Below the pieces are notes generated by a model that worked only from the letters and a program-made list of their open reading frames with translations, was not told where the DNA came from and ran no database searches. Shown here piece by piece: positions 1 to 64,000 of a stretch of DNA of 64,000 bases (position 1 is its first letter; each line of letters starts with the position of its first letter). The position numbers and the translations under genes are program-made. Location of the stretch: positions 3,038,001 to 3,102,000 of the forward strand of contig NZ_CP166961.1 in the NCBI RefSeq assembly GCF_041410465.1, given 5' to 3'. Source of the DNA: Thalassotalea sp. 273M-4. Lineage in GTDB: Bacteria > Pseudomonadota > Gammaproteobacteria > Enterobacterales > Alteromonadaceae.

Positions 1-516
1 GGTTACTCGGTTATTTACACCCTGTATTTAAAGCGAGCAACACCACAAAACATTACTATTGGCGGCCTTTCTGGTGCCATTCCGCCCTTGCTGGGATGGA
101 CCGCAATGACCAATGAAATTCATCCTCATGCCCTGTTATTGGTTTTACTGGTATTTACCTGGACTCCCCCACATTTTTGGGCATTGGCGATTCACCGTAA
201 AGATGAATACGCTAAGGTCAATATCCCGATGTTGCCGGTAACCCATGGCGTTAGTTTTACTAAAACTCAAATTTTGCTTTATACCATTTTACTGTTTATC
301 GTTGGCTTATTGCCCTACTTGGTTGGCATGAGTGGTTGGTTGTACTTAGTGGGTGCCTGTGCATTAAATTTAATCTTTTGCGCTTATGCATGGAAACTAA
401 AATTTAACCCAGAGCAAAGTACCGCGATGAAAACCTTCCGTTTTTCTATTGTGCATTTAATGTTATTGTTCATTATCTTATTGCTCGATCACTATTTAAT
501 TCCAGGTAGCCTGTAA
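1..516 (+). CDS. cyoE: Protoheme IX farnesyltransferase, C-terminal part (5' end outside window)
   Basis: The reading frame is open from base 1, so this is the C-terminal ~171 residues of a gene that starts upstream. The UbiA-family prenyltransferase makes heme O from heme B, an inner-membrane step in cytochrome oxidase assembly. The segment from YTLYLKR through [16 protein letters not shown] is typical of CyoE/CtaB, as is the [11 protein letters not shown] stretch. Several hydrophobic helices follow. A SCO-type copper chaperone starts 3 bp after the stop, so the two genes form the end of an oxidase-assembly operon. The N-terminal Asp-rich motif lies outside the window and could not be checked. 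Confidence 0.93.
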
Positions 517-519
517 CGT

Positions 520-1158
520 ATGAACAAAACGCTAGTATTTATCTTGGCGGTGGCAGCTGCCGCCCTCGGGGTTTTCTTTTATCAATATCAACAACAGCAA
601 AGTGAACCCGAGCATGCTTTGCTTTACCCGCAGCCACGGTTGTTAAGTGACTTTGAGCTCACCGATCATAATGGCCAGTCGTTTAGTAAAGCCCAACTGC
701 AAGACAAATGGAGTTTATTTTTTATTGGTTACACCTCTTGCCCAGATGTTTGTCCAATGACCTTACAAGAGCTCACCTACATTTATCCTAAATTGCAGGC
801 GCTCACCAACAATAAAGTGCAAGTGGTATTGGTTAGTGCCGATCCCAAACGTGATACTGTGAGCAAACTTAACAGCTATATTCGCTACTTTAACCCAGAC
901 TTTGTTGCGGTTCGGGCTGAGCATGATGTGCTTTACCCCTTTACCCGTAACCTTGGCTTAATGTATGCGATTGCCGATACCAACGAAGAATACTATTTGG
1001 TGAATCACAGCGCCTCAATTGTGATGACCAACCCGCAAGGAAACATTCAAGCCATATTTAAACCCTTGCCGGCGACCGAGCCAGGCAGTATTCCAAGCAT
1101 TGACCAAGAAGCCTTAGTCACTGATTTTGAGAAAATTTACCACAAACTTAAGGAATGA
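520..1158 (+). CDS. SCO1/SenC-family copper chaperone
   Basis: This is a 212-aa thioredoxin-fold protein anchored by an N-terminal hydrophobic segment (about residues 4-20). SCO proteins deliver or reduce copper for the CuA site of cytochrome c oxidase on the periplasmic side. The metal site is visible: CPDVC with Cys74 and Cys78, and a distant His163 in the VNHSAS context. The gene lies 3 bp after cyoE, which supports co-transcription and a role in oxidase assembly. Nothing looks broken. Confidence 0.92.
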   Translation: MNKTLVFILAVAAAALGVFFYQYQQQQSEPEHALLYPQPRLLSDFELTDHNGQSFSKAQLQDKWSLFFIGYTSCPDVCPMTLQELTYIYPKLQALTNNKVQVVLVSADPKRDTVSKLNSYIRYFNPDFVAVRAEHDVLYPFTRNLGLMYAIADTNEEYYLVNHSASIVMTNPQGNIQAIFKPLPATEPGSIPSIDQEALVTDFEKIYHKLKE

Positions 1159-1312
1159 TTTGCCTTAACAAAAACAAGGGTTGAAATTTAATCAACAGCG
1201 CCTTATCGTTGCTAATTATTGCGCTAACACAAAAGCACGATAAAAGTGACTGGTAATAAGGTCCTCATTATTGATAAAATTGAGCGAAATTTAGTAAGAA
1301 GAGCAGATTCAA

Positions 1313-2035
1313 ATGGGTAGAGCATACCAAAACCGCAAGGCCGACATGGCCAAAACGGCGGGCATGAAAACCAAGATTTATTCTAAATACGGTAAAGAAA
1401 TTTACGTTGTTGCGAAAAACGGCGGTCTTGATCCTGATGGTAACCTAGCGTTACGTCGATTAATCGACAAAGCGAAAAAAGATCAGGTTCCTGCGCATGT
1501 AATCAAAAACGCGATCGACAAAGCAAGTGGTGCCGGTGGTGAAAACTACGAACCAGCACGTTACGAAGGCTTTGGCCCAGGTGGCTGTATGGTAATTGTT
1601 GACTGTCTAACCGATAACAGCAACCGTACCATTAAAGACGTACGTCAAGCATTCACCAAAACCAATTCAAAAATTGGTTCTCAAGGCTCTGCCTCGTTTA
1701 TGTTTGATCATCAAGCGGTATTTTGCTTCAAAGGTGATGACGAAGAAGCCATTCTTGAAATGCTAATGATGAACGACGTAGACGTGACTGATGTGGAATT
1801 AGAAGACGGTATCATTACCGTATTTGCCCCTCACACTGAGTTTTACAAAGTCAAAACCACGTTAACCGATGAGATCCCTGGCATTGAATTTGAAATGGAA
1901 GAGATCACTTGGGTACCGCAAGACTACAAGAAAATCACTGACGAAGACGACAAAGCAAACTTTGAGAAGTTTATGAATATGTTGAATGACAGTGACGATG
2001 TTCAAAACATCTACCACAACGCAGAAATTGATTAA
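1313..2035 (+). CDS. YebC/PmpR-family protein, YeeN-like subgroup
   Basis: This 240-aa protein begins [15 protein letters not shown], the signature of the YeeN-like branch rather than classic YebC (which begins MAGHSKW). The family shares a three-domain TACO1/YebC fold. It has been described as DNA-binding regulators and, more recently, as factors that help ribosomes through difficult sequences. The segment [16 protein letters not shown] is the conserved N-terminal helical region. The gene is monocistronic: 154 bp separate it from the SCO gene and a strong terminator follows 18 bp downstream. The subgroup call rests on recall of the family start motif. Confidence 0.9.
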
Positions 2036-2052
2036 TTTTTGCTTTAGGTAAT

Positions 2053-2080
2053 AAAAAACCAGCGCATTGCTGGTTTTTTT
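2053..2080. terminator. Bidirectional rho-independent terminator
   Basis: A-tract, stem CCAGC/GCTGG with a short loop, then a run of seven T. It lies between the convergent YebC-family gene and the polysaccharide deacetylase. The A-tract on the left gives a U-tract on the other strand, so it can serve both genes. Confidence 0.85.
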
Positions 2081-2106
2081 ACGCCTGTTGTTTGATAGCA
2101 ACACCA

Positions 2107-3177
2107 CTACCAACCATACCACTGGCCATTGGCTTTAGGCACAAACCAAGGCAGTGAAAACCAGTAAAATCGTCCCGGCTTGCTCACACTTGGCGCTGTA
2201 CAATTGGCTTTCGTTCGTCCCGTTTTAAGGGGCGATTTTAAATGCAGCTCAAAATACTGTTGCCCTTGCCATCGCACTTCACTTTCACCATTGGACGCAA
2301 AACATTGCACTTGTTGGGTTAAGAAATCGTCGACCTTAAGCTCGACTTTGGCTTTTACAATAGCGCCGTTAGTGGTGATCGGATCATGCCATTGGCTTGT
2401 TTTACTGACTTTAAAGGGCAGTGAATGCAGTTTGGTTTTTAAGGTGGTTAATCGGTCAAATGGCTCTGAAGCTGGGAATCTCGGAATTAAACTGGCTTCT
2501 GTATTGGGGCCTATCGCTCCCGATTGCTGGGTAAATACGGTAAACTGTTTTTGTGCAAGCTGAGCAATAGCATACGGGGTGTATTCACCATACGGTAGTG
2601 CAAAGTAGCGCCAGCTGGTGCCCAATTTTTGTTTTAATATTTGTTCCGCCTGCTCAACCTGTTCAATCTTTTGGTCGGCCCAGGCTTTAGGGTCAATACC
2701 TACGGGAGCTTTAATTAAAGAGTCATGAGTTAAGCCATGATTGGCGATGATCACCCCATCGTCTTGCATTGCTCTTAGCTCCGCCCAAGTAAGGTATTTG
2801 GTTGACGCTTTAGGCACCACCTTTGGATTAATAAATACCGTATATGGAAATTTATATTGTTGCAGCATTGGGTGGGCATTAAGGTAAATATCTTTAAAGC
2901 CATCATCAAAGGTGATGGCGACGGTTTTATCTTTAAAAAGTTGACCTAAGCGCAAGCGCTCTACCAATTGCGATAACGGCACCACCTGAAATTGGTTTTC
3001 CTTTAAATATTGTAAGTGAGCTTTAAATTGACTGGGCGAAATGGTGGTGCTTTTTGGGGTGTCTGTTGCAACGTGATGATACGCTAAAATTACCGCCGCT
3101 TGGGTCGGTAAACACCAACTAAAACAAAGCAATAACCACATTAAAGAGGTTTTAAGTCTGGTTATTATATTTTTCAT
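2107..3177 (-). CDS. Secreted polysaccharide deacetylase (NodB-like, CE4)
   Basis: This is a 356-aa protein with an N-terminal signal peptide (about residues 1-27, ending near QAA). A NodB-type deacetylase domain follows. The metal-binding set is visible as AITFDDG with Asp91/Asp92, and HGLTH with His147 and His151. CE4 enzymes remove N- or O-acetyl groups from polysaccharides, and this one would act in the periplasm or outside. About 120 C-terminal residues look beta-rich and are unassigned. It faces the YebC-family gene and diverges from dinF. The natural substrate is unknown. Confidence 0.85.
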   Translation of the reverse strand: MKNIITRLKTSLMWLLLCFSWCLPTQAAVILAYHHVATDTPKSTTISPSQFKAHLQYLKENQFQVVPLSQLVERLRLGQLFKDKTVAITFDDGFKDIYLNAHPMLQQYKFPYTVFINPKVVPKASTKYLTWAELRAMQDDGVIIANHGLTHDSLIKAPVGIDPKAWADQKIEQVEQAEQILKQKLGTSWRYFALPYGEYTPYAIAQLAQKQFTVFTQQSGAIGPNTEASLIPRFPASEPFDRLTTLKTKLHSLPFKVSKTSQWHDPITTNGAIVKAKVELKVDDFLTQQVQCFASNGESEVRWQGQQYFELHLKSPLKTGRTKANCTAPSVSKPGRFYWFSLPWFVPKANGQWYGW

Positions 3178-3251
3178 TTGAGGCCACCATCTAAATTATT
3201 CGCGTGGTATGATAACACTTTTAACGCCAAAGCTTCATTTAAAGGATCACC

Positions 3252-4592
3252 TTGAGCCCACATAAGTCTGAGCGCAATGCTTTGTTTGCATTAGCCATCC
3301 CGATGATTTTATCAAACATAACGGTGCCGATTTTAGGCTTAGTCGATACCGGGGTGATTGGCCATCTGCCTGAACCGTATTACTTAGGTGCAACGGCTGT
3401 TGGCTCCATGGTTATTACCTTTATCACTTGGTTTTGTGGCTTTTTACGCATGTCTACCTCGGGCCTTTCTGCACAAGCATTTGGCAAGGGTGACGCCAAC
3501 CTAAGTTTGATGGTGTTAACTCGTGGTTTAATGGTTGCGTTAATCATAGGCTTTAGTCTGATTGTATTGCAATACCCATACATCGAAGCCTTTTTGTGGG
3601 CATCTGGGGGCAGTGAGCAAGTTGTTCACTATGCCAGAGAGTACAGTCAAATCAGGGTGTGGGGGATGCCAGCAGCATTGGCTAACTTGGTCATATTAGG
3701 TTGGTTATTAGGTATGCACAAAGCTCGCTTGGCAATGTCGTTATTGATAGTCACCAATCTCATTAACCTATCGTTAGACCTACTATTTGTGTTGTATTTT
3801 GAATGGGCTGTCGCTGGGGTCGCCTTCGCAACACTAATCGCCGAATACAGTGGCACGGCCTTAGGCATCTATTTTATTGTGTTAACCTTGGCCCCTAAAC
3901 AGCTTAATATTCACAACAATGTAAGCCAGCTTAAGCAACGCCTGTTGAATATGGTCGAATTGAAACCTTATTTGCAGCTTAATCGAGACATCCTAATTCG
4001 CACTTTATGTCTTGAGCTTTGCTTTGTATTTATCACCTTGCAAGGGGCTCGCCTTGGCGATACCGTGGTTGCTGCTAATGCCATTTTAATGAACTTTATT
4101 TTATTAATTTCGTTTAGTCTAGACGGTATAGCCTATGCTGCAGAAGCGCGTGTCGGTCGTGCCAAGGGGGCAAATGATCACCCCGCATTACAATTAGCGG
4201 TAAAAACGGCAATGGTCTACAACCTTATCTTTGCCGTTTGTTACAGTGTGTTCTTTTATCTGTTTGGCGAGCAATTTATTTTAATGCTTTCGAACATAGA
4301 TCAGGTAATCGCTTACGCTCAGGTATTTCTTCCATGGATTATTGCTTTGCCCATATTGGCATGTTGGTGCTATTTATTTGATGGTATTTACATTGGCTTA
4401 ACGCAAGCAAAAGCGATGCGAAACTCGATGCTTATTTCAACGTTTGGCTGCTTTTTCCCCGCGTGGTTTATTCTCAAAGACTATGGTAATCACGCCTTAT
4501 GGGCCGCACTATTACTGTTTTTAACGACCCGAGGCGTCACCCTAATGTGGCATTACAAAAAACACAATCAGCGCTTTATTGGCCAAAATTAG
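3252..4592 (+). CDS. dinF: MATE-family efflux transporter, DinF subgroup
   Basis: This is a 446-aa polytopic membrane protein with about 12 hydrophobic segments. The N-terminal stretch with LVDTGVIGHL and the later MSTSGLSAQAFG are typical of the DinF branch of MATE exporters, which use H+ or Na+ gradients to expel drugs or bile-like compounds. The start is TTG (3252) preceded by AAAGGA at good spacing; no closer ATG fits. The next gene, an MFS transporter, begins 10 bp after the stop, so the two are probably co-transcribed. The substrate cannot be read from the sequence. Confidence 0.88.
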   Translation: MSPHKSERNALFALAIPMILSNITVPILGLVDTGVIGHLPEPYYLGATAVGSMVITFITWFCGFLRMSTSGLSAQAFGKGDANLSLMVLTRGLMVALIIGFSLIVLQYPYIEAFLWASGGSEQVVHYAREYSQIRVWGMPAALANLVILGWLLGMHKARLAMSLLIVTNLINLSLDLLFVLYFEWAVAGVAFATLIAEYSGTALGIYFIVLTLAPKQLNIHNNVSQLKQRLLNMVELKPYLQLNRDILIRTLCLELCFVFITLQGARLGDTVVAANAILMNFILLISFSLDGIAYAAEARVGRAKGANDHPALQLAVKTAMVYNLIFAVCYSVFFYLFGEQFILMLSNIDQVIAYAQVFLPWIIALPILACWCYLFDGIYIGLTQAKAMRNSMLISTFGCFFPAWFILKDYGNHALWAALLLFLTTRGVTLMWHYKKHNQRFIGQN

Positions 4593-4602
4593 GAGTCGTT
4601 TT

Positions 4603-5850
4603 ATGGCTTTAATCCTACAACTTGTTGCCCTATGTGCTGTGGTATTGCTCTTAAAATACGGCTTAAAGTACCCAAAAAATGTTTGGGTATTATTTGCCAC
4701 CCAACCTCTATGGCTATGTATTTCACCAACCATAACCTTTATTGGCGGTATTTTGGCGCAAAAATTATCGCCCGATCCAGCCTATGCGACCTTACCTCTG
4801 AGCTTAATGATTATTGGCTTAGCGCTTACGACGTTTTTAGTGGCAAAATTAAATCAACATTTTGGCCGTAAAATAACCACGAATATCGGTTTTATCATTG
4901 GCATTGTCGGATGCTTATTGGCCATGTGCTCGGCTTTATATGGCGAGTTCATGTTGTTAACCTTGGCCAGTTTTGTTCTTGGCGGTTCATTAGCCTTCAC
5001 CCAGCAACTAAGATTTGCAGCCTTAGAAAGCGTCAGCTTAGCAGAAGGCCCTAGAGTATTGTCGGTATTAATGCTGGCGGGTATTTTTGCCGCGTTTATT
5101 GGCCCTGAAATCGCGGTGATGGGAAAAGACTGGCTCCAATCAGAGCATGGTTTTGCCGGCTCTTTTTTAGGTTTGGCTGCTTTATTGGTCTTAGCCATGG
5201 TTATTTTTCAGGGCTTTGCAAACCCAGTTTCCGAACACAAAAACCAAAGCCAGCAAACGCCAAGACCACTTATGAGTATACTAACCCAACCTATTTTAAT
5301 CGTGGCATTATTATCGGCGGCGATTGGCTATGGCTTAATGAGCTTTTTAATGACCGCTACTCCGCTCAGCATGCACAGTATGAGCGGACATAGCTTAGAA
5401 GACACCAAGTGGGTTATTCAATGCCATATTGTTGCGATGTTTTTACCGTCTTTATTTACCGGCAGGTTAATTGAGCGTATCGGCAGTGCCAAAGTCCTGC
5501 TGTTAGGAACTTTATTGTTTTTCATCGTAACCATAGTGGCACTAAATGGCCAACAAGTGATGCATTATTGGTGGGCTTTAGTATTGCTTGGGATCAGCTG
5601 GAACTTTCTCTTCACCACGGGTACCGTGTTATTGCCCAGAAGCTATCAAGAAAGTGAGCGTTATAAAGTACAAGCGCTTAATGATTTTAGTATTTTTACC
5701 CTACAAGCTTTGGCGTCTTTGTTATCGGGTTGGGTCTTATTTAACAGCAGCTGGCAAGTGCTAATTTACACCACCATGCCGTTTATGGCCTTAATGTTTT
5801 TGGTCAGTGGTTATCATTATCAAAACCTAAAAAGAAGCCACGTTGGATAA
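4603..5850 (+). CDS. MFS transporter of unknown substrate
   Basis: This is a ~415-aa membrane protein with about 12 hydrophobic segments and an MFS-like cytoplasmic loop, LNQHFGRK, between TM2 and TM3. I choose ATG at 4603 because AGGAG lies 7 bp upstream. An in-frame TTG at 4579 would overlap the end of dinF and has no ribosome binding site. It sits 10 bp after dinF and ahead of a terminator, which suggests a two-gene transporter operon. The substrate is not recognisable; it could be a drug exporter or a metabolite carrier. Confidence 0.82.
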   Translation: MALILQLVALCAVVLLLKYGLKYPKNVWVLFATQPLWLCISPTITFIGGILAQKLSPDPAYATLPLSLMIIGLALTTFLVAKLNQHFGRKITTNIGFIIGIVGCLLAMCSALYGEFMLLTLASFVLGGSLAFTQQLRFAALESVSLAEGPRVLSVLMLAGIFAAFIGPEIAVMGKDWLQSEHGFAGSFLGLAALLVLAMVIFQGFANPVSEHKNQSQQTPRPLMSILTQPILIVALLSAAIGYGLMSFLMTATPLSMHSMSGHSLEDTKWVIQCHIVAMFLPSLFTGRLIERIGSAKVLLLGTLLFFIVTIVALNGQQVMHYWWALVLLGISWNFLFTTGTVLLPRSYQESERYKVQALNDFSIFTLQALASLLSGWVLFNSSWQVLIYTTMPFMALMFLVSGYHYQNLKRSHVG

Positions 5851-5875
5851 CACCTAATGGGTGGGTATGAGATCA

Positions 5876-5899
5876 ATAAAGGGCCGATTGGCCCTTTAT
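5876..5899. terminator. Bidirectional terminator between MFS gene and nfuA
   Basis: Perfect 10-bp stem ATAAAGGGCC / GGCCCTTTAT with a 4-nt loop, followed by a T-rich stretch. It sits between convergent genes and can end both transcripts. Confidence 0.85.
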
Positions 5900-5926
5900 A
5901 TTTTCGATTAAATGATTGCTCACAAC

Positions 5927-6508
5927 TTAGTAGTATGAGTGTTCACCACGTTGGTGTTCGGTAGCATCTTTAACCCCTTTGATTTCGTCACCCATTAAGG
6001 TAATAAGTTGCTTTTCAACCCCGTCTTTTACGGTTAAGTCAATTTGGCTACAACCGTTACAGCCACCGCCAAATTGCAATACGGCGTAACCATCTTCGGT
6101 AATTTCAAGCAGTTGACATTCACCACCATGGCCAGCAAGTTGAGGGTTTACTTCGGTTTGAATAAAGTAATTTACACGTTCAAATAAAGGCGCATCGTCA
6201 GCGACTTTGCGTAATTTTGCATTCGGCGCTTTTAATGTAAGTTGCGAGCCCATCTGGTCGGTAACAAAATCGATTTCGGCATCGACTAAAAAGTTCTCGC
6301 TGTCTTTGTCGACAACCGCATCAAAACCATTGTAGTTTAAACGAATGTCATCTGGTTCAACCGCCTCAACTGGGCAGTAAGAAACCCCACACTCTGCCTG
6401 AGCCGTGCCAGGATTAACCACAAAAACGCGGATACAGGTACCTTCTGCTTGATTTGATAGCAATTTTACAAAATGTTCCTGGGCGGTATCGGAAATATTT
6501 ATCATCAT
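5927..6508 (-). CDS. nfuA: Fe-S biogenesis protein NfuA
   Basis: This is a 193-aa protein with an N-terminal degenerate A-type carrier domain and a C-terminal Nfu domain. The Nfu CxxC motif is clear in [14 protein letters not shown]. NfuA is a cytosolic carrier that receives [4Fe-4S] clusters and protects or repairs Fe-S proteins under stress or iron limitation. The length matches the usual ~190 aa. Two ATG codons in a row leave the start uncertain by one residue. It is divergent from the M14 peptidase gene across a 219-bp promoter region. Confidence 0.95.
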
Positions 6509-6727
6509 TCGTTCTCGTAAGTCGTTAACTAAATTGATTTGGCCATGGTTTTAATCGATTGTACTGTTTTGCAATACCCGAGTAAAAGGCTCAAGTATGC
6601 CTATGATACTACTGTCTATCGTGAATATAAAGTTAGTTACCGCGTTAAAATTTACAAAATATAGGTTTTTCTCTAGTATGCCTTTAATATGTTGTTAAAA
6701 AATTATAAAAATATTTAAGGACTGGCT

Positions 6728-9331
6728 GTGATCAAATCCCTAAAAGCATCGATTATGTTGCTTTGCGCTCTTTTTATCTCAAGCGCACAATCTGCAAGCT
6801 TAGACTACTACTTTCCCGAACAACCGACGTATCAAACCCACGTTCCGACACCTCAATCGGTGATTGGTTTTCATGTGGGCGACCGTCATGTGCGCCACGA
6901 TCAGTTATTGGCCTACTTTGACGCACTGGCTAACAGCTCAAATAAAGTTGAGCTACAACACATGGGAATGACAAACGAGCACCGTAAGCAAGTCGTAGCG
7001 GTTATCAGTAGCGAAAAGAATCTTCAAAACCTAGACCAAATCTTGCAACAACGTCGCAATAATCTTAGTCCCAATGACAATGAGCCCGTAGTAGTGTGGC
7101 TAGGGTATTCGATTCACGGTAATGAAATCAGTGGCGCCAATGCCTCGATGTTAGTGGCGTATTATTTGGCCGCAACCAACACCGACTATACCAAGACTCT
7201 GTTAGATAACGTAATAGTGGTGATTGAACCGAGCATGAACCCAGATGGCATGGATTTATTCACCACTTGGGTAAACAGTAATCGCAACGCCTCGTTAAAC
7301 ACCGACCCTGCCCACCGTACCCATCATCGTCAATGGCCTTCGGGGCGAACCAACCATTATATGTTTGACTTGAATCGAGATTGGTTACCCCTGACCCAAG
7401 TTGAAAGTCGCAACCGGGTGCGCACATTCCATCATTTTAAACCAAACGTGTTAGCTGACTTTCACGAGATGGGTAAAGACAGCAGTTATTTTTTCCAACC
7501 AGGGGTTCCTTCTAGAACCAACCCCTTAACGCCAGCGAAAAATATCGAACTTACCCAGATTTTTGCGACCTATCACGCCGATGCCCTCGATCAAGAAAAC
7601 CGTTTGTACTATAGCCAAGAAAGCTTTGATGATTTTTATTACGGCAAAGGTTCAACCTACCCTGATATTAATGGCACGGTCGGTATTTTGTTTGAACAAG
7701 CGAGCTCTCGAGGCTTTGCCACCGACAGTATTAATGGTGTATTAACGTTTAGCTACGGCATTAAAAATCATGTTTTAACGTCGTTTTCAACGTTAAAAGC
7801 CGCTGTTGAAAACAAAGCCGCATTGCAACAATTTCGCTACGATTTTTACCAACAAAATCTGCGTCTTGCCGATGATGAGTCAAGCGATGGCTTTGTGATC
7901 AGTGCGCCTAATGATAGCCACCGACTTAATGAGTTTTTACATTTATTAGCCCAACACGAGATCAACGCTTATGCTCTGACACGCGACTATCAAGAGGACG
8001 ACGATGAAGCTTTGTTTGTTGCCAACCAAAGCTACTTTGTCCCATATAACCAGCCTCAGTATCGACTGATCAAAACCATCTTTGAGAAAGTCACTTCATT
8101 TCGTAACAACACCTTTTACGACGTCTCCGGTTGGACTTTACCTTTGGCGTTTGATTTGGTGAGCAATAGCGTAAAGTCGCGCAACCTAAAGTTTAGCAAT
8201 AACGCTTGGCATAAAACTCAAGCCAATCGTCAACCGCTTAACTCGGATCTTCAAGCTAAAGAAGCCTACGCATATACCTTTTCTTGGCAACACTATTTGG
8301 CCCCGAAATTGTTAAATAGACTGTTAAACCAAGGGATCAAAGCCCGCGTTGCGAGCCAAAGCTTTAGCCAAATGGTGAACGGCCAAAAGATGGACTTTGC
8401 AGCGGGTCAAATTGTGATCCCTAAAGGCATCCAAACCGTCGACAATTGGTTTGAGTTGCTTAATCAAACTCAACAAGACTTTGACATTGCTGTATACCCA
8501 TTGCAAAGCGGCTTAACCCCCATAGGCATTGAGCTAGGAAGCCCTTCAATGCGACCGGTTAACCCCGTGCAAGTACTTATGGTCGGTGGTCAGGGTGTCA
8601 CCCCTAATGAAGCGGGTCATATGCTGAATTATTTAGACAACACTTTAGGGGTTCCAGTATCGATTGTTGAGATGTATCGTTTGCATCAAATTGATTTTAA
8701 CCATTACACCCATGTGATTTTTGTTGATGGGCGTTATCAACAACTGTCGCAAACAACTCTGGATAAACTCGGCCATTGGCTGTCTAATGGTGGTGTCATT
8801 TACGCTCAACGCCGGGGGGCGAGCTTTTTGGCAAATAAAGGATTACTCAAAGTCGAGACGGTTAAAGCGAATGAATTAAATGGGTTATTTGATACCAGCC
8901 AATACACCTATGCTGACAAGCAACAGCATGGCGCACAGCAACGCATTGCTGGCACTATTTTTTCGACAACATTAGATACGTCACACCCACTAGGCTTTGG
9001 TTTTAATGACCAAAATTTACCGATATTTAAAAATTCTACGGTTATCATCAAACAGCCCAACGCCCCATTTGTAACCGTCAGTCGGTTCAATCAAGCACCG
9101 CTATTAAGCGGTTACAGTGCTCCACAAATGACCAACATGGTGGCGAATAATGCCGCTATTGTGGCCCATAATGTGGGCCGAGGCCGAATTATTGCCAGCT
9201 CTGAAAACTTAGTATTTCGCGGCTACTGGTTGGGCACCTCAAAAATAGTCGCGAACGCGCTATTTTTTGCCAAAGCATTCAGTGCCAACGCGCCGATAAT
9301 CGAGCCGGCAAACCCCAAACACTATTTTTAG
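6728..9331 (+). CDS. Secreted M14-family zinc carboxypeptidase-like protein
   Basis: This is an 867-aa protein with a signal peptide (about residues 1-23, ending near SAQSA). The M14 zinc motif HxxE is His130/Glu133 in the context HGNEISG, with a further His246 in DFHEMG as a candidate third ligand. About 400 residues follow the peptidase domain, including a region (VQVLMVGGQGV) resembling a class I glutamine amidotransferase-like fold. The same layout occurs in large M14 proteins of marine Gammaproteobacteria. GTG is the start, with AAGGA 6 bp upstream. It probably digests peptides in the periplasm or outside. It is monocistronic. Confidence 0.85.
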   Translation: MIKSLKASIMLLCALFISSAQSASLDYYFPEQPTYQTHVPTPQSVIGFHVGDRHVRHDQLLAYFDALANSSNKVELQHMGMTNEHRKQVVAVISSEKNLQNLDQILQQRRNNLSPNDNEPVVVWLGYSIHGNEISGANASMLVAYYLAATNTDYTKTLLDNVIVVIEPSMNPDGMDLFTTWVNSNRNASLNTDPAHRTHHRQWPSGRTNHYMFDLNRDWLPLTQVESRNRVRTFHHFKPNVLADFHEMGKDSSYFFQPGVPSRTNPLTPAKNIELTQIFATYHADALDQENRLYYSQESFDDFYYGKGSTYPDINGTVGILFEQASSRGFATDSINGVLTFSYGIKNHVLTSFSTLKAAVENKAALQQFRYDFYQQNLRLADDESSDGFVISAPNDSHRLNEFLHLLAQHEINAYALTRDYQEDDDEALFVANQSYFVPYNQPQYRLIKTIFEKVTSFRNNTFYDVSGWTLPLAFDLVSNSVKSRNLKFSNNAWHKTQANRQPLNSDLQAKEAYAYTFSWQHYLAPKLLNRLLNQGIKARVASQSFSQMVNGQKMDFAAGQIVIPKGIQTVDNWFELLNQTQQDFDIAVYPLQSGLTPIGIELGSPSMRPVNPVQVLMVGGQGVTPNEAGHMLNYLDNTLGVPVSIVEMYRLHQIDFNHYTHVIFVDGRYQQLSQTTLDKLGHWLSNGGVIYAQRRGASFLANKGLLKVETVKANELNGLFDTSQYTYADKQQHGAQQRIAGTIFSTTLDTSHPLGFGFNDQNLPIFKNSTVIIKQPNAPFVTVSRFNQAPLLSGYSAPQMTNMVANNAAIVAHNVGRGRIIASSENLVFRGYWLGTSKIVANALFFAKAFSANAPIIEPANPKHYF

Positions 9332-9339
9332 CCTAGGGC

Positions 9340-10116
9340 CTAGCCAAATTTAAGTGCCACACACACACTCAACACGGATACTTTTTGTACTCCGTGTTGA
9401 GTTAATAATGCGGCCAGCTCACTTACCGTCGCGCCAGTAGTAACCACATCATCAACAATCGCCACATGGTTGGGTAATACCCGCTTTTTATCTAGCATGT
9501 TTTTCGACAACACAAAGTTGGCTTTTAACTTTCGCCGCCTTTGTGCTCCCGACTGCCCAACTTGGCTGTCACTGTTTTTTATTCGTTTAAAAGCACCTTG
9601 CCAATACGGAATCGACAATGTTTTAGCGAGTGGGTAAGCCAACAATGCACTTTGGTTATACAGGCGTTGTTTTAGCCTTTTTGGATGCACAGGAACCGAA
9701 ACGATAAGCTGGGGCCAATTTTTATGATCGTCCATTTGTTGTAATCGCCGAGCCAACAAACGGGCAAGCAAGGGCGCAATTTCAGCGCGTTGATGATACT
9801 TTAATTGTTTCAGCCAAGAGTCAAAGGGCCAATGATAAGGCGCTAGCGCGTATAAATGGTGAAAACGAATCTTTGGTAATTGCTGGGCAATTTTAGGGTA
9901 TTGCAGTAAATCTTGTGGCCATTTAAATGACTGTTCGCTTATGTCCTTGGTACACGTTTCGCACAGCAGTCGGTCATGTTCGCTAGGCAAACAACATAAA
10001 TCACAACGAAATAAGCCGGTAAATAAAAAACCTTTGAATTGACGATAGCGATGACAGCAAAACTGAATCGACTTTTTAGCTAAAAACCCAAGAAAAAAAA
10101 CGTAGCTCATTTCCAT
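9340..10116 (-). CDS. comF: ComF family protein (phosphoribosyltransferase-like)
   Basis: This ~259-aa protein has an N-terminal Cys-rich zinc-finger-like segment (CDLC...CETC) and a C-terminal PRTase-type motif VAIVDDVVTTGAT. VPVHPKRLKQRLYNQS is a hallmark of ComF/GntX proteins. The family is linked to DNA uptake and to use of exogenous DNA as a nutrient. I choose ATG at 10116 because AGGAG stands 7 bp before it; the in-frame GTG at 10122 is too close to that site. Its divergence from bioH is a common gammaproteobacterial arrangement. Confidence 0.9.
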   Translation of the reverse strand: MEMSYVFFLGFLAKKSIQFCCHRYRQFKGFLFTGLFRCDLCCLPSEHDRLLCETCTKDISEQSFKWPQDLLQYPKIAQQLPKIRFHHLYALAPYHWPFDSWLKQLKYHQRAEIAPLLARLLARRLQQMDDHKNWPQLIVSVPVHPKRLKQRLYNQSALLAYPLAKTLSIPYWQGAFKRIKNSDSQVGQSGAQRRRKLKANFVLSKNMLDKKRVLPNHVAIVDDVVTTGATVSELAALLTQHGVQKVSVLSVCVALKFG

Positions 10117-10187
10117 ATACACACTCCTTTGCGTAAACTTAACGTTAGAACAGCAATAAAATGTCTTTCAACGTTTAGATATAAAGC

Positions 10188-10976
10188 ATGACAGAAAAAT
10201 TAAAAATAGACAGTATTGGCCAAGGTACTCCATTGGTCTTTATTCACGGTTGGGGTTTAAACAGTGGTATTTTTGAACCGATGGCAGCACGCTTTACAGC
10301 TACCCATACAGTGTACAATTTGAACTTACCTGGCTTTGGTCGCAATCAAGATGTCAGTGTTAGCCCTTATGATTTATCCTTTATCGCTGAACTTGTCGCC
10401 CGCTCCATCCCCGATAATGCAATAATTGTTGGTTGGTCATTAGGCGGCTTGGTTGCCAAAGAACTCGCCCTTCACCACAGCAAAAAAGTAAAAGCCTTAG
10501 TCACCATTACCAGCTCGCCGTGTTTTACCGAAGGCCTCAATTGGCCAGGCATTACCCCGAGCGTGCTGCAGTATTTTCAACAGCAACTTATGGTCAATAG
10601 CGAACAAACGATTAATAACTTTTTAAAGATTCAAGCTATGGGCTCGAGCTCAGTGCGCCAAGATACTAAAGCGATTAAAGCGCTTATGGAGCAATATCCG
10701 ACCCCAGATAGCGCCAGTCTAGTCAGCGCCCTTAAGCTTTTAGAGACGGTGGATTTACGTTGTAAAATTAGCCAAATCGAGGTGCCGTTTTTACGCCTTT
10801 ATGGTCGTTTAGACACCTTGGTTCCGAAAGATATGATCAGCCAAATGGATAAAATAGCCCCCAATAGTGACTGTTATGTGTTTCATCATGCCTCGCACGC
10901 GCCGTTTATTTCCCACAGCGATGAATTTTATCAAGTTTTAAATGACTGGTTAGCTGGCAATAATGCAGGGTCTTAA
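10188..10976 (+). CDS. bioH: Pimeloyl-[acyl-carrier protein] methyl ester esterase
   Basis: This is a 262-aa alpha/beta hydrolase. BioH removes the methyl group from pimeloyl-ACP methyl ester, ending the disguised fatty-acid route to the biotin precursor. The nucleophile elbow GWSLGG carries Ser84. The acid is likely the Asp in GRLDTLVP and the base the His in HASHAPF. The oxyanion region HGWGLNSG is present. Length and motifs match BioH, and the neighbour comF is its usual divergent partner. The 65-bp spacer must hold both promoters. Confidence 0.92.
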   Translation: MTEKLKIDSIGQGTPLVFIHGWGLNSGIFEPMAARFTATHTVYNLNLPGFGRNQDVSVSPYDLSFIAELVARSIPDNAIIVGWSLGGLVAKELALHHSKKVKALVTITSSPCFTEGLNWPGITPSVLQYFQQQLMVNSEQTINNFLKIQAMGSSSVRQDTKAIKALMEQYPTPDSASLVSALKLLETVDLRCKISQIEVPFLRLYGRLDTLVPKDMISQMDKIAPNSDCYVFHHASHAPFISHSDEFYQVLNDWLAGNNAGS

Positions 10977-11029
10977 ATACACTTATAAAACAAATACAAG
11001 CAGAGCTTAATAAACAACAATAAGGATAA

Positions 11030-12289
11030 ATGATGGAAGAGGTACTGAACCAACTGACAGAATTTTTTCAACTAATTTGGCATAATCCTATATTACGTAC
11101 CGGCTCCCTTTTGCTATTGACCTTTTTTGGGGCTTGGTTGGTTGCGATGATATTAGACCGAGTCATAATTTCACGTCTTAGGTCTTTTGCCAGCAAAGCC
11201 AAATTTGCCATGGCTGATGAGCTCATTGGTTTACTGCAAAAACCCTTGTATTACACCATTTTTGTTTTTGCCTTTATCTTTGGTAATTCAATACTAGAAA
11301 TTGCAGAGTTTGTTTCTACGATTGTGATCCCAATACTAAATACCTTATTGCTGGTGATTTGGACCTCGTTCTTCTTAAAAATCACCAAGATCTTACTCCG
11401 CTTAATGGCTCATAACGAGTCTAAGTTTGAAGTTGTTAACCCTCAAACACTCCCTGTCTTTCAAAATTTAGCCCTGATCATCATCTGGGTTGTTGCCATT
11501 TACTATATTTTATCGAGCTGGAATATCGATATGTCAGCGCTGTTAGCCTCTGCTGGTATTGTCGGTATTGCCGTTGGTTTTGCTGCTCGTGATACCTTAG
11601 CTAATTTATTCTCGGGTGTGTTTATTATGGCCGATGCACCATATAAAATTGGTGATTACATTGTGCTAGAGTCTGGTGAACGGGGCGCCGTAACACATAT
11701 TGGACTGCGCAGTACCCGTATATTAACCCGTGATAATATTGAACTGACCGTCCCTAACTCGGTCATTGGTAATACCAAGGTTACCAATGAGTCTGGCGGC
11801 CCTAATACGACGTATCGAATTCGCTGCAAAGTTGGGGTCGCATATGGCAGTGATATCGACCAAGTGCGAGAAATTTTACAAAAAGTAGCCGAAGACGAAC
11901 CCGATATTAGTGCTTTTCCTAACCCCGTCGTTCGTTTTCGTCACTTTGGTAACTCGAGCTTAGATTTTGAAGTAATGGGTTGGATCAAAGATCCCCAATT
12001 TCGTGGTCGCATTACCGACCAAATATTAACCGCAATATATAAACGCTTCAGTGAAGCCGATATTGAAATCCCTTATTCAAAACACGACTTGTATATTAAA
12101 GAGCACGTTATGACAACGAGCCATGAAGCATCGAAAACACCAGCAATGGAGTCACCCAAAGATGAGCCGAAAAAAATAGAACAAAAAAATAATAATACCA
12201 ATCGCCTTAAACACGATCCTGCCGATGATCGTCACTCCGATAGTCATGCATCTCACAGTGGCGATGATGATGGTGATAACGGCGACTAA
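11030..12289 (+). CDS. Small-conductance mechanosensitive channel (MscS family)
   Basis: This is a 419-aa membrane protein. Three or four hydrophobic helices precede the MscS pore helix and beta domain, seen as SAGIVGIAVGFAARD then FIMADAPYKIGDYI. MscS channels open under membrane tension and release osmolytes on hypo-osmotic shock. The last ~60 residues are a charged tail rich in Asp, His and Lys and are probably disordered. Two ATGs stand at 11030 and 11033; the AAGG box favours the second by spacing. A DUF4144-like gene follows after 21 bp and may be co-transcribed. Confidence 0.9.
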   Translation: MMEEVLNQLTEFFQLIWHNPILRTGSLLLLTFFGAWLVAMILDRVIISRLRSFASKAKFAMADELIGLLQKPLYYTIFVFAFIFGNSILEIAEFVSTIVIPILNTLLLVIWTSFFLKITKILLRLMAHNESKFEVVNPQTLPVFQNLALIIIWVVAIYYILSSWNIDMSALLASAGIVGIAVGFAARDTLANLFSGVFIMADAPYKIGDYIVLESGERGAVTHIGLRSTRILTRDNIELTVPNSVIGNTKVTNESGGPNTTYRIRCKVGVAYGSDIDQVREILQKVAEDEPDISAFPNPVVRFRHFGNSSLDFEVMGWIKDPQFRGRITDQILTAIYKRFSEADIEIPYSKHDLYIKEHVMTTSHEASKTPAMESPKDEPKKIEQKNNNTNRLKHDPADDRHSDSHASHSGDDDGDNGD

Positions 12290-12310
12290 ATAACCATAAA
12301 AGGAATTACC

Positions 12311-12637
12311 TTGATTCACTTTCCAGCTTTAGTTCGTCACGATAACGAAGACGAACTGATTTACATCGACAGTTTACAAGACTGGCAAAACGATGAAGAA
12401 ATGTTGCTCTATATTTTTACCGAGCGCGATGTGCTAATTGACAGCACAGGGCAAGTATTTTTATTGCCTGACGTACAAGAAAATTTAACCACGGCAACCC
12501 CAATAGCCAACGCCACAGTGGAAAACATTACCGAATTGGTTCAAGCTCATGTCCACATTTTAGGCCATTGTTGCAGTGAAAAAATTCGCTTTAATACGGT
12601 AAGTGAAGCCATTGCCGCCATTAAAGACCTGCAATAA
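12311..12637 (+). CDS. Small conserved protein, DUF4144-like
   Basis: This is a 108-aa acidic protein with no signal peptide or membrane segment. The start is TTG with AGGA just upstream. The opening IHFPALVRHDNEDELIYIDS resembles DUF4144 proteins of Shewanella and Vibrio; this assignment comes from memory of the family and is moderate. No function is known. It follows the MscS gene closely. Confidence 0.65.
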   Translation: MIHFPALVRHDNEDELIYIDSLQDWQNDEEMLLYIFTERDVLIDSTGQVFLLPDVQENLTTATPIANATVENITELVQAHVHILGHCCSEKIRFNTVSEAIAAIKDLQ

Positions 12638-12780
12638 CCCATTTGCTTAGGATGGTATTAAATAGCTGATCATACAATCCTAAGCTGTACTATTAAGCCA
12701 CAAAAGTTTACATTATAAAACAGATCTTTACTCCTACCTGTCTACAATACAAAGCCCCGAAACTTTGCCGGATAAATTTG

Positions 12781-13167
12781 ATGAAACTTGTTGCTGTGAT
12801 CTTTTTCACCTTGTTGTGCTCGGTTCTTGTTGACGCCGATTTAGGTAAGCAAAATGCCATATTTACGTTAAAAGATAGCATTCCTTTTGGTGATAAAGTG
12901 GGGCATTTTTTGATGTACGGCGTATTGGCACTCTTGGCCAATTTTGCGTTTAAGTTTCGATTTATATGGCAAAACCAAACCTACCAACTAGGTTCACTGT
13001 TGGTGCTGATTTTTAGTTTAAGCGAAGAGTTCAGCCAGTTGCTGTTTGCAACTCGTACCTTTAGTGTGGCCGACATCATGGCCAATGTTGTTGGTATTAC
13101 TTTTTTTACCTGGTTGTCATTGCAATGTGGTAAACAAATACCGCGATATAATACGCGCTTGGTCTAG
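12781..13167 (+). CDS. VanZ-like small membrane protein
   Basis: This is a ~128-aa protein with about four hydrophobic helices. The segments DKVGHFLMYGVLALL and EEFSQLLF...SVADIMANVVG match the VanZ-like pattern (an Asp-Lys-x-x-His-Phe start and a C-terminal Asp-x-x-x-N motif). VanZ relatives are often of unknown role; some affect resistance to glycopeptides. A TTG directly precedes the ATG, so the start is uncertain by one codon. No strong ribosome binding site is visible. Confidence 0.75.
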   Translation: MKLVAVIFFTLLCSVLVDADLGKQNAIFTLKDSIPFGDKVGHFLMYGVLALLANFAFKFRFIWQNQTYQLGSLLVLIFSLSEEFSQLLFATRTFSVADIMANVVGITFFTWLSLQCGKQIPRYNTRLV

Positions 13168-13216
13168 GCGATGAAAGGCCAAATACATCGCGGTATATTG
13201 GGCCAAAAAGACACAA

Positions 13217-13243
13217 AAAATGGGGCTGTTAAGGCCCCATTTT
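13217..13243. terminator. Bidirectional terminator
   Basis: Perfect 10-bp stem AAAATGGGGC / GCCCCATTTT with a 7-nt loop, between the convergent VanZ-like gene and pyrE. Confidence 0.85.
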
Positions 13244-13274
13244 GCTATCTAGCTAGGTAGCTATATTTTACGAC

Positions 13275-13919
13275 TTATGCGATACCATATTGCGCACGAT
13301 AGGCCTTAGCGTTTTCTAAGTGCTCTGCCATTTCAGGCTTATCGGATAAGTAAGTAATTACATCACTTAAACTTACAATAGATACCACGTTGGTATTAAA
13401 GTCACGTTCAACTTCTTGAATAGCCGATAATTCACTTTGACCTTTTTCTTGTCGGTCTAAAGCAATTAACACACCTGACAATTTTGCACCTTGGTTTTGG
13501 ATGATTTCCATCGACTCACGGATCGCAGTTCCAGCGGTGATCACGTCGTCAACCAACATGATTTTACCTTTAAGTTCAGCACCAACTAAAGAGCCACCTT
13601 CACCGTGGGTTTTCGCTTCTTTACGGTTAAAGCAGTATGGAACATCTAGGTTGTGATGATCAAATAAAGCTACTGCGGTCGTCGTTGCAATCGGAATACC
13701 TTTATAAGCAGGCCCAAACAAAACATCAAAGTCGATGTTCGCATCGGCTAGGGCTGCGGCATAAAAACGGCCTAAACGAGCCAAGTCGCCACCGCTATTA
13801 AACAAACCCGCATTAAAAAAATATGGGCTCTTACGACCAGATTTTAGGGTAAACTCGCCAAAGCGTAATACGTTTTTTTGCAAAGCAAATTCAATAAATT
13901 CGCGTTGATAATCTTTCAT
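13275..13919 (-). CDS. pyrE: Orotate phosphoribosyltransferase
   Basis: This 214-aa enzyme joins orotate to PRPP to form OMP in de novo pyrimidine synthesis, in the cytosol. The PRPP-binding signature [13 protein letters not shown] is intact and the N-terminal [17 protein letters not shown] is typical of the E. coli-type enzyme. Length is normal. It follows rph by 18 bp; rph-pyrE is the classic gammaproteobacterial operon, where rph translation can influence pyrE expression. Confidence 0.97.
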
Positions 13920-13937
13920 CTATTTTCCTATTAACGA

Positions 13938-14651
13938 TTAATTTAAGGCCGCTTTTTGGGCATCAAATAGCTCGGCAATACCGTCTTTGGCTAATTGCAT
14001 CATTTCTTGCATCTCGTCAAACGTAAACGGTGCTTCTTCGGCCGTACCTTGTACTTCAATTAATTTTCCGGTTTCGGTCATCACCACGTTCATATCGGTT
14101 TCTGCAGCCGAATCTTCTGGGTAATCTAAGTCAGCAACCGCAACACCTTCATAAATACCAACCGATACCGCGGCAATCATATGCTTAAGTGGGTTGGTTT
14201 TTAATATGCCCTTAGCGCGCATATGGTTTAAGGCGTCGACTAAAGCAACACATGCTCCGGAAATTGAAGCCGTTCGCGTGCCGCCGTCAGCTTGAATAAC
14301 GTCACAGTCAACCGTAATGGTGTTTTCGCCAAGCGCGGCTAAGTCCACTGCGGCTCGTAATGAACGAGCAATTAAACGAGAAATTTCTAGGGTACGTCCG
14401 CTTTGCTTGCCGTTTGCTGCTTCTCGGCGCATACGAGTATGGGTAGAGCGAGGTAGCATGCCGTATTCTGCAGTGATCCAGCCTTTGCCCTGGCCTTTCA
14501 TAAAGCGAGGTACACCTTCTTCAACAGTGGCCGTACAAATTACTTTGGTGTCGCCAAATTCAATCAGTACCGAACCTTCGGCATGTGCTGTAAATTGACG
14601 AGTAATGGTGACTGGGCGGATCTGCCCTGCCGTTCTGCCGCTTGGACGCAT
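13938..14651 (-). CDS. rph: Ribonuclease PH
   Basis: This 237-aa phosphorolytic 3'-5' exoribonuclease trims tRNA 3' ends. The start [14 protein letters not shown], the LIGR-like [18 protein letters not shown] core and the normal length identify it. It is the first gene of the rph-pyrE pair. Unlike the truncated copy of E. coli K-12, this one appears full length. Confidence 0.97.
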
Positions 14652-14807
14652 ATAAGTTCCCTAATCTAATGTCATTTTTGCAGCGTATTATAGCATTGCT
14701 AACGCCCTTTTTGACAACGCTATTGCCAAATCAACATAAACTCGACGAAATAAAGTTAAAACTGAAAAGGTCTTGTAAGTAGGTTGTTAACCAAATAAAT
14801 TGTACCT

Positions 14808-15392
14808 ATGAATATATTATCTTTAGCTTTCTTTACAACGTTATCTTTTGCACTCGCTTTTGTGACGCCGTCATTTTCGATAATGGCCGCAGCAGCCAAC
14901 AGCGAAACGGCAACAACTTTGATACACGAACAATTACCGCTTTACAGTAAAATTTATGACGAAAAACGTGACCCGTTTAAAGATGCGGCAGCGGCGATAC
15001 AATTAGCCAGTCAAACAAACCGTAATGTGTTAATTGAAATTGGCGGCAATTGGTGTGTTTGGTGTCAAAAAATTGATGCCTTTTTAACGGCCAACCCAGA
15101 CATTTACCAAGCCTTACATCAAAATTTTGTGCGCTTAAAAGTGAACGTCAGCGATGCCAACGACAATCAAGCGTTTATGAGTGGTTTGCCACCGGTGCTA
15201 GGCTACCCTCATATGTACGTATCAACGGGACAAGGTAAAGTGATTTTGTCTAAAGATACCGCCGAATTTTTACACGATGGCAAATATTCTAGAGCCCAAT
15301 GGCTAGATTTTATCAACCAATGGCAAGCTGCCAATAATGAGCGCAACCTAAAACGCCAGCAAGCCATTTCATCAACCAAACCACAAAGGTAA
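14808..15392 (+). CDS. Exported thioredoxin-like protein
   Basis: This is a 194-aa protein with a signal peptide (about residues 1-31) and a thioredoxin-fold domain with the redox pair Cys83/Cys86 in GNWCVWCQK. The WCxWC form and following helix resemble periplasmic thioredoxin-like/DUF255-type proteins. It lies 4 bp before a Tat-exported subunit and upstream of a GMC oxidoreductase, so the three are probably one operon. It may maintain disulfides or cofactor thiols of the oxidoreductase in the periplasm; this is inference from position only. Confidence 0.8.
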   Translation: MNILSLAFFTTLSFALAFVTPSFSIMAAAANSETATTLIHEQLPLYSKIYDEKRDPFKDAAAAIQLASQTNRNVLIEIGGNWCVWCQKIDAFLTANPDIYQALHQNFVRLKVNVSDANDNQAFMSGLPPVLGYPHMYVSTGQGKVILSKDTAEFLHDGKYSRAQWLDFINQWQAANNERNLKRQQAISSTKPQR

Positions 15393-15396
15393 CTCG

Positions 15397-16053
15397 ATGT
15401 CGTTTTTTAATAACAATATAACCATCCCCAAGGCGATAAAACGTCGGGTGTCGCGACGTAACTTTTTAAAGTCGGCGGCCCTATCTGGTGCTGTGATGTC
15501 GATGCCGAGTGTTGCTTGGGCACAAGTAAGCCAAGGCTCTGCCAATAAACAAGTCGAACCGTGGCGCACTTTAGACAGTGTGTTAAATCATTTATTGCCA
15601 AGCTCCCCCTCTGGTCCAGGCGCCAGCGAAATTAAGGCTTTAGATTATTTATTTAACCTTATTGAACAGCAACCCATAGATGATGGTGAAAAAGCCTTTA
15701 TTAAAAAAGGCGTTAACTGGCTAAATGGCTACACCGAAAATAATTTAGAGCAACCATTTCATTTGTTAGCAGCACAGCAAAAAGAGTCCGCTTTGCGCGC
15801 TATTGCCAATTCTGAGGCTGGTGAAAATTGGCTAAGCACCCTACTCACCTACATTTTTGAAGCCATGTTGGCCCCCTCATCATATGGCGGCAATCCTAAC
15901 GGCATTGGCTGGCAATGGCTTAATCATCAAGCCGGTTTCCCGATGCCACCAATAGGTAAACGCTATTTTGAGCTTCCGGCTTATGGCGCCATAAAAGTGA
16001 CCCAGATTGAAACGATAACGTCGGAGCAAAAATCACAAGGAAAAGCACTGTAA
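15397..16053 (+). CDS. Gluconate 2-dehydrogenase subunit 3-like protein (Tat signal)
   Basis: This is a 218-aa protein with a twin-arginine signal, SRRNFLKSAALSG, ending near VAWA. The rest matches the small subunit (subunit 3) of membrane sugar dehydrogenases, which escorts the flavoprotein through the Tat pathway. Its stop overlaps the start of the GMC gene by one base (TAATG), so translation is coupled. AAGG precedes the start. The partner flavoprotein has no obvious signal of its own, which fits co-export. Confidence 0.85.
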   Translation: MSFFNNNITIPKAIKRRVSRRNFLKSAALSGAVMSMPSVAWAQVSQGSANKQVEPWRTLDSVLNHLLPSSPSGPGASEIKALDYLFNLIEQQPIDDGEKAFIKKGVNWLNGYTENNLEQPFHLLAAQQKESALRAIANSEAGENWLSTLLTYIFEAMLAPSSYGGNPNGIGWQWLNHQAGFPMPPIGKRYFELPAYGAIKVTQIETITSEQKSQGKAL

Positions 16054-17756
16054 TGAAATATGATGTATGTATTGTTGGTTCTGGTGCTGGTGCATCTCCG
16101 GTGGCTTACACCTTAGCTAAAGCCGGTAAAAAAGTATTGATATTGGAAAAAGGCCCTTGGCTAACCGAAGAAGATTTTTTTAAGGATGAAATGGCCTGTT
16201 GTCGTCGCACCACCTATTCGCCAAAATTAGAGGATGAGCAACATGTTATTGAAGAAGAGTACGTAAAAAACGACGGCTCTAGCTACTGGCAAGGTGAAGC
16301 AACAAGCGAATCTGGCTGGGACTTTTGGAATGGCAATATGGTGGGCGGCTCATCAAACTTGATGAGTGGCTATTTTCATCGTTTAAAGCCCATAGACTTT
16401 CGCTTGAAATCGGAATTTGGCGAAATTGACGGGGCGAATGTCGTCGACTGGCCAATTTCTTATGCCGAATTAGAGCCCTATTACGACATGGTAGACAAGG
16501 TTGTTGGTGTTTCGGGTAAGGTGGTCGAACATCCTCACCTTGAACCACATAAAAGCGACTACCCATTTCCACCAACCGCTGAACACCCGATTTCATCGTG
16601 GATAGATACAACGGCAACCAAGATGGGCTTGCACCCGATACCAGTACCGCGAGCGGTATTATCACGCCCAGCCATGGGCCGAAAAAGCTGTGAATATTCT
16701 GGCTATTGTTCAAGCTATGGTTGCAGCACGGGAGCCAAAGGCAGTGGCCGAGCAGCGCTGTTAAACCATGCCGTTGCCACGGGTAATTGCACCATAGTAC
16801 CGCACGCCAAAGTCTTTAAATTAGCCTCTGATAAAGCCGGTCAAATTACTGGGGTTTGGTATTACGACAAGCGAAACCGCGAACGGCAAGTTCACGCAAA
16901 AATGTATGTGGTTGCATGCCAAGCCATTGAAACCAGCCGCTTATTGCTAAGCTCAACCAGCGAGCATTATCCATTAGGCGTGGCCAATAGCACTGGCCAA
17001 GTAGGTAAAAATATGGTGTTTTCAGCCGGTGGCACTGGCCGAGGCGATTTTTTATTTAATGATATTGGTAAAGACAAAGAAGCACAGCTTAGAGTGGTTG
17101 GCCCATTCATTAACCGCGCTTTACAAGACTGGTATCAAATTAACGATAAAGACTTTGACCGTAATCGCAACTCAGCACCCCGCGCTAAAGGTGGCACCAT
17201 CGACTTTTTATTTCACCAAAACCCCATCGCTAAAGCCAGCTCTGAAAAATGGGATGATGACGGCCAACTGGTTTGGGGTGAAACCTTAAAAAGCAATTTA
17301 ATGACCGCGTTTAACTTTGGTAAAACCCTGCGTTTTGAAGTATTTAACGATTGGCTACCAAATGATAACTGCTATGTAGAATTGGACCCTGTGCACACCG
17401 ACAAATGGGGCGACCCGGTAGCAAAAGTGCGAATTGGCGCACACGAGCATGATGTTAAAGTGGGCGAATATTTAGCTGCCAAAGCAGAAGATGTATTAAA
17501 AGCGATGGGCGCGGTAAATGTAAGCTCTTCGGTCAGCTCTTACCCGCCAGCGAACTTACAAGCAGGCGGTTGCCGCTTTGGTGACGACCCCAAAACCTCT
17601 GTACTGGATCGCAACTGTAAAGCGCACGATGTCGATAACTTATACGTTACCGACGGCTCATTTATGCCAACGGGTGGTTCGGTACCCTACACTTACACCA
17701 TTTACGCCAACGCGTTTAGGGTGGCTGAGCAGATGTTAAAGCGTCTGAAAAGTTAA
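16053..17756 (+). CDS. GMC family FAD-dependent oxidoreductase
   Basis: This is a 567-aa flavoprotein with the N-terminal dinucleotide fold VGSGAGASPVAYTLAKAG, a GMC insertion including GGSSNLMSGYFHR, and a C-terminal GMC domain ending TDGSFMPTGGSVPYTYTIYA. These enzymes oxidise sugars, polyols or alcohols. With the upstream subunit 3 it resembles the large subunit of gluconate or sorbitol dehydrogenases. A cytochrome c subunit, usual in three-subunit forms, is not adjacent. The exact substrate is unknown. Confidence 0.87.
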   Translation: MKYDVCIVGSGAGASPVAYTLAKAGKKVLILEKGPWLTEEDFFKDEMACCRRTTYSPKLEDEQHVIEEEYVKNDGSSYWQGEATSESGWDFWNGNMVGGSSNLMSGYFHRLKPIDFRLKSEFGEIDGANVVDWPISYAELEPYYDMVDKVVGVSGKVVEHPHLEPHKSDYPFPPTAEHPISSWIDTTATKMGLHPIPVPRAVLSRPAMGRKSCEYSGYCSSYGCSTGAKGSGRAALLNHAVATGNCTIVPHAKVFKLASDKAGQITGVWYYDKRNRERQVHAKMYVVACQAIETSRLLLSSTSEHYPLGVANSTGQVGKNMVFSAGGTGRGDFLFNDIGKDKEAQLRVVGPFINRALQDWYQINDKDFDRNRNSAPRAKGGTIDFLFHQNPIAKASSEKWDDDGQLVWGETLKSNLMTAFNFGKTLRFEVFNDWLPNDNCYVELDPVHTDKWGDPVAKVRIGAHEHDVKVGEYLAAKAEDVLKAMGAVNVSSSVSSYPPANLQAGGCRFGDDPKTSVLDRNCKAHDVDNLYVTDGSFMPTGGSVPYTYTIYANAFRVAEQMLKRLKS

Positions 17757-17769
17757 TTTAATCACGTCT

Positions 17770-17790
17770 GGCGCTCGACCTACGAGCGCC
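17770..17790 (+). terminator. GC-rich hairpin after the GMC gene, possible terminator
   Basis: Perfect 8-bp stem GGCGCTCG / CGAGCGCC with a 5-nt loop, 13 bp after the GMC stop. No T-run follows, so termination strength is uncertain. The rest of the 226-bp spacer up to yicC shows nothing else I can name. Confidence 0.5.
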
Positions 17791-17982
17791 TCCCCTCATT
17801 CACGGTTTCTCTTGTTAGGGTCCGTAATTTAAAAAGCACCAGGCCAAATACGAGATAACAAGCTCTATGCTTTATTGCTCAATACCCTTATGTGGTGCAT
17901 AATCAAAAGCCTATCTAAGACAGAGCAACGTTTCTGCCATAGAGCTTAGATAGCTTCATTAACACTTATAAAGGTAGCTATT

Positions 17983-18846
17983 ATGATCCACAGTATGACC
18001 GCATTTGCCCGCGTTGAAATCAAAGGCGATTGGGGCAACGCCGTTTGGGAAATCCGCTCGGTAAACCAACGCTTTCTTGAAACCTATTTTCGTCTACCAG
18101 AGCAATTTCGCGCCCTAGAGCCAGTACTACGTGAACGTTTTCGCAAACAATTAAACCGCGGTAAGGTTGAATGTAACCTGCGTTTTAATGCCAACCCAGC
18201 GACCAAAAGCGATTTAAGCATTAACACCAAACTGGCCGAGCAGTTAATTGAAAGCGCCAAATGGATTAACGACCAAGCCGGTAACAGTAGCTTAAACCCA
18301 GTTGATATTATGCGCTGGCCAGGAGTTATGGAAGCCGAAGAAGCCGACATGGATGCGATTTCCGCTGAGCTTTTACAAGGCTTTGATCAAGCTCTAACCG
18401 ACTTTATTAAAGCCAGAGCCAGCGAAGGCAAAAACATGGCCGAGCTTATTGTTCAGCGCCTCGATGGCATCACAGAACAAGCAGAGCAAGTCAAAGCACA
18501 AATGCCAGACATCATAAAATGGCAACGTGAACGGATTATTGAAAAGTTCAATGACGCAGGCATCGAACCAGACTCAGGCAGATTAGAGCAAGAGCTGGTA
18601 TTAATGGCGCAAAAAATGGACGTTGACGAAGAAATCGACCGCCTATTTAGTCACGTAAAAGAAACCAATAAAATCCTAAAAAAAGGTGGCGCTCAAGGTC
18701 GCAGACTAGACTTTATGATGCAAGAGTTCAACCGCGAAGCCAACACATTAGGCTCAAAATCAATCAACACCGACATCACTGCAGCCGCTGTTGAGCTAAA
18801 GGTATTAATTGAGCAAATGCGTGAGCAGATCCAAAATATCGAATAG
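17983..18846 (+). CDS. yicC: YicC family endoribonuclease-like protein (island integration target)
   Basis: This is a 287-aa protein starting MIHSMTAFARVE, with the YicC-type N-terminal RNase domain and a C-terminal DUF1732 region ending IEQMREQIQNIE. E. coli YicC is implicated in RNA decay. AAGG precedes the ATG. The last codons coincide with attL of the island at 18827-18845. The coding sequence stays complete because the element side supplies the final codons and stop. The likely original terminator of yicC now lies beyond attR near 40832. Confidence 0.95.
   Translation: MIHSMTAFARVEIKGDWGNAVWEIRSVNQRFLETYFRLPEQFRALEPVLRERFRKQLNRGKVECNLRFNANPATKSDLSINTKLAEQLIESAKWINDQAGNSSLNPVDIMRWPGVMEAEEADMDAISAELLQGFDQALTDFIKARASEGKNMAELIVQRLDGITEQAEQVKAQMPDIIKWQRERIIEKFNDAGIEPDSGRLEQELVLMAQKMDVDEEIDRLFSHVKETNKILKKGGAQGRRLDFMMQEFNREANTLGSKSINTDITAAAVELKVLIEQMREQIQNIE
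18827..18845 (+). other. attL of the yicC genomic island
   Basis: AGATCCAAAATATCGAATA at the 3' end of yicC matches the sequence at 40782-40800 in 18 of 19 bases (C versus A at position 14). A tyrosine integrase gene starts 180 bp inside. The repeat lies in coding sequence; both versions would encode the same last residues (IQNIE, then stop). Confidence 0.85.
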
Positions 18847-18928
18847 AGTCCATAATCATCCTTATCTATGCATAACACCATATAAATAAAGAGATTTAAC
18901 ATTTACTGCATCCATAGAAATCCATAAC

Positions 18929-19006
18929 TACCCACCACAATCCACCACTTTACGGTGGGTAAAATGGGTAGTATTCTTAAAACTTGAAAACACCAGTGGT
19001 GGGTAA
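18929..19006. promoter_or_regulatory. Candidate integrase arm-type sites and int promoter region
   Basis: Between attL and int there are repeats of a GTGGTGGGTA-like motif in both orientations: ACCCACCAC (18930-18938), CCACC (18942-18946), GGTGGGTA (18954-18961) and GTGGTGGGT (18996-19004). The first and last form a perfect 9-bp inverted pair. Similar motifs recur inside the right end. The P4-type integrase has an N-terminal arm-binding domain, so these are plausible arm sites. Confidence 0.5.
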
Positions 19007-19025
19007 ATAGTTTGATAGGATTATT

Positions 19026-20252
19026 ATGGGTAAGTTAAATGCGAGAATGCTGGAATCGAAAGCATTAAAAGAGCCGGGCAAATACTCTGATGGGGATGGC
19101 TTGTATTATGTGGTGCCGAAGTCTACATCCGGACCAGGTAAGCCTTATTGGATGTTGCGATATACATCCAATAAAAAGCGCAAGGAAATGACACTCGCCA
19201 AAGCAAGTGATTTATCCTTAAAAGATGCTCGCCTAGAAGCTGCTTCAAAAATGAAGCAGCTTCGTGCCGGCGCTGATCCCTTAGTTACCAGAAAACGAAT
19301 AGATCAAGAAAGCATTAAAACCGTTAATGACCTATTCCAAGACTGGTACCCTACTCTTGAGAAAAGATTAAAGCACCCTAAAATCCCACAGCGTGTTTAT
19401 AGCAAAGATATTGCACCACACATCGGTGATATCAAATTAGATCAAGTTACCGCTAGGGATATTCGAGGCGTTATTAACAGCATTAATGATTCCGGAAGAC
19501 CTACTATTGCTAACGATGCTTTAGGTTACTGTAAGCAATTATTTAATCATGGTATTAAGCTTGATTTGCTTCCTCTTAACCCTGCCTCTGCATTTACCTT
19601 CAGAGATGCTGGCGGTATAGAAAAAAGCAAAGACAGAGCACTAACCGAAGCTGAATTGAAGCAATTCTTTCAAACAGCCAGAAAACATAGTGATAGTTTT
19701 AGCCGAGATAACTATTTAGCTTGTGCATTATTGGTTTGTTTAGGTGTAAGGAAATCAGAGCTTTGCGAGGCGAAATGGGATGAGTTTGAATTAGAGAAAG
19801 GGCTTTGGCACTTACCAGCAGAGCGTAGTAAAACAAATGTAGGCTTTACCATACCGCTAGCTCCAGAAGTGCTCAAATGGCTTGAGGAGCTTCAAGTAAG
19901 AGCCTTTGATTCAGAGTACGTATTTCCTAGCCGCAGAAGCAGTAAGACTCCTCATATGGCCGCAGATACACTAAACCGAGCCATTACGAAACTATTTGGC
20001 CATGAAGCCGGCAAAAAAAAGCAGCCACCCAACTTAATGGGTGACATGCCTCATTTTACAGTTCATGATTTGCGTCGTACTTGTCGTACCTTATTAGCCA
20101 AACAAGGTACGCCTGGCCATGTTGCTGAAAGGTGCCTTAATCACAAATTAAAAGGTGTAGAAGGCATTTATGATCAGTATGACTACTTAAATGAACGCAA
20201 AGAAGCTTTAACTTCTCTTGCTAAATCCACTTCTCAGATCATTAATACATAG
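19026..20252 (+). CDS. int: P4-type tyrosine integrase of the island
   Basis: This is a 408-aa site-specific recombinase. The N-terminal ~90 residues are a DUF4102-type arm-DNA-binding domain (LSDGDGLYY-like SDGDGLYYVV), then a core-binding domain and a C-terminal catalytic domain. Catalytic residues can be placed: Arg242 (GVRKSE), His347 and Arg350 (HDLRRT) and Tyr382 (IYDQYDY). It sits immediately inside attL and reads away from yicC, the usual place for an element-encoded integrase. TAGGA precedes the ATG. All key residues are present, so it is probably active. Confidence 0.94.
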   Translation: MGKLNARMLESKALKEPGKYSDGDGLYYVVPKSTSGPGKPYWMLRYTSNKKRKEMTLAKASDLSLKDARLEAASKMKQLRAGADPLVTRKRIDQESIKTVNDLFQDWYPTLEKRLKHPKIPQRVYSKDIAPHIGDIKLDQVTARDIRGVINSINDSGRPTIANDALGYCKQLFNHGIKLDLLPLNPASAFTFRDAGGIEKSKDRALTEAELKQFFQTARKHSDSFSRDNYLACALLVCLGVRKSELCEAKWDEFELEKGLWHLPAERSKTNVGFTIPLAPEVLKWLEELQVRAFDSEYVFPSRRSSKTPHMAADTLNRAITKLFGHEAGKKKQPPNLMGDMPHFTVHDLRRTCRTLLAKQGTPGHVAERCLNHKLKGVEGIYDQYDYLNERKEALTSLAKSTSQIINT

Positions 20253-20262
20253 AAATAAGCAG

Positions 20263-20538
20263 ATGAAACAATTAAATACATACGACACAAAAGAAGAAGG
20301 TGAAGCAGCCTTAGCTAAAATTGGTGAACCAAAGCGTCTGGCTAGTGAAAGAGATGATACTAAAGTTATTTATAACTTATTCGGTGAACCAACGTGGAAT
20401 AATTTCTACAAATTAGAAATGTTTGATTTAATTGAATTAAAAGAAATAGTTGAGCTTAAGCAAAAAAATCAACCTTTCGATAAAAAAAAGGCACAGCGAC
20501 ATTATCACTGTTTTAGGTTATGTCGCCAAAATGTTTGA
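20263..20538 (+). CDS. Small island protein of unknown function
   Basis: This is a 91-aa charged protein starting MKQLNTYDTKEEGEAALAK at an ATG 11 bp after the integrase stop. A longer frame would start inside int and is less likely. No signal peptide or membrane segment is seen. The C-terminus is basic with several His and Cys (KKAQRHYHCFRLCRQ). The position just after int suggests co-expression with it. I do not recognise the family; a recombination-directionality or regulatory role is possible but unsupported. Confidence 0.55.
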   Translation: MKQLNTYDTKEEGEAALAKIGEPKRLASERDDTKVIYNLFGEPTWNNFYKLEMFDLIELKEIVELKQKNQPFDKKKAQRHYHCFRLCRQNV

Positions 20539-20607
20539 TATTCAAATTCCTAAACATTGGCTATAAAGCCCTGTAACACAATCTGTATAACCAAGTAAAA
20601 TACGTCA

Positions 20608-20629
20608 TAGGGGCAGAAATTCGCCCCTA
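20608..20629. terminator. Hairpin between convergent small ORF and PLD gene
   Basis: Perfect 7-bp stem TAGGGGC / GCCCCTA with an 8-nt loop, between the 91-aa gene (+) and the end of the defence operon (-). There is no clear T-run on either side. Confidence 0.5.
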
Positions 20630-20650
20630 CTGATTTAAATAGATACGCTG

Positions 20651-22012
20651 TTAAATATAAATTTTGACACGGTAGCCTAACGCCCTTAAGGCTTTATTGG
20701 TTCTCCCGTTTCGGGGCGGTGTTGCCTCAGGTCTAGCCCATCCTACAATTTCAGCGATAGAGTTAATTCCATAGTGCTTTATCCTATATTCAGAAAGCTT
20801 ACCTACCTCATACAATCTTTGCCATAGATTTTGGTCTTTTCCACCGTAGAGAACGTAGTCAAGAACTTCAACTATCGATTGCCCTTTTGAATTTCTAAGT
20901 TTAAACAGTAAATGTGCAAATAAAGGCAAACGTTCATCTCTGCTCAAACTTAGAATTTCTGGCTTACCTAATACACTGGTAGGCATTTTAATTACGTGAT
21001 CCAACGTCGCATGAGTCGCAGAGCATAGAGTCAATAAATCGTTTTCATCTATGTTGTTAATGTTAGCTTTTGACAATATACGTCTAATATTGGGAGCATT
21101 TTCATACAACGTTATGCTTTCACTGGTTGGAGCATTTTCTGTCTCGCTCCACCATTTCATAGCAGCAATCAATGCCTTTTGAGGATCTGAATGATTTTTT
21201 TGAAAATACTCTTCAAATGGATAAGTGTTATCTGGCTGGCGCACTTGATTGTAGTAGTATGCATGTAAAAATTGATCCACCTGCCAAAATAAAGGAACAT
21301 CTTCATCCACCCATTTAGGCCTGTAATCATTGATTTGACTTGCAATATTTCGAATAAAAGATAATGTTTCGTTCCATTCTTCTCCGAATCGTTGTTTTTT
21401 CCTGTCTACTCTTTTTTTATCAGGGATGAAATTAACCCCTTCCCATTCATCAATGTGCCTTTTACGTTTTGCCTCATCATCAATTTCTTGCTTTTTCTTT
21501 TTATGTAAAGCAGCAAGCTCTGACTGCTCTTTAATAATTTCTTTAGTCAAAGGTAAAGACTTATCTAAGTCAAACAGCTCTTCAAAGAATGATTCAATTT
21601 GTAAATCCATACCCGAATCTTTCATCTCAATATCAGAAATAAAAACACCTGTTTCAATGTTTGAATACCAAGCCCTATCGGTTAGGTTAGCAGAACCGAT
21701 GTAAACACCATGCCCCTGCCACCAAATAATCTTTGAGTGAAGCATATCAGGTATTAACTTGCAGAAAATATTGTTGCGCTCATTCCTTAATAGCGTCTCT
21801 AGAAGACTAGGCGAAACAGGTACGGTATGATCGTAGCGCATCCAAATATCTAAACGTCGTTTGTTTTCTAAACAGTTCTTGATTAGCTTAGGAGTATCGC
21901 CTCTATCACTACCATAAGCTATTGCCGCCAGCACCCCGTCGACGGCAACTTCTTTAGATGGTAAGCAACTCTCCAAAAAATTATTATTGATTCCATTCGC
22001 AACTAATTTCAC
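20651..22012 (-). CDS. PLD-like nuclease-family protein, last gene of defence operon
   Basis: This is a 453-aa protein. Near the N-terminus is a phospholipase D-like motif with His92, Lys94, Gly106, Ser107 and Asn109 (HSK...GSAN). The Asp expected four residues after the Lys in the HxKxxxxD motif is not there: Gln99 and Gly100 occupy the site. A charged helical region follows (about residues 140-200). PLD-fold proteins in defence systems (for example DrmC of DISARM) can be nucleases. The GTG start directly follows the stop of the Res-like gene with no gap, so translation is coupled. Only one HKD-like motif is seen, so a dimer would be needed for activity. Confidence 0.8.
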   Translation of the reverse strand: MKLVANGINNNFLESCLPSKEVAVDGVLAAIAYGSDRGDTPKLIKNCLENKRRLDIWMRYDHTVPVSPSLLETLLRNERNNIFCKLIPDMLHSKIIWWQGHGVYIGSANLTDRAWYSNIETGVFISDIEMKDSGMDLQIESFFEELFDLDKSLPLTKEIIKEQSELAALHKKKKQEIDDEAKRKRHIDEWEGVNFIPDKKRVDRKKQRFGEEWNETLSFIRNIASQINDYRPKWVDEDVPLFWQVDQFLHAYYYNQVRQPDNTYPFEEYFQKNHSDPQKALIAAMKWWSETENAPTSESITLYENAPNIRRILSKANINNIDENDLLTLCSATHATLDHVIKMPTSVLGKPEILSLSRDERLPLFAHLLFKLRNSKGQSIVEVLDYVLYGGKDQNLWQRLYEVGKLSEYRIKHYGINSIAEIVGWARPEATPPRNGRTNKALRALGYRVKIYI

Positions 22013-25000
22013 TTACGCCACCATACCTCTGATTATTTTTTCGAGGTAAATATCTTTTCCATCTTCCATAAAGACAACATTTGCTTGCTCTAACTCGTCC
22101 TTCGTTTTATTAACGTTAATTAAGCTTGAAAAAGTTGTCGCTGATAAAATAAACGAGCTTAAATTAAGATTATCTTGCTCATAATTCTTAATCTCTTTGT
22201 ACAATCCAAATTTACCGCTATTTAAGTCGATTTGGCGTATTCCTTTTGGATCTATCAAGCTAAGCCACTGCTCACCAGTTTTATCGTCGACAAGCCATAG
22301 TAAAAAGTCTGGATAGAAATTCTCGGCGAGAGCAAAGCCTAAGCCTTTTGCTTTGGTATCAGCATTTCTTAATAAGTAGATGCTTTTATCACCAATAACT
22401 GACTGCCCTTTCGGTGTTGATAGGAACTCTTCTAGGTCCTTAACAAATTGAACTTCACTAGGTGCATCAAACGCCGTTGGACGCATCTTAAGCGGAACGG
22501 AAGCATTGTGCTCAATCGACATAAGCGGGTAGTAAAGATGCTTATCGAACGTAATAGCCACCATGCCCGGCGCGTCCCAGTCTTTGGCTTTCCCTAACTC
22601 ACCAGCAACAACTAGTTTCTGTAATTGTTCCAGGCGAGTTGAATAAGAAAAACCATCTTCAGTATCTTCAATTTCAAAGTGATAGACTTTAAGCATCCCT
22701 GGATCATCTTCATGAACATGGGTGACTTCAAAGAACTGGCCTTCATAAGCATTTTTGAGCGCTTTATAGAATCTATCGGTGTAGTCCTGAAGCAATCGGA
22801 TCATGATGTCTTCTTGCTTACGCACATCGGAGAACAACTTAATTTCTAACTCTTGTTCAGGTATTAACAATGTGTACCAAAAATTAGCGGCTGATGTTTT
22901 ACCCAAGCAAAATTCAGTCAATTTGGCTTTATCTAAACGTAGATTGCTCCAGCCACGTTGTAGTTTGAAATCTTGGATCGCCAGGTAAATTCGCTCAAAA
23001 TCAAATACAGCAATAACTTCTTCTTTTAGTTTTCTTGGAAGCCTGTCATGCGCAGGTGTTTTATCACCTGAATCGGTAGTGCTTAATGCCTCAATTTTTG
23101 GGTAGAGATCCAACTTAACATGTGGCTCTTTAATTTTACCTTCAAACGCTTCAGGTATTTCATACAAGCTTGGAAAATGAACTCGTTTAAAGCCTTTCTT
23201 TTGATTGTCTTTGTAGCCCTCTTTTAGTTTAAGTGTTTTTAACTTAGATTTAGGTAACGATGGCCGTGTCTCAAAATCAAGCTCTAATATTTCATCACTT
23301 GGTGTAATTCCTTCAGATTCTAGGTATTGCTTAAATGTCGCCATGTAATCAGCACGAACACCAAAAACATTCAGTGTCTCAAGCTTCTCTAAGTTTAACC
23401 CTTTAGGACGCTGTGCCGGAGTGCTTCGTTTAAGGGAATAGCCCTGTCCTTTTAAACGAACTCCGCGACCAAATAGCTGAATAATTTGCGAGCCTTCGCC
23501 TTTACCTATGTTCAACAAGCCCATTGTCGAAACACGCCAACTTGACCAGCCTTCAGTAAACTTTCGAGAACCAATAAGAATGTTTATTTTAGAGTCTTGA
23601 TTGTTAATGGTATTAAACAAAGTTTTTGCAAAATCATCTGACATATAATCAAATGACGGTTCTTCATCTAATGCTTTATAAAGCTTTGAAGAATCACCCA
23701 CATTAATTAATCCAAAAGGTTCTGATGTGCCCACACGCAGAGCCAGTTCACCTTTACTTCCTTTTAAGTTAACTACGGACAGTCGTTGTCCTGTATGGCT
23801 TGTATTAAATAAGCGCTCCATGATGTTTTGATAAATCTGGCTTTCATCTTTCCCCGTATCACCTAGAGGCAAGAATCGTTTATCAAAAATATTTCTGTCT
23901 TTAGTATCCAAAATACGCGAATTATTTTTTACGAGGTCTTTAATCCAAGCCTTGGCCTGATTTTCATTATTTAGAAACCAGGCTAAAAACTTAACAACCT
24001 GCTGAATGTCTGAGTCTTCTTTAGCAACAGAACTACCGACAAATACCCATAGCGGATTTTCAATATTGAATTCGGCGAGTTTTTCCTGATTTTTTGAGTA
24101 CAAATATTGCTGCTGATAGAAGCTTAACAAGCAAGCGGTAAAGTATTCATAGCGACGCTCTTCGTCTTTGTCGTCGCCTAAGTTAAGTATCAACGACTCT
24201 TTACCGTATCCATCTTCGTAGAAAAACTTATACGAATAATCAAACAACACTGACTTAGCATAGACTTCTCTTGTTGCCTGAATTCTGGCATCGCGCCGTT
24301 CACCCTCATCAAGCACCAGCTTAGCTTTTTGCTCATCATCTAACTTGTTTATTGCTGTTGTGTCGAATAGCATTTTGGCTTTTTTCTTTTGAATATCAAG
24401 TTCAACGGCATCCGCAGTTTTTCCATCACTTACTGCTTGTCCAAATGTAGCAGAATATTCAAAAGCAAAGCCAGTTCGAGTAATTGCATCACGCCGCTTC
24501 ATCCAAGCACCAGCAGCAGTACCGGTACCTTTGTGGCCTTCATCAATCAAAACTAAGTTATTGCCTTCAAACGCTTCAACGGCGACAGTTTTATCACCCA
24601 TATCATCGGCAAGCTTATTAATGTCAATAATCTCGATAGTACCTTTGAATGGTGTTATGCCGCTTTTATCAAAAAGACGAATATGGTCAAAGCCTGAGTC
24701 ATGTAACTCTTTAAAATGCTGTGCCGATAGTCGTTCGTCGGGAGTTAGTAAGATAATTTTATCAGGATAAACATGAGTATTGCCGTTTTGAAAGTAGTGC
24801 AAATACTGCAAAATATTCACATGCAGTAATAAAGTTTTCCCTGAACCAGTAGCATTCCAGTAAGCAAGTTTGTTTAACTCATCTAACACATAAGTTTTGA
24901 AATGGTCTGCTGGTTTCTGCTCACCACAATATTTGGTTAGCTCTGCATTTAAGCCATCAAGTAATTGCTGCTTGTTGTTGAAGTACCAATCTAAATAGAT

Positions 25001-25354
25001 TTCGGTAAACAGTAACGACAAGTATTGGAAATACTTCATATTCATTACTGTTTCTTCTATTCTATTGCGTTGTTCAGTGATTTGTTGCCAATGAGCGACG
25101 ATATTCATGTCATATCGACGCAAATCGTCAATATCAACTAACTCACTCTCAAATAAGTTATTGCTAATCTCATGAAAAAAGTGAGTTTGTCCATCGTCAT
25201 GAATACCTTCAAAACGATCTTCACCTAACCGCGTTTTTAAATCTTGTAATGTTTCCCCTTTTAAAAAGCGGAACATAAAGCGGTTTAAGACTAACTGTTG
25301 ATGAAAGCTTAGTTTTTTCTTAGTTTGCTTTTTGGTTGCCTTTCCAACTGCCAT
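22013..25354 (-). CDS. Type III Res-like DEAD/DEAH helicase-nuclease
   Basis: This is a 1113-aa SF2 helicase. Walker A is ATGSGKT at residues 168-174. The DEAD-box position reads DEGH at 271-274. A later motif, QLFGRGVRLKGQG, corresponds to helicase motif VI. Near the C-terminus Asp1016 (YPDFLLW) and Asp1035-x-Lys1037 (IDPKG) form a PD-(D/E)xK-type nuclease motif as in type III Res subunits. It is longer than the usual ~970 aa. It lies 13 bp after the Mod-like gene and is directly followed by the PLD gene. It probably translocates on and cuts unmodified DNA with the methylase partner. Confidence 0.88.
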   Translation of the reverse strand: MAVGKATKKQTKKKLSFHQQLVLNRFMFRFLKGETLQDLKTRLGEDRFEGIHDDGQTHFFHEISNNLFESELVDIDDLRRYDMNIVAHWQQITEQRNRIEETVMNMKYFQYLSLLFTEIYLDWYFNNKQQLLDGLNAELTKYCGEQKPADHFKTYVLDELNKLAYWNATGSGKTLLLHVNILQYLHYFQNGNTHVYPDKIILLTPDERLSAQHFKELHDSGFDHIRLFDKSGITPFKGTIEIIDINKLADDMGDKTVAVEAFEGNNLVLIDEGHKGTGTAAGAWMKRRDAITRTGFAFEYSATFGQAVSDGKTADAVELDIQKKKAKMLFDTTAINKLDDEQKAKLVLDEGERRDARIQATREVYAKSVLFDYSYKFFYEDGYGKESLILNLGDDKDEERRYEYFTACLLSFYQQQYLYSKNQEKLAEFNIENPLWVFVGSSVAKEDSDIQQVVKFLAWFLNNENQAKAWIKDLVKNNSRILDTKDRNIFDKRFLPLGDTGKDESQIYQNIMERLFNTSHTGQRLSVVNLKGSKGELALRVGTSEPFGLINVGDSSKLYKALDEEPSFDYMSDDFAKTLFNTINNQDSKINILIGSRKFTEGWSSWRVSTMGLLNIGKGEGSQIIQLFGRGVRLKGQGYSLKRSTPAQRPKGLNLEKLETLNVFGVRADYMATFKQYLESEGITPSDEILELDFETRPSLPKSKLKTLKLKEGYKDNQKKGFKRVHFPSLYEIPEAFEGKIKEPHVKLDLYPKIEALSTTDSGDKTPAHDRLPRKLKEEVIAVFDFERIYLAIQDFKLQRGWSNLRLDKAKLTEFCLGKTSAANFWYTLLIPEQELEIKLFSDVRKQEDIMIRLLQDYTDRFYKALKNAYEGQFFEVTHVHEDDPGMLKVYHFEIEDTEDGFSYSTRLEQLQKLVVAGELGKAKDWDAPGMVAITFDKHLYYPLMSIEHNASVPLKMRPTAFDAPSEVQFVKDLEEFLSTPKGQSVIGDKSIYLLRNADTKAKGLGFALAENFYPDFLLWLVDDKTGEQWLSLIDPKGIRQIDLNSGKFGLYKEIKNYEQDNLNLSSFILSATTFSSLINVNKTKDELEQANVVFMEDGKDIYLEKIIRGMVA

Positions 25355-25367
25355 GTTTTTTTACTCC

Positions 25368-28300
25368 TTATGCTAACTCATCAGGAGCAAACATTAGCTC
25401 AAGAAACTCAGGCTCAATTTGGCGAAGCTTTAACGTACGAGTAACTTCTCCCTCATCGCTTGTAAACGCGGTTGGTAAGTTGTGGTCACCATTTACGTAG
25501 ATGACATCAAAGGTTTTCTCTTTGGCAAACAAATCAAAACGATTGGCAAACTTAGTGAAATCGTCATAACCAATTTTTTCGCAGTCGCGCCATAAAACAA
25601 GCGCCTTTTCTCCACTTGGTAGATCACCTTCAACGCGTACGTAGCCCCGCTCAATATTTGACTCAACAGTTTTCAGGTGCAAACCAATCAAGTAGTTGAA
25701 GGTTTCAACTAAATCGATATTTCTCTCTTCAAAAGCACCCGCAGAATCCACTGCAATTTTCATTTTATAATCAAACGGTTTTTTGAAATCATCAGTACTT
25801 AATAACGAACCTTTGCTTTCGGTTTCCAACATGTAGTTGAGTAAGTAATCGGATTTTGCTTGCTCGGGTATTGAGTCGAATAAATCGCCTGTAGTTTGTG
25901 GTTTTCTGAGTTCTAAGTTATTCAGCGTGTCTTCGTAGCTTTCTAGATTTAAGTATTTAAAAACTACTTTTTTATTTGTTTTCCTTAGTTCTAACGCCTT
26001 ACCATTTTTCCAACTACCAGATAAGTAACTTTTTTTAATTCTAGGAATTAAGACGTTATCAAAATAACTACCTTGCTCAATAAGAAAGTAAGAAATATCT
26101 TTATTGCGTTCATAATTAAAATCTATTGTAGCTGCAGCCGTAGTACCTGAACCACCAAAGAAATCTAAAATGACAGATTCATCATCCGCTATTTGATCCA
26201 ATATTTTAGCAATCAAAGCAGGTGGTTTAGGATTGTCAATTAAGCCTTTTTGACCAAACATTGCTTCAAGCTTCGGCTCTCCATCAGCATATTGCCTAAT
26301 CACAGAGGTTGAAATAACTGATTCGACTTGATGTAAAAAGTACTTAATTTGAGGGATTTTACCTTCACCTTTAAACTTTATTCTGGAATTTTTCATATGC
26401 ATTTCGAAAGATGGTCTTTTTCCAATAGGATACCTAGGAAATGCCCAGCCAGCCCTTGGTGCCACGCCCGTTTCACCTGTAAGAGGATTCTCTACAGAAT
26501 AAAAGCGATAGTTCTCAGAATCAGGATCTTTTGTTGTATCCGCCTGTTTTCCGGCTGGCATAGAAGGCTCAACTTCCCTAAATAACCAGATTTTGGCGTT
26601 GCGCTCTTTTGCGTTTTTTTGATCAATAAATTTGCCTAAAGCATCTCTATATTCCACAAATTTATATGGGTAAAGCCCCTTCCAAGGATCTGTTTTCTGA
26701 GCCTCTTCTTTTGATAAACCTTGTGCGACAGCTTCCTCTATATGCTCATTTCTATGAGCACTATATAAATTTTTAATGGCTAACTCTATTGCTTCTATTT
26801 CAGGAAAAGCTTTATTAAGTTCGTCTAGGAGGTTAGTGACTTCTTTGTAACCCTCTCTTTGAACTCTAAATTTAGATTTATCTCTAAGGATTTCGTTTTT
26901 ATTTTTTGCAAAAACTTCAATATATTCGTGATTAGTAGAATATGCTGTTGCATTATTACTAACAGTATCTCGTGCCCATATAATTTCTTCTATTCGATTC
27001 TTGTTTCCAAAGGCCAAATTTAAGATACCCTCTAAATTATGCCGCTCACTTTCATTAATACTTACGAAAATCGCACCTTTTTCTTCTAATAAAAGTTTAG
27101 ATTGCATTAATCTGTCATACATAAATGAGCACCAACTTGATGACTTAAATGAATCTTTGTAAATAAAACCGTCACTTCCTGTATTATAAGGAGGGTCAAT
27201 ATAAACCTGTCCTACAGTCTCATTAAAGCAGTTTTGAGCAAGCCTCAACCCTTGGTAGTTATCAGATTTTATACACAACGGAATTTGCCTATTTTGAGGC
27301 AAACTAATTTGTGACAGTATTCTTTCTTTTATTTCGGAAGAATAATTTTTTGTATCAATAATAAGTTGCTTGTTCTGTTTTAAGAAATTAGCATCAATAT
27401 TTGTGTTTTCTATAAACCCTAAGGAAGCCCACTCTTCTATTTGCTCCTTAGATAACAAGGCCTCATAAAATGAGTCATCTATAAATTGTAAATTGATACA
27501 ATAATTACTTTCGACAACAAACTTTTTCTTTGTCCAAAGTTTCTTTTGGAAATTTTCCAGTTGGGCTAAAAACCTAACAATATCAGTTGCAATAGAACGA
27601 AGGCATTGAATCATTCTTAGCTGTTTTTCAATATCTGAAAACACTTCGGCATTCTGTACATTATCTAGATTCATTACTTCATTTTTAATATAGAAGTCGA
27701 GTTCGTTAGATAAAAACCCACCTAAGTCTTTGTGAATGAAATAGTCAGCGGTGTTACGTTGCGTATAGGTAGTAAGATGCTTTTCTAGCAAAGTACGATT
27801 TGGATTTTTTTCAGTTGGTTCGCGTTTCGTCACATCAACCCAATCACTTTGAATGTTATTATTCGACAAAATCGCATCTAGCGCCTGGCTCACTAATGCT
27901 TCTTGCTTAGTACCTTTTTTAACTGCCTTGTATTCAAACTGAATGATTAATTCATCTTTATCACCAGAGCTATCAACAACGACAGGCAATACTTCTTCTT
28001 CGTAATCTAGGCCATCATCGTCATACTTAATGCGCGTATGCTCTTCGACTAACACGAAACGGCGGTCTGCATCATTGTCCTTTCTATTGTCTTTCGCAGT
28101 GTCTGCCGCAAGCAGCTTAAAGGTTACTTTGCGACCGTCTTCAAGTTTGAAAGAGTAATTAGAAAAATTCTCGCCGCTTTTTATGTAATACTGGTCTTTA
28201 TTAGCCCAGTGAAGCATCACTTCTTCACCAGCGTAAGGGATAGCGTAAGTGTCACCTTTATAACGACGCTTACTGACGAAATCTCCACTGTCATAATAAC

Positions 28301-28655
28301 GAGAGAAGAAGGTTAACAAATGAGTAAATACCGCATTTTCATGCTCGTTGGCACCTTGCGATGAAGCTGCGATTTGTACTCGAAGGTCTTTTACTTTTGG
28401 GCTATCATCTGGATTAAACCCAGCACCTTCTGCATTTTTAATAGCTTCTGCCAATTGGCGTTCCAATTCTTCTTTATTGGCATTACCCGCCGAAGCCAAC
28501 GCATCACTAATTTTTTTCATTAGTGTGTTCTCAAGGTAGTTGTTAATCTCATCCGCTTTGGCATTCAAGATACGATAAATACCGAAATCTAATTCCGGTT
28601 TATCGATTTGGAAAATTTCCTTTAGTTTTTTAACTAAGTCGTTATATTTGCTCAT
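25368..28655 (-). CDS. Type III Mod-like adenine DNA methyltransferase, unusually long
   Basis: This is a 1095-aa protein. The methylation motif IV DPPYNTG is at residues 487-493. The SAM-binding motif I, DFFGGSGTT, starts at 831. That order is the beta class typical of type III Mod enzymes, which methylate N6 of adenine. Ordinary Mod proteins are about 650 aa; here ~480 residues precede the catalytic core, with coiled, charged and beta-rich parts. The region between the two motifs should hold target recognition. The gene is flanked by the PIN gene (14 bp) and the Res-like gene (13 bp) in one operon. It should protect host DNA and may help target foreign DNA. Confidence 0.9.
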   Translation of the reverse strand: MSKYNDLVKKLKEIFQIDKPELDFGIYRILNAKADEINNYLENTLMKKISDALASAGNANKEELERQLAEAIKNAEGAGFNPDDSPKVKDLRVQIAASSQGANEHENAVFTHLLTFFSRYYDSGDFVSKRRYKGDTYAIPYAGEEVMLHWANKDQYYIKSGENFSNYSFKLEDGRKVTFKLLAADTAKDNRKDNDADRRFVLVEEHTRIKYDDDGLDYEEEVLPVVVDSSGDKDELIIQFEYKAVKKGTKQEALVSQALDAILSNNNIQSDWVDVTKREPTEKNPNRTLLEKHLTTYTQRNTADYFIHKDLGGFLSNELDFYIKNEVMNLDNVQNAEVFSDIEKQLRMIQCLRSIATDIVRFLAQLENFQKKLWTKKKFVVESNYCINLQFIDDSFYEALLSKEQIEEWASLGFIENTNIDANFLKQNKQLIIDTKNYSSEIKERILSQISLPQNRQIPLCIKSDNYQGLRLAQNCFNETVGQVYIDPPYNTGSDGFIYKDSFKSSSWCSFMYDRLMQSKLLLEEKGAIFVSINESERHNLEGILNLAFGNKNRIEEIIWARDTVSNNATAYSTNHEYIEVFAKNKNEILRDKSKFRVQREGYKEVTNLLDELNKAFPEIEAIELAIKNLYSAHRNEHIEEAVAQGLSKEEAQKTDPWKGLYPYKFVEYRDALGKFIDQKNAKERNAKIWLFREVEPSMPAGKQADTTKDPDSENYRFYSVENPLTGETGVAPRAGWAFPRYPIGKRPSFEMHMKNSRIKFKGEGKIPQIKYFLHQVESVISTSVIRQYADGEPKLEAMFGQKGLIDNPKPPALIAKILDQIADDESVILDFFGGSGTTAAATIDFNYERNKDISYFLIEQGSYFDNVLIPRIKKSYLSGSWKNGKALELRKTNKKVVFKYLNLESYEDTLNNLELRKPQTTGDLFDSIPEQAKSDYLLNYMLETESKGSLLSTDDFKKPFDYKMKIAVDSAGAFEERNIDLVETFNYLIGLHLKTVESNIERGYVRVEGDLPSGEKALVLWRDCEKIGYDDFTKFANRFDLFAKEKTFDVIYVNGDHNLPTAFTSDEGEVTRTLKLRQIEPEFLELMFAPDELA

Positions 28656-28669
28656 TATTAGTCTCTTAT

Positions 28670-29143
28670 TTAATGTCTATCACAACAGTCTGGACATAAC
28701 TGAGTTACTGTCACACCTAATTGCTGCATTAGTTCTTTCTGCTCAATCCAGTCGCTATCTGTCGCATTTACTACATCTGCATTTGCGACTACTGCAGTTG
28801 CTAACAGTTTTCTATCGGATCGATCAAATTCATTATCGGGTAATTCTTCAAACGATTTGGCTTCATCGTCACAGGGAGTTATATTGACCAAGTTGATGTT
28901 GCTGCTCGGATCATATTGATTGTCATAAAGATACTTAAAAAACTTATCACCTAAACCAGGTGAGCCTTTATAACTACAATGAATTTCATACTCATCCATA
29001 ATCAAGCCTGTATGATCAAGAGCTATAGTAAGATTCTTATAGGTTTCTATAAATTCAATACACGATAATTCACAATCGATAGATGCTTGATTACTTTTTC
29101 CATTTGCTACTACTAATACATTAGTATCTATCACCTTAGGCAT
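28670..29143 (-). CDS. PIN-domain nuclease embedded in the defence operon
   Basis: This is a 157-aa protein. PIN-type acidic residues are visible: Asp6 (VIDTNV), Glu51 or Glu53 (MDEYEI), Asp110 (DRSDRKLL) and Asp129/Asp131 near the C-terminus (NATDSDW). PIN domains are metal-dependent RNases or DNases and common toxins. The C-terminus has CPDCC, a possible metal site. The start overlaps the end of the upstream AAA ATPase gene by 8 bp, so the two are translationally coupled and probably one functional unit. The pair sits between the SNF2 helicase and the Mod-like gene. Its target is not known. Confidence 0.8.
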   Translation of the reverse strand: MPKVIDTNVLVVANGKSNQASIDCELSCIEFIETYKNLTIALDHTGLIMDEYEIHCSYKGSPGLGDKFFKYLYDNQYDPSSNINLVNITPCDDEAKSFEELPDNEFDRSDRKLLATAVVANADVVNATDSDWIEQKELMQQLGVTVTQLCPDCCDRH

Positions 29144-30527
29144 TTTCGGTTTGACTCTCTTGAGCTGCTTTTCGTTTTAGTAATGCAGCTTTGCGAGTTG
29201 CTGATATTTCTTCCATTTCATTTCCGAAAAAGTTATCAGGCCAATTATGAATTGCACCAAAATCATCAAGTTCAAGTTGCTTGTAACTTGCTTTACCTCG
29301 TTTAGTTGAAAAGAAATACAGTTTCAAATCACTACTTTCAGCTTTATCTTCTGCTACTCGCCGCTGTAGTCTTCTAATAAAATGCTCACTATGGCTTTCA
29401 ACTATGACTTGAATATTTCTCGTTTGGGATACTGTCAAAATCAAATCAGCTAATTTACTCTGAACAGCTGGGTGTAAGTGAATTTCAGGTTGCTCTAATA
29501 ACACAGTTGAGCCTTCAGCTACATAATAGAGCAACACTATTACTGGTAATATTTGCGAAACTCCAAAGCCGACATCAGTAATTGCTACTTCAGCACTACC
29601 GTTTTCTTTCTGAACATAAGTTTTAAAGTGGTTTGAATTAGGAGCTATTTCCTCAACCCGAAAATTATGGATAAGTCCCAGCTCTTTCAACCAATATGCT
29701 ACCATTTCTTGAAAAGTTTTATAACGTGTACCTTTAGTTAAGTTTCGTTTTTCGCCTTTTAAGGTTGCTGCAAGAATCGCATTGATAGTGAGCTCCCCTT
29801 GCTGACCAACGTCAGAAGGACTTGTTCCTGACCATTGGTAACTTCTTTTTGGAAAGCTCCTTAACGGACCAAGGTAATAAATATTATCCATACACTCTTC
29901 CAAGGCGCTTTCAAACTGACTTAAAAAGTCAGCATTTTGATAATAAGTTTTTGCCTGGTCAGGAAATAAGTAATATTTAGTTGCTTGAGGAAGCTTCCAG
30001 TTTCGCCCTAATGTTCGTATAAATCTAAATTTATTTTTATCATCTGGAACTTCAGCTTTCAGTTCAAATTCATTAGATTTATTTTCTTTAGGGATTATAG
30101 AAAAGTTTGATCCGGCAAATTTATAGCTTAAATTTTTAACTTCAAGGAGTTTACCTTTCAGTCCTACATTGGAAGACAGTTCAAGATCTTTACCATTAAA
30201 TAAAACGCTTCTGGAGCTTTCCTCTATATTCTGAATTTTTAATTCATCGACTAGCTGCCAAGAAAGAGTGAAAGATAAATTTCGACTCTCTTCATGTTGA
30301 GAAACCACATCATGATAAGTACCTAGGTCAGCTAGCTTTTCTTCACTACCGAAGTCTAGTGCAATACCACGATCCGAGTTGTTTTTAGTTTGCTTCAACA
30401 TCAACAGCATATGTATTAAACTGCTTTTACCCGAACTATTCGTACCAAAAATTCCGGTTACCCTACCAATATCTAAATCTAATTTTTCCCATACTTTAAA
30501 GTTTTCTAATATTATTCTTTTTAGCAT
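29136..30527 (-). CDS. AAA ATPase, DUF3696 type, paired with PIN nuclease
   Basis: This is a 463-aa RecF/OLD-like ABC-type ATPase. The Walker A motif GTNSSGKS is at residues 28-35. The signature-like GFGVSQILPV, Walker B LLEQPEIHLHP and the switch region IVESHSEHFIRRL follow in order. The C-terminal AIHNWPDNFFGNEM is characteristic of DUF3696 ATPases. No TOPRIM nuclease domain is attached; the separate PIN protein downstream may supply the nuclease. It lies 9 bp after the SNF2 helicase gene. Such ATPases often sense phage activity and release or activate an effector; that role here is inference. Confidence 0.85.
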   Translation of the reverse strand: MLKRIILENFKVWEKLDLDIGRVTGIFGTNSSGKSSLIHMLLMLKQTKNNSDRGIALDFGSEEKLADLGTYHDVVSQHEESRNLSFTLSWQLVDELKIQNIEESSRSVLFNGKDLELSSNVGLKGKLLEVKNLSYKFAGSNFSIIPKENKSNEFELKAEVPDDKNKFRFIRTLGRNWKLPQATKYYLFPDQAKTYYQNADFLSQFESALEECMDNIYYLGPLRSFPKRSYQWSGTSPSDVGQQGELTINAILAATLKGEKRNLTKGTRYKTFQEMVAYWLKELGLIHNFRVEEIAPNSNHFKTYVQKENGSAEVAITDVGFGVSQILPVIVLLYYVAEGSTVLLEQPEIHLHPAVQSKLADLILTVSQTRNIQVIVESHSEHFIRRLQRRVAEDKAESSDLKLYFFSTKRGKASYKQLELDDFGAIHNWPDNFFGNEMEEISATRKAALLKRKAAQESQTENA

Positions 30528-30536
30528 GCTCTTCTC

Positions 30537-33416
30537 CTAAACGACTGCCCAACGAATCGTAAACAATTCTTCTATTTCAGTTTTTTGTTTCATCCGAGCT
30601 TCTAATGCCGCTATAAGCTCGTCCCGTTTTTCAGCGATTTCATCTTCAACATCCCATATTTCAGCTCGTTGCTTTCGTTGTTTACGTTCTAAATCTTTCA
30701 ACTGTTTTTGCATCTGTTGTTGCGCTTCAACAAAAACTGCGTGACGGCTTTCTCGTTTCAGCGATTTGATTTGGTTCTTGGTGTCAACAAGTGCTTGCTC
30801 GGCAGATAAAATTTTATCGTCCGCCCACTTCTCAAGTTTATCTCTCTCGTCTTGAAAGTACTTATTATTTAAGTCCATTGCTTCAGCAAGTTTTACATCT
30901 AGTTGTCTGGTCTGGTTCTCTAGCAAACGCTCAGGAACAGAAACACTTACCTCTTCAACACTTTTACTACCAACGTTAAACAGCTTTTTACAAGCCTCGC
31001 CATCAATGAGTTGACCTCTATCCGTCATACCTGTGAAAACAAGATACTCTTCTGTTTGAAAAGCTTCTATGCGCAATAAGTTTAGTGATAGCCAACCAGA
31101 CTGACCTTGCAGTTGCTCTGCCACAGAAACTTTCGTTTGATGGCTTTGATAGTCAAATATAACCTCTTTATGTGGCGTAGCTTGTTTTCTCGCCGATTCA
31201 ATTACATGCTCGCCTAGTGGATGAGTAATTCGGTACTTATGTGCGTGTTCTTCAATCACCTGTGCCGTTTCAGCTTCGGCCTGCTTTCCTTTACGAATAA
31301 GTTGATATTTTCCTTTCGCGAAACCGGAAATTTTATCGGTTAACGTGAAGCTGTAGTTATTCTCATTAAAAAGTGCATGATTGCGAAGTTGATGCACTGT
31401 TACAGCCCAAAACCATCTAGAAACTTTGTCTAAGCGTTCCTTGGCTTGATCTAATTTAATTCTAAGTAGGTCGTGAATATCTTCGTCAAAATGCTCTAAC
31501 AACGCCTCTTGTGTTTGTTGCATTTTTGAACTGATATCGTCTTCTAGCTCTTTTTGCAACGAGGTAAAAGCTTGCTCAATTTCTTGTGGTGATCGGCATT
31601 CTTGATAGATTTGCTGAATACGTTTTTCAAAGTCTACGCCACTTTCTAAACTACCGAGCACAGAATCAGAAGCGCCAAAAACACCGTCAAAAAGAGTGAA
31701 TTTATCAGTCAGTAATTCAAGTACTCTTTGGTCAGCCAAGTTGCGCTGGTTCATGAAGTTAATCACAACCACATCAAACTTTTGACCGTATCGATGACAA
31801 CGCCCAATACGCTGTTCAACCCTTTGTGGGTTCCAAGGCAAATCGTAGTTTATCAGTAATGAACAAAACTGTAAGTTAACACCTTCAGCTGCCGCTTCTG
31901 TGGCGATCATTATTTCGGCATGGTCTTTAAAGTGGTCAATAAGAGCCGTTCTTCTATCAACCTGAGGCGATCCGGTTACCTTATCTGAACCTTCATTTTT
32001 TATTTTCCACTGCTTATAAATTTCAGTTGCTTCCGGATGTGTATTTGAGCCGCTAAAAGTAACGATTTTGTCTTTAAAGCCATGTTGAGCTAAGAATGCC
32101 GCTAAGTAACTTTGAGTTCTTTTAGACTCAGTAAAAATAATGACCTTTTGGGCAGCTCCCATTTCGGCCATTTGGATAAAGCCTAAATCGAGTGCCTTTA
32201 ATAATGCCTTGGCTTTTTCGTCGTTCTGAATACCTTCAGCCTGCTTTATAAAGCCTTCTAGCTCCTGAATTTCAAGCGATAACCTTTTTTCATCAATAAC
32301 TTCTTTAGCCGCTTCGTCGTCAAGCAAATCATCTATATCGTCCTCATCAAGATAATCTGTTTCTAGATCATCATCTTCGATAATAGTGCGGAGTAAATCG
32401 TCATCATGTTCTACCTTTTGGTGTTTTAGTTGCTCCAGACGACTTTTCATCACTTGCAGCGTATTTAGAACGGCAAACGAACTTGAGGCGAGTAGCTTTC
32501 TTAGAATTAAGCCTGTGAGATGTTTTTGTCTTCTAGGTAGCGCATAGCTATCATCCTTTTCTAAAAACGCAGAAACGGCATCATACAAAGCTTGCTCTTG
32601 GTCAGATGGAGTAAAGGGAACAGTAATAGCTTTGCGCTGGGTATATTTCACATACTCAAGCACTTGTTTGCGCAGTGTACGCTTTACAAAGCTTGCAAGT
32701 CGCTCCTTTAGTTCTTGCTGATCACTATCGCCCTGCATGAATTGTTTACGAAACGCTTTGTCGTCGCCAAAAATATGTTCATCGATCAACGTCGACATAC
32801 CATACAGTTCCATTAAAGAATTTTGCAATGGCGTTGCTGTTAACAATAGTTTCTTTCGACCATGAAGCGCTCTTTTAAGCGCCTGTCCCATCTTATTGCT
32901 TTCACGATGTGCATTACGTAGTTTATGCGCTTCATCTATAACAACCAGATCCCACATTTCACCAACGAGCCTATCTTCAAGCCTAGCAGCATAGTGATAA
33001 GACATAATCACTACCTGCTTGTTGTTTAATGGATTGTAGACACCTGATTTCTGTAACTGGTTAAACGTTTTAGCGTCTAGTATTTGAGAAGGGAGATTAA
33101 ATTTTTCCAATAATTCTTGCGCCCATTGGCGGCGCAAAGATGCAGGGCAAATAATAAGAAGCTTACGCTTTCTTTCCGCCCAGTACTGGCAGAGAACAAG
33201 CCCTGCTTCAATAGTTTTCCCTAATCCCACTTCGTCAGCCAACACAACACCTTGATTCAGTGGGTTATCTAATGCAAACAAAGCCGCCTCAATCTGATGA
33301 GGATTAAGATCTACACTAGCATCAAACAATGACTGAGATAGCCTGTCTACACCATTATTGCTATGTAGAATTGATAGTTCATGTGCAAAATATTTCGCGT
33401 GGTAATCAGTAATCAA
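30537..33416 (-). CDS. SNF2-type helicase of the defence operon
   Basis: This is a 959-aa SWI2/SNF2-family ATPase. Motif I is DEVGLGKT at residues 61-68 and DEAH is at 161-164. The C-terminal helicase domain ends with QRIGRCHRYGQ, typical of SNF2/RapA-like proteins. A ~250-residue charged, coiled C-terminal region is rich in Glu, Lys and Gln. The TTG start overlaps the stop of the small HTH gene (TTGA), so expression is coupled. It resembles DrmD-like helicases of class 1 DISARM and helicases in related systems. Probably it moves along or remodels DNA during recognition of invaders. Confidence 0.87.
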   Translation of the reverse strand: MITDYHAKYFAHELSILHSNNGVDRLSQSLFDASVDLNPHQIEAALFALDNPLNQGVVLADEVGLGKTIEAGLVLCQYWAERKRKLLIICPASLRRQWAQELLEKFNLPSQILDAKTFNQLQKSGVYNPLNNKQVVIMSYHYAARLEDRLVGEMWDLVVIDEAHKLRNAHRESNKMGQALKRALHGRKKLLLTATPLQNSLMELYGMSTLIDEHIFGDDKAFRKQFMQGDSDQQELKERLASFVKRTLRKQVLEYVKYTQRKAITVPFTPSDQEQALYDAVSAFLEKDDSYALPRRQKHLTGLILRKLLASSSFAVLNTLQVMKSRLEQLKHQKVEHDDDLLRTIIEDDDLETDYLDEDDIDDLLDDEAAKEVIDEKRLSLEIQELEGFIKQAEGIQNDEKAKALLKALDLGFIQMAEMGAAQKVIIFTESKRTQSYLAAFLAQHGFKDKIVTFSGSNTHPEATEIYKQWKIKNEGSDKVTGSPQVDRRTALIDHFKDHAEIMIATEAAAEGVNLQFCSLLINYDLPWNPQRVEQRIGRCHRYGQKFDVVVINFMNQRNLADQRVLELLTDKFTLFDGVFGASDSVLGSLESGVDFEKRIQQIYQECRSPQEIEQAFTSLQKELEDDISSKMQQTQEALLEHFDEDIHDLLRIKLDQAKERLDKVSRWFWAVTVHQLRNHALFNENNYSFTLTDKISGFAKGKYQLIRKGKQAEAETAQVIEEHAHKYRITHPLGEHVIESARKQATPHKEVIFDYQSHQTKVSVAEQLQGQSGWLSLNLLRIEAFQTEEYLVFTGMTDRGQLIDGEACKKLFNVGSKSVEEVSVSVPERLLENQTRQLDVKLAEAMDLNNKYFQDERDKLEKWADDKILSAEQALVDTKNQIKSLKRESRHAVFVEAQQQMQKQLKDLERKQRKQRAEIWDVEDEIAEKRDELIAALEARMKQKTEIEELFTIRWAVV

Positions 33417-33595
33417 TTAACGTTGCTCCCTTTGCTTTCTTCAATCCATTGCTCAATATCTTCGCGTTTAAAACGCCAGCTACCACCAACTTTAAAACCA
33501 GGCAACTTACCTTCGCTAGCCAAGCGGTAAGCTGTCTTTTCTGCTAACTTTAAATACGCCGCTACTTCTTTCAAGGTTAATATTGGGTCTGTCAT
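33413..33595 (-). CDS. Small HTH (MerR/excisionase-like) protein, first gene of defence operon
   Basis: This is a 60-aa protein with a winged helix of the helix_turn_helix_17 or excisionase type: LTLKEVAAYLKLAEKTAYRL followed by LPGFKVGGSWRF. Such small proteins often start defence operons or act as excisionases. It overlaps the SNF2 helicase gene by 4 bp. It could repress the operon promoter (upstream of 33595) or bind DNA at the element ends. No strong ribosome binding site is seen. Confidence 0.8.
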   Translation of the reverse strand: MTDPILTLKEVAAYLKLAEKTAYRLASEGKLPGFKVGGSWRFKREDIEQWIEESKGSNVN

Positions 33596-33785
33596 TTAGT
33601 TATTTTTGTTGATTTTTAATCAAAAGAGTTATTGAGAGAATATGGGAAAATTGAGGAATCGTCAACGAAGGTTTGTCATCACTTGAAGAAGCCTTTCCGC
33701 TATTACATCATCTTTACCCTTATGATTTAAATAACTAACTTTACAAAGACTTCGTTTCAAAATAACGGTGGTTCGTTTTAACTAT

Positions 33786-33965
33786 TTAGCCTCTGCCTTC
33801 TATCTTTACCATTATCCAATCTTCAACTTCACTTGCCACCCAAACAACACAATTTGAGCTTAATTTCACCTGCTTTGGAAAACGATCTTCCTTCATAAAT
33901 TTGTAAATTGCTGAACGACTTAAGCTGGTTAAATTCTTAACTTCATCTAATTTAATAAAACGCAT
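33786..33965 (-). CDS. AlpA-family regulatory protein
   Basis: This 59-aa protein was read directly from the minus strand: start MRFIKLDEVKNLTSLSRSAI, stop TAA at 33786. The arrangement of a helix-turn-helix followed by FPKQVKL and a C-terminal EVEDWI matches AlpA (Phage_AlpA) proteins of CP4/P4-type elements. AlpA activates the integrase or excision genes in E. coli CP4-57. It lies between the defence operon and radC, which runs the other way, and may control island genes. About 190 bp between it and the HTH gene hold no recognisable gene. Confidence 0.8.
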   Translation of the reverse strand: MRFIKLDEVKNLTSLSRSAIYKFMKEDRFPKQVKLSSNCVVWVASEVEDWIMVKIEGRG

Positions 33966-34097
33966 TTTTAAATCCTCTGGATATGTTCAAAGGATTCGCA
34001 AGGCCAGTTATTTTTTAGGGCATAAAAACGATATAAAAACATTTCAGACATATATCACCCCTGTGCATAAACATGTTTAATCATTAAGGAGAACGTT

Positions 34098-34574
34098 ATG
34101 CACAGTTCATTAGCTGAGACATACAAGTCTCATCGTCCATTGCATGAGTTTCGTGTACTAGAAAAAGCCGCCAAGATCATCGAACGCTGTTATTTAAAAG
34201 GTCAGGCGTTTACCAGCTCTAGCGCCACCCAAGATTTTTTGATGTGTAAGCTAGGCACATATAAGCAAGAAGTGTTTTCTGTCATGCTGCTCGATAGCCA
34301 GCATCACCTGATCGAATACAAAGAGTTATTTTTCGGGACCATAGATGCGGCAACCGTTTACCCTCGCGAAGTAGTGCGAGCGGTATTTGAAGCCAATGCA
34401 GCTGCTGTAGTATTTGCCCACAACCACCCTTCTGGCATTTCTGAGTCGTCTATTGCCGATAAAAATATTACTGAGCGCCTAGTAAAGGCGCTTGGTTTAA
34501 TTGATGTGCGGGTGCTGGACCATATTATCGTGGCAGAAACACCGGTGTCGTTTGCAGAAAAAGGATTACTGTGA
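34098..34574 (+). CDS. radC: RadC-like JAB-domain protein, short form
   Basis: This is a 158-aa protein of the RadC JAB/MPN family. The metal motif is His108-x-His110-P-S-G with Asp121 (HNHPSG...AD). The chromosomal RadC (~224 aa) has an N-terminal helix-hairpin-helix part that is missing here, as is usual for copies on islands (for example YfjY of CP4-57). The strong AAGGAG box gives the start. Despite the name, a DNA repair role is not established; the family is widespread on mobile elements. DUF2787 follows after 3 bp. Confidence 0.88.
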   Translation: MHSSLAETYKSHRPLHEFRVLEKAAKIIERCYLKGQAFTSSSATQDFLMCKLGTYKQEVFSVMLLDSQHHLIEYKELFFGTIDAATVYPREVVRAVFEANAAAVVFAHNHPSGISESSIADKNITERLVKALGLIDVRVLDHIIVAETPVSFAEKGLL

Positions 34575-34577
34575 GGT

Positions 34578-35000
34578 ATGGCTATGGAGGTGAAAATAAA
34601 GAGAAGTACTGAATTATCGTTACCTGGTACGTTTTACCAGTTAATCGAAAAAGAGATCATCGATGTGGGTAAACCAGATGAAGATGCCAAGCGCATTACC
34701 CTGAATTTTTTAGACCCAGGTTATTGTGCTCAAACGGGTGGTTATCACCCTGTGAATGTTGGCTTAGTTAAAAACATGAATGAGTGGAGACTAGTTTCAA
34801 TATCCGATTACGCTTACCAAGATTCATCAAACGACTTGGTAAAAGAAATTGAGATCTGTTTTACCACCAATAAAGCCTACAGCATGTTTACTGGGTGGCT
34901 AGATAGCGGTGATTCACAAGAGCTGCTATCGATGCTGATAAATAACTTCGTAGAATACTACGCGATGGGCGTTTATCGCACCGCCGCCTACATCGACTGA
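34578..35000 (+). CDS. DUF2787-like island protein
   Basis: This is a 140-aa soluble protein. The pattern LPGTFYQLIEKE...FLDPGYCAQTGGYHPV agrees with my memory of DUF2787 proteins, which occur on islands of Vibrio and Shewanella beside radC. The start is 3 bp after the radC stop, and GAGG overlaps the spacer. Function is unknown; family members lack catalytic motifs I can name. Confidence 0.7.
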   Translation: MAMEVKIKRSTELSLPGTFYQLIEKEIIDVGKPDEDAKRITLNFLDPGYCAQTGGYHPVNVGLVKNMNEWRLVSISDYAYQDSSNDLVKEIEICFTTNKAYSMFTGWLDSGDSQELLSMLINNFVEYYAMGVYRTAAYID

Positions 35001-35011
35001 TTCCAAAACCT

Positions 35012-35042
35012 CAGGTTCCCATTTTGGCATTTTGGGAACCTG
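35012..35042. repeat. 31-bp inverted-repeat element upstream of the small recombinase
   Basis: CAGGTTCCCA (35012-35021) and TGGGAACCTG (35033-35042) are perfect 10-bp inverted arms around an 11-bp centre. Related half-sites recur downstream: GTTCCCATTTT at 35088-35098 and GGAACCTG at 35118-35125, just before the recombinase start. No T-run follows. It may be a recombinase core site or an operator. The whole 129-bp spacer is taken up by these repeats. Confidence 0.6.
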
Positions 35043-35129
35043 ACACCCCAGTAAAAACAAGGCCTTCAGCGACATACCTCCGCTGAAGTTCCCATTTTCT
35101 ACAAATACAGCAAAAAAGGAACCTGAAAT

Positions 35130-35690
35130 ATGGCCGAAGTTCAAGCGATCACGCAATTTGAAAAAGTCCATCTGATAAGCCATCTGCTGTCGATTCGTTG
35201 CAGTGAACAAATGGCGGACATTTGGAACATTGGTTTAAACCTGGCTCTTCGAATATCGGATTTACTATCGATTAAGTTTTCCGACATACAAGGCGATAGG
35301 CTTATCCTTAAAGAAGGCAAGACCGGCAAAGTTGCCAATATCCAACTTAACAACAAAGCGCTGAAAACCATCAGTAAAATCAAAGAGAAGCACCCTTCGC
35401 ATATTTACCTGTTTCAATCCCATCGAAGCCAAGGTACGGACAACCAAAATCCTAAGCCGCTAAGTAGACGCGCAGTAACTAAAGCATTCGCACAAGTTGG
35501 TGAAGAACTTGGCTTATCACTTGGTACCCACAGTATGCGTAAGACCCGTGGTTATCACTTGTATAAAAACACCAAAGACATCGCCAGAGTGATGAAGATG
35601 CTCAGGCACAGCTCTGAGGCCGTCACGCTCAGATACATCGGCATGACCCAAGCCGAAATCGATGCTGACTTTGTTGAACTCGAAATCTAA
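35130..35690 (+). CDS. Small tyrosine recombinase (catalytic domain only)
   Basis: This is a 186-aa protein consisting of the catalytic domain of phage-integrase family recombinases, similar in size to FimB/FimE. Catalytic residues are Arg41 (ALRISDLL), a candidate Lys64, His134 and Arg137 (HSMRKT), His160 (LRHSS) and Tyr169 (TLRYIG). There is no arm-binding or core-binding domain. It lies downstream of inverted repeats that could be its target. It may invert or excise a local segment or act with the main integrase. AAGGA lies 9 bp upstream of the ATG. Confidence 0.83.
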   Translation: MAEVQAITQFEKVHLISHLLSIRCSEQMADIWNIGLNLALRISDLLSIKFSDIQGDRLILKEGKTGKVANIQLNNKALKTISKIKEKHPSHIYLFQSHRSQGTDNQNPKPLSRRAVTKAFAQVGEELGLSLGTHSMRKTRGYHLYKNTKDIARVMKMLRHSSEAVTLRYIGMTQAEIDADFVELEI

Positions 35691-35703
35691 TAAGGAATAC
35701 TCT

Positions 35704-36171
35704 ATGTTTAAATATTTTTTACTCGCTCCAGCGATTAATCTGGTTGAAAGCCTCGTCGATGAATTTCGCGATAGCGTAACCCCTAAGATAGGCAGTGTCG
35801 TTTATTGTGACATGTGTTGTGGCTACGCCGATCACAGTGGCATTTATGTGGGTAATAACCAAATCATCCATTTAAATGGCAAGGGGGTTATTGAACAAGT
35901 TAACCCTACAGGTTTCACCGATGGTACCACCGCTCTGAACATCTACGTATCTGCCAAAGATGAGTATGCCTGTGGTGATGAAGATGTGGCTGAACGAGCA
36001 CTTGATATGCTCGGTACAAAAACAGAATACAACACGCTATCAAATAACTGCCATCAGTTTTCTGCCTATTGCTTAAATGGTGATTTACATAACGCCTGCT
36101 CGTTTATGTGGATGTTAAAAGATGAAGCGAAAAGCTACCTTGGTGCCAATACCTGGCGGCATTGGGGATAA
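35704..36171 (+). CDS. LRAT/NlpC-P60-like domain protein
   Basis: This is a 155-aa protein starting MFKYFLLAP after AAGGA. The fold of lecithin-retinol-acyltransferase-like (permuted NlpC/P60) proteins is suggested by ADHSGIYVG with His44, a second His56 (IIHLNGKG) and the catalytic Cys116 in NNCHQF. Members can be acyltransferases or thiol hydrolases. It lies 13 bp after the small recombinase gene, so they may share an operon. In a mobile element it might act on lipids, or be an effector; this is open. Confidence 0.78.
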   Translation: MFKYFLLAPAINLVESLVDEFRDSVTPKIGSVVYCDMCCGYADHSGIYVGNNQIIHLNGKGVIEQVNPTGFTDGTTALNIYVSAKDEYACGDEDVAERALDMLGTKTEYNTLSNNCHQFSAYCLNGDLHNACSFMWMLKDEAKSYLGANTWRHWG

Positions 36172-36180
36172 AATGGTTAT

Positions 36181-36202
36181 GGGCCTGAAGGTAGTCAGGC
36201 CC
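36181..36202. terminator. Hairpin between LRAT-like and Gp2-like genes
   Basis: Perfect 8-bp stem GGGCCTGA / TCAGGCCC with a 6-nt loop, 9 bp after the LRAT-like stop and between convergent genes. The T-run is weak. Confidence 0.6.
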
Positions 36203-36219
36203 AATCCTAAAAAGCCAAT

Positions 36220-36882
36220 TTACTTTCGACTGGCTCCATACATATTCCCCTCTCCTCCATATTTTTTTTGTCGTAACTTTGCAAAGTAACTGATCCTAAA
36301 GAAGAATGCTTTTAACTGAGCAATATCCTCAGGTGATCTTTTACCGATTATATATACGCCTTTTTCAGGAAAATGCACTAGCTGAGTCACATCACATAGT
36401 TTCTTATTCAGTGCACTTGCGCACGCTTTTCGACATCTAGCGGCCATATTTCCTGATACTCGCTTGAAGTCTCCTAATGTTCTATAAGCCTGTTTATTAA
36501 GTAGAATAGCTAGATGGTAATGTGGCTTAAGCCCTTTGGAACTATAACCCCACTCCTTCACCCATATAACTCTAACTTTTGTTCGGTGAACCCTAACACC
36601 AGCTTTAATGCGGCGCTGCTCATCAGCATAAATCTGCGCTTTAATTGAGCTCTCAAATCGAGATATGAATTTGCTATCTGTAGCATCGAAGTCGCTACAA
36701 AACCTTAGATCGAGTCGAAAAGCAAAAGTTTGCTTATAGTCACTCAAAGCGTAGTCAATTGTTTTCTTCATTGCCTTTAAGCAACCGACAAGTAGAGGAC
36801 CTTTTTCGATATTTACCGGTAGCCCTTCAAATAAAGGTGTATGGTGAAGAGAATAATGTTTTGGTAAGTTTGTACTGCTCAT
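36220..36882 (-). CDS. Inovirus-type Gp2 / YagK-YfjJ C-terminal domain protein
   Basis: This is a ~220-aa protein. The segments VRVIWVKEWGYSSKGLKPHYHLAILLNKQAY (quoted here only by position, about residues 105-135 from the chosen start) contain the HYH motif of rolling-circle-like or Gp2-type replication proteins. YfjJ of CP4-57 belongs to the same family. I choose ATG at 36882, preceded by TAAGG; a longer frame to 36957 has no such signal. It may take part in replication of the excised element. It is convergent with the LRAT-like gene. Confidence 0.78.
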   Translation of the reverse strand: MSSTNLPKHYSLHHTPLFEGLPVNIEKGPLLVGCLKAMKKTIDYALSDYKQTFAFRLDLRFCSDFDATDSKFISRFESSIKAQIYADEQRRIKAGVRVHRTKVRVIWVKEWGYSSKGLKPHYHLAILLNKQAYRTLGDFKRVSGNMAARCRKACASALNKKLCDVTQLVHFPEKGVYIIGKRSPEDIAQLKAFFFRISYFAKLRQKKYGGEGNMYGASRK

Positions 36883-37158
36883 GATAAACCTTATGTTGTG
36901 AATTACATAAGGTATTGCGAAGCGATAAAAATTAATTGAAAAGCAGCTAACTATCAAAGGTAGCAGTGTCTACTATTTGCTTATGTATATTACTACATAC
37001 CTACAATATCTGATTCTACATACACCTGGCTAATGCACGAAAATAGCGGTGAAGACTTATTAATATTTGTATTTTTGAACTCTGTTAATGAGCTAAGAGT
37101 GCATGGGAACAACTGAAGATCAATCAAAGTAATATGACATGGATTAACTGCAAAACAT

Positions 37159-39108
37159 TTACGATTGTTTCGTTGAAGGATAGAGCTTCTTAACTCCATG
37201 ATAGGGTTTATACAGCTCACCCCAAAAATAAGTATGCAAATCAGCTGCAACTGATTCAAGTCTGATTTCCACAAAAGCAGAGGTTGTTTCGAAAGCACCA
37301 AAGGCCATCATTTCTCGTAAATACATCTCATGATTATTGGAATTCAATTTCTCTGTTTGTAACAATGTTGCAAATGTATCTCTGGCTATAGCCCCTCTTA
37401 AAGGACCAAAACCTCTTTCTTCGCAAGCATGCAATGCTTGCTTAAACAGGTTTAATGCGGCTTTAAAGTCATTTAAAGCAATAAAATGTTTTGCCTTAGC
37501 GCAGAGGAGCGGTGCCTCCCAAGCATCAAACCCTGCATGTTGTTCGATGTTATCAAGCAGGTTTGATATCACTTTTTGACTATCGATTGGTCTTTTGTTT
37601 TTCGGTAGATCTAAAATATAGCCGCTTTCAAGCAATATAGCTCCCGCTTCTTGGAGCGATGTTTTAGCAACTTCATAAAGTCTTTTTATAGCAGCTTCCT
37701 TGATGCGGTAACCGTATGAGTTATCATTTGCAAATTTCGATATAACCCAGTAGTTATTTTCTTTTTGAAAAGCCCGCCAAGGAGCCCCTTTTCGAAGCAG
37801 TTTTTCTAATTCCTTTTCAGCTTTCGTTTCGTCAGCCCATAATTTTTGCTCAATCATTTTTTGCTTAAATACATCCAAGTTTGCTTCAGGATTTGAATCA
37901 AAGAGATCAGGGAGCGGTTGTTCACAATTCATTCGCTCAAATCGTTTTGTAAGTAGGTCTCCTAATAACGAGGAAGAATGTGCAAATCGGGAAGGGGCAA
38001 TGGACAAGAACAAACCATTTTTATCTATCTCTAATAAGTGTTCATCAAACCATTTATTCTCAGCATACTGTCCATGATTTAAACGAGATGCTTCAATAGT
38101 TAAGTTATAAACGTACTTGTACATATGACAAAGTTGCAGCACTTTATTTTTATTAACATCAGCGCAAATCGGGTCGACTTCAGGGCATAAAAATTTTAAA
38201 AGTCGTTTATAACCATCTTGGATAGCCTTCGCAAGATAAAGACGCTGGCGGATAATTTTAAAAGTGGGCTGAGCGTATCTAATAGCCATAAGCTTAATAA
38301 AGCTTTGGTTTTGATCACTACTTCCTTTGCCCTCTATAATTTTTTCAATAATACCGGTGTCAGTAATTGGAATCTCATGAGCTAGTAAGTCAACTGTTAG
38401 ATTTTTGTGCTTTATAAATGCAAGGACCTGCTGTAGTTGTTTTTTTTCATCTAAATTTTTATCTACACGTAAACAACCTTTAAACTCTAGCTGATTATCA
38501 TCAGAAAACGTTTGTTTGATAGTTTCCAAGCGCGGTACTTTACCTTTTTTCCAGTTATAGATATTTCTAATAACACTCTCTGTATTAGTGTTTTCCACAT
38601 TTAAATTTCGAAGTTGCTCGAGCCGTAGACCTAGCAGATCCAACAACCATGTACAGACTTGCTCCACAGGCATCATTACACGTGAACGATCTTCTGTTTC
38701 TGTGGGGAGATACCAAAAATAACCACCAGGCATTCCTTCATCGATGATATCCTCAAAGCTCCAGTTCGCTACGAATCGGGCAATACCGGGAATATAAGAA
38801 TGGCTAACTAGCTGCCAGACAACTTGCTTACTATTGGCATTAAATGTCCATATTTTATGTTCTAGCTCTTTTTGGAATTGAGCAAAATTTTCCATGTTGC
38901 CCATCAAATCTATACAAGCATCTCTATCCTTATTAATTTCCAAGGCTCTAAATATTCCATCCATAATTTCTTCGAATTGCTCATGATGTTTTTTCAACGG
39001 TCGCTTTAACTTTGCAAACGCAGATTTCTGTTTGCTTGTATAAGGTGGTAACTCAAGACTCTGGTGCACCTGTAAAAGTATTGATTCAAAAGATGGAATG
39101 CTGCTCAT
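37159..39108 (-). CDS. Unrecognised 649-aa island protein
   Basis: I do not recognise this family. The protein is soluble and mostly helical. Residues about 182-197 (NIYNWKKGKVPRLETI) look like the recognition part of an XRE-like helix-turn-helix. A TPR-like helical pair lies near residues 555-590 (ALNDFKAALNLFKQALHAC). No Walker, nuclease or membrane motif is visible. It is divergent from a 27-aa peptide gene across a 266-bp spacer with strong hairpins. Position in the variable part of a defence island suggests an accessory role, perhaps sensing or regulation. The 276-bp gap on its 3' side holds nothing I can support. Confidence 0.75.
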   Translation of the reverse strand: MSSIPSFESILLQVHQSLELPPYTSKQKSAFAKLKRPLKKHHEQFEEIMDGIFRALEINKDRDACIDLMGNMENFAQFQKELEHKIWTFNANSKQVVWQLVSHSYIPGIARFVANWSFEDIIDEGMPGGYFWYLPTETEDRSRVMMPVEQVCTWLLDLLGLRLEQLRNLNVENTNTESVIRNIYNWKKGKVPRLETIKQTFSDDNQLEFKGCLRVDKNLDEKKQLQQVLAFIKHKNLTVDLLAHEIPITDTGIIEKIIEGKGSSDQNQSFIKLMAIRYAQPTFKIIRQRLYLAKAIQDGYKRLLKFLCPEVDPICADVNKNKVLQLCHMYKYVYNLTIEASRLNHGQYAENKWFDEHLLEIDKNGLFLSIAPSRFAHSSSLLGDLLTKRFERMNCEQPLPDLFDSNPEANLDVFKQKMIEQKLWADETKAEKELEKLLRKGAPWRAFQKENNYWVISKFANDNSYGYRIKEAAIKRLYEVAKTSLQEAGAILLESGYILDLPKNKRPIDSQKVISNLLDNIEQHAGFDAWEAPLLCAKAKHFIALNDFKAALNLFKQALHACEERGFGPLRGAIARDTFATLLQTEKLNSNNHEMYLREMMAFGAFETTSAFVEIRLESVAADLHTYFWGELYKPYHGVKKLYPSTKQS

Positions 39109-39179
39109 TTGTAATCCTTATCAAATCTAATTCTCTTAATAATTGCATCATCAGCTCTCAGTGAATATGAAATATCGTG

Positions 39180-39323
39180 TCCCCCCTCATAAAAATATCT
39201 TCCCAAAAAGGGGGGAGCAGAAAGTTTCATGGTTAGAATAGGCTGTAGCTATTACGATTCAGTCATCAAGAGATTTGTTGAATAATAAATCCTTGTATGT
39301 ACTCAAATATACTGATATTTGAG
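39180..39323. repeat. Two inverted repeats in the 266-bp spacer before the 27-aa gene
   Basis: TCCCCCCT (39180-39187) pairs with AGGGGGGA (39209-39216) around 21 nt. CTCAAATAT (39302-39310) pairs perfectly with ATATTTGAG (39315-39323) around a 4-nt loop, overlapping a TATACT box (39308-39313). The second could be an operator in a promoter. Neither has a terminator-like T-run. Confidence 0.55.
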
Positions 39324-39374
39324 CCGTTAGTCAGGAATTAATAATTCATTTTCATTCAAAATAGGAGAAGTCTC

Positions 39375-39458
39375 ATGGGACAAAACCCAAACTGGCCAAG
39401 TAAAACAGGTAACCCTTCAGGTCCTGGCCGCGGCAACAACCCACCAAAGGGTAAATAA
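39375..39458 (+). CDS. 27-aa Pro/Gly/Asn-rich peptide gene
   Basis: The frame opens MGQNPNWPSKTGNPSGPGRG and ends with NNPPKGK and TAA. It is supported by a very good ribosome binding site (AGGAGA, 39363-39368) and by a hairpin 8 bp after the stop. It has no transmembrane or amphipathic helix; the peptide is basic, with 5 Gly, 5 Asn and 6 Pro among 27 residues. I recall similar NPNWPSKTGNPSG peptides from other marine islands but cannot verify. Function is unknown. Confidence 0.6.
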   Translation: MGQNPNWPSKTGNPSGPGRGNNPPKGK

Positions 39459-39465
39459 ACCAAAC

Positions 39466-39495
39466 AAAGGGGATGAGGCTACTCTCACCCCCTTT
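39466..39495 (+). terminator. Hairpin after the 27-aa gene
   Basis: AAAGGGG-A-TGAG pairs with CTCA-C-CCCCTTT (one A:C mismatch) around a 6-nt loop. No strong T-run follows. It likely ends or protects the short transcript. The following ~215 bp to the next gene hold no other gene. Confidence 0.6.
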
Positions 39496-39710
39496 CAATC
39501 AAAATCACTTCATTCACTCACAATAAAGTTCCATCACACTCCTGAAGGTTACATTTTTATTAGAGTTTTGAAAATCAACACTACATAAAAACAACTAACC
39601 ACCTACGGACAAGCTACTGATATACAACATTAAACTTGCCATAACCCAACTGAAAAGATACCATCAAATCACTACAAGGTTACGCAGTAATAAAGATTAA
39701 GGGAGATAAG

Positions 39711-40688
39711 ATGGCTGTAAAGGGGTTTAATTCAAAATGGTTTTCCGATATCTGTGAACGAGAAAGCTATTGGATACTGATGTACTTTATCTCTGAACAT
39801 TCTATCGACCAGCTTCAAGCTCATGCGAGCGTTAAAGATAGAGGCCGAATACTCGATAGTTGCGTCGATAATTGGCAACAGTATGGTAAGAATATTACGA
39901 AAGAAGAAAGCTCAAAACTTTGTTCAGATATCAAAATATTATGCAAGCAGTCAATACTTAAAGATCAAGAATTTGAATGGTTGGATAAAAATAACCCTAG
40001 AATGTGTTACTGGGCTTGGTTGTATGTGAACAAGTTTCCCCTACTCCCCCCCCAACCAATACAACCAAATCAGTATTCCCGCTACATGCCACGCTATACT
40101 CGCCCCCCATTACAACAAGTTAAACCTATACTAGACTATGGATCCACTATAGACCCTGTTTACCCAACAAATTCACAGGAACGAATCGATCAAGTCATTC
40201 GAGTTTTTGATTTTAATTTCCCGGGTGATGCGAATTACAAAAGACAATACCTTGAGAAAATGAAGACACAATGGGCTAGGTGTTTTGAGTTTAATAAGTT
40301 TCACCTTTGGTTAGAGCAAGACAATGAAAAACAAATCAAGTGGGCTTGGGACCACCTACCTCGTAATATATTTCATTACACTCAGCAGCCAACATCTGTT
40401 ACAGAGCAGTATTTAGCTATTGTCGGTGCTTTTGATACTTGGCATGATCATTTTGCTGTTCTTGAACAAATAGTGAGTAAAGCTAAGCGAGCATGGAGTC
40501 AAAAGAAACATAGAGATAAGCGAGGAGATAAAAAAGCTTACAGTTTCGTCATTTCTCAAGACGCAAAAAATAAGCTTGATACTATTGCACGTATTACCGA
40601 TAAAAAGCTTAGCGAAGTAATAGAAAAGATTATCGACCATGAATTAGATCGTCTAAAAAAATCTGGTAGTAACAATATCGAGATCTGA
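39711..40688 (+). CDS. Unrecognised 325-aa protein with C-terminal RHH-like domain
   Basis: The family is not recognised. Residues about 1-120 are helical and Trp-rich. A Pro/Gln-rich linker follows (PLLPPQPIQPNQY, near 120-150), then another Trp-rich helical part. Residues 274-325 read AYSFVISQDAKNKLDTIA, then a helix, and look like a ribbon-helix-helix DNA-binding domain. GGGAGAT precedes the ATG. It is the last island gene before attR (94 bp). It could regulate the right end or bind DNA during transfer. Confidence 0.7.
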   Translation: MAVKGFNSKWFSDICERESYWILMYFISEHSIDQLQAHASVKDRGRILDSCVDNWQQYGKNITKEESSKLCSDIKILCKQSILKDQEFEWLDKNNPRMCYWAWLYVNKFPLLPPQPIQPNQYSRYMPRYTRPPLQQVKPILDYGSTIDPVYPTNSQERIDQVIRVFDFNFPGDANYKRQYLEKMKTQWARCFEFNKFHLWLEQDNEKQIKWAWDHLPRNIFHYTQQPTSVTEQYLAIVGAFDTWHDHFAVLEQIVSKAKRAWSQKKHRDKRGDKKAYSFVISQDAKNKLDTIARITDKKLSEVIEKIIDHELDRLKKSGSNNIEI

Positions 40689-40690
40689 TT

Positions 40691-40710
40691 GGTGGGTGTA
40701 TTGGTGAGTA
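40691..40710. promoter_or_regulatory. Candidate right-end integrase arm sites
   Basis: TTGGTGGGTG-type motifs, GGTGGGTG (40691-40698) and GGTGAGTA (40703-40710), lie 72-90 bp inside attR and resemble those beside attL. This is the expected layout for arm sites of a P4-type integrase. Confidence 0.4.
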
Positions 40711-40781
40711 GAATCGTAAAAATCTTTAAAATTCAAAATAAATCACTGTATTTATTGAGAATCACAATGAGGCACACATTA

Positions 40782-40800
40782 AGATCCAAAATATAGAATA
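40782..40800 (+). other. attR of the yicC genomic island
   Basis: AGATCCAAAATATAGAATA matches attL in 18 of 19 bases. The next bases (…TAGAGTCCA at 40809-40817) also echo the sequence after attL (18844-18852). Confidence 0.85.
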
Positions 40801-40807
40801 ATATCCA

Positions 40808-41044
40808 TTAGAGTCCAAACACCTCCGCTAGAGCCCAGTCATACTGGGCTTTTGTGTTTTTAGTGCCTAAACATGTCTCCAAATTTAGTTGTCCGTTACA
40901 ATAAAAAATATAAGAACATGTTGGACACTGCCATTTAAGCCTTTCACGGTTGTTTGCCTCGATTGGAAATCCATTTTCCGGTTTAAAACGTTGAGCATTG
41001 GCTGGCAAGTTTTTTTGTTTTTTCTCTTTTCCTATATATCCCAT
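40808..41044 (-). CDS. Small Cys-rich protein next to attR
   Basis: This is a 78-aa ORF with a basic N-terminus and possible zinc ligands CPTC, then YCNG and a further Cys. AAGG lies 6 bp before the ATG. The stop is 8 bp outside attR. The codons near the C-terminus lie over a hairpin that looks like the former yicC terminator. It may be a real chromosomal gene or a chance frame. The family is not recognised. Confidence 0.42.
   Translation of the reverse strand: MGYIGKEKKQKNLPANAQRFKPENGFPIEANNRERLKWQCPTCSYIFYCNGQLNLETCLGTKNTKAQYDWALAEVFGL
40832..40861 (+). terminator. Probable original yicC terminator, now beyond attR
   Basis: Perfect 8-bp stem AGCCCAGT / ACTGGGCT with a 3-nt loop, followed by a T-rich run. 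Before integration it would have stood ~40 bp after the yicC stop, where a terminator is expected. It now serves the last island gene. Confidence 0.65.
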
Positions 41045-41471
41045 ATGCTACCTTGACCTATCGTTTTGCATTCTTTTTGATGACACTCTGAGCACAATGA
41101 ATAAAGGACTAAACGACGATAAATAATCTCTGCGATTTCCGCCAGCACTTACGGTCTATCAAATCATATAAAATACCAACTATTTTGCTATCTATATGTT
41201 ATTTACGTTCTTTTTTGCTCTAGATCACAAATAAGGCGTTGCCTCACATTTGCACATAAAGGATAATCCTGAGCTGCTATTTTGACGGGTATAGTTAGGC
41301 TTCTTTAATCTTTATATAAAATAAACAGCAAACCTATCAATTATTTAGCTTTCTTTGTTGGGATTTCCCCCGCTCCAGCCAAATCAATATTTGCAACACA
41401 GAGCCTTAATGGGCTTAAAAGTAAAACATTGCTATCTGGGTTTTTATTGTACTTTTTAATGTGAGACAGTC
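41045..41471. promoter_or_regulatory. 427-bp upstream region of the metallopeptidase, with a possible CRP site
   Basis: No gene is seen. At 41214-41229 TTTGC-TCTAGA-TCACA fits the CRP consensus TGTGA-N6-TCACA in the right half fully and in the left half in 3 of 5 positions, with the preferred TCTAGA centre. Carbon-status control of the peptidase is thus possible. The rest of the region shows nothing I can name. Confidence 0.35.
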
Positions 41472-44400
41472 ATGGATATTTTTAAAAAGAATCGGCTTCC
41501 TTTGGCGACTTTTTTGACGCTAGCCCTTACAGGGTGTTTTGATCGCGATAACACCAACAACAGTCTGCCAGTAGAATATGTCTTAAGAGCTCAAATCGGT
41601 GTCTTTACCGACAGCCCAGTTACTTCGGCACAGACTCAGGGCAGTAACGCAACATTTACACCAATCACCGGTGATGTGAAATGTAATGGTAACCCTGTTG
41701 ATGGGCAAGGTTACTTCGAATATCTGCGCTCTCAACAAGTTACCTGTAGATTGGGTAATGATATAACCTTAGGCACGTTTGATGGCAATAAATTAGCTGT
41801 TCAGACAGATGTTACACAAGAGGCCGCGGTTTTAAACATCTATAACAAAGAAGATAACCAAGTACTTGCCGATTTAGGTGAGACCAAAGCTGAGCAAGCA
41901 AAAATCACCTTTGAAACCGTATTTAATACGCTGAACGTGTGTAATACAGGCAAACTGTGCTTAGATGAAAATAGCTTAACTGAATCGGTTGATGTTGCAG
42001 GTACGCTTATTAAAGTGAGCGCACTTTTAACGGCAGTAACCGATAAAAAGACCGAAGAAATCGTACCTGGTGTTACGATACAGCAACTGAACAAAACCGA
42101 GTTACAAGGCTCTTTAGCGATTATTGAGAAAAATAATGGCGTAGTCTGTATCAGCGGTAACCCTGCTGGTGGTGTTGTAAACCCAGGCTTTATTTCTGCG
42201 CGAAAAGGCGAGTCGGTTGAATTTAATGTAATAGCAAAACAAGGCTATTACATTGAAACCATAGAAGGTTGTAGCGGAGAGTTTACTCCAAATACGCAAA
42301 CCGAGACGACATTTGTGGTTCACAATGTAGAATCAGCTTGTGATGTTGTTGCTTACTTTGCAAAAGAAGATGCTGCAGTGTCTTATGACATCAGCGCGAA
42401 CTTTAACCTAGAGCAAGGTATTGTATTACCTAAAAAAATTACCGTTGCAGAAGGCGAAACGGGTAGTTTTGCAATTACCCCTAAAGCGGGATTTGAAATT
42501 GACCGCATATTAGGTTGTGAAGGTAAGCTCGTTGGTAACGTATTTACCACGAATGAGGCTTTCAATGACTGTGATGTTAATGTAACGTTCGCTGAAATCC
42601 AAAATAAACCGGATACAGATACAAACCCTGATACAGGTACAAACCCTGATACAGATACAAACCCTGATACAGATACAAACCCTGATACAGATACAAACCC
42701 TGATACAGATACAAACCCTGATACAGATACAAACCCTGATACAGATACAAACCCTGATACAGATACAAACCCGGATACAGGTACAAACCCGGATACAGGT
42801 ACAAACCCTGATACAGGTACAAACCCCGGAGTTTACTATAATGTAACGGCAACGGCTGGTGTTGGTGGTAACATCAATCCAAGCACTGTAAGCGTTAAAG
42901 AAGGTCTGACCCATACGTTCACCATTACGCCAAAAACAGGTTATAAGATTGCATCGGTAACCGGTTGTGAAGGTACGTTACTGGACAATATATTTACCAC
43001 AGGCGCGGTAACTTCTGCCTGTGCAGTGAAGGCAACGTTTAAGAAGACAGTTCATAAGGTAACAGCCTCTGCTGCAGAAGGTGGTTCGATTACACCAGCA
43101 ATGGCCGATATTACTTATGGCTTAACACAAGACTTTATTATTACCCCTGAATTGGGTTACCAAATTGCTGATGTAATCGGTTGTGCTGGTACACTAAATA
43201 GCAATACCTTTACTACGGCCCCAGTAACGGCTGCCTGTGCAGTGAAGGCAACGTTTAAGAAGACAGTTCATAAGGTAACAGCCTCTGCTACAGAAGGTGG
43301 TTCGATTACACCTGCAATGGCCGATATTACTTATGGCTTAACACAAGACTTTATTATTACCCCTGAATTGGGTTACCAAATTGCTGATGTAACAGGTTGT
43401 GCTGGTACACTAAATAGCAATACCTTTACTACGGCCCCAGTAACGGCTGCCTGTGCAGTGAAAGCAACGTTTAAGAAGACAGTTCATAAGGTAACAGCCT
43501 CTGCTGCAGAAGGTGGTTCGATTACACCAGCAATGGCCGATATTACTTATGGCTTAACACAAGACTTTATTATTACCCCTGAATTGGGTTACCAAATTGC
43601 TGATGTAATCGGTTGTGCTGGTACACTAAATAGCAATACCTTTACTACGGCCCCAGTAACCTCTGCCTGTGCAGTGAAGGCAACGTTTAAGAAGACAGTT
43701 CATAAGGTAACAGCCTCTGCTGCTGAAGGTGGTTCGATTACACCTGCAATGGCCGATATTACTTATGGCTTAACACAAGACTTTATTATTACCCCTGAAT
43801 TGGGTTACCAAATTGCTGATGTAATCGGTTGTGCTGGTACACTAAATAGCAATACCTTTACTACGGCCCCAGTAACGGCTGCCTGTACAGTGACGACAAC
43901 GTTTGAAAAGCAAACCTTTGCTTTAACCACCACAGCGAGTGAAGGCGGCACGATATCACCTGAAAATGTTAATGTGGTCTATGGTACATCACAAGAGTTT
44001 ACGATTACTCCCGCAGAGGGTTATAACATTGAATTGGTAACCGGTTGTGAAGGTTTACTGGATGGTAATACTTTTACTACTGAGCCGGTGACTGCATTTT
44101 GTGATCTTAATGTCACATTTACTCCTGAGGTACTTTGGACTATTGATACCCGTGTAAATTCTGGTGGCACGGTATCACCGGAATTGCTAGCCGTTCTTGA
44201 TGGTAACACAGCAGAATTTCAAATTACCCCTAATGAAGGTTATATCATTGAATCTGTAGAAGGCTGTAATGGTGTCTTAACAAATGGTATTTATACCACG
44301 GGTGTTATTAACGCTAACTGTCAGATCACCACAAACTTTATCTCAAACGTCGACAAAGCGATCCAAATGCGAGATCACAGCTATGCCTCTGACGTTGAAT

Positions 44401-47345
44401 TCATTGATTATGCGGTTGCAGAGAAACAAGCTTGGTACGATAAGTATCAAACCATCCTAGACAAATTTTATGCTGGGATAGACGCGGGCATAACTTGGGA
44501 GCCAACAAACAAAGCTTCTTATATGTTCCATAAGATTGCTCGTGGGGGTGCCTCTGTTAACTCAGAAAATAATTTTGCCATTATTAAAGGTAGTAATACT
44601 TATCGCTATTTTGCCGTCGCTGGTTATAAGCAAAGTGGCGCGCAATATGTTGCATTAGGTGGTGATATGTTTGCTTATGCAAGACCATCAGATGGCAGTG
44701 TTGATCAGTTCTTACGAAATACGATTGCCTGGTTAACCGCTGATAAAGTCGCTTCTGCGACGGCTCCGCTGAAGATTGTGGCGGCACAGCAAGTATACTA
44801 TACGGCATTAACGACCTGGCTTAATAACAACTACCCTGATGCATATCAGGTAAACGCGGAAACGACTTGTGATCATGAACAATTACAAACATGTTTAGAG
44901 CAAAAACCAGACATTTTAATTGTTGGTAATAGAGAATATAACTCTAAAGATTTCGAGTCTATTCGTTCAGCCATGGACTTTGCTGAGCGAAATAAGATCC
45001 CAGTTTTATTCTTATCCCATCACTGGAGTATGAACTCTTATCAAACGGGGCTTTTTTCCTATGCGAACGTGGGTTACTACATTAATTATTGGGGTGGCGG
45101 CGGCACAGTTAACGGCCTAACCAAAGAAGATATGCTTGATGCAAATGCAAAGAATAATGATCTGCAAATTAGCCTGTTAAATAACCTTAAAGAACAGACC
45201 TTTAAAACCGGAGAAAGCGCAAATTCAAATAACCCTGGTACTGCATTTGAGACGTGCTTATCTAAAGGTAATTTCTTACATAGCTGTAACACCCCAGAGT
45301 GGAATGACTACTTTAGAACTGGTGCTAATATCTTTAGAAATAGCGTTATCGAGCTTGATAGTAATGGAACTGACGCGTTTGACTTACCCGGTTATAATTT
45401 TATCAAGTCAAACATATTGTTAGCAGATAAATACCGCGCACAAATTGATTATCCAATCACCTTTGCCCAGCCCACACAGTGGTATCAAGCGATGTTTGCT
45501 GACTGGTTGGTGAACTATGCGCGTAAAAATAACCAAGCACAACCGGATCTCGGTGAGTTTGTTTGGGATGCATCACTTGTTCTTAAAGGCGAAAACGCTC
45601 ACTACCAATACCCTGCGACAATTAATGCTGTGACAAAAACTATCGTTGTGAATGAAGCTAGTCAGTGGACAACAACAGGTTGGTATGCCTTACCTGGTAA
45701 GCAAATTACCCTGACAAGAACGGATAGTGGTCTGCACGAGACCAAAGTAATGCTGAATTATCATCGTTCTAACACCAACCGCTCGCACTCGGGAAATTAT
45801 AAAACACCACTAGAAATAAAAACGGAGCGTTTAGTTATTCCGCCAAATGGCTCGGTAACGTTCTCTACCCCTTATGGTGGCCCAATCTATTTAACTGTGT
45901 ATAAAGGAAAGAGTACAGAAACGGTATTTAACACCACATTAGTGGCAGATGGTGTTACTGAACATCCAAGCATTATGGATTTTAGTAGTGCAGAGCAAAT
46001 AGCAAAATTCGAGCATCTTTTAGATACGACTGAAGTACCTCATGTGGATTTACGTTCAAGCAGTGCTGAGCTACATATGCGCCGCGACCGTTTTACCAAT
46101 GCAATTGGAGCTGAGTATCCATCAACTTCCGCTCTATTAGACGGTATTGTTGGCGATCACCTAACCAATGTGTATTCATTGGCTGGCTTACAAGTGCCGG
46201 GTAAAGAAATGGCTAACTCGCTATGGTCAAATGTGCATAACTCCTGTTTAACGGTGTTTGGTGAAGAAGATTGTTTGGACGGCAAACTGCATAATCGTAG
46301 TCGTATTCAACACGCAAACTATGATCAAAATGCTCACTGTGGCTCAGGGTGTTCTGGTAACCCATGGGATTCTAGCGGAAATGTTACGCCGACAGGTTGG
46401 TTAGATAACCACGAATTAGGTCATAATTTGCAAGTTAATCGTTTGAATGTTTCGTATGTCCCTGAAACTGATAAAAACAACTGGACCAAATATTCAAGCC
46501 GAGCAGCAGAAAACTCGAATAACATATTCCCTTACTATGTAAAATGGTGGAAACATCATGTTCGTGACGGTAACACCGACACTGGATTTGATGGACACGT
46601 GCACTATAAGCATTTATTTGATGCATTTATGTCAGATGCGCTGCAGATGCAAGATGTAAATGGTAACCGAGTGGTGTTGGATTCCGACTGTAATTTATTC
46701 ACGACGCCAACGGCTACATCGCGTTTTGAAGCACCTTGGAAGAGCAATGGATATGTACATGATAACCGATATCGTATGGGCTTTTATTTACAGCTTGCGT
46801 TGCGCATGCACAATAAGGTCTTACGTGATGGCACAAAGCTAACCAATGGTTACGAGATTTTCCCAATGCTGTATCAGCATCAACGTATTTTTGGTAAATA
46901 CGCTAATACAACTGATTGGGAGGCTAATAAATTGAGGCTAGGCTTTGAACAGTTTAGCTTCCAGCAGGACTTCAATGGTGATGGCACCAACGACTTTGAC
47001 ATGAGCAAGATCCCTGGTAACGATTTTATGTTAGTAAGTCTAAGTTACTTGACCAAAGAAAACTGGACCCCCTATTTTGATATGTGGGGATTAAGATACT
47101 CAGATAAAGCAAAACAACAGGCGGCAGAGCATGGTTTAACCTCAGTTGAAATGGGTATGTACGTATTAGAAACAGATATGCCACCGTTAAACTTGAGTCA
47201 GGGCTTAATTTGGTTACCGCTGGATATTAATGACCCAACTACTGTATGGCCTCGTGCAACAACTGAACAAACAGAGACATCCTATGCCAGTCCGATGTAC
47301 TGTGAAGGCTATAGCCCTAATGTAACTGAACCGGTAGTGCATTAA
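41472..47345 (+). CDS. Giant lipoprotein metallopeptidase, M60/ImpA type, with InlB-like repeats
   Basis: This 1957-aa protein starts with a lipoprotein signal; the lipobox LTGC places the acylated residue at Cys22. About nine divergent InlB-B-like repeats (~72 aa each, with a Cys pair) occupy residues ~220-960, interrupted by a PDTDTN linker (residues 380-451). The C-terminal half holds an ImpA/M60-like region with HELGH at residues 1647-1651 in NHELGHNLQ, the zinc motif of enhancin/mucinase-type peptidases. Such enzymes cleave near O-glycans on glycoproteins. It probably projects from the cell surface. It lies just beyond attR but has core-like codon style. Confidence 0.85.
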   Translation: MDIFKKNRLPLATFLTLALTGCFDRDNTNNSLPVEYVLRAQIGVFTDSPVTSAQTQGSNATFTPITGDVKCNGNPVDGQGYFEYLRSQQVTCRLGNDITLGTFDGNKLAVQTDVTQEAAVLNIYNKEDNQVLADLGETKAEQAKITFETVFNTLNVCNTGKLCLDENSLTESVDVAGTLIKVSALLTAVTDKKTEEIVPGVTIQQLNKTELQGSLAIIEKNNGVVCISGNPAGGVVNPGFISARKGESVEFNVIAKQGYYIETIEGCSGEFTPNTQTETTFVVHNVESACDVVAYFAKEDAAVSYDISANFNLEQGIVLPKKITVAEGETGSFAITPKAGFEIDRILGCEGKLVGNVFTTNEAFNDCDVNVTFAEIQNKPDTDTNPDTGTNPDTDTNPDTDTNPDTDTNPDTDTNPDTDTNPDTDTNPDTDTNPDTGTNPDTGTNPDTGTNPGVYYNVTATAGVGGNINPSTVSVKEGLTHTFTITPKTGYKIASVTGCEGTLLDNIFTTGAVTSACAVKATFKKTVHKVTASAAEGGSITPAMADITYGLTQDFIITPELGYQIADVIGCAGTLNSNTFTTAPVTAACAVKATFKKTVHKVTASATEGGSITPAMADITYGLTQDFIITPELGYQIADVTGCAGTLNSNTFTTAPVTAACAVKATFKKTVHKVTASAAEGGSITPAMADITYGLTQDFIITPELGYQIADVIGCAGTLNSNTFTTAPVTSACAVKATFKKTVHKVTASAAEGGSITPAMADITYGLTQDFIITPELGYQIADVIGCAGTLNSNTFTTAPVTAACTVTTTFEKQTFALTTTASEGGTISPENVNVVYGTSQEFTITPAEGYNIELVTGCEGLLDGNTFTTEPVTAFCDLNVTFTPEVLWTIDTRVNSGGTVSPELLAVLDGNTAEFQITPNEGYIIESVEGCNGVLTNGIYTTGVINANCQITTNFISNVDKAIQMRDHSYASDVEFIDYAVAEKQAWYDKYQTILDKFYAGIDAGITWEPTNKASYMFHKIARGGASVNSENNFAIIKGSNTYRYFAVAGYKQSGAQYVALGGDMFAYARPSDGSVDQFLRNTIAWLTADKVASATAPLKIVAAQQVYYTALTTWLNNNYPDAYQVNAETTCDHEQLQTCLEQKPDILIVGNREYNSKDFESIRSAMDFAERNKIPVLFLSHHWSMNSYQTGLFSYANVGYYINYWGGGGTVNGLTKEDMLDANAKNNDLQISLLNNLKEQTFKTGESANSNNPGTAFETCLSKGNFLHSCNTPEWNDYFRTGANIFRNSVIELDSNGTDAFDLPGYNFIKSNILLADKYRAQIDYPITFAQPTQWYQAMFADWLVNYARKNNQAQPDLGEFVWDASLVLKGENAHYQYPATINAVTKTIVVNEASQWTTTGWYALPGKQITLTRTDSGLHETKVMLNYHRSNTNRSHSGNYKTPLEIKTERLVIPPNGSVTFSTPYGGPIYLTVYKGKSTETVFNTTLVADGVTEHPSIMDFSSAEQIAKFEHLLDTTEVPHVDLRSSSAELHMRRDRFTNAIGAEYPSTSALLDGIVGDHLTNVYSLAGLQVPGKEMANSLWSNVHNSCLTVFGEEDCLDGKLHNRSRIQHANYDQNAHCGSGCSGNPWDSSGNVTPTGWLDNHELGHNLQVNRLNVSYVPETDKNNWTKYSSRAAENSNNIFPYYVKWWKHHVRDGNTDTGFDGHVHYKHLFDAFMSDALQMQDVNGNRVVLDSDCNLFTTPTATSRFEAPWKSNGYVHDNRYRMGFYLQLALRMHNKVLRDGTKLTNGYEIFPMLYQHQRIFGKYANTTDWEANKLRLGFEQFSFQQDFNGDGTNDFDMSKIPGNDFMLVSLSYLTKENWTPYFDMWGLRYSDKAKQQAAEHGLTSVEMGMYVLETDMPPLNLSQGLIWLPLDINDPTTVWPRATTEQTETSYASPMYCEGYSPNVTEPVVH
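42609..42824 (+). repeat. 18-bp tandem repeat, 12 units (PDTDTN/PDTGTN linker)
   Basis: Twelve units of 18 bp in frame inside the metallopeptidase, nine encoding PDTDTN and three or more encoding PDTGTN variants. Bases are nearly identical between units, so slippage could change linker length without a frameshift. Confidence 0.9.
43053..43916 (+). repeat. Four near-identical 216-bp tandem repeats in the metallopeptidase
   Basis: Units start at 43053, 43269, 43485 and 43701. Each encodes a 72-aa InlB-like module beginning HKVTAS and containing GYQIADV and paired Cys. They differ at only a few bases, in contrast to the diverged modules on both sides, so they are recently duplicated or homogenised. 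Confidence 0.9.
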
Positions 47346-47424
47346 TCGGCTAAAATAGTCAATTTGCTCGTTGGCTCACCATAAAAGGCAATTGAATAAC
47401 TAAAATCACTGTTAAGTTAACCCT

Positions 47425-47452
47425 AAAAAGCCCAGTTTTACTGGGCCTTTTT
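47425..47452. terminator. Bidirectional terminator
   Basis: AAAAAG-CCCAGT pairs with ACTGGG-C-CTTTTT (one bulged C) around a short loop, between the convergent metallopeptidase and LacI-family genes. Confidence 0.8.
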
Positions 47453-47483
47453 AAAGATTATAACCTTCGTTGCGATGTCTTAA

Positions 47484-48515
47484 TTATTTAATCACAGATG
47501 AGTCGCGTATCACCAACTGACTTGGTAATAAGGTAGTTTTGGCCGGTTTGCCATCGATTAAGGCAAGCAAGCTGTCGACCAGCATTTCTCCGGCCATTAA
47601 GGTATCTTGTTTGGCGGTGGTTAAGCTTGGTCGCGTAAATTGTGCAATCGCAATGTCATCAAATCCAGCAACCGCAATATCATCCGGAACACGTAAACCT
47701 TGTTCTCGAATGGCTCGAATCGCGCCAATGGCGATTAAATCACTGGCGGCAAATAACGCATCGAAAGCCTTACCACTATTGAGCAATTCCATCGTGGCGT
47801 TAAAGCCTGCTTGTTCGGTAGAAATAGCATGGCGCTGTAAGTCTTTATCAACCGTGTAGCCCGCATCCATAATCGCTTGGCTGTGACCTTTATAGCGGTC
47901 AAAAAATTCAGGGGCATGACGTGATGCGGTGCCAATAAACGCGCATTGTTTTCGTCCCTGTGATAACAAGTGCTGGGTAACTTGATAACCGCCATGGTGA
48001 TTGTCACACCCTAAGGTAACTATATTTAAGTCTTCTACTTTGGCGCCCCAACGAACAAAATGGGTACCTTGAGCATCTAATTGCACCAGTTTTTCTTGGT
48101 AATCAACATAGTCACCATAGCCTAGTAAAATAATACCATCGGCTTTATTGGTATCCTTGTAATCTGAATGCCAATCGCTGTCCATTTGTTGAAAAGAAAC
48201 CAACAAATCATAACCACGCTTTGCCGACGCCCGAGTAATGCTACCAAGCATGGTCATAAAAAACGGATTAATAAGGGAGTCATCTGAGGTGGGGTCTTCG
48301 AATAAAAGCAGGGCTATGGTATAGCTTTTTTGTGAACGCAAACTGCTGGCGTTTTTATCGACTTTATAATTAAGCTCTTTGGCAATTTCTTGTATGCGTT
48401 TTCGGGTCGCCTCACTTACTAAGGGGCTATTACGCAATGCTCTCGATACGGTTGACTGGGATACCCCAGCTCGGTAGGCAATATCAAAAGATGTAGCTTT
48501 AAAACCAGATTTCAC
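47484..48515 (-). CDS. LacI-family regulator, probable regulator of the maltodextrin locus
   Basis: This ~343-aa protein has an N-terminal LacI helix-turn-helix (ATSFDIAYRAGVSQSTVSRAL) and a periplasmic-binding-like effector domain. I favour GTG at 48515; an upstream TTG at 48530 is also possible and neither has a strong ribosome binding site. It heads a cluster of glucan genes on the same strand. Three ATACGTAT-centred palindromes in the pulA/TonB spacer are its likely operators. The effector would be maltose or a maltodextrin, by position. It is the counterpart of MalR-type regulators in Alteromonadales. Confidence 0.88.
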   Translation of the reverse strand: MKSGFKATSFDIAYRAGVSQSTVSRALRNSPLVSEATRKRIQEIAKELNYKVDKNASSLRSQKSYTIALLLFEDPTSDDSLINPFFMTMLGSITRASAKRGYDLLVSFQQMDSDWHSDYKDTNKADGIILLGYGDYVDYQEKLVQLDAQGTHFVRWGAKVEDLNIVTLGCDNHHGGYQVTQHLLSQGRKQCAFIGTASRHAPEFFDRYKGHSQAIMDAGYTVDKDLQRHAISTEQAGFNATMELLNSGKAFDALFAASDLIAIGAIRAIREQGLRVPDDIAVAGFDDIAIAQFTRPSLTTAKQDTLMAGEMLVDSLLALIDGKPAKTTLLPSQLVIRDSSVIK

Positions 48516-48594
48516 AACTCTAAACCACAACGACTAAGTGATCAGATAATAACCGAGAAAGTGTTGCTTGTATAGCTTTTGCTATAGAGGAAAG

Positions 48595-48628
48595 AAGGCT
48601 AAGCGTTGGCTTTAAAATGCTTAGCCTT
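48595..48628 (-). terminator. Terminator hairpin after the sugar MFS gene
   Basis: Perfect 10-bp stem AAGGCTAAGC / GCTTAGCCTT around a 14-nt loop. On the minus strand it is followed by CTTTCCTC, and it lies 10 bp after the MFS stop. Confidence 0.6.
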
Positions 48629-48637
48629 GATGGCTTT

Positions 48638-50092
48638 TTAATCGTCTTGCTCTTTTACCCAAAACACTGAAAGGGCGGCAAATATCATCGACACACCCGC
48701 TAGCATGATGATGTAAATCGCCTGATTGTCAAAGACCGCGCTTAAAATCCAGCCAGAGAATAAGCCCGAAACAATTTGTGGCGCGGCAATGGTAAAGTTA
48801 AAAATTCCCATATACACCCCAGTTTTACTCGCGGGTAAAGAACCCGCTAAAATAGCATAAGGCATGGCCAAAATTGCAGCCCATGAAATCCCAACCCCAA
48901 TCATTGGCAATAATAAGCCAACGGCACCGGCGGGTACTTCGACTGCAACAATAAGCAAGTCAACATTTACAGGTTGTGGATTGTCAAAGACAATAAACCC
49001 AAAGTAACCGAAAGCGCCGGCAAGAAGCGATAAAGAATACACTAATTTACGACCAAATTTATCGGCAAGCTTCGACAACACCACCGAGAAAACCGCAGCA
49101 AACAGTGAATAGGCCGCAAAAATAATCCCCACCCAATCACCAGCAGCGCCTTTGGCAGCAGCAATATGTTGTGGTACTACGCCTACCGATTCTAAGTAAC
49201 TGGGATCAAACCATTTCGCTTCAACACCCCAAATATACTGCGTAATGGCCGGCATCGAATAGACCCACATAATAAATAAGGCGAACCATGAAAAAAACTG
49301 CACAACAGCCAATTGGCGCATGGTATCGGGCATGGTTTTCATTAATTGCCAAAACGCCCCCAATCGTTCAAAAAGGCTCTTTTTCTCGGCTTGCTCTAAG
49401 GCAATTTGTTGGTAATCTTCACCGCGATGAGCATAGTATTCTTTGGGTTCATATTCTTTGGTACGCAAAACCGTCCACAGCACAGAGCCCAATAATACTG
49501 TCGCTCCTAGGTAAAAAGCCCAAGTCACCGAAGGTGCAACTTCGCCCACCTTAGCGGTATTATCAAGACCAATGACATTGGTTAAGACAAACGGCAAAAT
49601 CGAACCAATAACGGCTCCAATGTTGATCAATAACGACTGAATTGAGTAGCCTAAGTTACGTTGCGATGCGGGTACCATATCCGATACCAACGAGCGAAAG
49701 GGTTGAAAACTTAAGTTAAAAGACGCGTCCATAAACGCTAAAATAACAGCCCCAAATAACATTGGTGCCATAAACGCCACCACCATAGAGGCATTTGGCA
49801 TCAGCGCCATACCTAATGCGGCAGCAATGGCCCCCGCTAAAATGTAGGGCTTTCGACGTCCCATTCTATTCCACGTTCTATCCGATGCGGCCCCAACTAT
49901 CGGTTGCACGATTAGCCCCATAATAGGCGCGACTAGCCAAAATAACGATAACGAATGTAAATCGGCACCTAAGTCAGATAATATTCGGCTAACATTGGCG
50001 TTTTGCAAGGCAAAGCCAAATTGCACCCCAAGAAAGCCAAAGCTAACATTCCATATCTGCCAAAAAGATAATTGCGGTTTTGTTTTAGTCAT
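48638..50092 (-). CDS. Sugar MFS transporter (GPH/SLC45-like), probable maltose carrier
   Basis: This is a 484-aa protein with ~12 hydrophobic segments. The N-terminal FWQIWNVSFGFLGVQFGFAL and the loop DRTWNRMGRRKPYI match sugar:cation symporters found in marine maltodextrin loci (often called MalT). It lies 22 bp after the GH97 gene and probably imports maltose or glucose produced by it in the periplasm. No ABC maltose transporter is seen nearby. The sugar is inferred from context. Confidence 0.88.
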   Translation of the reverse strand: MTKTKPQLSFWQIWNVSFGFLGVQFGFALQNANVSRILSDLGADLHSLSLFWLVAPIMGLIVQPIVGAASDRTWNRMGRRKPYILAGAIAAALGMALMPNASMVVAFMAPMLFGAVILAFMDASFNLSFQPFRSLVSDMVPASQRNLGYSIQSLLINIGAVIGSILPFVLTNVIGLDNTAKVGEVAPSVTWAFYLGATVLLGSVLWTVLRTKEYEPKEYYAHRGEDYQQIALEQAEKKSLFERLGAFWQLMKTMPDTMRQLAVVQFFSWFALFIMWVYSMPAITQYIWGVEAKWFDPSYLESVGVVPQHIAAAKGAAGDWVGIIFAAYSLFAAVFSVVLSKLADKFGRKLVYSLSLLAGAFGYFGFIVFDNPQPVNVDLLIVAVEVPAGAVGLLLPMIGVGISWAAILAMPYAILAGSLPASKTGVYMGIFNFTIAAPQIVSGLFSGWILSAVFDNQAIYIIMLAGVSMIFAALSVFWVKEQDD

Positions 50093-50114
50093 GTATTTAC
50101 GCTTCTTTAAATTA

Positions 50115-52172
50115 TTATTGTTGTATTGTTCTTAAGCGAATTGCAAAGCCACCACTGGCTGCCATTGGTAGCTCTAATGTATCGCCAAAGCGTACTTGTT
50201 TTTGCTCAATTTTAATGTCGTATGGATTATCAACCCAATGGGCGTTTTCACCATCACGATAAATGTCAGCAACATAGGTTTTATCTTTATCAAGAAAGTT
50301 AAAGTTTAAGGTGTAGCGACGCGGTTGTTCATCGGTTAACCCACCCACAAACCATTGTTCACTATCACGTTGTTGGCGTGCAAACACCACATAATCACCA
50401 ATTTCACCGTCTAAGGCAATAGACTCATGCCAGTCGGTACTAACATCTTGAATAAACTGAAACGCCGGCAAATTGGCTTCGTAATGACGAGGTAAATCCG
50501 CAGCCATTTGAATAGGGCTGTAAATCACCACATAAAGCGCCAGTTGCTTGGCTAGCGTTGTTTGTGGGCGATTTGCCTCTTCGTCTAAACCATTAAAGCC
50601 CATATTGAAGATACCTGGAGTAAAGTCCATTGGTCCAGACAACATCCGGGTAAAAGGCAGTATCGCAGTATGTTCTGGTGGGTTGGGTGGGTTGCCCCAA
50701 GCGTTGTATTCTTGCCCTCGCGCGCCCTCACGCGCAATCCAATTAGGGTAAGTACGACGTAAACCGGTATCTTTAACGGGTTCATGGGTGTTTATACTCA
50801 GTTTATACTTGGCCGCCAACTCAATATTGTGTAAGTACTCATTAACCATAAATTGACCGTCGTGCCATTCTTTATAAACCACACCGTTATCGTCAACTCG
50901 TTTAATATTACCACCATCGGCAACGTATCCTGTTTTTACTTGCGCAACGCCTATGTCGGCGTACAAAGCAAAGGCATCCTGCATTTGGTTTCGGTAATTG
51001 GTCACATTGCCTGAGGTCTCATGATGGCCAATAAGCTTTACCCCCGTTTGCGCACTGTGCTGTTTTATCGCCTTAATATCAAAGTCTTGGTAAGGTTTGG
51101 TAAAACTAAACACATCGCCGTTAGAAAACCAATCACCGTCCCAGCCAATATTCCAGCCTTCGACCAATACGCCATCAAAGCCATATTTTTCGGCAAAATC
51201 CATATAGCGTTTCACTTCGCTGGTTGTCGCGCCATGTTTTTCGCCACTGCCCCAGGTGTTTTCACCAACATGCATTCCCCACCAAATACCAACGTATTTA
51301 CCTGGATTGATCCAGCTCACATCGCCTAATTTATTCGGCTCATTTAAATTAACAATCAAATCAGAATTTACTAAATCGGTCGCTCTATCGCCCACTTGAA
51401 TGGTACGCCATGGGGTTTTAAAGTCGGTTTTTGTTTTGACCAAAATGCCATCAGACCACGGTGCCAAATCGGCTTTAAAGACCCCTGGTCGGCGCTGATC
51501 AAGTGACATCCCAGCGTAATCCACCAAGGCGGCTTCATGAATGCTCACATGCACACCACTGCCTAACTTATAGGTAAAAGGTGTATGCGCTCTATCAACA
51601 CTGGCAATATCGCTGGTATTGTAAACATACTCATATCGATTCCAACCTCGACTTGGGATCCAGTATGCGGTTGCATCGGTTAGGGCTTGTTGACCTAAAT
51701 TAAACTGAGTTAACTCGTTAATGATCTCAACGTTATCTAAACCCGAGCTTTTATTGACTTCGTAGCGAAAGCCGATACCGTCATCAAATACTCGCACTCT
51801 CAGTTGAAATTCTTTGGCGATTTTACGATCGGCCCGCAAAGTCACCAGCATTTCATTGTGGTGATCCAGTACGGTTTTGCGCTCACCCCATGGCTGTTGC
51901 CATTGCTGCTTTTGACTGTTTTGTGTTATTGAGTCAATTTTAAATCCTTCGGTTAAACCAGGGGTTCCTTTTAGCATTAAGCCAAGGTCAGATTTTTCTA
52001 TCACCCTATGGTCTTGAAAATCTAAGGTATATTGAACTAATGACTGTGTATCTGACAGGCTAAAAGTAAGCTCACCATTAGGTGATGAGACCGATACTGT
52101 CTTTGCCAAACTCAGCGGTGCTACGCACAATACCGCAAGTGACAGGCTTATTCTTTTGATTGCGCTTTTCAT
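50115..52172 (-). CDS. GH97 alpha-glucosidase (SusB-like), periplasmic
   Basis: This is a ~685-aa enzyme with a signal peptide ending near SLA. An N-terminal GH97 beta-sandwich precedes a TIM barrel. The two acidic residues in THEPVK and GQEYNA are 24 positions apart, as are Glu508/Glu532 of Bacteroides SusB. This points to the inverting alpha-glucosidase branch. It should release glucose from maltodextrins. Start choice: ATG 52172 (6 bp after GAGG) rather than the longer frame to 52247, which would overlap pulA. It is in an operon with pulA and the MFS gene. Confidence 0.9.
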   Translation of the reverse strand: MKSAIKRISLSLAVLCVAPLSLAKTVSVSSPNGELTFSLSDTQSLVQYTLDFQDHRVIEKSDLGLMLKGTPGLTEGFKIDSITQNSQKQQWQQPWGERKTVLDHHNEMLVTLRADRKIAKEFQLRVRVFDDGIGFRYEVNKSSGLDNVEIINELTQFNLGQQALTDATAYWIPSRGWNRYEYVYNTSDIASVDRAHTPFTYKLGSGVHVSIHEAALVDYAGMSLDQRRPGVFKADLAPWSDGILVKTKTDFKTPWRTIQVGDRATDLVNSDLIVNLNEPNKLGDVSWINPGKYVGIWWGMHVGENTWGSGEKHGATTSEVKRYMDFAEKYGFDGVLVEGWNIGWDGDWFSNGDVFSFTKPYQDFDIKAIKQHSAQTGVKLIGHHETSGNVTNYRNQMQDAFALYADIGVAQVKTGYVADGGNIKRVDDNGVVYKEWHDGQFMVNEYLHNIELAAKYKLSINTHEPVKDTGLRRTYPNWIAREGARGQEYNAWGNPPNPPEHTAILPFTRMLSGPMDFTPGIFNMGFNGLDEEANRPQTTLAKQLALYVVIYSPIQMAADLPRHYEANLPAFQFIQDVSTDWHESIALDGEIGDYVVFARQQRDSEQWFVGGLTDEQPRRYTLNFNFLDKDKTYVADIYRDGENAHWVDNPYDIKIEQKQVRFGDTLELPMAASGGFAIRLRTIQQ

Positions 52173-52191
52173 CATATTCCTCTTCAAAAAA

Positions 52192-54978
52192 TTACTCGCG
52201 AACAAACACCGCGGCACTAAACTTTGCAACTTGCAAACTCTTCGCATTGACTTTATGTGCCCTTACCAGCGGGTCATTGCTGTTGGCTAAAACCGGGTGC
52301 AAACGAAAGTCTTCGGCTTGCGCAAAGGCAAACTCAATGCTTTGTGGTGACGAGTTAAATAACACAATAATTTGCTGATAATTGGCGTCTATATTGTCGT
52401 TATCATTGATTTGCATCGCAATTAACCCTGGCACTTGCTCACTGCCGGTATTTAAAAATTGCACTTGCGATAAAATGTTTGCCCCCGTTGTTAAGCGAAA
52501 CAAAGGCGACGACGAACGAATCTTTAACTGCTCGATAAACCGTTCACTCATAAACTGAATATGCTCAGGCGACACGTTATCACGGCCTTGATTGCCAGCA
52601 ATCACCTGCCCTATCACGGCCCAATTTTGGCGGTCTTTTTCTGCTGGTGGTAACCCCACATTGTAGTTATTGCTTTGCTTACTAAAATCAACGGCATTAA
52701 ACCAATCGCCATAATCGTAACTGTCTCTTAAGTATGATTTTGAGCGTAACAACTCCGATCCCATATGAATAAACGGAATGCCTTGAGCGTACATAGCGTA
52801 TGCCAATGACAACGCCTGCATGCGTACTCTATCGTCAACCGAGGTATCAAATGCGATTCGATACTGATGATTATCCCACAGTGTTTGGTTGTCATGTTTT
52901 GACACATAATTAATGGTATCGGCTGGGTCGAGCGCGTATCCGGCGGGTTGGTCACCATAAGGTATATCGGCACCCAAAACGGCATTATTGTTACGATCGG
53001 CTAGTGGGAAATTGGCCAAGTTAGCCGCCAAACCAATACGCAATTGGTCAGCGTACAACAAATATTGTTGCCACGAGTCTTGCTTACTGCGAAGCTCGTT
53101 AGGCAGGGTGTACAAGCCATTTCCTATACCCTGCTCTTTACGGATATCGTTACCTGACGCCATCATGCCACCACCTCGCACGGCATCACGAAGTCGGTCG
53201 GTAAACGTGCCAATTTCGCTGCCGGCTAAATTTAACTGACTGGCTTGTTCAAAGCGTTGGTTATTGGCGACTTCACCAAAGTTCCACCCCTCACCGTAAA
53301 AGTAGGTGTCAGCATCGACAGCGCGTACCGCTTGGCGTGCCTTGATCATCACCGTTTTGGGTTGATGCGCCATTAAGTCAAAACGAAAACCATCAATTTT
53401 ATAGTCTCGGGCCCAAACAACTAACGAGTCTTGCATTAATTTCGCCATCATTTTGCGCTCTGTTGCGGTGTTATCACAACAGGTCGATTGCTCAACCGCA
53501 CCGGTTACAGGGTTAAGGCGTTGATAATATCCTGGAACAATTTTATCCAGCACCGAAGTCGCCTCTAAGCCCGCTTGATGGGTATGGTTATACACCACAT
53601 CCATGATCACCCGAAACCCCATATTGTGCAGCGCCAGCACCATCGAGCGGAACTCTTTGATCCGACTTACCCCATCAGGATTTTGCGCATAACTGCCCTC
53701 AGGTACGGTGTAGTGGTATGGGTCGTATCCCCAGTTATAGTTATCCATGGTTCGTATTTGGCTGACCAATGCTTGCGCCTCTGATGATTGCGGCTTAAAG
53801 CTTGCCAACAGTTGCTCAATGGATTGGCTTTTATCAAGCTCATTATTGGCGCAAAAGGACAAGTCTGCTTTTAACGAGCACAGTTTTTCAACATTATCAT
53901 TTAAGGTCACCCGCCGATGGCTATCTTCATTTACCGTGCCGATATCAAAGCTTGGCAGTAAATGTATGTTGTTAAGGCCAGCTTCTTTTAAGGTGTTTAA
54001 ATGCTGAATACCATGACTGTGGGTTTCGCTAAAAGCCGCGTATTTGCCGCGTACGGATGGGGTTGATAAGGCCTCATCTTTGGCGCTAAAGTCACCGATA
54101 TGAAGCTCATAAAAAATATTATCTTCTGGCGACGCCACCACTGGCTTGGGCTGTTTATCCCAACCGGCTGGTTTGGTATTTTGCGCCGCCAAATCAACAA
54201 CCTGAGAATATTCACTGTTGGTCGATAAACTTAACGAATACGGATCAGTGGTGATCAGCGTTTCGACACGCTGGCTTTGCGGGTGGTATAGTTCAATTTG
54301 ATATTGATAAAAAACATGCTCTAAGTTTTGCGCAATACGGGTTTGCCAAACCCCTGTCGTCGGGTCAAACTGCATTGCCACATTGGTATTGTCTAATGGT
54401 TGTTTTTGCTGGTCAAACAACAGAACGTCAACTTGTCGTGCCGTCGGTGCCCATAATTTGAACTGAGTCGCATGGTCACTAATCACACTGCCTAAGTCAT
54501 TCACTTCATCGGCATCATTGTCACCTGGCGTATACAAGGCATCAAGACCAAAGCCTATTTGGACACCGGTCAGGTGTATGATCTCGCCTTGGTTATTTTC
54601 AACCAACAAGGCTAAGGGGTGTTTAAGTAATTGCTTTTGCTGCTCTGGTGTTAATGCCTTGGTAACAGTAAACGCTTGTCCTTGCCCCACAAAATGGACA
54701 AATTGCTGCTGCTCAATGTCGCTTAGTTCGCTTTGGCTTAATGGGTACGTTGTTAAGTCAGACATCGACACTAGGCTAACCTTATCGCTAGGTTGTAATT
54801 GCCCGTAGTAAAACAAACGATTATCGCCAAAGAAATGGCCTCGATTTTCGCTGATTAGCGCCGTTTGTAATGAGGTTATCGGCGTTTTATGGTCACGATT
54901 TGCTCCTTCATTGTTGCAACCGCTTAACGCTACGGCAAGGAACAGGCTGGTCATTATTTTATTTTGCATTTTCGCCAT
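52192..54978 (-). CDS. pulA: Pullulanase-type alpha-1,6-glucosidase, lipoprotein
   Basis: This is a ~928-aa GH13 enzyme with a lipoprotein signal (LSGC). N-terminal CBM48-like modules precede the catalytic barrel. The four conserved regions are seen: VIMDVVYNHT, DGFRFDLMAH with nucleophile Asp534, YGEGWNFGE with Glu563, and VSKHDNQTLWDN. YNWGYDP is the pullulanase-specific motif. It cuts alpha-1,6 branches of glycogen, starch or pullulan. The start is uncertain among ATG codons at 54978, 54969 and 54960. It is the first gene of the leftward operon. Confidence 0.92.
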   Translation of the reverse strand: MAKMQNKIMTSLFLAVALSGCNNEGANRDHKTPITSLQTALISENRGHFFGDNRLFYYGQLQPSDKVSLVSMSDLTTYPLSQSELSDIEQQQFVHFVGQGQAFTVTKALTPEQQKQLLKHPLALLVENNQGEIIHLTGVQIGFGLDALYTPGDNDADEVNDLGSVISDHATQFKLWAPTARQVDVLLFDQQKQPLDNTNVAMQFDPTTGVWQTRIAQNLEHVFYQYQIELYHPQSQRVETLITTDPYSLSLSTNSEYSQVVDLAAQNTKPAGWDKQPKPVVASPEDNIFYELHIGDFSAKDEALSTPSVRGKYAAFSETHSHGIQHLNTLKEAGLNNIHLLPSFDIGTVNEDSHRRVTLNDNVEKLCSLKADLSFCANNELDKSQSIEQLLASFKPQSSEAQALVSQIRTMDNYNWGYDPYHYTVPEGSYAQNPDGVSRIKEFRSMVLALHNMGFRVIMDVVYNHTHQAGLEATSVLDKIVPGYYQRLNPVTGAVEQSTCCDNTATERKMMAKLMQDSLVVWARDYKIDGFRFDLMAHQPKTVMIKARQAVRAVDADTYFYGEGWNFGEVANNQRFEQASQLNLAGSEIGTFTDRLRDAVRGGGMMASGNDIRKEQGIGNGLYTLPNELRSKQDSWQQYLLYADQLRIGLAANLANFPLADRNNNAVLGADIPYGDQPAGYALDPADTINYVSKHDNQTLWDNHQYRIAFDTSVDDRVRMQALSLAYAMYAQGIPFIHMGSELLRSKSYLRDSYDYGDWFNAVDFSKQSNNYNVGLPPAEKDRQNWAVIGQVIAGNQGRDNVSPEHIQFMSERFIEQLKIRSSSPLFRLTTGANILSQVQFLNTGSEQVPGLIAMQINDNDNIDANYQQIIVLFNSSPQSIEFAFAQAEDFRLHPVLANSNDPLVRAHKVNAKSLQVAKFSAAVFVRE

Positions 54979-55036
54979 ACACACACTTTATATTGTAAAC
55001 ACGATTAGAATGTTACAGTCGGCATTTCAAATCAAC

Positions 55037-55050
55037 TACATACGTATGCA
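55037..55050. promoter_or_regulatory. LacI-type operator candidate 1
   Basis: TACATACGTATGCA, with ACGT at the centre. It is the copy nearest the pulA start (about 60 bp upstream). It shares 12 of 14 bases with the other two copies. Confidence 0.65.
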
Positions 55051-55123
55051 ATAACCAGTCAACCTGCTTTTTGGCCATTTAATGGCCAAACATCAACTTT
55101 ATGAAGCCCAGAAAAAATCAACA

Positions 55124-55137
55124 TGAATACGTATGCA
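55124..55137. promoter_or_regulatory. LacI-type operator candidate 2
   Basis: TGAATACGTATGCA, a near-palindrome, the middle copy. It is 87 bp from copy 1 and 80 bp from copy 3. Confidence 0.7.
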
Positions 55138-55203
55138 AACGCTTACTGCGAGGGCATTTAACCTTTAGAATTAACCTCGAATTTATGCATAGGTAATAAA
55201 GTG

Positions 55204-55217
55204 TGAATACGTATGCA
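55204..55217. promoter_or_regulatory. LacI-type operator candidate 3
   Basis: TGAATACGTATGCA, identical to copy 2, 155 bp before the TonB receptor start. The rest of the 393-bp divergent region shows no gene. Confidence 0.7.
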
Positions 55218-55371
55218 GAGTGTTCATATTACGACAAACAATAATTACAATCTTTTAACTACTTGCTGCCAGTCACGATGAAAACAACCAAGTAGTGCAA
55301 CAAAACAACATAAGGCTCTGTGCGGATAAAGAGTCAATATTAATCACCAGGAAGGTATGGGGAACTAAAAC

Positions 55372-58182
55372 ATGCTTACATTCCAAAGAAATAAATTGGC
55401 TATGGCAATGCTTGCCGCCGGCCTTACTTCTATGAGTTCAATGGCATTTGCCAATGAAGAAGTAAAAAACGAACAAAAAATTAGCGAACAAGATATTGAA
55501 GTTATCGAAGTTTCAGGCTTTCGTCGTTCACTCGTTAAAGCAATCAATACCAAGCGTTTTTCATCAAGCGTAGTTGAAGCTATCTCAGCAGAAGACATTG
55601 GTAAATTGCCAGACTCATCAATTGCCGAGTCGATTGCTCGTCTACCCGGCTTAACGGCACAACGCCTTGACGGTCGCGCTTCAAAAGTGAGTATCCGTGG
55701 TTTTGGTGAAAACGAATCAGCCACCACCTTTAATGGTCGTGAACAAGTGTCTATTGACGATAACCGTGGCGTACAATTTGATTTATACCCATCAGAAATC
55801 ATGAGTGGCGTAACGGTTTATAAATCACCTGATGCCACTATCGAGGGTGAAGGTATTGCTGGTGTTGTCGACTTACAAACGGTTCGCCCACTGTCTCAAA
55901 GTGACCGTGTTATTCAATTTAACACCACAACCGAGCAAACATCCTTTGAAAAACTAAACCCTGATGCCGACAACAAAGGTTTCCGTGGTACTTTCTCATA
56001 TATGGACAAGTTCGCGGATGACACTGTGGGTGTTGCCGTTGCACTTTCAACGATGGAATCACCTAACCAAGAAAAGCGTTGGAATTCATGGGGCTTCCCA
56101 GAATTTAATGACACTCAAGGTAATACCTACTCTATTTTAGGTGGGGCAAAACCGTTCGTACGTTCATCGATGTTAAATCGCGATACGGCGATGGCGGTAT
56201 TAGAACTGGCACCATCAGATCAATTACACGTTACCCTTGATGCCCTTTACGTTGATTTTTCTGATGAAAAGATTCTTCGTGGTATTGAGATCCCATTTGC
56301 TTGGGGTCAAGGCTCTATCGATCCAGCAACAGCTGTGGTTGACCCTGACACCGGTTTTGTTAGTCAAGCAACGACCATGGGGCAACGCGTCGTTGTTCGT
56401 AACGACTTCGAAGAGCGTAACGCGAAATTAAACTCATTTGGCTTAAATGTTGAATATAACCTTAACGACTACTGGTCTGTAGAATTTGATGCGTCGCACT
56501 CTAAAGTTGAGCGTCAAATTTGGTCAATGGAATCGTACTCTGGTACAGGTCGTGGCGACGCTCGCGGTGTTGCCGATAACATTGGCTACAACCTAGACGG
56601 TAGTAATGAAGGTGCCATGTTCAGCCACGAACTAGACTACTCAGACTACAATCTAATTCAACTTGGTGGTCCATTGTCATGGGGTTGGTCAGCCGCCCTT
56701 AATGAAAAATACGGTTTGGTTGGCACCGAATATGAAAACCAAGCGCAAGACGGCTTTTTAAACACCCCAAGTGTTGATGATGAGCTAAGCGCACTGAAAC
56801 TTGCGGCCACTCAGGTTATCGACAACGATTTTGTTAGCGCCGTAACTTACGGTGTATCGTACAAAGATCGTGAAAAGAGCAAAAATTCAGACGGTTTCTT
56901 CTTAACCGTATCATCGTTCTCACTCGACAACCCTGGGGTAATGAATGTGCCACAGGAGTACCGTTTAGGTACTGCTAATTTAGACTTTATTGGCATGGGC
57001 GATATGATCGCGTATGACTCAAAAGCGTTAGTAAAAGATGGTTACTACGACTTATTGTCTGAGCGTTTAACAGACCCTAGCCATGAAACCAAGTCATTTA
57101 ACGTACAAGAAGAAGTGCTTTCTTTATTTGTTATGGCTGACTTAAACCTTGAAATTGCTGGCTTGCCGGTAACAGGTAATGTGGGTTTACGTTATGTTGA
57201 CACAACTCAAGCATCTCAAGGTGCCGCCATTACAACCGAAAACGGCTTAGTAAAAACGACGCCAACCGATATCGAGCATTCTTACTCGCACCTATTGCCA
57301 AGCTTAAACTTGTCAATGCAACTTGATGATACTCAAACATTACGTTTTGGCGCAGCAAAAACAATTTCACGCGCACGTATGGATGAAATGAATGCTTCAA
57401 TTAGCACGTCATACAACCCACAACAACCAGACGAAAACGGTAACTACTGGTCAGTATCAGGTGGTAACCCAAATCTTGAGCCAAAAGAAGCAATTGGTCT
57501 TGATTTAACCTACGAGAACTATTTCTCAGAGGAAGGGTATTTTGCGGCGGCACTATTTCACAAGAGCCTAGATAATTGGATCTTTGATGGTCAGTACGAA
57601 GCCGATATGACCGGCGTTCAAGATCCATCTGGGGTTACGGTTGACCCTAGCCACACAACGGCAACAGGTTCAGGTAAAGTAAACGGTGGCGACGGCTCTC
57701 TTTGGGGTTACGAACTATCTGTTACCTTACCAATGAACATGTTCTCAGCATCGCTTGATGGCTTTGGTGTTATCGCTTCCTACACTGGGGTTGAACAAGA
57801 TATTGAAGATCCAAACGGTAACGAATATGTACTACCAGGTTTATCCGAAAGCATCTCGTCTGTTACCGGTTACTACGAGAACAACGGTTTACAAATTCGT
57901 GTCAGCATGCGTAATCGTGACGACTTTAAAGGCGATGTCTACGGCGTTGGCTTTAGTACCCAACAAGTTGATATTGAAGGTGAAACCATCGTAGATGCCC
58001 AAATTGGCTACGACTTTGGTGAAGCTGGCTACACCGCTCTTGAAGGTTTATCTGTATTCCTACAAGGTTACAACTTAACGGAAGAACCATTTAAGTCAAC
58101 AACCGATGGGAATCCACTGCAAGTTCGTGACTTCCAAGACTACGGTGCCAACTACATGCTAGCGTTAAGCTACAAACTGTAA
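55372..58182 (+). CDS. TonB-dependent receptor, probable maltodextrin/oligosaccharide uptake
   Basis: This is a 936-aa outer-membrane receptor. A signal peptide ends near MAFA. The plug starts EVIEVSGFRRS and contains SSIAESIARLPGLT, and a ~22-strand barrel ends in LALSYKL with a C-terminal hydrophobic Leu. It belongs to the marine oligosaccharide-linked TonB receptors. It is divergent from the pulA operon with shared operators. It should import starch oligosaccharides released by PulA and the amylase. AAGG lies upstream of ATG 55372. The ligand is inferred. Confidence 0.9.
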   Translation: MLTFQRNKLAMAMLAAGLTSMSSMAFANEEVKNEQKISEQDIEVIEVSGFRRSLVKAINTKRFSSSVVEAISAEDIGKLPDSSIAESIARLPGLTAQRLDGRASKVSIRGFGENESATTFNGREQVSIDDNRGVQFDLYPSEIMSGVTVYKSPDATIEGEGIAGVVDLQTVRPLSQSDRVIQFNTTTEQTSFEKLNPDADNKGFRGTFSYMDKFADDTVGVAVALSTMESPNQEKRWNSWGFPEFNDTQGNTYSILGGAKPFVRSSMLNRDTAMAVLELAPSDQLHVTLDALYVDFSDEKILRGIEIPFAWGQGSIDPATAVVDPDTGFVSQATTMGQRVVVRNDFEERNAKLNSFGLNVEYNLNDYWSVEFDASHSKVERQIWSMESYSGTGRGDARGVADNIGYNLDGSNEGAMFSHELDYSDYNLIQLGGPLSWGWSAALNEKYGLVGTEYENQAQDGFLNTPSVDDELSALKLAATQVIDNDFVSAVTYGVSYKDREKSKNSDGFFLTVSSFSLDNPGVMNVPQEYRLGTANLDFIGMGDMIAYDSKALVKDGYYDLLSERLTDPSHETKSFNVQEEVLSLFVMADLNLEIAGLPVTGNVGLRYVDTTQASQGAAITTENGLVKTTPTDIEHSYSHLLPSLNLSMQLDDTQTLRFGAAKTISRARMDEMNASISTSYNPQQPDENGNYWSVSGGNPNLEPKEAIGLDLTYENYFSEEGYFAAALFHKSLDNWIFDGQYEADMTGVQDPSGVTVDPSHTTATGSGKVNGGDGSLWGYELSVTLPMNMFSASLDGFGVIASYTGVEQDIEDPNGNEYVLPGLSESISSVTGYYENNGLQIRVSMRNRDDFKGDVYGVGFSTQQVDIEGETIVDAQIGYDFGEAGYTALEGLSVFLQGYNLTEEPFKSTTDGNPLQVRDFQDYGANYMLALSYKL

Positions 58183-58201
58183 TTCGCATTACCCGATAAG
58201 C

Positions 58202-58237
58202 AAAGCCCTTGTATCTCCTATTGCAAGGGCTTTTTTT
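58202..58237 (+). terminator. Rho-independent terminator after the TonB receptor
   Basis: Perfect 10-bp stem AAAGCCCTTG / CAAGGGCTTT with a 12-nt loop and seven T. It lies before the halogenase gene, so the two genes are partly uncoupled. Confidence 0.88.
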
Positions 58238-58337
58238 CCACAATCATTCAACCACCAAGCGAGTATCGTATTAAGGTAATTTTTGCCCATAGTCGTAAAG
58301 AACCACCTTAATACTGTATTTAAAAGGTAACAAAATC

Positions 58338-59828
58338 ATGACAACAAATGTAACCAACGTGGTGATCGTTGGTGGTGGTACCGCAGGTTGGATCACAGCA
58401 TCGTTGATGGCTCGTATTTTAGGTAAAGTCATTAATATAACCCTAATTGAGTCAGACAAAATCCCAACCGTTGGCGTCGGTGAAGCGACTATCCCCCCCA
58501 TTATTAGCTTAAATGCAGCCCTTGGCATTGATGAAAGCGAATTTTTAAACGCCACCAAAGGCACCATCAAGCTCGGCATTGAGTTTGAAAACTGGAAACA
58601 ACAAGGTGATAGCTACATGCACGCCTTTGGCGGTATCGGTAAAGATTTTCCATTTTGCGAATTTTATCATTATTGGCTTAGACACCAACAACAAGGTGAT
58701 CAGCACTATGATTTTGGCGACTTTTCATTAAATTACCAAACCAGTAAAGCCAATAAATTTGCCAAATTACGCCATATTGAAGGCACCCAATTACCAGGCA
58801 TCACGTATGCTTATCATTTTGATGCTGGCCTGTACGCAAACTTTTTAGCAGACTACGCCAAGCAACAGGGCGTAAAGCACATCATCAGTGAAGTCGAGCA
58901 AATACGGGTGAATGAAGGTAATGGCTTTATTGATGCGGTGACGTTAGCGAATGGCGAGCATATTACGGGAGATTTATTTATCGATTGTACGGGCCAAGCC
59001 GGCTTGCTGATTGATAAAACCTTAAATACAGGCTTTGTTGATTGGTCGCATTACTTGCCTTGCGATCGGGCTATTGCTGTTCAGTGTGAAAGCGTCGAAC
59101 CTATTACCCCTTACACTCGCTCTATCGCGCATGACAGTGGTTGGCAATGGCGCATTCCGCTGCAACACCGTATTGGTAATGGCATTGTTTATTCCAGTAA
59201 ATTTATGAGCGATGAGCAAGCCGAAAGATTATTGTTAAATAAATTAGACGGTAAACCGCTTACCCAACCCAAACGCATTCAATTTCGAACCGGCCGTCGT
59301 ACCAAAGCATGGCATAAAAATGTGGTCAGTATAGGTTTGTCTTCCGGCTTTCTGGAACCCCTTGAATCCACCAGCATCCATTTAATTCAAACGGCTGCTA
59401 TTCGGCTGATTAAAACCTTCCCACACTTTGGCATTAGCAACAGTCATATTGACGAATATAACCGTCAGTCGATTATTGAAATAGAACGTATTCGTGATTT
59501 TATTATTTTGCATTATAAGGTCACGCAACGAGACGATAGCCCATTTTGGCGCCACTGCCGTCAAATGGACATCCCGGCAACCTTAGCCCGCAAATTAGCC
59601 CTGTTTAAAACAACTGGGAAACTGTTTCGCGAGCAAGATGACTTGTTTACCGAAATTGCTTGGCAACAAGTGTTAATTGGTCAAGGCATGATCCCTGAGC
59701 AATACAATGGCCTCGCCGACCAACTGAGTCCGCAACAACTGAATGAATTGATGGCAAATTTAAAAGTGCTCATTGATCACAGTGTGAAAAACATGCCAAG
59801 CCATGATCAATTTTTAGCTAACCTCTAG
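58338..59828 (+). CDS. Tryptophan-halogenase family flavoprotein
   Basis: This is a 496-aa flavin-dependent protein. The FAD motif is VVIVGGGTAGW and the halogenase motif WQWRIP is present. Lys74 and Lys78 (NATKGTIKLG) are candidates for the catalytic Lys of PrnA-type enzymes. Family members adjacent to sugar TonB receptors are common in marine Gammaproteobacteria, but their substrate is unknown. A flavin reductase partner is not adjacent. It lies 155 bp after the receptor gene, separated by a terminator, and 55 bp before an MFS gene. Confidence 0.87.
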   Translation: MTTNVTNVVIVGGGTAGWITASLMARILGKVINITLIESDKIPTVGVGEATIPPIISLNAALGIDESEFLNATKGTIKLGIEFENWKQQGDSYMHAFGGIGKDFPFCEFYHYWLRHQQQGDQHYDFGDFSLNYQTSKANKFAKLRHIEGTQLPGITYAYHFDAGLYANFLADYAKQQGVKHIISEVEQIRVNEGNGFIDAVTLANGEHITGDLFIDCTGQAGLLIDKTLNTGFVDWSHYLPCDRAIAVQCESVEPITPYTRSIAHDSGWQWRIPLQHRIGNGIVYSSKFMSDEQAERLLLNKLDGKPLTQPKRIQFRTGRRTKAWHKNVVSIGLSSGFLEPLESTSIHLIQTAAIRLIKTFPHFGISNSHIDEYNRQSIIEIERIRDFIILHYKVTQRDDSPFWRHCRQMDIPATLARKLALFKTTGKLFREQDDLFTEIAWQQVLIGQGMIPEQYNGLADQLSPQQLNELMANLKVLIDHSVKNMPSHDQFLANL

Positions 59829-59883
59829 TTTTTGCTCATGGCTCTGGGGTATAACAATTAAAACAAAATAATAAAGCACCATT

Positions 59884-61302
59884 ATGTTAGAAATACAAAA
59901 ACACCTATCAAAACGCTTTTATGCGTTATTAAGCTTACCCTCTACCGCGATGGGCTTTGCTTTATCTGTACAAATCGCCGCCCTGAGCTGGATTTTAACA
60001 ACTCAATATGGCTTAGACATTCACGAAGTAGGCTTAGTCTGGGCCGCGGGCCCCATCGCCGGCATACTAGGGCAAGTTATTATTGGCATTATTTCCGATA
60101 AAGTTTGGCTCTGGAATGGCCGACGTCGTCCGTTTATTGTTATTGGCGGGGCGCTGGCCGGCTTAATGTTATTGGCCCTACCAAGCATTGATATTGTGTC
60201 GTCGGCCATGGGCATTGAAAACTTATTAACCATGGCCATCGTGATTGCTCTGACCTTGGATTTAGCGATTAATGTCAGCTTTAATCCGACTCGCTCGATC
60301 ATCGCTGATGTCACCCCTGAAGGTAATAAACGCACCCAAGGCTATACATGGATGCAAACTGTTTCGGGCACTTTTGGTATTCTTGCCTATGCCATTGGTG
60401 CCATTTGGGGCAACTATGTGTTGATTTATTTTGGCGCGGTGCTGGTGTTGTTACTGTCGTTGATCCCACCTTTTTTTATTACCGAGCCAAAGACGTTACC
60501 GGTTAAAGATGAAGACCAACAAGGCTCCTTATCCTTTATCGAAGTGATGATTAATATTCGCCCGCTTTGGGGGTTTATTATTTATGATCTTTACGCCTTA
60601 ATTCGCCAACTATCGGGCCAACAAGTTACCCATTACTGGGCTGAAATCGTTTGTTTGCTTTTAACCGTACTCTTTGTCTTGCAGACCCTAGTTGCCAAAG
60701 AAGACGACAAAACCGACAGTGAAGCCGGATTAATAGGTTTTCGTAAAGTGTTGGCGGCTCACTCATTTAGTTGGGTTGGGGTTCAAACCATGTTTGTGTT
60801 TATGTTTGCTTTTTTACAGGACAAAATGCCAAGCATTGGTGATAAAGAGCTCGGACAGGTGATCTCTATTGCCTTTTTAATATTGAGCATCGTTGCGGCC
60901 TACTTACCCGCTTTATTATTAGAGCCAATGGCAAGGCGCTTTGGTCGAGTACGTGTTCATACCATGGCTATTGCATCAATGGCGCTGGGTTACTTAGCCA
61001 TTGCCATGATGGCCAACAATCAATACACCTTATATGTATTGATGGCGATATTAGGGGTTGGTTGGTCGTCAATTATTTCATTGGTTTTTGCCATTATGAC
61101 CGAGAAAATCGATCAAAATAAAATGGGTATGTATATGGGGTTATTTAACTTGTCGGTGGTGCTACCGCAACTATTGGTGAGTTTAGGTATTGGTTTATTT
61201 ATTTCCCAAAGCGATGATAAAAGCGCCATATTTTATATCGCCACAGGGGCCTTAGCGCTGTCGGCTTTATGCTGGAGCCGAGTAAAAGAGCACCGTAAGT
61301 AA
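59884..61302 (+). CDS. SLC45-like sugar MFS transporter
   Basis: This is a 472-aa protein with ~12 hydrophobic segments. The loop DKVWLWNGRRRPFIV is typical of SLC45-like glycoside:cation symporters. It differs from the 48638 transporter in sequence and probably in sugar. It lies 55 bp after the halogenase gene, so they may share a transcript. The likely substrate is maltose or a maltodextrin, from position only. Confidence 0.87.
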   Translation: MLEIQKHLSKRFYALLSLPSTAMGFALSVQIAALSWILTTQYGLDIHEVGLVWAAGPIAGILGQVIIGIISDKVWLWNGRRRPFIVIGGALAGLMLLALPSIDIVSSAMGIENLLTMAIVIALTLDLAINVSFNPTRSIIADVTPEGNKRTQGYTWMQTVSGTFGILAYAIGAIWGNYVLIYFGAVLVLLLSLIPPFFITEPKTLPVKDEDQQGSLSFIEVMINIRPLWGFIIYDLYALIRQLSGQQVTHYWAEIVCLLLTVLFVLQTLVAKEDDKTDSEAGLIGFRKVLAAHSFSWVGVQTMFVFMFAFLQDKMPSIGDKELGQVISIAFLILSIVAAYLPALLLEPMARRFGRVRVHTMAIASMALGYLAIAMMANNQYTLYVLMAILGVGWSSIISLVFAIMTEKIDQNKMGMYMGLFNLSVVLPQLLVSLGIGLFISQSDDKSAIFYIATGALALSALCWSRVKEHRK

Positions 61303-61362
61303 TACCAGTGACAACTCAGTTTATGCTCTTAGATGAGGGTAAATAGCGCTAAAGTAAAATTA

Positions 61363-61395
61363 AAAGAGGAATCGCCTTATCGCGATTTCCTCTTT
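61363..61395. terminator. Bidirectional terminator
   Basis: AAAGAGGAATCGC pairs with GCGATTTCCTCTTT (one bulged T) around a short loop, between the convergent MFS and amylase genes. Confidence 0.8.
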
Positions 61396-61417
61396 GGTGG
61401 TTTAGTCGTGAAGAAAG

Positions 61418-63217
61418 CTATTGCTTCGCACTTCGATAAATCGCATACGATAATGGCGCAAGGCGAATATCAATCGCACCTGATAGCTCGGTTTTATCTT
61501 TTGCCAATACTACCGGGCGATAATCTTGCTGGCTCATTTGCAAACTTAAGCTTTGGCTTTCGGTCGCGGTATTGGCCACCAATAAATATTGATAGTTATC
61601 GTCGGTACGAGTTAATGCCAACATACCTGGGGTTTGTTGGGCATAAACCACCTCTTGCTCACCATAGCGTAGCGTTTTATGGGCGCTGTAAATATTCGCT
61701 AAATCAACTAAGTCTTGATACAACACATGGCTTTGGTCAAAGTTATCATCGGCGGTGGTTTTATTGGTGCCAAGTAAGTCATCATCGTTGTAGCTTGATA
61801 CTAACGATGGCATCATATCTTGACGCGCATCTTTATCGTTACCATCACCGACAAAGCCTTGTTCATCACCATAGTAAACCACGGGAATACCACGAGAAAA
61901 ATACATTAAGGCATTCGACAATTTAATCCGCGCCAGCTTTTCTTGTTCGCTCATATTGGGGTGCTTGTCGTTTAGCATAAAAGCAAAACGCCCCATGTCA
62001 TGATTACCGGTAAAATTAATCAGTGTCGATGCGTTGCCATATTCGCCATCGTAGAGCGCATCTTGGGCAAACAGTTTTTCAAGCTCATCGGTGCCGTGAT
62101 TATCAATTAAGGTTCGATAAATGGCGCCTTGAAACGCAAAATCTAATACCGATTGCAATTTGCCATTGGTGACAAAGGTACTTAAGTTTTTAGGGTCGCC
62201 ATCGTAGACTTCACCAAACATGAAAAACTGCTCAATCCCCTGCTCTTTGGCGTGTTTTAACAAAGCGGGCGAAAACTGTTGCCAAAACTCTAAGTTCACA
62301 TGCTTTACCGTATCAATACGAAAACCATCGGGTTTAAACTTGGTGACAATGTCTTTAAACACATCGATTAAACCACTTACCACTTCTGGGTGCTCAGTAT
62401 TAATATCATCCAGTCCGGCAAAATCACCATAGATTGCACTTTCGCCTTCCCACATGCTATCGCCTTGGTTATTGTAGTATTTCGGATCGTTTAACCAAGC
62501 CGGTACTTTAAGGTTCTCTTTCCCTTTTGGAATAAAGAACTGATAAGCGTCACCATTGGCTACTTGAGCCTTGGTTTTATAGTCACACAATCCAGGTGTT
62601 TTATGCAGCCATTGATCACCGTTTTCACCGTGACATTGTTTAAACTTAATCACATCGGCGGTATGGTTGGCGATAATGTCGAAAAACACTTTGATGTTCA
62701 TCGCATGAGCGGCATCAATCAGTTCCACCAAATCATCATTGGTGCCTAAATGTGGGTCTATTTCGGTAAAGTCCAGTACCCAATAACCGTGGTAACCCGA
62801 GCTGTCACCTTGCACCGCTTGGTTGCGCAAAATTGGCGTCATCCAAATCGAAGTGATGCCCATTTCTTGTAAATAAGGTAGTTTTTCTTTTAGCCCCTTC
62901 ATATCACCACCATGATAATGGCCTTTACTGCTGGGCTCAAAACCACCATAAGATTCGGGTTTATTGGCATTGCCTAAATCATTACGAGTATCACCATTAT
63001 AAAAGCGATCTGGCATCACAAAGTAAAACACCTCATCACGAATATCACGCTCAAGATAATGCGGTAACTGCGTGCTAATTGGCGCAATATTTACTTCACT
63101 GCTCGTCTTAGCCGCGGCTTTGACCTCAACTTTACTGCTCTCATCGGTTGCCGGTGAACAGGCAAGTAACGATAACGCCAAACTAACGGCAGAAGATATT
63201 GTTATTATTTTATTCAT
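61418..63217 (-). CDS. Lipoprotein alpha-amylase (GH13)
   Basis: This is a 599-aa enzyme with a lipoprotein signal (lipobox LLAC). The GH13 regions are clear: VFFDIIANHT, GFRIDTVKH with nucleophile Asp302, FGEVYDGD with Glu336, and FTGNHDMGRF. A C-terminal beta domain follows. It should cut alpha-1,4 bonds of starch or glycogen on the cell surface or in the periplasm. It precedes malQ on the other side: the malQ frame reads away from it and the two lie on the same strand, 31 bp apart, with malQ upstream in transcription. Confidence 0.92.
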   Translation of the reverse strand: MNKIITISSAVSLALSLLACSPATDESSKVEVKAAAKTSSEVNIAPISTQLPHYLERDIRDEVFYFVMPDRFYNGDTRNDLGNANKPESYGGFEPSSKGHYHGGDMKGLKEKLPYLQEMGITSIWMTPILRNQAVQGDSSGYHGYWVLDFTEIDPHLGTNDDLVELIDAAHAMNIKVFFDIIANHTADVIKFKQCHGENGDQWLHKTPGLCDYKTKAQVANGDAYQFFIPKGKENLKVPAWLNDPKYYNNQGDSMWEGESAIYGDFAGLDDINTEHPEVVSGLIDVFKDIVTKFKPDGFRIDTVKHVNLEFWQQFSPALLKHAKEQGIEQFFMFGEVYDGDPKNLSTFVTNGKLQSVLDFAFQGAIYRTLIDNHGTDELEKLFAQDALYDGEYGNASTLINFTGNHDMGRFAFMLNDKHPNMSEQEKLARIKLSNALMYFSRGIPVVYYGDEQGFVGDGNDKDARQDMMPSLVSSYNDDDLLGTNKTTADDNFDQSHVLYQDLVDLANIYSAHKTLRYGEQEVVYAQQTPGMLALTRTDDNYQYLLVANTATESQSLSLQMSQQDYRPVVLAKDKTELSGAIDIRLAPLSYAIYRSAKQ

Positions 63218-63248
63218 TTGCTTTCCCCATCATGGCCTAAAAGGAGCA

Positions 63249-64000
63249 CTAGGCTCCCTTTGGGCGCTCTTGATTCATTACTGTCACCAAATTGCTCATA
63301 TCGGTATCTTGCCAAAATTGCTCGATATTAAGCGGCAAGCGTCGACGCCAATTTGGATGTTCATCTACCGTTCCTGGAATATTCACTTGCTCAAGTAAGC
63401 CCAAGGCGTCTTCCACCGGTACCAATAACACCCGACTTGGTGCTTTGGCTAAATACGCTTGTACCGCTCGTCCTAAGGCATGATTCATTGTGGCCGGTTT
63501 GGTCTCTGGAAACTCATCAGCTAACAAAACACCTTCGTATTCGAGGGCTGCCAACAATTGGGCTCTATCTGACACCCGCTCTGTTCGCTCATTCATGCCC
63601 ATTTGCTCATTTGGATAAAGGTCTAACTGCTGACGCCATTTTAAGTCATTACCTGTCCACCATCCGGTAAGAGTAGGTAAGTCATGGGTTGATACCGTTA
63701 CCATCGATTGCTCTGGGTACAACTCGGGACGAAAATACAACCCTGAGTCCCAACGCTCAAAATACAACACCTTGTATGACAACAAGCCGTATTCGGCCAT
63801 AATGTCGCCAAAACCTTCTGGCACGGTGCCAAGGTCTTCGCCAATAACCACACAATTATTACGGCGCGATTCTAATGCAATAATGCGAAAAATATCTTCA
63901 AGCGGGAAGGTAATATAAATCCCTTGGTCAGCGGCCATTCCAGGAGCCACCCAGTATTGACGCATTAAACCAAGTACATGATCAATTCTTAGGGCGCCAG
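63249..64000 (-). CDS. malQ: 4-alpha-glucanotransferase, C-terminal part (5' end outside window)
   Basis: The frame runs open to base 64000, giving the C-terminal ~250 residues. It includes ALRIDHVLGLMRQYW with the likely nucleophile Asp, VIGEDLGTVP with the acid/base Glu, and VSTHDLPTL. MalQ (GH77 amylomaltase) transfers glucan chains in the cytoplasm so that maltose and maltotriose can be used. It lies 31 bp before the amylase gene in one leftward unit. N-terminal extension domains cannot be checked here. Confidence 0.93.
   Translation of the reverse strand, partial: GALRIDHVLGLMRQYWVAPGMAADQGIYITFPLEDIFRIIALESRRNNCVVIGEDLGTVPEGFGDIMAEYGLLSYKVLYFERWDSGLYFRPELYPEQSMVTVSTHDLPTLTGWWTGNDLKWRQQLDLYPNEQMGMNERTERVSDRAQLLAALEYEGVLLADEFPETKPATMNHALGRAVQAYLAKAPSRVLLVPVEDALGLLEQVNIPGTVDEHPNWRRRLPLNIEQFWQDTDMSNLVTVMNQERPKGA

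Follow-up and report, generated by a model that had tools for sequence, protein, structure and literature searches.

More than 500 genomes carry, next to Mod-Res, a third gene that encodes a helicase-like ATPase and lies on the 5′ side of mod (Murray et al, 2021, PMC8259958). In one such system, Eco86II of E. coli NCTC86, GAGCC is methylated as m4C and cut at; the extra helicase is dispensable for methylation and contributed no peptides to the cutting fraction (PMC8259958). Kangiella aquimarina DSM 16071 is the listed holder of Kaq16071II in the same work (PMC8259958). Restriction and related loci can also carry ATPase-linked nucleases. A passage of PMC12839542 describes backup effectors of BREX and BREX-related (Hma) loci in which an OLD-type ATPase is paired with a PIN or another nuclease, and part of PMC12707154 sets out a guard logic for EcoprrI with PrrC and for PARIS (AriAB), with an ATPase-linked nuclease at a restriction locus.

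Here we analyse a defence operon in a 64-kb stretch of DNA from Thalassotalea sp. 273M-4 (the window). We find that the operon consists of a known three-gene restriction system, an embedded two-gene candidate defence and an appended spare nuclease.

Operon layout and carrier island

ORF calling on the window returned seven ORFs between 20651 and 33595, all on the minus strand, and reproduced the gene coordinates, overlaps and gaps of an earlier, sequence-only reading. The intergenic distances, in order from the HTH gene to the PLD gene, are −4, 9, −8, 14, 13 and 0 bp, and such tight packing, with no overlap or gap above 14 bp, suggests that the operon would be read as one transcript. The first gene encodes a 60-aa HTH protein of the excisionase, MADS1 type (33413..33595, −; TIGR01764 excise, 56.9 bits) and overlaps the SNF2 gene by 4 bp. 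The domain calls of the sequence-only reading were borne out; SNF2-rel_dom, AAA_15, N6_N4_Mtase, ResIII and PLDc_2 all scored above their Pfam cut-offs. A terminator-like hairpin of 9 pairs (20607..20630, −) lies on the coding strand 3′ of the PLD stop codon; the region holds 13 terminator-like sites against 9.1 ± 3.4 in shuffles, which is not a clear enrichment.

The operon is carried by an integrase island of 22 kb that adjoins the 3′ end of yicC (17983..18846; YicC domains). A 27-nt attachment-like direct repeat at this 3′ end (18827..18853, +) is 85% identical to its counterpart at the opposite end of the island (40782..40808, +), and a tyrosine integrase is encoded at 19026..20252 (+; Phage_integrase 82.8 bits, Arm-DNA-bind_3 60 bits). 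The island also holds a small HTH-like ORF upstream of the operon (33786..33965, −; no NCBIfam match), which may be AlpA-like, and encodes a RadC/JAB protein (34098..34574, +; RadC 135.6 bits) and a YagK/YfjJ-domain protein (36220..36957, −; YagK_YfjJ_C 141.5 bits).

The operon probably belongs with Eco86II-group systems

The sequence-only reading had likened the operon to Hma-type systems, a resemblance that did not survive comparison: the SNF2 protein scores 694 bits against DrmD_b and 192 against HmaA, which is not its best match, the ATPase is HEC-03B rather than HmaC, and none of the six long proteins encoded by the operon matches DUF499 (HmaC). BREX was rejected because no operon protein has a BREX core gene as its best match and DUF499 is unmatched. 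We also rejected DISARM. The absence of a DUF1998 DrmB, noted in the sequence-only reading, was confirmed for the six long proteins, and both DrmD_b (694 bits, cut-off 950) and the match of the PLD protein to DrmC (31 bits, cut-off 133) fall below the NCBIfam cut-offs; DrmB is absent from the best 25 PADLOC matches of each protein, and DrmA is never the best model. As to MADS, the HTH protein passes the antiphage_MADS1 model (NF047737, 87.4 bits, cut-off 80), but MADS3 reached only 41 of 420 bits and no other MADS model is listed in NCBIfam matches for the seven operon proteins, and this identity was rejected too.

The window operon shares with the Eco86II group the beta-class Mod motifs, the Res motifs and a helicase gene 5′ of mod, with HEC-03 intervening. 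The NCTC86 locus (L204) has the same layout, with a helicase gene 5′ of mod followed by mod and res; given its strain and layout, it is presumably Eco86II itself. The nearest backbone in the compared set is that of K. aquimarina DSM 16071 (L017). The window Mod core is 27% identical to the NCTC86 core, and shares 31% identity with the K. aquimarina core across 213 aa. The operon is not canonical two-gene type III restriction, as the sequence-only reading had proposed; its restriction system has three genes (SNF2-Mod-Res). The further suggestion of a variant not yet described holds in part: the core is already published as Eco86II/BspHIV, but in open-licence literature other than bioRxiv we found no description of guests in Eco86II-group operons or of exchange of Mod's whole core. 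Embedding as such may already be public, since a preprint reportedly deals with defences that sit inside immune systems.

Guests in the operon and in related loci

The slot between SNF2 and Mod (slot 1) holds a pair of embedded genes. The first encodes a 463-aa ATPase of the AAA_15/OLD-ABC type (29136..30527, −; PADLOC HEC-03B 683 bits; Pfam AAA_15 92 bits, DUF3696 38 bits), and the second its partner, a 157-aa PIN-domain nuclease (28670..29143, −). The PIN call of the sequence-only reading scores below the Pfam cut-off (13.9 vs 23.6 bits) but is backed by 204 bits against PADLOC HEC-03A, and residues D6, E51, D107 and D110 are invariant across 15 homologues, 14 of which also have D129. With HEC-03A and HEC-03B adjoining, the pair qualifies as HEC-03, a PADLOC candidate name that we take to stand for "Hma-embedded candidate". 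PIN adjoins the ATPase in 12 of the 14 other HEC-03 genomes examined, and none of the 14 shows a close SNF2-Mod-Res, although four (L146-L149) have weak, unscanned SNF2 or Mod matches of 39-192 bits. Guarding Eco86II-group systems would therefore not be the sole job of HEC-03. A DNA-level search of E. coli found no HEC-03 match.

The last gene encodes an appended guest, a 453-aa PLD-family nuclease (20651..22012, −; PLDc_2 34.5 bits). Residues H92, K94, G106, S107 and N109 are kept in all 120 homologues, and the usual acid position of the HKD motif is mostly K, Q or R. A relative sits behind BREX in both E. coli genomes examined, and 122 of 5426 E. coli genomes have a DNA match; under strict search settings, 369 gammaproteobacterial genomes yielded the window's own copy only.

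Across 80 Mod-anchored loci, 34 carry guests in one of the two slots, and the slots are empty in 46, some of them cut by contig ends. The scanned guests span many families (HEC-01, PDC-S02, PDC-S05, AbiD, HEC-06, SoFic and IetAS), and the largest guest clusters, of 13 and 9 proteins, are ATPase-plus-effector pairs. This variety, together with the occurrence of HEC-03 away from Eco86II-group systems, is what one would expect if HEC-03 and PLD were plain hitch-hikers that use the operon promoter and a safe landing place and do not sense restriction. We give this explanation somewhat less than an even chance: within a single operon the guests separate genes of the core, and their largest clusters belong to a class with known guards, which speaks against plain hitch-hiking but is not proof of sensing.

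SNF2, Mod and Res form the recurrent unit

The 959-aa SNF2-family helicase (30537..33416, −) corresponds to the third gene of Eco86II-group type III systems. Its NCBIfam match is DrmD_b NF038318, PADLOC DrmD scores 693 bits, and RapA is its best match among solved structures; Walker A, DEAH, TATP and motif VI are kept in 119-120 of 120 homologues. At 69 informative Mod-anchored loci, defined as those with at least 4 kb of upstream sequence, SNF2 lies upstream on the same strand in 59, elsewhere in 3 and is missing from 7. Res is found downstream of Mod in 62 of 66 loci under a strict filter, and two of the four misses (L039 and L044) do have Res in other scans. Conversely, Mod is present in 16 of 19 SNF2-anchored loci; of the other three, two are cut off where the contig ends and the third has a short SNF2. 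Gene-order comparison, which the sequence-only reading had proposed, thus shows SNF2-Mod-Res recurring in distant genomes, beyond chance. Within E. coli, 145 of 5426 genomes carry at least 80% of the E. coli locus. A count of 997 of 5426 was rejected as a prevalence, as 30 of 40 spread records were short RapA pieces and 2 covered 8%.

SNF2 could nevertheless be a habitual neighbour with no part in restriction, given the results for the Eco86II helicase (PMC8259958) and the seven Mod loci that lack it. We consider this unlikely. Among the 40 nearest loci, SNF2 co-varies with Res (correlation 0.906; 0.276 with the Mod core). Moreover, in Mod family PDLC03641, another type III family chosen as a control expected to show loci without SNF2, 8 of 20 loci have an SNF2-type helicase upstream of Mod, and the two scanned match an HKD+Snf2 model. 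The same result argues against SNF2 being special to the Eco86II group. At two loci (L019 and L022), SNF2 is 75-83% identical to that of the window and Mod and Res 38-43%, which shows that SNF2 can go with more than one Mod-Res.

The seven-gene candidate defence system of the sequence-only reading stands as a defence operon, but not as a single system. Joint action of all seven proteins, from HTH to PLD, as one machine is very improbable: the close spacing suggests a shared transcript, but the recurrent unit has three genes, ATPase plus PIN and PLD are each found without close SNF2-Mod-Res, and the slots hold varied guests or none.

Mod combines constant arms with an exchanged core

Res is an 1113-aa type III restriction helicase-nuclease (22013..25354, −; PADLOC REase_III 1961 bits) whose Walker A, DEGH, motif VI and PD-(D/E)xK motifs have few exceptions among 71 ResL. 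The nuclease residues D1016/D1035-x-K1037 picked out by the sequence-only reading are kept across this set (position 1016, D in 71 of 71; 1035, D in 67 and E in 4; 1037, K in 64 and H in 7).

Mod is a long type III methyltransferase of 1095 aa (25368..28655, −; PADLOC MTase_III 1245 bits), with EcoP15I Mod as its best solved match by both sequence and fold. DPPY, D831, G835 and S836 are found in 120 of 120 homologues, and G837 in 119. Pairwise identity falls near aa 380 (254 pairs). This drop and the correlation with Res delimit a constant N-terminal arm (aa 1-380; 27516..28655, −), and sequence comparison and the correlation with Res a constant C-terminal arm (aa ~901-1095; 25368..25955, −). 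Between them lies an exchangeable core (aa ~381-900; 25956..27515, −), in which the recognition region is flanked by DPPY at 487 and an FxGxG-type motif at 833. Correlations with Res (n = 57) are 0.973 for the N-terminal arm, 0.903 for the C-terminal arm and 0.354 for the core. Between core and arms, correlation is low (0.21 and 0.24). Some cores are 61-66% identical across distant backbones whose arms share 34-45%; the set of 199 Mods came from searches favouring N-terminal similarity, and its pair counts are not a census. Seven E. coli strains share SNF2 and Res at 98-100% identity, the Mod N-terminal arm at 98.6-100% and the C-terminal 130 columns at 96-100%, yet carry five very different Mod cores, with DNA identity between types down to about 30-77%. 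One core type is that of A3 and NCTC86 and another that of 88COLEC and GF66.1; PRO_A-2576-6M-A_ESBL, TUM13936 and LSN03-016011/A have others.

These sequence comparisons give good support to the idea that the methyltransferase core of ~520 aa is exchanged entire, as a cassette that contains both catalytic motifs. Mod appears to be a chassis whose constant arms follow Res and whose core has been slotted in during evolution. Recognition regions commonly evolve quickly, but fast evolution in place of exchange is scarcely credible beside near-identical arms in the seven E. coli strains, the low core-arm correlations and cores that are closer than arms across distant backbones.

As a control for core exchange, P1 and P7 Mod were dropped (99.8% identical) and three EcoP1-type alleles from E. 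coli used instead. Their swap includes the FxGxG half (37-51% around the motif), and DPPY alone stays in the constant part (96-98%); going by the modA literature, one would have expected a cleaner control. The long Mods therefore differ in extent, with both motifs inside the swapped block.

A predicted Mod structure of moderate confidence (mean pLDDT 69.7, pTM 0.47) shows the N-terminal arm as a helical hairpin, a beta domain and a long helix (336-374). The eight top matches in a fold search with the model were all type III Mods; for the N-terminal arm, the fold search gave no firm match and the sequence search one weak match to a designed protein. When the window core was compared with EcoP1I Mod, an m6A enzyme, and with the NCTC86 core, by inference an m4C enzyme, the result did not distinguish m6A from m4C.

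Discussion

We consider it probable that the operon is an Eco86II-group system (SNF2, Mod and Res) on an integrative island, with HEC-03 in the slot between SNF2 and Mod and PLD appended. As predicted from motifs and fold, Mod would mark host DNA at one motif and Mod-Res would cut unmarked DNA, activities demonstrated for the E. coli relative (PMC8259958). The Mod arms would dock to Res, and possibly to SNF2, and the core would be a plug-in cassette on which the motif, and perhaps also the methylated base, depends. SNF2 may help in vivo, perhaps via remodelling of bound DNA. Restriction would be the first line, with HEC-03 as guard once restriction is blocked: the OLD-type ATPase would restrain the PIN nuclease, and a blocked restriction complex would free PIN and stop the cell, by analogy with PrrC for EcoprrI and PARIS for Ocr. 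PLD may be a further, independent nuclease. More tentatively, systems of this group might be a chassis with three swap sites: the Mod cassette, whose one-step replacement would give an existing Res, SNF2 and pair of Mod arms a new motif and perhaps another chemistry (m4C vs m6A), and two operon slots for prefabricated abortive modules that would guard the restriction complex; we give this somewhat less than an even chance.

That one restriction backbone accepts very different methyltransferase cores whole would be an evolutionary rule testable on existing data. It implies that a single recombination event could alter recognition, and perhaps which base is methylated, with the cutting machinery unchanged. 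The role of SNF2 is easier to frame, as SNF2 follows Res and the Mod arms, and not the Mod core, when close relatives are compared. Embedded guard modules, known for PrrC and reported for BREX, may extend to a widespread three-gene type III group, for which HEC-03 in this operon offers a two-gene test case.

Among known systems, DISARM shares a DrmD-related SNF2 helicase and a PLD protein with the operon. Like the auxiliary effectors of BREX and Hma described in a passage of PMC12839542, the operon pairs an OLD-ATPase with a nuclease inside a core locus. It resembles EcoprrI-PrrC and PARIS, as portrayed in part of PMC12707154, in that a nuclease linked to an ATPase adjoins or lies within the restriction locus, but its effector is a PIN nuclease and the AriA model reaches only 102 bits. 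Both HEC-03 proteins are found, with high scores and in the order ATPase then PIN, but the pair sits inside a type III operon. Mod recalls the recognition-domain exchange of modA, a type III Mod with a swapped central block and conserved ends; in a section of PMC3311624, DPPY and FxGxG are said to lie within the conserved ends, whereas here both lie in the swapped block. The closest match is Eco86II/BspHIV, where the gene for a helicase-like ATPase precedes mod and is followed by mod itself and a res with PD-(D/E)xK; to this plan the window operon adds a leading HTH gene, HEC-03 in the gap from SNF2 to Mod, and a terminal PLD gene.

An operon built around type III Mod and Res

An ORF check bore out the seven closely spaced ORFs over 20651-33595 that the sequence-only reading had described. 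We named their products with PADLOC, Pfam and NCBIfam profiles. All on the minus strand, they are an HTH protein encoded by the first gene (MADS1 type by profile match), an SNF2 helicase (closest to DrmD_b, with a score below that model's cut-off), an OLD/AAA_15 ATPase, a PIN protein, Mod (1245 bits), Res (1961 bits) and a PLD protein. The earlier reading had treated all seven as one candidate system; PADLOC recognized its type III Mod and Res and assigned the ATPase and PIN protein to the candidate pair HEC-03B and HEC-03A. The PLD protein is only weakly DrmC-like. RefSeq applies the label 'mads1' to a gene beneath the SNF2 match in E. coli B19695 (H67), so the MADS1 label may extend to non-MADS operons.

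Key motifs are widely retained in alignments of homologues: Walker A, DEAH, TATP and motif VI of SNF2 in 119-120 of 120, DPPY of Mod in 120/120, HxK and GSxN of PLD in 120/120, and the PIN acidic residues in 15/15 or 14/15, depending on position. Among 71 long Res proteins (ResL), the motifs are retained with few exceptions. In seven of the 71, histidine replaces the PD-(D/E)xK lysine, and these proteins are possibly inactive or altered nucleases.

The operon lies in a putative mobile island

A plus-strand integrase gene (19026-20252) follows yicC (17983-18846), whose 3' end holds one copy of a 27-nt repeat (18827-18853). The second copy (40782-40808) is 85% identical, and the two enclose about 22 kb. 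In 2-kb bins, G+C is 0.344-0.389 across 20-34 kb and 0.363-0.431 across 34-42 kb, against 0.405-0.462 in the window up to 20 kb and 0.409-0.456 from 42 kb on. The gene content includes RadC and YfjJ-type genes, and from its sequence the ~22-kb segment reads as an integrated mobile island. Inside it, a second, short ORF with a phage-integrase domain (35130-35690) is possibly a remnant. Immediately outside the island, a 1957-aa ORF (41472-47345) encodes M60-like N-terminal and IMPa helical domains, and its DNA contains tandem repeats of 18 and 216 nt. The 3.37-Mb host genome has one Res match.

SNF2, Mod and Res recur together

We collected loci with a 20-Mod profile, kept the best 80 of 391 (named records from many phyla), and called genes with HMMs built in this analysis. 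Of these 80, 69 extend 4 kb or more upstream of Mod. In this subset SNF2 lies upstream of Mod on the same strand in 59 loci, lies elsewhere or was dropped by the overlap filter in three (Mod-Res-SNF2 in L026 and L027; SNF2-Mod in the HMM annotation of L086), and is absent in seven. Res follows Mod in 62 of the 66 loci with 4 kb downstream under a strict filter, and two of the four misses carry Res once overlap is permitted. Searching with SNF2 at 1e-120 matched 20 of 369 genomes of the window's class, its own included; Mod is next along in 16 of the other 19. The loci form two lineages, one with long Mod and long Res, the other with short Mod (about 550 aa) and short Res.

As a control we took a separate Mod family, present in 24 of 200 genomes. 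An SNF2-type helicase lies upstream of Mod in eight of its 20 fetched loci, so type III systems commonly have an SNF2 partner. Both control helicases that we scanned match PADLOC C3a139, 'HKD+Snf2', and in some type III systems the SNF2 partner seems to be fused to a PLD-type domain. At L185 (5048-17679) and L191, such a C3a139 protein stands ahead of a canonical Mod-Res pair with GajA-GajB behind Res; at L185 a 250-aa ORF separates it from Mod.

Murray et al. (2021; PMC8259958) described m4C type III systems; in two of them, Eco86II and BspHIV, a gene for a helicase-like ATPase lies on the 5' side of mod, a neighbourhood found in >500 genomes; methylation and cutting were demonstrated for a relative of the window's system. 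They list the motif GGACT for K. aquimarina DSM 16071, which carries our locus L017, and the SNF2-Mod-Res locus of NCTC86 is L204. From strain and layout, we infer that L017 and L204 are the published enzymes.

Variable guest genes accompany the core

The recurring unit is thus SNF2, Mod and Res rather than all seven genes, and the SNF2|Mod and Mod|Res slots hold varied guests, defined as same-strand ORFs of at least 90 aa. Guests occur in 34 of the 80 Mod-anchored loci (best 80 of 391) and 16 of the 19 SNF2-anchored loci. Together with genes directly after Res they comprise 107 proteins in 57 clusters. We scanned 20 of these against profiles; matches included HEC-01AB (clusters of 13 and 9), PDC-S02, PDC-S05, AbiD, HEC-06, SoFic, IetAS and NsnAB, and three of the 20 had no match at 1e-15. 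As in the window, HEC-03 homologues occupy the SNF2|Mod slot in L028, L031 and L109.

A search of 398 genomes from the phylum found HEC-03B in 15, counting the window's own. In the other 14, PIN adjoins it in 12, and close SNF2-Mod-Res was found in none within the fetched stretch; in four of these loci (L146-L149), SNF2 or Mod gives a weak match. The PLD family has DNA matches in 122 E. coli genomes, and in both examined it lies behind brxL of BREX (L158:13874-15223, and L159), with an AbiE pair further along. On two plasmids it lies near AbiE-type genes or genes that we labelled IetAS-type (an ATP-binding protein plus an S8 peptidase). Two loci, L019 and L022, are chimeras relative to the window, with SNF2 75-83% and PLD 61-75% identical and Mod and Res only 38-43%.

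That guests are plain hitch-hikers is a serious rival to a guard role, in which the ATPase would free PIN upon blocked restriction. The models for such a role are PrrC in EcoprrI and PARIS (PMC12707154), and PMC12839542 reports an OLD-ATPase with PIN as a backup effector in BREX and BREX-related systems.

Mod cores are exchanged between conserved arms

Mod consists of an N-arm (~1-380), a core (~381-900) and a C-arm (~901-1095). Comparing 199 long Mods, we found 1130 pairs in which each arm is at least 80% identical; the core is below 50% in 805 of these and at least 80% in 114. Arm identities correlate with each other (0.915), and with the core at only 0.21 and 0.24. Identity drops near residues 380 and 900; in a predicted structure of moderate confidence, a long helix ends at 374 and a strand begins at 378, near the first boundary. 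The closest solved folds to this model are type III Mods, EcoP15I at the top.

We measured co-variation in 57 long-lineage loci with all three proteins full-length, window included. Res co-varies with the N-arm (0.973) and C-arm (0.903) but not with the core (0.354), and with SNF2 at 0.686 (0.906 within the 40 nearest loci); for the entire SNF2, Mod and Res proteins, the highest values in 999 matrix permutations were 0.24-0.27. The arms may form a docking surface, and we likewise infer a role for SNF2 in vivo.

The tRNA-Leu-side locus of strain A3 is matched over at least 80% in 145 of 5426 E. coli genomes, the NCTC86-type core in only 32. Seven strains hand-picked from the locus-bearing genomes share SNF2 (98.7-100%), Res (97.9-100%), the Mod N-arm (98.6-100%) and the final 130 alignment columns of Mod (96-100%), and carry five core types with 28-42% protein identity. 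Whole Mods of three of them are 67-69% identical, with 5-60% in residue 400-950 bins. Between the window and K. aquimarina, Res is 96% identical and the Mod arms 84-100% outside boundary bins (62% in the 351-400 bin), against 17-36% for alignable core bins. Cores of L075 and L066 are 61-66% identical to those of Mods whose arms are merely 34-45% alike; by alignment, some cores cross backbones. Anatomy, motif conservation, recurrence and cassette exchange are each established at the sequence level.

For comparison we aligned EcoP1-type E. coli Mods (P1 against three alleles). Their constant parts are approximately residues 1-200, which include DPPY (96-98% around it), and the stretch from 526 on; about 205-525 are swapped, FxGxG included (37-51% around it). 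In modA, PMC3311624 places both motifs in the conserved ends. In seven long-Mod pairs, both lie within the swapped block (46-78% around DPPY, 40-53% around FxGxG). Central-block exchange is therefore known; in long Mods the whole enzyme between two outer arms is swapped, an extension of the known pattern.
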